The translations under genes and the position numbers were made by a program. A stretch of DNA of 28,930 bases from a virus. Positions 1-28,930 of this stretch are shown here, piece after piece. The notes beneath the pieces are model-generated. The model was given only the letters and a program-made list of their open reading frames with translations, ran no database searches and was not told the DNA's origin. Every line of letters starts with the position of its first letter. The stretch's first letter is position 1. The DNA lies in the IMG/VR virus record IMGVR_UViG_3300009505_001264, positions 1 to 28,930 of that record. One strand, written 5' to 3'.

Positions 1-540
1 ATAAACTGATGTTGCACAATCAATACTAAATGGATATTTTTCATCGGATGGAAATGCGATTGCATATGGATTCGTACCCATTTTTGGTTCTGCTCCGTTG
101 AATGGTGCAACCGCAGGTCGTGCATTTGTAAAACTCATTCCCACTAAATTATGATCAGTTGCATACCGACTATAATAACTTGCGATTCCGTAATGTGAAG
201 AATTTTTAACTGCAACGCAACTGATTCCATGTTCTTGAGTTTTTGCAATTGCTTGATTCATTGCGTATTTACCAACGATTTGACCAAGAGCATTGTGACC
301 ATCAATCGTTACACAAGCCTTGTTGTCACGCACAATTTCAGGAGTTGCATTTACATCAATCACTCCATCTTGAATTCGTTTTATATAATAACCAAGTCTG
401 CTTAATCCGTGAGACTTAAATCCAAGTTCATCAGCACTTAATAATACATCTGCACATACACTTGAATATTTGCTTGGTACTTGATTTTTTTCAAATACCC
501 ACTTCGCAAATTCAATTGCATCTTTAAGTTTTATTTTCAT
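1..540 (-). CDS. Malate/L-lactate dehydrogenase family (Ldh_2) oxidoreductase, 3' end cut off by window
   Basis: Reading from the ATG at 540 gives 180 uninterrupted codons to the window edge, about half of the usual 330-350 residues. Family marks are clear: SHGLSRLGYY at residues 43-52, GHNALGQIVG near 81-90, KNSSHYG with the expected catalytic His116, GTNPYAIAFP near 156-165 and IDCATS near 174-179, matching the family's DMATS signature. These NAD(P)-dependent enzymes act on 2-hydroxy acids (malate, sulfolactate, ureidoglycolate, diketogulonate). The substrate cannot be told from this half. The start lies inside the end of the upstream DUF2784-like gene (17-base overlap), so translation is probably coupled. 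No break is seen, so it looks like a working gene. The family call is firm; the reaction is open. Confidence 0.9.
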   Translation of the reverse strand, partial: MKIKLKDAIEFAKWVFEKNQVPSKYSSVCADVLLSADELGFKSHGLSRLGYYIKRIQDGVIDVNATPEIVRDNKACVTIDGHNALGQIVGKYAMNQAIAKTQEHGISCVAVKNSSHYGIASYYSRYATDHNLVGMSFTNARPAVAPFNGAEPKMGTNPYAIAFPSDEKYPFSIDCATSVY

Positions 541-934
541 TTTGCTCTTTTGATTTTCTAATCTCACGTGCTTTTCTTATTTTCCTACGAACATACGGTT
601 TCAGAAAATAATGACCAATAAATCCCTTGATAGTTGGTTTACCTATCTGCACTCTTAATTTATTTTCATAACGTGTCATTGGGCAATCTAATACTCTTGA
701 AAATGAAATTAATATAATAAACGAACATAAAGGTAAACATACATACCAAGGATAACCAATCGGTGTTAATCCCTGAACTGCAAGTATAAAAAATGCACTA
801 AAGTTGCCAATTACAACTGCCCAATGTAATAGAACTACTACAAGTAGTTTAAGATGTCGCAACGGATTGGTTGGTAAAAATCTAAGAAACCTTTTTTCGT
901 CAGAAGGTTCTGTTATATTTTCATCGTTCTCCAT
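524..934 (-). CDS. DUF2784-like small membrane protein
   Basis: This is a 136-residue protein with two hydrophobic segments, at about residues 28-54 and 60-80, so it should sit in the inner membrane. After the second segment comes CPMTRYENKLR and then GFIGHYFLKP. This matches the pattern I know from DUF2784 (CPLT, ENxLR, GFIxHYL), a bacterial family of unknown function. The C-terminus is strongly basic (KPYVRRKIRKAREIRKSKEQ) and likely cytoplasmic. The only plausible start is the ATG at 934, one base after a 7-bp inverted repeat (936-960). Its 3' end overlaps the Ldh_2 gene. A bacterial-type membrane protein coupled to a dehydrogenase suggests a joint role, but nothing in the sequence proves this. 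Confidence 0.75.
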   Translation of the reverse strand: MENDENITEPSDEKRFLRFLPTNPLRHLKLLVVVLLHWAVVIGNFSAFFILAVQGLTPIGYPWYVCLPLCSFIILISFSRVLDCPMTRYENKLRVQIGKPTIKGFIGHYFLKPYVRRKIRKAREIRKSKEQNENKT

Positions 935-935
935 A

Positions 936-960
936 CAGAATAAATATAAAAACTATTCTG
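936..960 (-). repeat. Inverted repeat abutting the start of the DUF2784-like gene
   Basis: CAGAATA (936-942) and TATTCTG (954-960) form a 7-bp stem with an 11-base loop. In the mRNA the hairpin encloses the stop codon of the 73-residue gene and ends one base before the AUG at 934. No Shine-Dalgarno sequence is visible, so the stem may control access to this start. It is not a terminator in the gene direction because no U-run follows. Confidence 0.4.
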
Positions 961-1174
961 TTTTATTGTTTAAACTATCGAGATTTTCTGAAATCCAGTG
1001 AGAATGCCAATTGTTTTTGTGATTATATATCCACGACCACCTTGCTTTGTCTTTGCCTATATCTTCTCCGACTTTTTCAGATTCAATCCATTTATGCTTA
1101 TCAATTTCGTTGGTTTCATCCACAACGTGACGATAATATAAACTGTTTTCGTATAGCTCTTGGTCGTAATCCAC
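953..1174 (-). CDS. Small hypothetical protein with an HKW-SE-G-A-W pattern
   Basis: This is a 73-residue charged, Trp- and His-rich protein read from a GTG start at 1174; no in-frame ATG is available nearby. The core KHKWIESEKVGEDIGKDKA, then WSWIYNHKNNW, resembles the short HKW-x-SE-x-G-x-D-x-G pattern at the end of DUF4032 proteins and in small phage proteins. I recall that likeness only loosely and assign no function. It has no signal peptide or membrane segment. It lies between nrdB (24-base gap) and the DUF2784-like gene and is probably co-transcribed with them. Confidence 0.6.
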   Translation of the reverse strand: MDYDQELYENSLYYRHVVDETNEIDKHKWIESEKVGEDIGKDKARWSWIYNHKNNWHSHWISENLDSLNNKTE

Positions 1175-1198
1175 TAACTATATATATGTACATATCAA

Positions 1199-2206
1199 TT
1201 AAAAATCGTCAACTAATGCAGATTCATCTTGATAATCAATGACTCTTGTTTCAAAAAAGTTCTTTTGTTTGCGAATATCAATAACTTCACTCAACCAAGG
1301 AAACGGATTGTTATCACTATCATAACGATATTTCATATTTAGATTTTCCAATCTACGATTTGCAATGAACTGCATATACTCAACAAACATTTCAGAATTT
1401 AATCCAAGAATGCCTCTTGGTAATACATCTTTAGCATATTCAATTTCAAGTTCAACTGCTCGTTTCAAAACTTCTGTCAACTCAGTTTCAAACTTGTCGG
1501 TCATTAAATCAGGATTTTGTTCTCGTATTTTATTCAGCAGAGTTGTTCCAAATTTGATGTGAATACTTTCATCACGAAGTGTATATTGAATTTGTTCTGC
1601 GATACCAGGTATCTTGTCACTTAATGCAAGTAACATTGCAAATCCACTGAAAAAGAATGTTCCTTCACATACAATCCAATATGTAAACGCAGCTTTATAC
1701 AACTCCCGTTTTCCTTCAATGGTAGATGTATCAATATTTGCCGATTTGAGTCCTCCGGTGACTTCCATAAGAAAATCATCTTTTGCTTTGATAGACGGAA
1801 CCGTTTGATATGCTTCGTATACCTCACCTATATCCAAGTCTAAACTATCACATATATAAACCACCGTGTGGTTGTGTAAACACTCTTCATACATCTGCCT
1901 TGCCATATACTGCCTACACTCAGGATCAGTAATATACTGAGATAATGTCATAAGGTTGTTGGCAACCAAACTTTCACTACCTGCGAAGAAACCAAGACAT
2001 CTCTTGATAACCAAACGTTCATCTTCACTTAACGCATCATCGGGAGAGGATTTCCAATTTTGTACATCAGTTGTCATTGGTACATCAGTTGGTACCCAGT
2101 TATTTTTGACACCCTGTTCATACAGATCCCAAGCCCATTTATGTTTATGAGGAAGTATTTGATTTACTCCCTCCGATTCTGTTCCTAATAGTTCACCAGT
2201 TTTCAT
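1199..2206 (-). CDS. nrdB: Ribonucleotide reductase small (beta) subunit, class Ic-like
   Basis: This 335-residue R2 protein carries the metal cofactor that starts radical chemistry in NrdA, for reduction of ribonucleotides to deoxyribonucleotides. Metal ligands are readable: Glu79 (AGSES), Glu108 and His111 (EECLHNHTVVY), Glu181 (VCEGTFFF), and Glu213 and His216 (RDESIHIKFG). The radical tyrosine of ordinary class Ia/Ib enzymes lies four residues after the first His; here that residue is Val115. The first ligand is Glu rather than the usual Asp. Both changes are those of the class Ic (Chlamydia-type, Mn/Fe) group, in which Phe, Leu or Val replaces Tyr. The C-terminus ALVDDF is acidic and aromatic, as needed to dock on NrdA. 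nrdB is separated from nrdA by three envelope-type genes. Confidence 0.95.
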   Translation of the reverse strand: MKTGELLGTESEGVNQILPHKHKWAWDLYEQGVKNNWVPTDVPMTTDVQNWKSSPDDALSEDERLVIKRCLGFFAGSESLVANNLMTLSQYITDPECRQYMARQMYEECLHNHTVVYICDSLDLDIGEVYEAYQTVPSIKAKDDFLMEVTGGLKSANIDTSTIEGKRELYKAAFTYWIVCEGTFFFSGFAMLLALSDKIPGIAEQIQYTLRDESIHIKFGTTLLNKIREQNPDLMTDKFETELTEVLKRAVELEIEYAKDVLPRGILGLNSEMFVEYMQFIANRRLENLNMKYRYDSDNNPFPWLSEVIDIRKQKNFFETRVIDYQDESALVDDF

Positions 2207-2241
2207 AATAGTATATATAACGATTTAATTGTTAAAAAGGT

Positions 2242-2571
2242 TTATAATGATTTCAAATTTTGTTGTTTTAAACGATACACAAGAAGTCCGAGAATAACAA
2301 GACCAACAAATGGTAGCACATAATACCAATTAACAAAAGGTTCATTGGATGTATTAGTTTGTGCATCTGGTCGTATTATTGGTTTGATTTTAGTATCGGA
2401 TGTGTTTGGTCGGACTTGTTGATTTACAACAGGACCGTCAACTACATTTATTGTATTTTGTGGTGGTTGTTTGGGTACTCCAAACGCACCACTAGATGAG
2501 TTTAGTAACTTATCCTTAATACCACACGATGCAAAGGTGGTTACGCATAATAATATCAATAAATGTTTCAT
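2242..2571 (-). CDS. Candidate unimolecular spanin (lipoprotein with C-terminal membrane anchor)
   Basis: This 109-residue protein starts with a lipoprotein signal peptide (MKHLLILLCVTTFASC, lipobox FASC, acylated Cys16). A Pro/Asn/Gln/Thr-rich middle follows, then a single membrane segment near residues 82-101 (WYYVLPFVGLVILGLLVYRL) and a short basic tail. An outer-membrane lipid anchor and an inner-membrane anchor in one short chain is the layout of T1 gp11-type u-spanins, which fuse the two membranes in the last step of lysis. No holin or endolysin gene is seen beside it, so the call rests on topology alone. A good Shine-Dalgarno (AAGGAG) precedes the ATG at 2571 and a sigma70-type promoter lies just upstream. 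It could instead be another phage-coded envelope lipoprotein. Confidence 0.6.
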   Translation of the reverse strand: MKHLLILLCVTTFASCGIKDKLLNSSSGAFGVPKQPPQNTINVVDGPVVNQQVRPNTSDTKIKPIIRPDAQTNTSNEPFVNWYYVLPFVGLVILGLLVYRLKQQNLKSL

Positions 2572-2597
2572 ATATAATTCTCCTTATTTAAAGAATC

Positions 2598-2626
2598 AAT
2601 ATACCACACTTTATTGTATACGTAAA
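2598..2626 (-). promoter_or_regulatory. Sigma70-type promoter with extended -10
   Basis: On the minus strand, TTTACG (2626-2621), a 17-base spacer and TATATT (2603-2598), with TGG directly before the -10 (extended -10 pattern). It would start RNA near 2591, about 20 bases before the spanin-like gene, and could serve that gene and nrdB. Confidence 0.6.
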
Positions 2627-2651
2627 GTAATTAAATTATTTTTTGTCGTGA

Positions 2652-2678
2652 CAAAGACACTCACATTTGTTGTCTTTG
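2652..2678. repeat. Inverted repeat in the 180-base intergenic region
   Basis: CAAAGACA (2652-2659) and TGTCTTTG (2671-2678) form a perfect 8-bp stem with an 11-base loop, in the largest gap of the window (2572-2751). No T-run follows on either strand, so it is not an intrinsic terminator. It lies about 26 bases upstream of the -35 box at 2621-2626 and could be an operator or an RNA hairpin after the 157-residue gene. The rest of the gap is AT-rich and holds no gene I can support. Confidence 0.4.
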
Positions 2679-2751
2679 CAACATTTAACAAAAAAGCATT
2701 TAATTTTACAGACTATTTTTTTTAAACATTCCATCTTTATAAATATTGGTT

Positions 2752-3225
2752 TTAATTTTTATATGTCGCACATTCGCAATCTTTTATCTTACAATCGGGA
2801 TTTATCATACCTGCACGATTGAATGTAAGTTTTACAAATTCCTCAAAAAAGAAGACATAAGCAGCTGCATCATAATTGTCCCGTGCGATTGAAATTTCTT
2901 TTTCGTATGTTCTCATCCACTTGGTATATTCATCAAATTTATTCGGATCGTAATGAGGTCCTTTTAAGTCGTATTGATGAACCATTACTGCCAAATCTAA
3001 TTGTGATTTTTTTAACGTAGCAAATCTTGCAATGTCTTTAGAAAACTTTGCTTTTTCTCGTTTATCTTTTTCGTATGCTTCGTATGATGCTTGTAATCTT
3101 GGATCGATAATGTCCATCCAAGTTTTATCGTCTTCCTTTATAAACCCATCACCCTTGGCACAATAAAGCACCAAGGGTGATAAAAATAAAAATGTAACCT
3201 TTAAAATAGACCTAATCAGTCTCAA
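2752..3225 (-). CDS. Hypothetical secreted or lipid-anchored protein
   Basis: This 157-residue protein begins with a basic, hydrophobic signal-like stretch (MRLIRSILKVTFLFLSPLVL) followed by YCAKG. The Cys could be a lipobox Cys, but Tyr at -1 is not usual for signal peptidase II, so lipidation is doubtful. The rest is charged and probably helical, ending in a Cys-rich tail (CKIKDCECATYKN). The start is a TTG at 3225, which overlaps the protease stop by four bases (TTGA), a typical coupling arrangement. Starting later would lose the signal sequence. I do not recognise the family. Coupling to the secreted protease suggests that the two act together in the envelope. Confidence 0.7.
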   Translation of the reverse strand: MRLIRSILKVTFLFLSPLVLYCAKGDGFIKEDDKTWMDIIDPRLQASYEAYEKDKREKAKFSKDIARFATLKKSQLDLAVMVHQYDLKGPHYDPNKFDEYTKWMRTYEKEISIARDNYDAAAYVFFFEEFVKLTFNRAGMINPDCKIKDCECATYKN

Positions 3226-4223
3226 TACTTCAACTCAAATTTAGGAGTGAAATCTTCAAGAGGTAATTGTTTTAATACTCTCTCCGGATTTCGTTCTCGT
3301 TGATTTGGAAGAATTTTAATGCGAAACGGAAAATGCCTTTGAATTGATTTTTCATCGTCCTCGTCATCGTCTGCACTACGAATAACTCCAGAGTCTTCAA
3401 TTTGCATTCCAAGGATATCATCCATGCTTGGCATATCTTCCTTTGGATCAATTGCCCACATAATATCATTCTTTTTTGCCCATGCTTTCATTCTACGAAC
3501 AGGAACCATTAAATTGAATCCTTCTCCTGCTCCACGAACAATCATTCCTACATACTTTCCATTTTGCAAATAAACTCCACCTCCTGAACTTCCTGGGAAT
3601 GCAGTAACCGTTGTTTGATCGTATTCGTATTTATCAAGTGTTCTTCCTACTTGAGAAATGATACCAGTTGTCATTGAGTTTGCACCCATCTGACCAAGCA
3701 ACGAACCAACATGAAATAAACTTGTTCCAATTGGTACAATACCATCATTAGCATCACTTAAATTAAATTCAACTCCTTCTTTCGCATAATCAGTAGCACG
3801 AACCATAAGAAGTGCCAAATCGTGACCATCGTTGTAATCTGAATATTTGATTACTTTCGCATCCATTTTCATTTCACCAACCCGTCTGCCTTTTTCTACG
3901 AGTTCTTTTACAATAGATGCATCTTCAAATTCCACAATTTTAATGGGTCTACCACCTTCAATAACACTTCTTACCTTGCGAAGATTATCAACAACGTGTG
4001 CGGCCGTCCAAACAAACGTAACTTTTTTTCCGTCTACTTCACGAATGATCATAGCACCAGAGCCTTCTGAACTACTATACTTTGCTTTTGCTTTTATAGT
4101 GACCGATACATCTTGTAAATGGTCTGCAACTTCTCGTACTTGTTTAGCACTTGGTGCTCCTGTTGAAATGTTAATTGAAATTGCCGATAAGGCCACTACT
4201 AAAAGAAGTTTGCTTGCGTTCAT
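3222..4223 (-). CDS. Secreted trypsin-like serine protease
   Basis: This 333-residue protein has an N-terminal signal peptide (hydrophobic residues 5-20, likely cut after STGA). The chymotrypsin/HtrA-type triad is complete: His76 in TAAHVV, Asp135 in HDLALL and Ser213 in GSSGGGV. No PDZ domain is seen. The last 70 residues are acidic, then basic and Pro-containing (DDDEDDEKS near 286-294), perhaps a regulatory or autoprocessed tail. A strong Shine-Dalgarno (AGGAGG, 4233-4238) precedes the ATG. Upstream are a sigma70-type promoter and a TATAAATA box. It should act in the periplasm or be exported. Possible roles are host envelope remodelling, cleavage of receptor or defence proteins, or lysis support. 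Phage proteases are usually cytoplasmic prohead proteases, which this is not. Confidence 0.9.
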   Translation of the reverse strand: MNASKLLLVVALSAISINISTGAPSAKQVREVADHLQDVSVTIKAKAKYSSSEGSGAMIIREVDGKKVTFVWTAAHVVDNLRKVRSVIEGGRPIKIVEFEDASIVKELVEKGRRVGEMKMDAKVIKYSDYNDGHDLALLMVRATDYAKEGVEFNLSDANDGIVPIGTSLFHVGSLLGQMGANSMTTGIISQVGRTLDKYEYDQTTVTAFPGSSGGGVYLQNGKYVGMIVRGAGEGFNLMVPVRRMKAWAKKNDIMWAIDPKEDMPSMDDILGMQIEDSGVIRSADDDEDDEKSIQRHFPFRIKILPNQRERNPERVLKQLPLEDFTPKFELKY

Positions 4224-4256
4224 GTTGAAATATCCTCCTGGATGAGATTAATAATA

Positions 4257-4264
4257 TATTTATA
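4257..4264 (-). promoter_or_regulatory. T4 late-type -10 box (TATAAATA)
   Basis: The minus strand reads TATAAATA at 4264-4257, 33 bases before the protease start. This is the T4 late promoter sequence. In such AT-rich DNA chance matches occur, so the call rests on its position in front of a well-formed Shine-Dalgarno and gene. Confidence 0.4.
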
Positions 4265-4265
4265 T

Positions 4266-4294
4266 ATATTAACCCAAACGCACTTTTAGGTCAA
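4266..4294 (-). promoter_or_regulatory. Sigma70-type promoter upstream of the protease gene
   Basis: Minus strand TTGACC (4294-4289), 17-base spacer, TAATAT (4271-4266). The -35 is close to consensus and the -10 is weaker (4 of 6). It begins right after the nrdA stop codon and sits next to the TATAAATA box, so the protease may be read both early and late. Confidence 0.45.
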
Positions 4295-4304
4295 TGTTTA
4301 ATGT

Positions 4305-6791
4305 CTATTGGCAACTTTCACAGGTTTCACCACGCATTTTTGCTTCCAAACTACACAACGAAGGTTCTTCGGTTTCTTGTGAATTTTCTGTATCTGTATT
4401 ATCAGCATTGTGTTCTTCTACATTTGATCCCGTTGATTTTTCAATTGCACTTGCCGCCAAATTACGCAAATAGTAAGTTGTTTTTAATCCACTTCTCCAC
4501 GCATGAAAATAAATGTCATTCAAAAACTTCATGCTACTTTTATCGTTGTAAAGATTTAAACTTTGTCCTTGATCAATCCACTTTTGACGTGCAGCTGCAC
4601 AATCAATAAGTTTAAATTGGTCTTGTTGAAACGCAGTTACATATTTTTCTTTTATCCATTGAGGAATAGAACCATTTAGTTTATTCAAATCTCCGTCTAC
4701 ACTTTTAACAAGGTTGGCAAGTTCTTTTGTCCAAATTCCCTCGGACTTCATATCATTTACAAAGTATTCGTTCATCATGGTAAATTCACCACTTAATGTT
4801 GAATACACAAAAATAACTCCGAAGTTAGGTTCAATGCTCTGTGAACATCCTGCGATGTAACTAATAGTTGCAGTTGGTGCAATGGCCATTGTGTTACTGT
4901 TACGCATTCCGTTTTTGGCAATTTTCTTTTTAAGTTTAGTCCAATCTTTTCTTACATCAACTTTCTTTGGTGATCCACGCAGTTTCATAAGTTCTGAATA
5001 TGTGTCTATTGGGAATTTTCCTTGATCCCACAGACTTCCTGAATATGATTCATATGTTTCACGATCCCTTGCCATGTCAGATGATGACTCAATTGCAAAG
5101 TAGGAAATGTTTTCATAAATTTCATCACTAATACGAATCGCATCACCACTTCCGTAATTTACACCAAACTCATAAAACATATCATGCCAACCCATTGTTC
5201 CTAATCCAACAGGACGATGAGTCATATTACTTTTACGTGCTTCTTCGGTTGGATAATAATTAAGATCAATCACATTATCAAGCATACGCATTGCAAGTTT
5301 TGTGCTTTTTTCTAACTTACCATAATCAATAAACTTTTCTCCGTGCTTATCAACTCCCACATGACGTTTTAAGTTGATACTTGCTAAATTACAAGTTGCA
5401 GTTTCTCCGTATTCTTTAACTGAACGAGTTCCATCATCATTGTGAATGGTTGGTTTTGTGTGAAGAAGAATCTCTGTACACAAATTACTGCTATGCACCG
5501 TTCCTACGTGCTGATTACTATACCGAATGTTACTTGGGTCTTTAAATGTTACCCACGGATGGCCTGTTTCAAAGATACTTTTAAGCATTTTTTTCCAAAT
5601 GTCTTTTGCTTTTACTTCACGAAAAACACTAAGTTCTCCGTCTTGACCTTTTTTCACATATTCCCAATAAATCTTTTCAAATTTTTCACCAAATGTTTCG
5701 TGAAGTTCAGGAACTTCGTTTGGACTAAACAAATACCAAGGACCATCCGATTCAACTTGCTTCATAAACAAGTCAGGAATCCAGTTTGCAGTATTCATAT
5801 CGTGACAACGCATTCGTTCGTCACCTACAGATTTTCTTAATGCTAAAAAGTCTTCAATATCAGCGTGCCATGTTTCAAGATATGCACACCCCGCACCTTT
5901 TCGTTTTCCACCTTGATTTACTGCAACGAGCATATCATTGTAAAGTTTCCAAAAGTAAACCGGCCCTTGATTGATTCCGTTTGTTCCTTTGATGTAACTT
6001 CCTCTTGCACGAAAATTTGAGATGTCAAAACCAAGACCACCTGCAAACTTGCTTTTTCTTGCTTCTTGCCAGATACCATCAAAGATACCATCAATGGAAT
6101 CATCAAATGTATTTAGATAACAACTGCTTAATTGACTATGAGTTGTTCCACTATTAAACAACGTAGGTGTAGAACTAACTACATCAAACTGACTTAGTGT
6201 TTCGTAAAACTTCAATGCGTATGCTTGACGTTCGGCCGGTTTCTCATTTAGTGCCAATCCCATTGCAATACGCATCCACATTGCCTGCGGTGTTTCCATG
6301 CGACGTCCTTCTATATGCAAAAGATAACGATCATAAATTGTTTGTATGCCAAGATACTTCCAATCTTTTTCACGGTCTATATTGAGTTTATCACTCAACT
6401 CACGTAAATCAAAACTTTCAAGTAGTTCTTCGTTTAAGATTTCCTCACGAACGAGTTTTCTCATGTTTGTAATAAAACTCTTGCGATACTGAAGTTCAAA
6501 CGCATCACTGTCTACTCCCTCACCAAATACTTCCTTGTAAATTGTATTGAGAAGCATCCGTGCGGCCATATAAGTATAATTCGGTTCAAACTCAATTTTA
6601 GACCTGGCACTCATAATAAGAGATTTGTCTATCTCATCGGTTGTTACTTTATCGTATAACTTTATTTTTGCATCAATAAGCACTTCACTTGCACTTACAT
6701 TTTCGAGATTTCTACACGCACGCTCTGCACACATATTGATTTTATCAACATTAAAATTTTCGAGACGTCCGTTGCGTTTTTTTACTTTCAC
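4305..6791 (-). CDS. nrdA: Ribonucleoside-diphosphate reductase large (alpha) subunit
   Basis: This is an 828-residue class I NrdA, the catalytic subunit. Residues 1-90 are an ATP-cone (start KVKKRNGRLENF), so it should respond to ATP/dATP. Active-site residues are readable: Cys224 (SSCYLN), Asn436/Cys438/Glu440 (SNLCTEI) and Cys467 (ATCNLAS). Near the end come the radical-relay Tyr pair in TTYYLRNL and the C-terminal redox pair in ETCESCQ, which takes electrons from thioredoxin or glutaredoxin. The start is a GTG at 6791 with AAAGG eight bases upstream. No intein or intron is present. It pairs with the NrdB at 1199-2206, but a protease, a signal-peptide protein and a spanin-like gene lie between them. 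Length is normal for the family. Confidence 0.97.
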   Translation of the reverse strand: MKVKKRNGRLENFNVDKINMCAERACRNLENVSASEVLIDAKIKLYDKVTTDEIDKSLIMSARSKIEFEPNYTYMAARMLLNTIYKEVFGEGVDSDAFELQYRKSFITNMRKLVREEILNEELLESFDLRELSDKLNIDREKDWKYLGIQTIYDRYLLHIEGRRMETPQAMWMRIAMGLALNEKPAERQAYALKFYETLSQFDVVSSTPTLFNSGTTHSQLSSCYLNTFDDSIDGIFDGIWQEARKSKFAGGLGFDISNFRARGSYIKGTNGINQGPVYFWKLYNDMLVAVNQGGKRKGAGCAYLETWHADIEDFLALRKSVGDERMRCHDMNTANWIPDLFMKQVESDGPWYLFSPNEVPELHETFGEKFEKIYWEYVKKGQDGELSVFREVKAKDIWKKMLKSIFETGHPWVTFKDPSNIRYSNQHVGTVHSSNLCTEILLHTKPTIHNDDGTRSVKEYGETATCNLASINLKRHVGVDKHGEKFIDYGKLEKSTKLAMRMLDNVIDLNYYPTEEARKSNMTHRPVGLGTMGWHDMFYEFGVNYGSGDAIRISDEIYENISYFAIESSSDMARDRETYESYSGSLWDQGKFPIDTYSELMKLRGSPKKVDVRKDWTKLKKKIAKNGMRNSNTMAIAPTATISYIAGCSQSIEPNFGVIFVYSTLSGEFTMMNEYFVNDMKSEGIWTKELANLVKSVDGDLNKLNGSIPQWIKEKYVTAFQQDQFKLIDCAAARQKWIDQGQSLNLYNDKSSMKFLNDIYFHAWRSGLKTTYYLRNLAASAIEKSTGSNVEEHNADNTDTENSQETEEPSLCSLEAKMRGETCESCQ

Positions 6792-6833
6792 TTGTAACCT
6801 TTTGTTAGAATTTTATATAAACATTATATTAAT

Positions 6834-6863
6834 ATTATAGAAAATATTTCTACGAAATGTTCG
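6834..6863 (-). promoter_or_regulatory. Possible sigma70-type promoter of nrdA with overlapping inverted repeat
   Basis: The minus strand has a perfect TATAAT (6839-6834), 18 bases downstream of a weak -35 (CGAACA, 6863-6858). A 6-bp inverted repeat TACGAA-ATG-TTCGTA (6851-6865) covers the -35 and could be an operator. A second TATAAT lies at 6828-6823, so the exact start is unclear. Confidence 0.4.
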
Positions 6864-6893
6864 TAAAAATACATACTACCTACACTAAATTTT

Positions 6894-8309
6894 TTACCCA
6901 ATATCCGACACATCTTCGTTATTATATGATTTTTTACTGTTCATTTGGTCGTACTTGGATTTAAGTAGATTCTTTGCGCCATTCTCAGAATCACTCATTT
7001 CCACCATTATTTCCGCACCCTTTGTACTTTTTTCATCATATATTTCAATAACACCCGAAGACGTGTCAACTCTACTTGGAAATGTCAAACCATCGGGTCC
7101 AAACCGATTTTTAATGACATGAAATCTACCTGTGCTACTGACTTTGTCAGTTGCTTTTCTAGACAAACTTATCACAAAATCTGCCGTCATTATTTTCCGA
7201 TAACTATCCGCAACTTTTTGTGCTTCAATAATATTATCTTCTAACGATGAACGACTTGCTTGTGATGCAGTCCACACAGGTACTCCGAGTTCGCCCGCAA
7301 GGCCTCGGAGATCCTCATAAATTCCTCCTTGCTCAACATAACTGTTGGCATTATTTCCGTGATTACCAGGAGATAAAATATCTGCATAATCAATCACAAC
7401 CATATCAACGGGATACCCCATTGTATTTGCTAAACTTGCATGAGCAAGAATTGTACTAACTCCTACACTTTTTGTTGGATATTCTTTAATAAGAAGTTTT
7501 CCTTTGATGTTTGCTACAACATTTTTTACAGTTTCTTCATGTTCAACGATATCTTGAAACGGAATACCTGTAAAACAACTATCATAACGAAGACCTACAT
7601 AGCACTCGTTAAGTTCCATTGTATAATGCAAAACATTTTTACCTGCTTTCATTGCCGACTTTCCAAGTGATGCCAAACACCAACTTTTTCCTCCACCGGC
7701 ACTACTGATAATAACACCAAGTTCTCCTGGTCCCAAACCTCCGTTTGTTAAATCATCAATTACATCCCATCCCGTACCTACGGTATCACGTGCAGTTTCT
7801 GACATTCTAAGTTCAATGTCACGTGCATAATCGTGACCCATATCACGTGCAGTTCCTGCTTTTAAAGCATCATCAACAATTCGTTTGATTGAATCGTATT
7901 GACCACCTTTAAGAAAGTCAACACTTTGCATAATTGCATTCTTCAACTTTTGATTTTTACAAAAATCTAAAAATTCGTTTTTAACAAACTCGGTATCATT
8001 CAAATCAACTTGTGTAAATATATTTCTTAGTTGATCTACAATTGCAGCCTTTAAAGAATCAATTCCTACGTCATCACATTTTATTTTGAATACATCTAAT
8101 GTTGCAGTCTTTTTGTATTTTTGATGATGCGTTAAAATTTCGTCAACAATCCATTTGTGTGCTTCACTTTCCCAATACTCCGTTTCAATGATATCATGCG
8201 TTCTATCCAAGAATTTTTTATCATCAATTAAAGCACGAATTGTTTTACTTTGAAATGCAGTCCCAAACTTTTGTAGGGTGTCCACATTATTATTATTAGT
8301 CTCCGTCAT
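6894..8309 (-). CDS. DnaB/T4 gp41-type replicative DNA helicase
   Basis: This 471-residue protein has an N-terminal helical domain (about 1-170) and a RecA-like motor domain. Walker A is SSAGGGKS at 202-209 and Walker B is VVIDYADIL with Asp307. The stretch HYTMELNE near 228-235 matches the conserved H/E region after Walker A in DnaB-type helicases. It should unwind DNA at the phage fork as a hexamer on the lagging strand. It has no primase domain, and no primase gene is seen in the window. It is the last gene of the SSB-RecA-exonuclease-helicase run. A TATAAATA box lies 41 bases upstream. The N-terminus has an Asn run (MTETNNNN) coded by repeated AAT. Confidence 0.92.
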   Translation of the reverse strand: MTETNNNNVDTLQKFGTAFQSKTIRALIDDKKFLDRTHDIIETEYWESEAHKWIVDEILTHHQKYKKTATLDVFKIKCDDVGIDSLKAAIVDQLRNIFTQVDLNDTEFVKNEFLDFCKNQKLKNAIMQSVDFLKGGQYDSIKRIVDDALKAGTARDMGHDYARDIELRMSETARDTVGTGWDVIDDLTNGGLGPGELGVIISSAGGGKSWCLASLGKSAMKAGKNVLHYTMELNECYVGLRYDSCFTGIPFQDIVEHEETVKNVVANIKGKLLIKEYPTKSVGVSTILAHASLANTMGYPVDMVVIDYADILSPGNHGNNANSYVEQGGIYEDLRGLAGELGVPVWTASQASRSSLEDNIIEAQKVADSYRKIMTADFVISLSRKATDKVSSTGRFHVIKNRFGPDGLTFPSRVDTSSGVIEIYDEKSTKGAEIMVEMSDSENGAKNLLKSKYDQMNSKKSYNNEDVSDIG

Positions 8310-8350
8310 ATTTAATAAACTTTATCAGATGATTCCAAATGAATCAAGTC

Positions 8351-8358
8351 TATTTATA
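8351..8358 (-). promoter_or_regulatory. TATAAATA box before the helicase gene
   Basis: Minus strand TATAAATA at 8358-8351, between the exonuclease stop and the helicase start. It is identical to the T4 late core sequence, but a late promoter for a helicase is unexpected, so this may be chance. Confidence 0.25.
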
Positions 8359-8364
8359 AAAAAA

Positions 8365-9444
8365 CTACGAATTACTTGTAATTGCATAGTTGTTTAGAAC
8401 GGTCCACGTTTCCATAAGCCAGTTATGGTGATTAGGAAAGGCTGCCCATAGTTGATCTTCTGCGAACTTTTTACTAAATTCAAATTTATTAAGTTCTGTG
8501 ACTGAAGAATCAATATGATCAAAGATTTTGGTCTGCATACTCGCAGGAAGAATACTATCTTTTAATTGCATTAGATCATAATTTCGTTTTAGCAATTGTT
8601 GATTATCTTCTTTTAAAAAGTTTTTGTACAAAGGCATTTCTTTGAGTTTATCTTCTGAAATTTTTATTAAGTCTTCTCTGTTCAATGGGGTGGTTTCTGC
8701 AAGTTCAGGAAACGCCGTTTTGAGTTTTTTTTCACCTACACCTTTCATTCCATCTATGTTATCTCCACGATCACCGTCAATGGTTCTGTATAATAGAAAA
8801 TTATTTGGATGAATTCCGTACTCCAACGAAACTTTTTCAGGAGTATAAATTGTTCGTTTAGTAGGACTATAAACCGTTACGTCTTCGTCAACGAGTTGTA
8901 GAAAGTCTTTGTCTGTACTCATTATAGTACACTTTTTACCAAGACCACTGAAATATGATCTTGCGAGAAGTGCCATAACATCATCTGCCTCTACATTATC
9001 CATACATATAGTAGTAACAGGAAGCATATTCAAATATTGTATCAATTTAACTATCTGATACTTCATTGAACTTGATTCTTCAGTTTGATCCAAGTCTAAA
9101 CTTAATGCACGGTTTACCCGAAACCGAACATTCTTTTTCATTTTATAGTCGGGAAAGATTTTGCGTCTTCTTGCACTTCCACCTTTTCCATCAAAGATGA
9201 CAACACATCGTGTCGGTTTTCGTAATCTAATTGCGTGACCTATGCTTTTTAAAAACCCGGTATATCCACCGATGTGATCACCATTGTCGTTCGTGGTTGG
9301 ATACATACTCCAAACCCGCATGAACGTGTTCATGCCGTCAATTAAAAGTGTATCAGAATTTATATTCCGATCTACATCTAGTTCTTCTTTTTGTTCAGCT
9401 GAAAACTCCTGAAATAAACTAAATATCTTTTTTTTGTCACTCAT
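8365..9444 (-). CDS. 5'-3' exonuclease / flap endonuclease (T4 RNase H or Pol I 5'-nuclease family)
   Basis: This 359-residue nuclease shows the metal-binding acidic set of the FEN/5'-nuclease family: Asp36 (LLIDGMN), Asp85 (VIFDGKGG), Glu152/Asp154/Asp155 (VEADDVMA), Asp178/Asp180 (STDKDF) and Asp223/Asp225/Asp228 (TIDGDRGDNI). A helix-hairpin-helix region follows (GMKGVGEKKL). It should remove RNA primers and flaps from Okazaki fragments. I place the start at the ATG at 9444, which overlaps the recA stop by 8 bases (ATGAGTGA). A longer reading from 9483 would run 39 further bases into recA and adds no conserved sequence. Its place between recA and the helicase fits lagging-strand processing. 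Confidence 0.93.
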   Translation of the reverse strand: MSDKKKIFSLFQEFSAEQKEELDVDRNINSDTLLIDGMNTFMRVWSMYPTTNDNGDHIGGYTGFLKSIGHAIRLRKPTRCVVIFDGKGGSARRRKIFPDYKMKKNVRFRVNRALSLDLDQTEESSSMKYQIVKLIQYLNMLPVTTICMDNVEADDVMALLARSYFSGLGKKCTIMSTDKDFLQLVDEDVTVYSPTKRTIYTPEKVSLEYGIHPNNFLLYRTIDGDRGDNIDGMKGVGEKKLKTAFPELAETTPLNREDLIKISEDKLKEMPLYKNFLKEDNQQLLKRNYDLMQLKDSILPASMQTKIFDHIDSSVTELNKFEFSKKFAEDQLWAAFPNHHNWLMETWTVLNNYAITSNS

Positions 9445-10597
9445 TTGAAACTGATGCCAATTCAGCATCTTCAATTTCAGCATTATCAGTAAACTCTACA
9501 TCTTCGTCTATGACACTGTTTGCTGATTGATATTCCATAATAAGATTGTCGCATATATGTTGATACAATTCTTCTTTTAATTCTACATCTTTCAACATTT
9601 CAGGAAATTCTTTTGCCATGAACTTATAGTCTTTTCCTTTGGAATCTGTAAATGAATAATACGCACCACCCTGTTTCAAGATTTTGTGAGTTTTGAGTGT
9701 GGTTATCCAACTTCCAACATCATCAACTCCACGATTAAAATAAATTTCAAACGATGCTTTTCGTTGTGGAGGGCCCATTCTATTTTTTACAATGGTTGCT
9801 TCGCACTTTCCACCGATAACTTCCGTGGTTGCACCTTTTTTAATTTGCCCCATACTTTTAAGACGAATGCGAACACTTGCGTGAAACGCAAGTGCTTTAC
9901 CACCACTCGTTGTCCACGGATCACCAAACATAACTCCCATCTTTTGACGAAGTTGGTTAGTGAATACCAATGCGATTTTTTGTCTTCCAATTGTTGAAGT
10001 TAACTTACGCATTGCTTTACTAATTAAAATTGCTTTGGTGGTTGCATAACCATCCTTTGCGTAATCGGCTGCCATCTCAATTTTAGTTGATGCAGCTGAT
10101 ACACTATCTGTTACAATCGTTACGAGTTTATCTTTGTTTGATTTACGTACCGTTGCGATGATATTATCAATCGTTGCGAATATATCTTCAACCGTATCAA
10201 CGTGAACATACAATAACTTGTCAGTATCAACACCTATTGCTTTTAAATACTCAATGGATACACTGGTCTCGGTATCTATTAATACCGCAACACCTCCCTT
10301 CTTTTGAGTTTCCGCAAGAATGTGTCCTGAAATTAAACTTTTACCACTTTGTTCAAGTCCGGTAAGTTCTGTGATTCGGCCTGCTGGTATTCCACCATTA
10401 GGACGATTGGAAATGGCAAGATCAAGAACACTACTTCCTGTCGGAATCCAATCTGAAATCAATGAAGGATCATCACCTTCACTTAAAAAGAACGCAACTT
10501 TGCCTTCATCTTTATATGCAGTATTTAAACTATCTGCGAGAACACTTGCCAAGTCATCTGACTTACTTGTTGCTTTTACTTCTTTTTTCTTTGCCAT
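9437..10597 (-). CDS. recA: RecA/UvsX-type recombinase
   Basis: This 386-residue protein is closer to bacterial RecA than to T4 UvsX in motif wording. Walker A is GLEQSGKS at 80-87, the catalytic Glu is Glu110 (IDTETSVS), Walker B ends in Asp164 (IVTDSVS), and the L2 region has FTNQLRQKMGVMFGDPWTT followed by SGGKALAFHA (about 212-240). It should form filaments on single-stranded DNA for strand exchange and recombination-dependent replication. The C-terminus is acidic, as in RecA (DEDVEFTDNAEIEDAELA). It follows the SSB gene across a 75-base gap that holds a strong hairpin. The start codon is preceded by ATTAAAT, not by a clear Shine-Dalgarno. Confidence 0.95.
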   Translation of the reverse strand: MAKKKEVKATSKSDDLASVLADSLNTAYKDEGKVAFFLSEGDDPSLISDWIPTGSSVLDLAISNRPNGGIPAGRITELTGLEQSGKSLISGHILAETQKKGGVAVLIDTETSVSIEYLKAIGVDTDKLLYVHVDTVEDIFATIDNIIATVRKSNKDKLVTIVTDSVSAASTKIEMAADYAKDGYATTKAILISKAMRKLTSTIGRQKIALVFTNQLRQKMGVMFGDPWTTSGGKALAFHASVRIRLKSMGQIKKGATTEVIGGKCEATIVKNRMGPPQRKASFEIYFNRGVDDVGSWITTLKTHKILKQGGAYYSFTDSKGKDYKFMAKEFPEMLKDVELKEELYQHICDNLIMEYQSANSVIDEDVEFTDNAEIEDAELASVSNE

Positions 10598-10619
10598 ATT
10601 TAATAATTTTTATTTTGCG

Positions 10620-10667
10620 AACCTGTGTGGTAGGGAGTTGCCCTACCACACGTGTGGTTCTTTTTTT
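10620..10667 (+). terminator. Strong intrinsic-terminator-like hairpin, oriented on the plus strand
   Basis: GTGTGGTAGGG (10625-10635), loop AGTTG and CCCTACCACAC (10641-10651) form a perfect 11-bp stem. An outer GAACC/GGTTC pairing extends it, and seven T follow at 10661-10667. On the plus strand this is a textbook rho-independent terminator, yet all genes run on the minus strand. On the minus strand the hairpin is preceded by A and not followed by T. The overlapping 14-base palindrome ACCACACGTGTGGT (10645-10658) offers an alternative fold. Confidence 0.6.
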
Positions 10668-10672
10668 CTTCT

Positions 10673-11503
10673 TTAAGACTTGAACAACTCTTCAAAAGCA
10701 GCCTCAACATCTTCGGTGGAAGTTGCGTTTGGTTTACTTTGTTCAGAAGTTGCACTTGCAACCGTTGGTTGCTTTACTTCTTGTTGTGTTGACTCAACAA
10801 CTACTTTATTAGAACCAACTGATTCCGCAGGTGGAGCATCTTCTTCAGATTCTCCACTCACCCATTTTTCAAGTGCATCTTTCAAGTCATCATAACCGAG
10901 TTCTTGATAGATTTCAGTAATTTCTGCTTGATTGTTAGCAACTGAATCAGCAATATTCTTATTGTCAGATACAGGTGTTGTATTTGGTTTAACACGAATG
11001 TTAGTCTTGGGAAATGATCTACCTGCTTCTTCCGCAGAAAGAAACTCAATAGTGATGTCTCTTCCGTTGGTCGGATCAGTAATGTCTCCATAATCGGGAT
11101 CTGCAATAACTCCCAATAGTTCTTGGTAAACTTCTTTACCAAATCCCCAAAAACGAACTCCTTCTGCTTCTTCACCACGAACGATGACTGGAACAAAAGT
11201 TCTCATTTTTGGCATAAGGGAACGTCCCATGCGATAATCATCTTTATCTCCACTACGAGTCAACTTTTCTGCGAACTCTACGATTGGGTCAGGACGACCA
11301 AATGACTTGGGAGAAAGATAAGTCCGATTGTTGATACCATAATGAAAATATAGTTCAATAAAGGGATTATCTGGTTGATGCATATAAGGTACGATACGAA
11401 CCTGTTGCTTACCGGGTTGAGGTTTCCATTGATAATTCTTACGGTTATTACTCTGAGAGAGATTGGTAAGTTTTGCTTTGATTTTGTCTAGGTCAATTGC
11501 CAT
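10673..11503 (-). CDS. Single-stranded DNA-binding protein, T4 gp32 type
   Basis: This 276-residue protein has the gp32 layout. A basic N-terminal region (about 1-25) suits cooperative self-contact. An OB-fold core follows (KPQPGKQQVRIVPY near 27-40 and FWGFGKEVYQEL near 118-129). The C-terminal tail is long and low in complexity, ending in acidic and aromatic residues (DVEAAFEELFKS) of the type that recruits replication partners. Unlike T4 gp32 there are no Cys residues, so the zinc ribbon is absent; the matching stretch reads LSPKSFGRPDPIVEF. A clear Shine-Dalgarno (AAGGAA) precedes the ATG, and a sigma70-type promoter with a leader made almost only of A and T lies upstream. Confidence 0.88.
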   Translation of the reverse strand: MAIDLDKIKAKLTNLSQSNNRKNYQWKPQPGKQQVRIVPYMHQPDNPFIELYFHYGINNRTYLSPKSFGRPDPIVEFAEKLTRSGDKDDYRMGRSLMPKMRTFVPVIVRGEEAEGVRFWGFGKEVYQELLGVIADPDYGDITDPTNGRDITIEFLSAEEAGRSFPKTNIRVKPNTTPVSDNKNIADSVANNQAEITEIYQELGYDDLKDALEKWVSGESEEDAPPAESVGSNKVVVESTQQEVKQPTVASATSEQSKPNATSTEDVEAAFEELFKS

Positions 11504-11547
11504 TTTTTATTCCTTAGTTTTTATTGTTTTTATTGTTTAATAATATT
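11504..11547 (-). promoter_or_regulatory. AU-rich, unstructured SSB leader; possible autogenous operator
   Basis: The predicted mRNA leader contains two adjacent copies of ACAATAAAA, an AAGGAA ribosome site and almost no G or C otherwise. T4 gp32 represses its own translation by binding cooperatively to an unstructured AU-rich leader. This leader has that character, but the role is inferred. Confidence 0.4.
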
Positions 11548-11553
11548 CTTAAT

Positions 11554-11582
11554 ATAATACTATTCGTTTCGACATTAGTCAA
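11554..11582 (-). promoter_or_regulatory. Sigma70-type promoter for the SSB-recA-exonuclease-helicase run
   Basis: Minus strand TTGACT (11582-11577), 17-base spacer, TATTAT (11559-11554). Both boxes match 5 of 6 consensus bases. RNA would start near 11547, 44 bases before the SSB start. Confidence 0.7.
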
Positions 11583-11597
11583 TAAGAATTATATTTA

Positions 11598-11828
11598 TTA
11601 AGAATTTTTTCCGTGATTTTGTACGAAATCGTAAAATTCAGCTGCAGTTGCTAAAACATCCTGCGTAGTTGGAAGTGGTGGAATTTCGTATGGAATTTTC
11701 TCAAATGTAGCACTATCTTTTGCTTCATTGTTTTCCATATGCCAAGAGTCCCAAACCATCTCTTTTGCGTTTTTTAGTACCTCCAATCGAATGCCGTAGG
11801 CATTTAAGTTATTATTGTTATTAGTCAT
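11598..11828 (-). CDS. Small conserved-type phage protein, function unknown
   Basis: This 76-residue acidic protein begins with an Asn run (MTNNNNNLNAYGIRLEVLK) coded by AAT repeats, like the start of the helicase. The sequence AYGIRLEVLKNAKEMV reminds me of small uncharacterised proteins in T4-like marine phages; I have no functional link. It has no signal peptide, membrane segment or Cys. It has its own promoter 70 bases upstream (11898-11926), a leader with CA repeats and a 6-bp inverted repeat (CATTAA-CGAA-TTAATG), and it is followed by the SSB promoter, so it may be a single early transcript. Confidence 0.7.
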   Translation of the reverse strand: MTNNNNNLNAYGIRLEVLKNAKEMVWDSWHMENNEAKDSATFEKIPYEIPPLPTTQDVLATAAEFYDFVQNHGKNS

Positions 11829-11897
11829 TTATTAATAGATTTTTGTGTGCTTGTGTGTGTGATAAACATTAACGAATTAATGCTTATATATAAATAT

Positions 11898-11926
11898 ATT
11901 CTAACTCAATTTTGTGTCGTTTTCAA
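11898..11926 (-). promoter_or_regulatory. Sigma70-type promoter before the 76-residue gene
   Basis: Minus strand TTGAAA (11926-11921), 17-base spacer, TAGAAT (11903-11898). Each box matches 5 of 6. RNA would start near 11891, leaving a leader of about 60 bases to the ATG at 11828. Confidence 0.65.
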
Positions 11927-11940
11927 GACAAATATTTGAA

Positions 11941-12696
11941 CTATTTTTGCAACATTCGTTCGGTGGAAATACGAACAGCATCTGCATTAATATCACAACC
12001 GATAAAGTTGCGATTCAACGACTTGGCAACTGCCAACGTAGTGCCACTTCCACAATAAAAGTCACCTACCACATCACCTTCGTTACTACTTGCTTTGATA
12101 ATTCTTTCTAAAATCTTAGGATGTTTCTCACTATAATAGTCAGTTGCCTTCTTCACTTTTAATCCAGATGGAATATCATCCCAAACATTTGTAGGTATCG
12201 TTCCAATTTTTAATTTCTCTTCGGTAATATTAGGTCTAGTCTGTTTTTTGCTTATGACAGATTTATACGGAACTCGTATATCAAGATCATTAAACACAAA
12301 TTCATCAGATTTTGTATACACTATAATGTAATCGTGCTTTTTGGCAAACTCTCGTTTGCCACGACCACCTATATTAAACTTTACCACAATTTGATTTCTG
12401 AAATTTTCATATCCAAACACATTATCCATAATCATGCGAATCCAGTGAACTATACGTAAATCCATTTGTAAATAAATTGTTCCGTTTGATTTCAATACTC
12501 GTTTCATTTCATGTAACCGAGGAATATAATGAGAATCTATGGTATGTCGTTCAGCCGGTAAATCTTGATAATCTTTAAACTTTTTACCTGTTCCGTATAA
12601 GATGTCACAATAAATTAAATTTATAGACTCGGTATCTAATCTACCAAGTAACTCTAAATTATCTAATTGATATACTTGATTTGTGTTTGGACTCAC
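11941..12696 (-). CDS. DNA methyltransferase, N6-adenine/N4-cytosine beta type, variant motif IV
   Basis: This 251-residue enzyme has the S-adenosylmethionine-binding motif near its C-terminus (FYCGSGTT, residues 213-220, followed by FIGCDINADAV) and the catalytic region near the N-terminus (LIYCDILYGTG, residues 27-37). That order is the beta class. The usual catalytic DPPY is replaced by DILY (31-34), keeping Asp and Tyr but losing both prolines. The middle (FRNQIVVKFNIGGRGKREF, then KHDYIIVYTKS) is typical of phage and restriction-type methylases. The start is a GTG at 12696, three bases after the SpoVR stop, so it is co-transcribed with the PrkA triad. No restriction partner is seen, which suggests an orphan methylase for self-protection or regulation. 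The target site is unknown. Confidence 0.88.
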   Translation of the reverse strand: MSPNTNQVYQLDNLELLGRLDTESINLIYCDILYGTGKKFKDYQDLPAERHTIDSHYIPRLHEMKRVLKSNGTIYLQMDLRIVHWIRMIMDNVFGYENFRNQIVVKFNIGGRGKREFAKKHDYIIVYTKSDEFVFNDLDIRVPYKSVISKKQTRPNITEEKLKIGTIPTNVWDDIPSGLKVKKATDYYSEKHPKILERIIKASSNEGDVVGDFYCGSGTTLAVAKSLNRNFIGCDINADAVRISTERMLQK

Positions 12697-12699
12697 TTA

Positions 12700-14265
12700 T
12701 CAAACTTTACCACCTTCGTATCGTTTCATTTCTCCATTATTGTAACGATAACGAACTTCTACTTCAACTGACTCTTTTTCATTTCCATATCCTTCTGATT
12801 CTACATCGTATGTAAGGATGTTAATTGGTTTTTTCATAATCTCATGAAGGTATGCCATTGTACCCGTTGCGTATTTAATATCAAGTGGTCTGCCATCAAA
12901 ATCGTGTCTAAGTAAAATTTCTGTATTTTTGTATTTCATGTTTTCCATGTATATGACAGGTCGTCCCATATTAACATGACGTTCAACTAACTTCTGTTTG
13001 ATTGATTTGTAGTCTTTACTTACAACTACATATTTGTTGGTTGATTTATCAAGTGCATATTCAAAGTATTCATATTTTTCACAGAAATCTTTTGTGAAAA
13101 ATTCATTAAGAAATGTTACATCATTATACATTTCACGAACTTCGTAAAGTTTTTCACGACCAAGACCAAGATGTTTGTTCCAATATCTTTTTTCATCTCC
13201 GTTGTCGCAATTTTCATATTCTTTACCAAACTTTCCTTTGTTCCAACGATCTTCGATGTCACGCAATAAAGTATTTCCAAGTTTATATGGATTGTTCATA
13301 TTGTATTTTCCACCAAGAACTCCTGCGTGGTGTTTTGCGTAATCAAAGATTCCTTCGTCTCCCGCAAAGTTACAACTTGCCATGATATAAGAATCCCAAT
13401 AACTTGCCCATCCTTCGTTGAGAACTTTTGTCATTCCTTGTGGACGATAATAAATAGATTCATCACGAATCATACTAAGCACATTCTGTTGCCAGGGTTC
13501 TAAACGACAATGGTTGATAATCATCAACATAATATCTCGTTCAGGTCGAAGTGGAAATTTGTTTTCTGCTAACTTTGTTCGTTCTTCACGCTCTCGTCTT
13601 TGCTTTTCAATATAATGTGCAGGATTAACATACTTCTGCATATATTCTTTCGTTTCCATACGAGAAACGTGTTCTCTTGGTTGACGATCTTCAAAGTTGA
13701 ATTTAGTTGCTTTCTTTAAATTACTTTCACGATAACAAAGTGATGGATCAATTAAATCATCAATTGCAAGAGCTGCATTCAAAAAGTCTTTAACTTTTTT
13801 GCGACCAAACCGATCCATATACATACGAATTTTATCACTATGATTTGCCATCACATTCATCATATTACGATTCGTGTGCTTGAACATAATGTTGTTTTTG
13901 AAAAAATCACTATGTGCAGTTGCGTGTGCAACAACGGTAAGATTATCAACGATAGGATTGTTTCGTTGAAGATACATATAAGTTGGATCGGTATTTACAA
14001 CCATCTCATAAATCTTGCCCATACCAGAGTGATACTGATGATGCAATTGCTCAAATTGTTGTCCGAAATTAAAGTGTGGATAACGAACAGGAAAACCACC
14101 ATAAGCGGCAATCTCAACTATTTCATCTGCATCAAATTCTTCAATACACAACGGATATGGATCAAGTCCATTATCGTAACACGCCTTTAAGCATTCAGGT
14201 ATAAGAGCTGCCAACTCTGGACATACTCCTTCGTTTAAACTATCTACTTCCCATGCAATTCCCAT
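12700..14265 (-). CDS. SpoVR/YcgB family protein
   Basis: This 521-residue protein is full length for SpoVR (about 470-510 in bacteria). Family signatures are GKIYEMVVNTDPTYMYL near 82-98, VVAHATAHSDFFKNN near 111-125 and RPERDIMLMIINHCRLEPWQ near 240-259, followed by MIRDESIYYRPQGMTK and NEGWASYWDSYIM. Several conserved His residues (AHATAHSDFF) suggest metal binding, though no reaction is established for the family. SpoVR affects spore cortex in Bacillus, and YcgB belongs to the stress regulon in enteric bacteria. In bacteria it is commonly found with PrkA and DUF444 genes, exactly as here. It starts 4 bases after the DUF444 gene, with GGAGAAG upstream. The sequence looks intact and under selection. 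Confidence 0.96.
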   Translation of the reverse strand: MGIAWEVDSLNEGVCPELAALIPECLKACYDNGLDPYPLCIEEFDADEIVEIAAYGGFPVRYPHFNFGQQFEQLHHQYHSGMGKIYEMVVNTDPTYMYLQRNNPIVDNLTVVAHATAHSDFFKNNIMFKHTNRNMMNVMANHSDKIRMYMDRFGRKKVKDFLNAALAIDDLIDPSLCYRESNLKKATKFNFEDRQPREHVSRMETKEYMQKYVNPAHYIEKQRREREERTKLAENKFPLRPERDIMLMIINHCRLEPWQQNVLSMIRDESIYYRPQGMTKVLNEGWASYWDSYIMASCNFAGDEGIFDYAKHHAGVLGGKYNMNNPYKLGNTLLRDIEDRWNKGKFGKEYENCDNGDEKRYWNKHLGLGREKLYEVREMYNDVTFLNEFFTKDFCEKYEYFEYALDKSTNKYVVVSKDYKSIKQKLVERHVNMGRPVIYMENMKYKNTEILLRHDFDGRPLDIKYATGTMAYLHEIMKKPINILTYDVESEGYGNEKESVEVEVRYRYNNGEMKRYEGGKV

Positions 14266-14269
14266 AATA

Positions 14270-15424
14270 TTAAAAAGGTACTTCTTCTCCGGCAGGTGTT
14301 AATAACTTTTGAAGTGTTTTAAAAACATCCGAACCATCCTGCATTGATGCGGTTACTATCTTGTTAGGGTCTAGATTCCCCGTTGTAAGTTGTGATTGAA
14401 TATGGGGAAGAAATGTTGCCCAACTTCTTACTGCTTTAACTTCTGTTATTCCTACTAGATTTGCATAAGTCTGCATTTTTTTTAAATGTTCAACACACAA
14501 ATCATTGTCAGAACCAAAGTTTTCTCCATCACTCAAATAAAATACATAAATGTTCCATTCATTCAAGGGAAATGCTTTTTCAATTACATCGTTTACCAAT
14601 TCAAATGCACTACTGATTTTTGTTCCTCCTCCACTTTGGTATTTGTAGAACTTTTCTTTATCAACTTCTTGTGCATGGTGATCGTGGACGATATACTTGA
14701 TTTGAGTTTCTTGGTAAAATCGTTCAATCCAATTTTCAAGATACCAACATAATTCACGAATCAACGAACGTTTTTCATCATCCATACTTGCAGATATATC
14801 CGATACAAAAAAGATTGCGGCGTTTGTATCAGGTACTTCAACTGAACTCCAACTTCTAAACTCTTTGTCATCTTTAATAGGATAAAAATTAGACAAATCT
14901 TTAGGATCATAATCATCTGATGCTATTAATCGTTTGAATGCATTTTTTAGAGTTTTTCGTTTGTGTAATAAACTATTGTTTCCAACTTTAGCAATACGAT
15001 TCCATTTGATTTTTTCTTTGATCATTTCCCCATTTTCTTTGGGCAGAAGATTTGGTAGACGCAGTTCTTCACCGATCATATCAAAATAAGAATCCATGCT
15101 TATACCCACATCAATGTCGTGACCGTCACCCTCTCCTTCACCACCTTCACCAGGTTGGCCACCTTGACCCTGCCCTTGAGGTGGTCCTTCACCTACCTCG
15201 TCTCCTATACCAGCCTCTCCGTTACCAATACCACCACCATCGGATGGAGCTCCGTAGCGAAAACTTGGAAGTTCTACATGAGGTACACGAACAACAACAA
15301 AGTCTTTTCCTCTTCGTGTTATTTTTTGACCACCTTTGATGTGCTTTTTGAGTTTCTCGTCAACATTTCCCTTGACGATATCTCTGTACTCACCGTGGTC
15401 TTCTCTGATTCTGCGTGATGGCAT
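14270..15424 (-). CDS. DUF444 / YeaH-YhbH family protein with von Willebrand A-like domain
   Basis: This 384-residue protein opens with the basic N-terminus of the family (MPSRRIREDHGEYRDIV). A Gly/Gln/Glu-rich linker follows at about 57-103, then SMDSYFDMIGEELRLPNL, which corresponds to the E. coli YeaH region before its C-terminal domain. The second half holds a VWA-like fold with a metal-site motif DISAS (FFVSDISASMDDEKR near 200-215) and FYLSDGENFGSDND further on. In bacteria it is encoded with PrkA kinase, which is thought to act with it. Here it follows prkA by 20 bases and precedes spoVR by 4. Function in the phage is unknown; the family assignment is secure. Confidence 0.95.
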   Translation of the reverse strand: MPSRRIREDHGEYRDIVKGNVDEKLKKHIKGGQKITRRGKDFVVVRVPHVELPSFRYGAPSDGGGIGNGEAGIGDEVGEGPPQGQGQGGQPGEGGEGEGDGHDIDVGISMDSYFDMIGEELRLPNLLPKENGEMIKEKIKWNRIAKVGNNSLLHKRKTLKNAFKRLIASDDYDPKDLSNFYPIKDDKEFRSWSSVEVPDTNAAIFFVSDISASMDDEKRSLIRELCWYLENWIERFYQETQIKYIVHDHHAQEVDKEKFYKYQSGGGTKISSAFELVNDVIEKAFPLNEWNIYVFYLSDGENFGSDNDLCVEHLKKMQTYANLVGITEVKAVRSWATFLPHIQSQLTTGNLDPNKIVTASMQDGSDVFKTLQKLLTPAGEEVPF

Positions 15425-15444
15425 AATGATGTATTCGTTGACTA

Positions 15445-17547
15445 TTAATCTTCGTCTTCGTCCGCATCACCTCTCGCAAAAATACTTCCAACATAAGTAA
15501 GAACATCTGAAGCACTATCTGTATCATATCCAAATGAAGTAATAAGTCGTTGCTTCAAAGCATCAATCTTTTCAAGAAGTTCTTTGTCAACAACAGTTGC
15601 GGTATCTTGAGCAAGAGCAGATAACTTTATGCTATCTTTGGTATCTTCAAACAACTTCTTTTCAAGTGCTTTGTATAATTGCTCGTTAGAGTCGTATTTA
15701 AACTCTTTACCCTTAGCGGCAAGTCCACCCATGTAATTCATAATCTCTCTACGGAAATCGTCCTTCATGCCATTGGAAATACCAATTTTTTCTTCTATGC
15801 TACGCATAAGTTGTTCGTTTGCAGTTTCTTCTTTACCGGTAACCAGATTAGTAACTTTTTCGTCTTGAATATACGCAACGATGTTATCAATATAGTTTGT
15901 ACAAGTTGCTTTTATTGCTTCTTCACTGCTACTAAGTGCTTGTTGAACTTCTCGTTTAACAATTCTATCGTATTCTTTTTCTACAGACTCAAGTCGTTCC
16001 ATCATATTCTTTTTGTCATCTTCGTTATTGAATCCACTATAACTTTTAAGGCCTTCTCGAATTTGAGCAAACAACATAAACGGATTCAAACTTTTTGCAC
16101 CCATTCTAGGATTGACGATTGCGTTGGAAAACTGATTCTGAATAAATCGTGCAGAAACTCCACCATATAATCCTTCTTTCGGAGATTCTTCTTGCATTTC
16201 CTTTACGTGTTCATCTGTGAATCCATGCACACTTTGGCCGTTGTAAAGTTTTGCTTTCTGAATGATACCCATATCTTGCTTGGAACTTTCTTCTAAACGA
16301 CTTACAACTGCAAATAACGCAGCCAAATAAGTTGTATGAGGAGCAATATGCTTGTTTACGGTGCTTGTATTATAGAAGTGATCATAAATCTTCTTTTCTT
16401 CGTCAATCTTCAAAAGATAAGGAATGTCGATTTTAATTGTTCTATCACGAAGTGCTTCCATGAACTTATTGTTGGTTAACTTTTCAAACTCAGCATTGTT
16501 AGTATGACCAAGAATAACTTCGTCAATTGGTACTTGGTTGAAACGACGTGGTTTAACACGATGCTCTTGAGTTGCTCCAAGAAGATCATATAGAAACTCG
16601 GTTTGTAACTTGAGAATTTCTTGAAATTCAATAAGTCCACGATTAGCAACCAAAAACTCACCATCAAAATCAAATGCACGTGGATCACTTTCACTTCCAT
16701 ACTCTGCTAACTTTCGGTAATTGATATCACCTGTGAGTTCAGTTGCGTCTTGTGATTTTTCATCTTTTGGTTGGAACGTACCAATGCCGACACGATTCTT
16801 TTCGGATAGAGACACACGACGTATAACAATATGTTCAAGCACTTTACGATAGTCACCTTTGTGCATTTCCATGAGTTGATTGTAGTAAAACTCGTTTACT
16901 GGATTCAACGCACCATCCAATTTCAATTTGTAATCGTCATCAGATGCTTTGGAATTTAGATTACTGATAATTTCAGTACGAACCTCGTCAGGTAAAAGTT
17001 TTAAAGGTTCTTCGTTCATCGGACATGGAACTACGATGTCATTGCCGTCTTTATCAGTTAGTTTCCAACTAAAAGAGTACAATGACCCCTCTTCGGTTCG
17101 GGTGTAATGCTCTAGCCCCTTCTTGAGTGCAGTTACAATTGTTGACTTACTACTACCTACAGGTCCATGTAATAATATAACTCTTCGTTCTGGTCCGTAG
17201 TGCCGACTTGCACTTTTTAAAATATCCATAAACTCCATCAAGTTTTCTTCTAGACCATAAATAGAAATATCGCCGAGACCTTCAAAGAATTTATATTTGA
17301 TGTGTTTACGTTTACAATATGTAAATTCTTCTGTACCATGTGACATAACCATGTCGTACAATCTTTGATACGAATTACGAGCAATCTTTGGATTCTGCTC
17401 CAACAATTCAATGTAATCCCAAAAAGTACCTGTCCAATTCAAAGATTCGTATGTTTTTACTGAATCATCATTGTCAGACCTAATTAACGATTCGAGAGTG
17501 TTTTTACTCTTTTCTGTTTGCTTTTCGTGTCTCTTTTTATTTTCCAT
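15445..17547 (-). CDS. prkA: PrkA (YeaG) family AAA+ serine protein kinase
   Basis: This protein has 700 residues from the ATG at 17547, which has AAGG eight bases upstream; a second ATG at 17553 is too close to that site. It is slightly longer than bacterial PrkA (about 640). Family marks are the N-terminal GTFWDYIELLEQNP region, Walker A GPVGSSKS (128-135), PCPMNEEPLKLLP, RGLIEFQEILK, GATQEHRVK and VILGHTNNAEFEKL, followed by EALRDRTIKIDIPY. The C-terminal third matches the region described as the kinase domain and ends in an acidic tail. In bacteria PrkA works in sporulation, nitrogen starvation and stress survival; ATP-dependent protease activity has also been reported for the Bacillus protein. 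It leads the tight prkA-DUF444-spoVR-methylase run. Confidence 0.96.
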   Translation of the reverse strand: MENKKRHEKQTEKSKNTLESLIRSDNDDSVKTYESLNWTGTFWDYIELLEQNPKIARNSYQRLYDMVMSHGTEEFTYCKRKHIKYKFFEGLGDISIYGLEENLMEFMDILKSASRHYGPERRVILLHGPVGSSKSTIVTALKKGLEHYTRTEEGSLYSFSWKLTDKDGNDIVVPCPMNEEPLKLLPDEVRTEIISNLNSKASDDDYKLKLDGALNPVNEFYYNQLMEMHKGDYRKVLEHIVIRRVSLSEKNRVGIGTFQPKDEKSQDATELTGDINYRKLAEYGSESDPRAFDFDGEFLVANRGLIEFQEILKLQTEFLYDLLGATQEHRVKPRRFNQVPIDEVILGHTNNAEFEKLTNNKFMEALRDRTIKIDIPYLLKIDEEKKIYDHFYNTSTVNKHIAPHTTYLAALFAVVSRLEESSKQDMGIIQKAKLYNGQSVHGFTDEHVKEMQEESPKEGLYGGVSARFIQNQFSNAIVNPRMGAKSLNPFMLFAQIREGLKSYSGFNNEDDKKNMMERLESVEKEYDRIVKREVQQALSSSEEAIKATCTNYIDNIVAYIQDEKVTNLVTGKEETANEQLMRSIEEKIGISNGMKDDFRREIMNYMGGLAAKGKEFKYDSNEQLYKALEKKLFEDTKDSIKLSALAQDTATVVDKELLEKIDALKQRLITSFGYDTDSASDVLTYVGSIFARGDADEDED

Positions 17548-17591
17548 AACCATTACCTTATATTTTTTTTGTTAGTGAGTCAAATATTAAA

Positions 17592-17990
17592 TCAAATTTT
17601 TATTATTTGATGTAGTTTTGTTGGTACAATTCTTACTCCATGCACCGGATCAGTTAGTAATATTGAATTGAAGTAATCTTTCCAATTTACTAAAAAATGT
17701 GTGTCCAACACATCATTATTGAGTTTTTTAATCAACTCATTTAATGAATTTATTGTGTATAGTGTGTTGGAATCTTTTTTTCTGTGAACACTTATTGTGT
17801 TTGGAAAGAAAGAGTTAGATGGTGATGTAGTAGCATCTATATTATATGTCAGCAACACTTCGTCAACATCATCTGTGTTTTGTAAAACATATATCTTACC
17901 AAAAACTATTTTGTAGAATGTATCTATATTTCCTGCAACGTTTCTGTAATTTTTTATATCGGAGAATGTGCAAAGGAGCTGTGTTTTCAT
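17592..17990 (-). CDS. Conserved-type phage protein, function unknown
   Basis: This 132-residue protein is read from the ATG at 17990 (MKTQLLCTF). A longer reading from 18053 overlaps the preceding stop by 8 bases, but its extra 21 codons are almost pure A/T and look non-coding. The core has NTISVHRKKDSNTLYTINSL and FLVNWKDYFNSILLTD, which recall uncharacterised small proteins of T4-like marine phages; this is memory, not a search. It has no membrane segment or signal. It sits between the polymerase-like gene and prkA, and is probably in the same transcript. A weak TTGACT and TATAAG pair lies between it and prkA, but the 15-base spacing is poor. Confidence 0.7.
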   Translation of the reverse strand: MKTQLLCTFSDIKNYRNVAGNIDTFYKIVFGKIYVLQNTDDVDEVLLTYNIDATTSPSNSFFPNTISVHRKKDSNTLYTINSLNELIKKLNNDVLDTHFLVNWKDYFNSILLTDPVHGVRIVPTKLHQIIKI

Positions 17991-18045
17991 AAAATTATAT
18001 AACCATTTAAAAATTAATATATGTATATAAATATCACTCGAAGTT

Positions 18046-19344
18046 CTAAACATTGATTAATTTTAAATCTCCGTAGTTACCACCTGCGTATATTTTCACA
18101 GGATACATTCCATCATCTATCAATGAATTTTTAATATTTTCAACATAATGAAAGTCGGAAAATTTCATATCAAATATAAATGCGTCATAGTGATATAAAA
18201 TAAATTTAATGTCGGTAGATTTAATTTCTTCATTAATTTTCTTCATCATTAAACAATTTCGTTCTGTTTCGGCATTCTGTAATACATAGTTAAAAAGTTT
18301 ATATGGATTTAATTCTCCGTATGTAGATTTTCTAAGTTTCTTTTTGTAAAACCATGTTTTAACATATCCAAGTGAATTATATTCTCTCCACAATTTTTCT
18401 ACATACAATGCGATCTGGTTCATAAACGGAATATTTTCTTTAATATCATCAGACACTCCTCCGTACATTATATTAAAAGTTATCTTTTTTGAAAGTTCGT
18501 ATTCCTCTTCTGTTAGTGTATCTTTGTCGTGATACAAACAACCAAGATACTCATGTAAAGATGTTTTGGGTAAATCAAATCCAACCTGAGTTCCAAATAG
18601 TCGTAAGTGATAACTTTCATAATCAATCATAACTATCGCACCCTCATCGTGCCTACTACAAATACAATCTCTTTCATTTTTCTTTTTATTCAAAGCTGCA
18701 AAATTGATTTTTGCAAATCGGTTGCTTGGTCTGTAGGTTGGGGTAAGCATATTGTACTGACTATGTACACAATCTTGTTCATCAATTACCACATGATCTG
18801 CTAAATTAAATGTGCGTCTATCAACATGAATGCCATTTGACTCAATCATAGATAATTGCTTTGAGAAATCGTCTTCAAACTCACATTGCTCTATATCAAC
18901 ATATTCTATTTTATTTTTTAAAAGTTCCAAGGTATCGTTGAAACTTTTTTTAATGATCATAATTGGACACGATCTTATGTCAGTTACATTTGGTAATTTA
19001 ACATACAATTCGTTTAATGTCTTTGCATAATTATCAAACTTGATATCAATAAAATTATTCAAGTTTGCAAAATGTCTGGCATTTTTTTTGTCAAAAATTA
19101 GTTTTTTACACGGAACATTCAGTACAATTTGTAAAATGTCTGGATTAATACAAATTATATCAGGATGAGAAAACGAAAATACATATGTCTCATGTGTATC
19201 AAAGTGGTGAACAAACAACACAATAGGTGAAGTTTTTGAAGGATGTATTTTTTCATTGTATATAAAATGAAAAAAACAAGTTCCGTGTGTTACAATTGAT
19301 TGATATTCTTGTAAATCATTCAACGACTCAACATAAATTGACAT
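18046..19344 (-). CDS. Short, divergent family A DNA polymerase-like protein
   Basis: This 432-residue protein has family A landmarks in order: SMIESNGIHVD (165-175), then YNMLTPTYRPSNRFAKINF (197-215), matching the T-x-x-x-R-L-S region. Motif A is MIDYESYHLRLFG with Asp241, motif B is KKITFNIMYGG with Lys286, Phe290 and Tyr294, FNYVLQNAETE (351-361) stands for the N-x-x-x-Q helix, and motif C is YHYDAFIFD with Asp387. Both catalytic Asp are kept. Changes from Pol I are Glu710 to His246, Arg754 lost in motif B, and HDE to YDA in motif C. The first 120 residues may be a worn exonuclease domain, with no catalytic acid set visible. A near-consensus promoter places the RNA start almost at this ATG. 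Whether it polymerises DNA is uncertain. Confidence 0.8.
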   Translation of the reverse strand: MSIYVESLNDLQEYQSIVTHGTCFFHFIYNEKIHPSKTSPIVLFVHHFDTHETYVFSFSHPDIICINPDILQIVLNVPCKKLIFDKKNARHFANLNNFIDIKFDNYAKTLNELYVKLPNVTDIRSCPIMIIKKSFNDTLELLKNKIEYVDIEQCEFEDDFSKQLSMIESNGIHVDRRTFNLADHVVIDEQDCVHSQYNMLTPTYRPSNRFAKINFAALNKKKNERDCICSRHDEGAIVMIDYESYHLRLFGTQVGFDLPKTSLHEYLGCLYHDKDTLTEEEYELSKKITFNIMYGGVSDDIKENIPFMNQIALYVEKLWREYNSLGYVKTWFYKKKLRKSTYGELNPYKLFNYVLQNAETERNCLMMKKINEEIKSTDIKFILYHYDAFIFDMKFSDFHYVENIKNSLIDDGMYPVKIYAGGNYGDLKLINV

Positions 19345-19350
19345 TCACTT

Positions 19351-19379
19351 AATATACTATATCGAACTCCGTTTGTCAA
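19351..19379 (-). promoter_or_regulatory. Near-consensus sigma70 promoter of the accessory block
   Basis: Minus strand TTGACA (19379-19374, perfect), 17-base spacer, TATATT (19356-19351, 5 of 6). The predicted start is near 19344, the A of the polymerase-like ATG, which would give a leaderless mRNA. The -35 overlaps the stop codon of the last tail gene. It marks the change from structural to accessory genes. Confidence 0.75.
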
Positions 19380-19807
19380 TCTGATTTGTAAAATTGAAGT
19401 AACGAAGATATTTTGGTGTCAATTTTAGGCATCGTTAGTTGAATTTGTTCATACGACACCATATTAAAATCAGTTACTCCACGATTTTTTAAAATACCAC
19501 GATCATATACACTTCTAACAGGACCTGTAATTTTCCATCTCATTTGAGCAACAACATAAAATGGGTTCTTTTGAAATTGCTTATATCCAGACGCATCTAC
19601 TTCAAAAATCTGAGAATGCATATCATTTGACTTGGCAACAAAGTATCGTGTCATCATACCTTTATCATAGTCATCTTTTGATGGAGTAATAACTTTATCA
19701 GTTGGAAAAGCTTTAAAAACATTAGATTTCAACGATCCTGATCGATCTAGCAACAACTTGTAGGCAGCTGATTCAACTATATCTTCACCGTATTTTTCGT
19801 TATCCAT
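19376..19807 (-). CDS. Small tail/baseplate-associated protein, unknown
   Basis: This 143-residue protein is read from the ATG at 19807, which overlaps the hub-like gene stop by 8 bases (ATGGATAA). A reading from 19843 would run deeper into that gene without benefit. The middle has a conserved-looking block, NPFYVVAQMRWKITGPVRSV, and the end is LLQFYKSD. I recall similar W-x-I/S-x-G-P blocks in small proteins of T4-like phages, but no function. It has no signal peptide or membrane segment. By place and coupling it is likely a baseplate or tail protein, the last gene of the structural run; -35 sequence of the next promoter lies over its stop codon. Confidence 0.7.
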   Translation of the reverse strand: MDNEKYGEDIVESAAYKLLLDRSGSLKSNVFKAFPTDKVITPSKDDYDKGMMTRYFVAKSNDMHSQIFEVDASGYKQFQKNPFYVVAQMRWKITGPVRSVYDRGILKNRGVTDFNMVSYEQIQLTMPKIDTKISSLLQFYKSD

Positions 19808-22800
19808 CTTTATTAGTTGTATCTGGACTTGGTAGATACTCACCCTTTATTGTTGTTTTCCAATCATTGTCTGATATTTCATGTGATACCTCTTGTGCTC
19901 TCCAATGACCATTCATATAATATCTTGTTGGTACACCAGTACACGTAAATACGTCAAGTATTCGCACTCCTTCTATTCCGTCTAATTCAAGTGACACTTC
20001 ACATCCATCAAGTGGAATATTGTTTTTGACACTATTCTTTTTGTTGTTGTCCTTTTTCATACCACTCAACATTCTGTTTTTATCCGGATCAACACATTCT
20101 ATGTCAATCCAACGGGCACCTACGCGTTGCCCGATGATGAATTTTTCTTCCGATTCTATGTCATCTTCGTCCTCGTCCTCATCTTCCGGTGGTTTATCTT
20201 TATCGGGTTTGGAGGCCTCGATTTGTTGAGCAGTTCCATCTAAAATTCTGTCTTTTCGTCCACGTGAATGAAAGTTTGCTTGTGATCCTTGCTCTTCTTC
20301 AGGATACATTGCCTGAGCTGCAGTTTCATCGGAGATTGATATATCCAAAGATAATGATTTAACGATACTATTCTTAGTGTGTGATTTAAATTTCCAAGTT
20401 TGGGATTCTTTTTGCAAATCGTATGTATTAGTTAAACCTGCATATCGTTTATCTACAATTAAAATCGTGGTGCTATTTGCGGTTGCTGTATCTGCTCCTA
20501 CTAAATCAAAATCCCATATCCCTCCAGCTGCAGTTGATACCTTTTTCAATACATCTTTAATTATCTGTTTTATATTCTGGCCGTTTATAACCGAGTCTTT
20601 TATTACATTATAGTTGATAAACAAATCTTTTATTCTACCACTAAATCCATCAGTTGATTGTTTATCTATTGTAGCATAATCAGGAAACGGTCTAACCATA
20701 CACTCGGTGACACCGTCAGGTAAATCACCCTTTTCAACTGCTCGTTTGGCAGCTGCACTCAACAAACTAAACAAATCATCACGTGGAGACGCATTTAAAG
20801 CATCACTTAATGATCTGACCTTGGCACTTCCCCCGTCTTCATTTATTTCGGCACTTACCACCTGTAAAAAACTATCTTGTACGTTGCCAGAGGTGTCGGA
20901 TGAAAATAATTCATCTGATATAACTCCTTCTACATCTGATTTGTAACTGCCTTCACCCATTTTATATCCACCACTTTTTGCTTTATTGTATCTAGGTGAC
21001 ATCGCATTTGGTATAAGCAACACTTTTCCGTCTGTTGATTTTATATTAGGATGGGCAACACACCTACAACCTCCCACAGAAAATTGAAAAACTTGGGCCT
21101 TTGAATCGGACATTTTTTTTGAGAAAAAGAAATTAACAATATCTATAAAATAACCAAATGTTATATAACAATCTTCACGATCAGAGTGCCATGCGTCTTT
21201 ACCTCCAATACTTTGATCAAATTGGAAAAATCTTCCATACGCAGAACTGGCCATTTTAGCAGCGTGTTTTTCTTGATCATCAGAATCTCCCCAATCCCAC
21301 CAATCATTTCCATCTCCTTCGTCTGCAAGAATTTCATCCAACTTGTTTTCAATAAAATACTTAAAGTCTTCTTTGTTTTGATCCTTCTTTTTATCTTTTT
21401 CTTTTTTACCTTTTTTAGCAGAAGAATCATTACTTGTCATCATACCAAAAGCTGCCATTGAGCATATCTTGACTTCACAATCATATCCACCGTCATCTCG
21501 TAAATTAAAACTATAACTATTAACCGCACCAACGGCAAATCCATAATTTCCTTTTCCAGCTTTTAGTTTGTTATTAACATGAACTGCATCATTCCATAAT
21601 GCAAGTAATCCAGTTCCCCGTTTTGTACAATACTCTACATCGTCTTCTAAATCTTTGTATGTTAATCGGTCTTTTTTTTGTTCATGTATGAGTCTAAGTG
21701 AATTAACCTTATCCAATAGTTTGTCTTTTTTAACTTCACTTCCTTTTTTCATTACAGGAATGTCACCTAATATACTATAATCTACTGCGTTGGTTCTTGG
21801 ATATGTATTCCAACCCCACTCTACAATCATAGTTGAACTTGGTTTAAAAAAGTAATCATCTATATAATCAAGTTGTGACCGACTAAATACAGTAAATGAT
21901 ATGGTTGTTTCTCGGATATTTGCACCTGGTGTTTTGTCTTCTGACTTGATTGAGTTTATACCCGGTGAAGGTCGATGAAAAAAATCTGCTTCTTCAACCA
22001 TATGAGGAATTTTTTTCCCCTTATCAGATGAATCATATCCCCAACCCATGAATGTTTTTCCTGTTCCTTGTCCTGTTTTTTTATCAAATCCATACATTTG
22101 CTCAAACGAATCATATCGGTCAGCACCACTTTCTGTGTTGGCATTTGAGTTTGCAACTCCACCTAGTTCAAATCCGTAAATGTGTTTACTTCCAGTCGGA
22201 TCATCTGGATCCGGAGCAACTGAATTAGAAACTACACGCATCCATGCTGTTTTTGGACCACGATATAATGTATCTTCATAACTTTCAGAAAATTCACCAT
22301 CGTCACCGGCCATAGGAGCTCCTGAGTGGGATGAATATTCTCCATTGTCAGTATAATTCATACCGATGTTTCGTTCTCGTCTCATGAATTCATGCCGAAC
22401 CCAAGGTCGGATGTGTGTTGTTCCGAATTGAGATGCGTTTCCTGACGGAAACGATTCGTCCATCGGAGTTCCTTTTGGTGGTGGGTCAGCTTGTTCTGAT
22501 AGCAATTCTACTTTTGCCGAGTCTTTACTTTCATGTAAAGGTTTTTCACCACCCGATGCGGTTGTTTCACTTGTTATCTTTTCGTTAAAATCTTTGGCCG
22601 AACCACCACTCAGTCCAAATGCACCAAGAGCTCCTCCAACCATACTTGAAAATCCACCCGCAAGACCACCTCCACCTGAACTTCCTCCACCTGATATTAA
22701 GTCTTTAACTGAATTTGCATCCGGTTTATTCATTTTAGAAAACGGATTCAAATCCTTATTATCTAAAAAACTTGAAATGTCAGAATCTTCTTCTTCCTTT

Positions 22801-22883
22801 TCTTGTGGACCAAAATCAAATCCAGATGGCATCATGTCTGATGCTTTCTTTTTTAACAACCCACTAACACTTTTTGGTATCAT
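19800..22883 (-). CDS. Large baseplate hub-like tail protein
   Basis: This 1027-residue protein has a disordered Gly/Ser/Asp-rich first 150 residues (runs such as SGGGSSGGGGLAGGF). A folded part follows with ISFTVFSRSQLDYIDDYFF and STMIVEWGWNTYP (about 330-365). It has a Lys/Asp-rich insert (KKGKKEKDKKKDQNK near 487-501), an acidic linker (PPEDEDEDEDDIES near 907) and a C-terminal domain ending VSHEISDNDWKTTIKGEYL. That ending, with DGIEGVRILDVFTCTGVPTRY before it, has the pattern of gp27/gpD-type baseplate hub proteins. The gene follows a LysM/tail-X-like gene, as gpD follows gpX in P2. The hub role is inferred from pattern and order; that it is a virion protein is likely. Confidence 0.75.
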   Translation of the reverse strand: MIPKSVSGLLKKKASDMMPSGFDFGPQEKEEEDSDISSFLDNKDLNPFSKMNKPDANSVKDLISGGGSSGGGGLAGGFSSMVGGALGAFGLSGGSAKDFNEKITSETTASGGEKPLHESKDSAKVELLSEQADPPPKGTPMDESFPSGNASQFGTTHIRPWVRHEFMRRERNIGMNYTDNGEYSSHSGAPMAGDDGEFSESYEDTLYRGPKTAWMRVVSNSVAPDPDDPTGSKHIYGFELGGVANSNANTESGADRYDSFEQMYGFDKKTGQGTGKTFMGWGYDSSDKGKKIPHMVEEADFFHRPSPGINSIKSEDKTPGANIRETTISFTVFSRSQLDYIDDYFFKPSSTMIVEWGWNTYPRTNAVDYSILGDIPVMKKGSEVKKDKLLDKVNSLRLIHEQKKDRLTYKDLEDDVEYCTKRGTGLLALWNDAVHVNNKLKAGKGNYGFAVGAVNSYSFNLRDDGGYDCEVKICSMAAFGMMTSNDSSAKKGKKEKDKKKDQNKEDFKYFIENKLDEILADEGDGNDWWDWGDSDDQEKHAAKMASSAYGRFFQFDQSIGGKDAWHSDREDCYITFGYFIDIVNFFFSKKMSDSKAQVFQFSVGGCRCVAHPNIKSTDGKVLLIPNAMSPRYNKAKSGGYKMGEGSYKSDVEGVISDELFSSDTSGNVQDSFLQVVSAEINEDGGSAKVRSLSDALNASPRDDLFSLLSAAAKRAVEKGDLPDGVTECMVRPFPDYATIDKQSTDGFSGRIKDLFINYNVIKDSVINGQNIKQIIKDVLKKVSTAAGGIWDFDLVGADTATANSTTILIVDKRYAGLTNTYDLQKESQTWKFKSHTKNSIVKSLSLDISISDETAAQAMYPEEEQGSQANFHSRGRKDRILDGTAQQIEASKPDKDKPPEDEDEDEDDIESEEKFIIGQRVGARWIDIECVDPDKNRMLSGMKKDNNKKNSVKNNIPLDGCEVSLELDGIEGVRILDVFTCTGVPTRYYMNGHWRAQEVSHEISDNDWKTTIKGEYLPSPDTTNKDG

Positions 22884-22895
22884 ATCTATATATGC

Positions 22896-23189
22896 CTATC
22901 TATTATTTATTTTAGAATGATCTACCATTGCTTCGTTTATATTTGCAGGTAATCTTATTTTGGTACCAGGTTGAACATACATAGTTCCTTTTATGTCGTT
23001 TGAAAGAGCAATAATCCACCAGTAATTTGGATTATCATAAAATTTATGAGATAGATGGTCTAATCTGGTTCGTTCAACTATCACCAAATAAACATCAGTT
23101 GGTCTTTCTTTAAACTTAGATAATAAAGTTGTCTCGGAAGCTGTTTTTCCAGAATCTAGTTTTTTTGTATTTGTGTTTGTATATCTCAT
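22896..23189 (-). CDS. LysM/tail protein X-like baseplate protein
   Basis: This 97-residue protein has a LysM-like core: RTRLDHLSHKFYDNPNYWWI, then IALSNDIKGTMYVQPGTKIRLP (about 40-81). The pattern D-x-L-x-x-K-x-Y-x-x-x-x-YWW-x-I-x-x-x-N, ending in PGTKIRLP, is that of tail protein X (P2 gpX) and of the LysM-like part of T4 gp53. These are small baseplate proteins between the tube and hub. The ATG overlaps the stop of the upstream gene by four bases (ATGA). It ends 13 bases before the hub-like gene. Length suits gpX better than gp53. Confidence 0.8.
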   Translation of the reverse strand: MRYTNTNTKKLDSGKTASETTLLSKFKERPTDVYLVIVERTRLDHLSHKFYDNPNYWWIIALSNDIKGTMYVQPGTKIRLPANINEAMVDHSKINNR

Positions 23190-25726
23190 AAATTAAAAGG
23201 ACCACCGAGAGAATTTTGAAGTGCTTGTCTTCTAGAACTTTTTGACAACGCACCTGCTCGTTCGTCTGCACTGCGTTGTGATTTTGCATCTGTGTCTGCC
23301 GTTAGTCCACGACTTCTAGAACTTTGTTCGTCTTTACTTGGAGGTGTAGCCTTAGATGTTTCTGTGTAAGTTGATAAAGTTTCATTGAAGGTAGAATTTC
23401 CTTTACCATCACTATGCAGTGGACTATCTCCAAAGTGATTTTGCTTTGTTTCGGGACTATGTTTTTGTAATACTATCATTGAAACTTGCAAATTACACGA
23501 AGTTGGATATCTTGCCACCTTGACATCTTTTCGTTTAATATCTCCGTTTGCGTATTCGTATTTATTTCTTTCGAGTGTTCCATTATTTTTTTCATTGTTT
23601 ACAAGTTCCCATGATACTTCAGACGGAATCGAGGTTGAAACTGATGTGATCAGTACAGGTTGATTTCTGTATATGTCACCCAAATTAAATCTCACGAATG
23701 GAGGAACGATGAAATCATGTTCTGTGTATTTGGCAGGATGTGTTAAACCGACCATATAATTTATTCGTTGCCACATTGGATGTAGTTCTTCAACACTAAG
23801 TGCAACTACTTGAAAATCTATACTCAGAGTTCGTGTAAATCCTGTGTATACATGAACTTCGTCTGCACGGCCTAAATATTGAGTAGAAGACCACTTACTA
23901 TCAGATTGATCGGTTGTACCTTGTATCAATGCACGAAACGGGATATATTTTTTATTTACCAAGTCATGGAAATACAAAGGAATAAAATCCTCCGATGCGA
24001 AATCTGGTTCAGCTGATAATGAATGATTTTCTGCGTCAAGCACTCCTCTTATATTAAATGGGTCTTTTCTCGGATTGTCTACTGGGTTTTCTCCACTAGG
24101 AACTCCACTATAATTTGGAAGTTTTCGTTTGTTTAAATGAAGTGGATTATCATAAAATCTTTGACCATAAGTTTTAACTTCAGCACCCGAACTTGGTCCT
24201 TCTTTGGTTCTTCTCTCAAACGAGTCATCTGCGAATTTTTTTAAATCAACTAAATTTTTGATGTCATTAGAAACTTTCAAATCATCTTGTGAATTTAGTT
24301 CTCCTATACTTTTTAATCGTTGACTATAATCTTTATTGAATTGTTCCAGTGAATCTTCCAGACTTACGGTTCCCGTTGATTTACCTACACCATCAACATA
24401 CGAAATTTGCTTGCTTCTTGGAAGTGAATTTTCTTCTGAATTAGGAGTGAGTTCGTCTTGTCCAGGTATGTTGGGTGGTTTCGATGGATTGGGATGATAC
24501 GGAGCATTTCGTCTAGCATCGAGACCCATGCCGAGTCTAGATGAAATTTTAGAAGCAAACTGCTTATCATTAGGAAGTTTGTCAAGTTTTCCGTTAATTA
24601 AGTTATCGGAACTACCGTCTCTTCCTTCACTTGTTGGAGTATCATACAATCCGTTTGATACCATGTCCTTAAAATTTTTGTTTAGTTCAGGTGATATATC
24701 ACTTCGTCCAGACAACAACGGAGATGCGTTAGACAAACTACCACTATCAATTTGCAATGCACCTGATACCATACCTCCACCTTTATGTGCAGGTAATGTA
24801 CCACTCATTGTAACCGTACGAATGATATTTTTTTCAGACGAAGATTGGTTTTTACCTCCACCCGATGACTTATCAAGTTGTCCACCTAGTTTACTGACAC
24901 TAATGTTATCAAGAGATTCGTTGGTAGTATTTTGCAAACGAGTTATATATTTATCAGATGCAACATTTCCTTGTGCAGGATACGCAACTTTTGACTCAAT
25001 GTTAACAGGAGAATAAGGATCACCATATGTTTGATCAAAATAATACTTGCTCAACCACGCATCTCCACCACCTTTACCACGACCTGCCAATTGCGTATCT
25101 GAGTTTGGTAGTTTCCGTGGAACTGAACCAAGTGGGTCACCGTTTATTGCTGGTTTAACTTCTTGTCTCTCTGTTGCTTCACCTCCAAGAGTAAGTCTAA
25201 TTATATTCGGATTACCAAGTGCTTTGTATTGATCTCCATATTTCGTAACATCCATTTTATTACGATAAAAACTATTCTCAGATGCGGAATTTACATTTCC
25301 GTTTCCATAATCAGAATCCATCATTGGAGTGCTTTTTGTGGTAAATCCACCGATTTCCACCTGGCCAGTTGAATTGGCGTTTGTGGTTATATTCAATTCA
25401 TCAGAACGTTTTCCACTTAGAAATGGGTTTTTCTTTGTTGTATTTCCATATCCGAAAAAATTAACACCTTGACCTGTACCTCTGTCATCTAAATTTCTTG
25501 TTTGGTCATCGATACTTTTTGATGTTCCTCCAGGAACCGGAGCTCCGTCACGATATATAGTTTGACCACGATCAAGTTTTTCTTCCATTGATCCACGTCC
25601 TGACTTCATACTAGTTCTACTGCTTTGATCAGTAAACTCTGTGAATTCTCCGTTTGGCTTAGGTTTTGGTCCTCCGTTACTAAAGAGATCGGGAAACATA
25701 TTTGAAATCCAACTAGGTGTAGCCAT
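23186..25726 (-). CDS. Large tail/baseplate protein with long disordered N-terminal part
   Basis: This is an 846-residue protein. The first 560 residues are rich in Ser, Gly, Asn, Pro and Lys and contain no clear fold. The folded part, about 570-740, reads FIPLYFHDLVNKKYIPFRA, YLGRADEVHVYTGFTRTLSI, LHPMWQRINYMVGLTHPAKY and VPPFVRFNLGDIYRNQPVLI. This looks like a tail-tube or tube-initiator type beta domain (gpU, or gp48/gp54 position), based on order between tape measure and LysM protein. A Ser/Arg-rich tail follows. A 7-bp inverted repeat (25727-25744) ends directly at the ATG. I cannot name the exact family. A virion role is well supported by the neighbours. Confidence 0.7.
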   Translation of the reverse strand: MATPSWISNMFPDLFSNGGPKPKPNGEFTEFTDQSSRTSMKSGRGSMEEKLDRGQTIYRDGAPVPGGTSKSIDDQTRNLDDRGTGQGVNFFGYGNTTKKNPFLSGKRSDELNITTNANSTGQVEIGGFTTKSTPMMDSDYGNGNVNSASENSFYRNKMDVTKYGDQYKALGNPNIIRLTLGGEATERQEVKPAINGDPLGSVPRKLPNSDTQLAGRGKGGGDAWLSKYYFDQTYGDPYSPVNIESKVAYPAQGNVASDKYITRLQNTTNESLDNISVSKLGGQLDKSSGGGKNQSSSEKNIIRTVTMSGTLPAHKGGGMVSGALQIDSGSLSNASPLLSGRSDISPELNKNFKDMVSNGLYDTPTSEGRDGSSDNLINGKLDKLPNDKQFASKISSRLGMGLDARRNAPYHPNPSKPPNIPGQDELTPNSEENSLPRSKQISYVDGVGKSTGTVSLEDSLEQFNKDYSQRLKSIGELNSQDDLKVSNDIKNLVDLKKFADDSFERRTKEGPSSGAEVKTYGQRFYDNPLHLNKRKLPNYSGVPSGENPVDNPRKDPFNIRGVLDAENHSLSAEPDFASEDFIPLYFHDLVNKKYIPFRALIQGTTDQSDSKWSSTQYLGRADEVHVYTGFTRTLSIDFQVVALSVEELHPMWQRINYMVGLTHPAKYTEHDFIVPPFVRFNLGDIYRNQPVLITSVSTSIPSEVSWELVNNEKNNGTLERNKYEYANGDIKRKDVKVARYPTSCNLQVSMIVLQKHSPETKQNHFGDSPLHSDGKGNSTFNETLSTYTETSKATPPSKDEQSSRSRGLTADTDAKSQRSADERAGALSKSSRRQALQNSLGGPFNL

Positions 25727-25744
25727 GTTATATATAAATATAAC
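25727..25744 (-). repeat. Inverted repeat directly before the 846-residue gene
   Basis: GTTATAT, loop of 4, ATATAAC: a perfect 7-bp stem whose last base touches the ATG. No Shine-Dalgarno is visible. It may modulate translation; the stem is all A/T except one pair and so is weak. Confidence 0.3.
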
Positions 25745-25763
25745 TATATATTTTTTTTAAAGA

Positions 25764-28700
25764 TTATGGTGCTGTTTTCGCAAGTTGTGACTCTACTTTT
25801 TTACCATCTAAGTTAACACCTATCTTTCCAGACTTCATTAATGAAATTAATTCATCAAGTCGGGTTTCAACTCCATTGCTACTTGCTCCACCGGCAGAAT
25901 TCATTGCTACACCAGATGTAGCTGGTACAGATGCAACTTGTTGAACCACAGTGGTCATTGGTACTGCACCAGCACCTCCTCCTGCCATTTCTTGGGTGGT
26001 AGGAGCTTCTCCTCCTCCTCCTTCGGCAGATGATACTTCCAAGATTCCTAGTTCAGATTCACCTAAACTTTGAATTACACTACACAAATCAGTTAAAGCA
26101 AGAGTTAATGAGTTAATACCGACAATTGCGGCCTCGTAGTTAGCAGGATCACTGATTAATGTAAGCATTTCTTTAAATGGACCAATTCCAGTTTTGATTT
26201 CGTTCATTCCAGCACCAATCAAACCAAAACTAGTTCCGATAGAAACGAACTTATTTATTGCATCAATTTCTATATCTTCAATTTCGTCAAATAGTTCTTC
26301 CATACCATCTGCAATGTCCCCTAGAATATCTTCTGCATCTACATTTGATAAAGCAGACATAGACCAAGCAATATTTTTAAGACCATTGGCAGCCTTATCT
26401 AATTTATCTGCATTTTCACCTAAATTAATATACATCGCAAATGGATCATCACTTGAGAACATACTCATTATACTTGCTCCAAGCAAAGCCGCACTCATTA
26501 CTGCAATTGCACCTGCCAACATAAGTATTCCGGCCGATGCAATAAAGAACATAGGTGCTAATAAACCAATCATTCCAAGTGACAACAATACTGCTATACT
26601 ATTTTCACCCATTGTTGCAATAGAAGCAGATAATATTGCAAAACCTATTGCTAATGCCGTAATTCCTACACTTGCAAATAATGCACTAACACTAAAGGCA
26701 AGAAGTGCGGCTCCCATTATTCCAAGTGCGGCTGCTCCTAATATAACAAATGGTATCATTACACCAAGTCCCACAAAAGTTGCTCCTAACAACGCAATTT
26801 TTGCTATATCTTCAAATGTTAATAATTGTAACGCAGATACCATTACGGTAAATGCAGTTGCAATCAACATTGCACCTACTCCCGCAAAAATAGCCGCAAC
26901 ACCAAACGGAATTAATGCAATACCAAGTAACGCAATTGCAGCTGCTCCCAGTGCGATTGGAACAATAAGATTTCCAAGAACCATTGCTACAACTGCCAAC
27001 GCCCCAAGAGCAATCATTCCTGCTAATACTCCTCCCCAACTAACATCACTAAACATCTGGAATGCCAATGCAGCGGGCAACAATGCAAGACCAAGAATTC
27101 CAATTGCAGCTGCTCCTTTTATCATAGATGTTGAACCTTTTTCTAAGAACTTTGCAGCTACAACAAGTGCAGTTAATCCTATAATTCCTTTTGCTACACC
27201 ATCCCAACTAACTTTGGAAAATTCTTGGAATGCTTTCGCCGAGACCCACAACGCACCGGATAATATTAATAGTGCAGCTGCAGCTTTAACAATTTTTGAC
27301 ATATCAATTTTGTTGAAAGCATCTAAGAACTTTTTAAATTTGTCACCCTTTTTTGGATCAACATCAGGAACTAGATCACCACTCTTTGTTTTGTCACCAC
27401 CGAACATTCCTTTTATTTTATCAGTTACATCTGCTCCAGTAGGAGCTCCATCTTTTCCAGTTAACATACCAAATGCACCCTTTGCTCCTTTTTGCATGAA
27501 ACCAAATGCTTTCTTTGCACCGGTCACCATACCACTAAATAATTTACCAATCATTGGGCCCATGCCTAAAAATAATGCTCCTATGCCTGCGATTACTCCT
27601 GATATAGTAATTAATGTCGGAACAATTCCATCGAAACGTGCTTTCAACGCATCCGAATCATCATTTATTGCAGATATTACGTCAGCAATCAATGTAAATG
27701 GTGTAAGAATAAAATCAACAACCTTAACTACTCCTTTAAGTACAAAGAATATTGCATCCAATATAGGCATTAGTATTTTAAAACCTGCTTGAATTACAGG
27801 TAGCAATACTTCACCTAGATCCGTCATTAATGAATTAATCTTTGCCATTATATCTGCTTTTACATTTTCTGCATTTTGTTGCTTGAGAATTTCCATGCCT
27901 TGTTCTTCAAGACTTTTTGTTTCTCCATTCAACGCGGCATTTCTTTGTTTTTGATATTTAGCAAGTGCTTCTTTTTGTGCAACTGTTCCATTTTCTAATG
28001 CAGCCAATGCTTTGGTTTGAGTTTGCATTTTCATCAACTCACCAACTTCCATTCCCATAGCAGCTGCAATGGATTTTCTTTGGTGCATATTCATTTCAGA
28101 TAAATCACCAATCTCACCCATCACCTTTTGTTGTTCTTCCATGTACTTCACTTGGTCACCTGCAAATGCAGCCTGTCGCATTGCATCCATGCTTATATGA
28201 CGTCCAAGCATACTTGCCATTTTCATTTCGTTGGAAATGCTACTTTCAAAATCAAGCGCAGATTCCATTGAACTTGAAATGCTTTCAATGTTTGTTCCTA
28301 AACGTCGTGCTTCAATAGCGGCAACTGCCAATTCTACACCTGTTCCTTGTGACATTGCATAAACTGTTTCAGATGCTCCTGCGATGTCACCCATTACTTG
28401 ATCCAATGGAACTCCCGCTGCGGTACTTAATGCTACCGTTGTTAAACTTAAATTCTTTGCAACTTCAGACGAACCACCACTTAGATTTTTGAAGGTTTCA
28501 TAAACACCAACTGCACTATCCGCAGATATTCCTAAACCTGCATTCATCATAGCAACCATTTTTATTTGGTCTTTGGTAACAAGCATTGTAGAACCAAGTT
28601 CTTTTGTTAAAGCAGTTGCGGCTTCATATGCTTGATCAAGATTTACACCATATCCTGCCATTTCTTGGTTTACCTCGGCAGCTGCTGATTCTATATGTTT

Positions 28701-28930
28701 CGTGGACGATGCAGCCAATCCAAGTTCTTGACGAAATTCAAGTGATTTTGCTTCTAAATCAAAAAATCTTTTTAATGCCATTCCTAATAACGCAACAAAA
28801 CCTAAAGCAGCTGCTCCGGCTGCTATCATACCCGGACCTATTTTTTTGGCAAACGAACCTACCATTTCCATATGCTCTCCTGCTTTAGTTGCACTTTCTT
28901 TGAATCTATCCATTCCAACAACCATTGCAC
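25764..28930 (-). CDS. Tail tape measure protein, 5' end outside window
   Basis: At least 1055 codons remain. The frame is still open at the window edge, so the Met at 28925 (MVVGMDRFKE) need not be the true start. The N-terminal 400 residues are Ala/Met/Glu-rich and helical. Residues about 375-460 and 560-860 are strongly hydrophobic, with Ala/Gly/Ile/Leu membrane-like stretches and a 56-residue tandem repeat (AFQxFSxVSWxGV). The C-terminus has GVETRLDELISLMKSGKIGV, then NLDGKKVESQLAK, a common ending of tape measures. This protein sets tail length and is thought to form or guide the channel for DNA through the inner membrane. It heads the tail run and the next gene starts 38 bases after it. 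Confidence 0.9.
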   Translation of the reverse strand, partial: AMVVGMDRFKESATKAGEHMEMVGSFAKKIGPGMIAAGAAALGFVALLGMALKRFFDLEAKSLEFRQELGLAASSTKHIESAAAEVNQEMAGYGVNLDQAYEAATALTKELGSTMLVTKDQIKMVAMMNAGLGISADSAVGVYETFKNLSGGSSEVAKNLSLTTVALSTAAGVPLDQVMGDIAGASETVYAMSQGTGVELAVAAIEARRLGTNIESISSSMESALDFESSISNEMKMASMLGRHISMDAMRQAAFAGDQVKYMEEQQKVMGEIGDLSEMNMHQRKSIAAAMGMEVGELMKMQTQTKALAALENGTVAQKEALAKYQKQRNAALNGETKSLEEQGMEILKQQNAENVKADIMAKINSLMTDLGEVLLPVIQAGFKILMPILDAIFFVLKGVVKVVDFILTPFTLIADVISAINDDSDALKARFDGIVPTLITISGVIAGIGALFLGMGPMIGKLFSGMVTGAKKAFGFMQKGAKGAFGMLTGKDGAPTGADVTDKIKGMFGGDKTKSGDLVPDVDPKKGDKFKKFLDAFNKIDMSKIVKAAAALLILSGALWVSAKAFQEFSKVSWDGVAKGIIGLTALVVAAKFLEKGSTSMIKGAAAIGILGLALLPAALAFQMFSDVSWGGVLAGMIALGALAVVAMVLGNLIVPIALGAAAIALLGIALIPFGVAAIFAGVGAMLIATAFTVMVSALQLLTFEDIAKIALLGATFVGLGVMIPFVILGAAALGIMGAALLAFSVSALFASVGITALAIGFAILSASIATMGENSIAVLLSLGMIGLLAPMFFIASAGILMLAGAIAVMSAALLGASIMSMFSSDDPFAMYINLGENADKLDKAANGLKNIAWSMSALSNVDAEDILGDIADGMEELFDEIEDIEIDAINKFVSIGTSFGLIGAGMNEIKTGIGPFKEMLTLISDPANYEAAIVGINSLTLALTDLCSVIQSLGESELGILEVSSAEGGGGEAPTTQEMAGGGAGAVPMTTVVQQVASVPATSGVAMNSAGGASSNGVETRLDELISLMKSGKIGVNLDGKKVESQLAKTAP
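26898..27233 (-). repeat. Two tandem 56-residue repeats inside the tape measure gene
   Basis: Unit 1 (27233-27066) and unit 2 (27065-26898) translate to AFQEFSKVSWDGV and AFQMFSDVSWGGV starts, each ending with GAAAI, LG, AL and P at matching positions. The period is 168 bases. A looser hydrophobic repeat (GAAALGIMGAALLAF) follows near 26700. Confidence 0.7.

Follow-up and report, generated by a model that had tools for sequence, protein, structure and literature searches.

Known systems containing PrkA, DUF444 and SpoVR

The trio formed by PrkA, YeaH and SpoVR is widespread in bacteria. Bacterial operons such as those of Rhizobium etli (CH02817–02815), Thermomicrobium and the Myxococcota share protein families, gene order, strand and diagnostic motifs with the locus described here (PMC3188799). 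The R. etli operon belongs to stationary phase and is controlled by ppGpp and sigma-54, its first gene being the most strongly ppGpp-induced gene in that phase (PMC3188799). The designation of PrkA as a kinase goes back to old data, and older phosphorylation reports are cited in PMC3188799. PrkA from B. anthracis is an AAA+ protein that forms ATP-dependent oligomers and is required for survival of osmotic stress (PMC13001217). After purification, the protein was inactive as a kinase and showed negligible cleavage activity as a protease; the kinase-like C-terminal domain is devoid of a P-loop (PMC13001217).

The association of an AAA+ ATPase with a VWA partner harboring a MIDAS is common to the trio and to NorQ-NorD, RavA-ViaA, CbbQ-CbbO and Rea1-MIDAS. 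PrkA differs from the ATPases of these pairs by a C-terminal domain of its own and by the presence of a third partner, SpoVR; the likeness is known here from genes and models.

In viruses, all three families are encoded close together in the tailed-phage genomes of the Thermus phages phiYS40, TMA, MN1, phiLo and Lalka. Several huge phages also carry the three genes. The Ralstonia jumbo myovirus RsoM2USA encodes PrkA (ORF30) and SpoVR (ORF28) two genes apart, the latter being 56% identical to a Vibrio protein and thus of the proteobacterial subfamily, unlike the SpoVR studied here (PMC8504454). In an oxygen-minimum-zone virome, spoVR was the most abundant of the viral sporulation genes (PMC8940887). 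Our literature search retrieved no study of the trio in marine phages.

We analyzed a 28,930-nucleotide stretch of viral DNA, referred to as the window, in which an AAA+ gene adjoins the gene for a MIDAS VWA protein, followed by spoVR. In comparison to the bacterial operon, the viral copies form a separate, long-branched clade and are flanked by phage genes. The trio is not of the Thermus-phage type, as judged from gene order and clade: the Thermus phages display the order DUF444-SpoVR-PrkA, sequence identities of about 20–33% and a separate branch, with an extra gene ahead of the kinase gene in phiYS40. Order, subfamily and clade are shared with the 595-kb phage LR756511 and with a second group of IMG/VR phages, which differ from the window by their backbone and by a PrkA identity of about 48–51%. 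Since Thermus phages (with annotations in GenBank) and several huge phages have all three genes, and since RsoM2USA encodes PrkA and SpoVR, the trio of the window is not a first. What is new is a deep viral lineage, fixation within a single phage group at a defined insertion point, strong constraint, inteins in SpoVR and a ClpP-type neighbor.

A complete trio in a large T4-type phage

From base 524 onward, the window matched the terminal 28.4 kb of an IMG/VR contig of 151,802 bases at 99.99% identity. The latter contig encodes a T4-type terminase, which shares 52% identity with the terminases of Flavobacterium phage immuto and Microcystis phage Mel-JY01, as well as a major head protein, a tail sheath and five tRNA genes. 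The phage also encodes a full-length DnaK. The window belongs to a large aquatic virus that infects bacteria and is a member of the T4-type contractile-tailed lineage. The promoter motif TAnnTTTG, sought as a sign of a Bacteroidota host, was not enriched over the reversed sequence.

The three genes are located on the complementary strand, as are the neighboring genes listed below with their coordinates. The first, prkA (15445..17553), encodes a 702-residue protein combining an AAA+ ATPase domain (PF08298, E = 3e-84, profile positions 2–357 of 358) and a PrkA C-terminal domain (PF06798, E = 1e-70, 1–255 of 255), both full length and in the expected order. The second gene (14270..15424) codes for a 384-residue DUF444 protein of the YeaH/YhbH family (PF04285, E = 9e-66) ending in a VWA domain with a complete MIDAS. 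The third, spoVR (12700..14265), encodes 521 residues matching PF04293 over residues 18–433 (E = 1e-107, profile 7–405 of 407). Gaps of 20 bases (prkA/DUF444) and 4 bases (DUF444/spoVR) separate these adjacent genes, whose order is that of the bacterial prkA operon type.

Walker A (GPVGSSKS) was nearly or fully invariant in an alignment of 12 viral PrkAs, and the nucleotide-binding residues were invariant in the viral alignment (G130, G133, K136 and S137 of Walker A, together with E309/E312). Alignments of viral and bacterial proteins revealed the same invariance for the MIDAS of DUF444 (D209-S211-S213, T268 and D299), including YeaH of E. coli, and for H64, H114, H118 and E284 of SpoVR, including YcgB of E. 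coli. The H114-x3-H118 motif and E284 suggest a putative metal or catalytic site.

These matches, coordinates and alignments agree with the preliminary description, which had reported three full-length adjoining genes with these gaps and with intact Walker A, MIDAS and SpoVR histidine motifs. The gene prkA was correctly considered intact, but its first ATG is at 17553, the start proposed at 17547 being the next in-frame methionine. The gene order had been equated with bacterial yeaG-yeaH-ycgB. This is accurate for bacteria such as Thermomicrobium, Legionella and most Myxococcota loci, but not for E. coli, because ycgB is located about 630 kb from the adjoining yeaG and yeaH genes in that species.

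The trio had also been placed between tail and replication genes. Indeed, baseplate and tail genes are present on one side, and genes for a gp32-like single-strand DNA-binding protein, UvsX, an exonuclease and a helicase on the other. The direct neighbors are a DNA methylase gene downstream and two fast-evolving genes, h153 and h432, upstream. The N6/N4 DNA methylase gene (11941..12696; PF01555) starts 3 bases downstream from spoVR. It is followed by a small open reading frame of 76 codons (11598..11828) with no assigned family, recognized by synteny and conserved in the group of the window (clade A). Next come the gene of the gp32-like protein (10673..11503; PF08804, phrog_1192), which is the right-hand backbone anchor, and that of a UvsX-like recombinase (9437..10597; phrog_97), used as the anchor for analyses of presence and absence. 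The left-hand anchor, h153 (17592..18053; mean distance 0.39), adjoins prkA and occupies the same place in sister phages. Beyond it, h432 (18046..19344) had no match in Pfam, PHROG or NCBIfam; from motifs judged by eye, it reads like a divergent palm of a family A polymerase. The T4 late-promoter motif, sought in order to assign the trio to early or late expression, was not enriched, and sigma-70 promoters and terminators were no more frequent around the trio than in shuffled sequences.

The trio is stably maintained at a defined insertion point

Searches of IMG/VR detected 161 related places with the PrkA of the window as the query, and 169 with an alignment. Among the best 80 PrkA loci, 4 broke off within prkA or immediately beyond it; every contig extending past this gene (76 of 76) had DUF444 and spoVR downstream on the same strand. 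In one locus (L016), both DUF444 and spoVR were split by frameshifts.

Conservation of the insertion point was evaluated in contigs anchored on UvsX. Twenty contigs displayed at least 83% identity, of which six were uninformative as they start at or beyond the methylase gene. The trio was present at the same place in the 14 informative close relatives (14/14). Sister phages had a UvsX identity of 61–64%. Their backbone was identical in order (baseplate-h432-h153-gp32-uvsX-exonuclease-dnaB), and both the trio and the methylase gene were absent at this place in the 32 contigs spanning gp32 to h153 or h432 (32/32). Thus, the block was gained and fixed in the lineage of the window, or lost in the sister phages. 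The methylase gene accompanies the clade A trio, as a further part of this inserted block.

The possibility that the trio is a bacterial segment, either misassembled into a viral contig or very recently acquired by it, was also considered. Identical junctions were found in many independent assemblies, ruling out misassembly, and the terminase is encoded by the same contigs. In addition, the viral copies form a deep clade of their own, with about 51–56% identity between the PrkA of the window and its bacterial homologs, leaving this explanation a negligible probability.

Estimates of omega ranged from 0.03 to 0.08 for prkA, DUF444 and spoVR when the window was compared to relatives with measurable dS, in the range obtained for uvsX, gp32 and dnaB. 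The genes located just upstream (h432, h155) are fast-evolving, unlike the trio. The trio is a stable genomic element that is transmitted as a single unit under strong purifying selection. It consists of cell-type genes carried by a phage and retained by selection, a property of auxiliary metabolic or host-takeover genes. Together, the viral context of the contigs, the motifs and the purifying selection bear out the earlier proposal of a complete and intact trio in a genuine phage.

Evolutionary history of the viral trios

Trees were constructed separately for the three proteins (113, 111 and 112 rows). Clade A and clade B, the latter being the second viral group with phage LR756511, formed one clade in each single-gene tree (SH-aLRT values of 99, 99 and 95). 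Bacterial trios from Myxococcota, Planctomycetota, Chloroflexota and other phyla fell outside of this clade. Single-gene AU tests on reduced sets did not discriminate between one viral origin and two (p = 0.17–0.44), PrkA alone being neutral. The concatenated tree (LG+G4) recovered a single viral clade with a support of 98. A grouping of clade A with bacteria was rejected at p = 0.0003, and one of clade B with bacteria was rejected more weakly (p = 0.037), for trees that contain long branches and a limited sampling of bacteria. In terms of PrkA identity, each viral group is nearer to bacteria (51–57%; 53–57% for clade B against eight bacterial genomes) than to the other viral group (about 48–51%).

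The distances of the three genes were correlated, with Mantel r values of 0.86–0.90 in clade B and 0.76–0.91 in clade A. These correlations and the congruence of the trees rule out unrelated origins of the three genes, one of the two objections foreseen in the preliminary description, the other being misassembly. The three genes have a common history, the viral copies forming one clade in the concatenated tree.

The proximity of the methylase gene raises the possibility that it constitutes with the trio a module for defense or counter-defense and not for metabolism or stress. The gap of 3 bases and the common inserted block are in favor of this explanation. However, methylase distances tracked those of the trio weakly (r = 0.34–0.41), no PADLOC model matched PrkA, DUF444 or SpoVR, and bacteria carry the trio as a stress operon on the chromosome. 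We consider a role in defense as highly improbable.

Other viral trios have distinct positions. Thermus phages branched elsewhere in all three trees, the huge phage LR745206 grouped with E. coli-type sequences, and locus L076 formed a further long branch. Since these lineages branch apart from clades A and B, phages acquired the trio on more than one occasion, each time as a whole. Repeated capture of the full trio argues for retention of its native biochemical function and, together with long persistence in phages, suggests a self-sufficient three-gene unit aiding lytic infection.

Predicted activities of the three proteins

The closest solved structures to PrkA were entries 9xip, 9xiq and 9xir, and the distribution of 30 chains over these three entries fits with a PrkA oligomer. 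The AF2 model of the DUF444 protein adopted a VWA fold, with matches including NorD of NorQD and the MIDAS domain of Rea1/MDN1. The AF2 model of SpoVR had a pLDDT of 81, and no relative was detected in the PDB by sequence or by fold (best E value of 0.15, TM-score of 0.1). Its sole strong match among viral models was a 617-residue entry, perhaps the SpoVR of phiLo.

The preliminary description had envisaged that the phage uses PrkA as a kinase acting on its own proteins. Phosphorylation of host or phage proteins by a serine kinase would be in keeping with the family name, with the full-length PrkA C-terminal domain and with the older reports cited in PMC3188799. This reading is doubtful because B. 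anthracis PrkA was inactive as a kinase following purification and its kinase-like C-terminal domain has no P-loop (PMC13001217), and we regard it as very unlikely.

A proposed stress module active during infection

Because PrkA is an AAA+ protein, DUF444 a VWA protein matching AAA+-linked proteins, and SpoVR a protein with invariant His and Glu residues, the trio can be read as an AAA+/VWA remodeling machine acting with SpoVR. PrkA would form an ATP-driven AAA+ ring. By analogy with NorQ-NorD, RavA-ViaA, CbbQ-CbbO and Rea1, the DUF444 protein could be its MIDAS/VWA partner, recruiting or positioning a target. SpoVR, with its conserved His and Glu residues, would be an effector or a client of this machine. 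The phage may thereby supply its own stress or stationary-phase module, produced independently from the control exerted by RpoS, ppGpp and sigma-54 in the host. Bacterial physiology suggests that the purpose would be to keep a resource-poor infected cell viable, with a stable envelope and stable proteins, until lysis. Kinase signaling would be dispensable in this mechanism. We assign a probability of about 0.5 to the complete model, in which a phage-borne AAA+/VWA/SpoVR stress module holds the infected cell stable until lysis. The related idea of the preliminary description, that the phage imposes a starvation program on its host, is possible. If the stress-state reading is true, aquatic phages carry a whole stress module and not only single metabolic genes. 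The compactness and strong constraint of the phage copies render the biochemical job of the trio amenable to testing.

The clade B cassette

In clade B, the genes encode, in this order, a 103-residue protein, a small Zn-ribbon protein, PrkA, DUF444, SpoVR and a ClpP-family protease. The ClpP-type protease, the Zn-ribbon protein and the inteins present in some SpoVRs set the IMG/VR phages of this clade apart from the window. The protease has kept its Ser and His residues, and its gene starts about 70–240 bases from spoVR in roughly ten loci, the distance being greater in others. As the PHROG label has it, this enzyme could instead be a head maturation protease.

This organization bears on an alternative in which the trio is a phage remodeling or proteolysis machine acting on phage or captured host proteins, for assembly, replication or clearing of host factors, and not a stress program. 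A protease gene located directly downstream from spoVR in many clade B loci is consistent with such a machine, as are the full-length DnaK encoded by the phage of the window, the VWA fold of DUF444, which is used by AAA+ adaptors, and the position of the trio of Thermus phage Lalka8 between the genes for a minor head protein and TerL. However, the clade A phage of the window has no ClpP gene beside the trio, its trio lies outside of the head and terminase cluster, and phage ClpP-like genes often code for head maturation proteases according to the PHROG label. This alternative is possible, although we do not favor it. A specific form of it is rather improbable: long evolution within phages would have produced a virus-specific AAA+/VWA/SpoVR machine, coupled to ClpP in sister viruses, which, in place of a host stress program, would selectively unfold or degrade host or defense proteins or participate in virion maturation. 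The site of the Lalka8 trio and the clade B ClpP gene fit a phage-specific protein job equally well, and both count against the model of a stress module stabilizing the infected cell.

Inteins favor conserved sites in important genes. They were found at two places of SpoVR in several clade B contigs and, like the ClpP-type neighbor, hint at the active parts of the phage-encoded trio.

Phage-encoded DnaK

The phage from which the window derives encodes a full-length DnaK/HSP70 protein (643 aa; stretch L269, positions 106-2037, + strand), which matched PF00012 (E = 1e-254) and scored above the NCBIfam cut-off for DnaK. Full-length DnaK is seldom encoded by phages. The gene is located at the opposite end of the same contig from the prkA-DUF444-spoVR trio and may be connected with a possible function of the latter in proteostasis.

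Variation of the trio among viruses

In clade B, the second viral group, phages L041-L057 harbor a gene for a ClpP-family serine protease immediately 3' of SpoVR, and hence of the trio. The viral SpoVR ORFs of L045, L055, L057, L068, L071, and L072, of which L045 was the one tested against Pfam, are interrupted by inteins that measure roughly 400 aa and contain LAGLIDADG segments. The inteins occupy two different sites across these ORFs, and both sites appear to be filled in L072. In a member of clade A, the window's own group (L016/L106; IMGVR 3300046168_000085), apparent frameshifts break both DUF444 and SpoVR, reflecting either decay or sequencing error.

Other genes of the phage

Near prkA, a 432-aa ORF (window 18046-19344, - strand), which evolves rapidly together with the unknown gene h153, was without a match in Pfam, PHROG, or NCBIfam searches. 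Judged by eye, its motifs DYESYHLRLFG, KKITFNIMYGG, and YHYDAFIFD resemble the palm of family A DNA polymerases. A malate/L-lactate dehydrogenase family gene (window 1-567, - strand; PF02615, E = 2e-65), incomplete owing to truncation by the window edge, may have a metabolic function in the phage. The phage also encodes a fusion of alpha/beta hydrolase and glycerophosphodiester phosphodiesterase domains (stretch L270, positions 5470-7023, + strand) and a trypsin-like protease (window 3222-4223, - strand), the gene of which adjoins those for ribonucleotide reductase.
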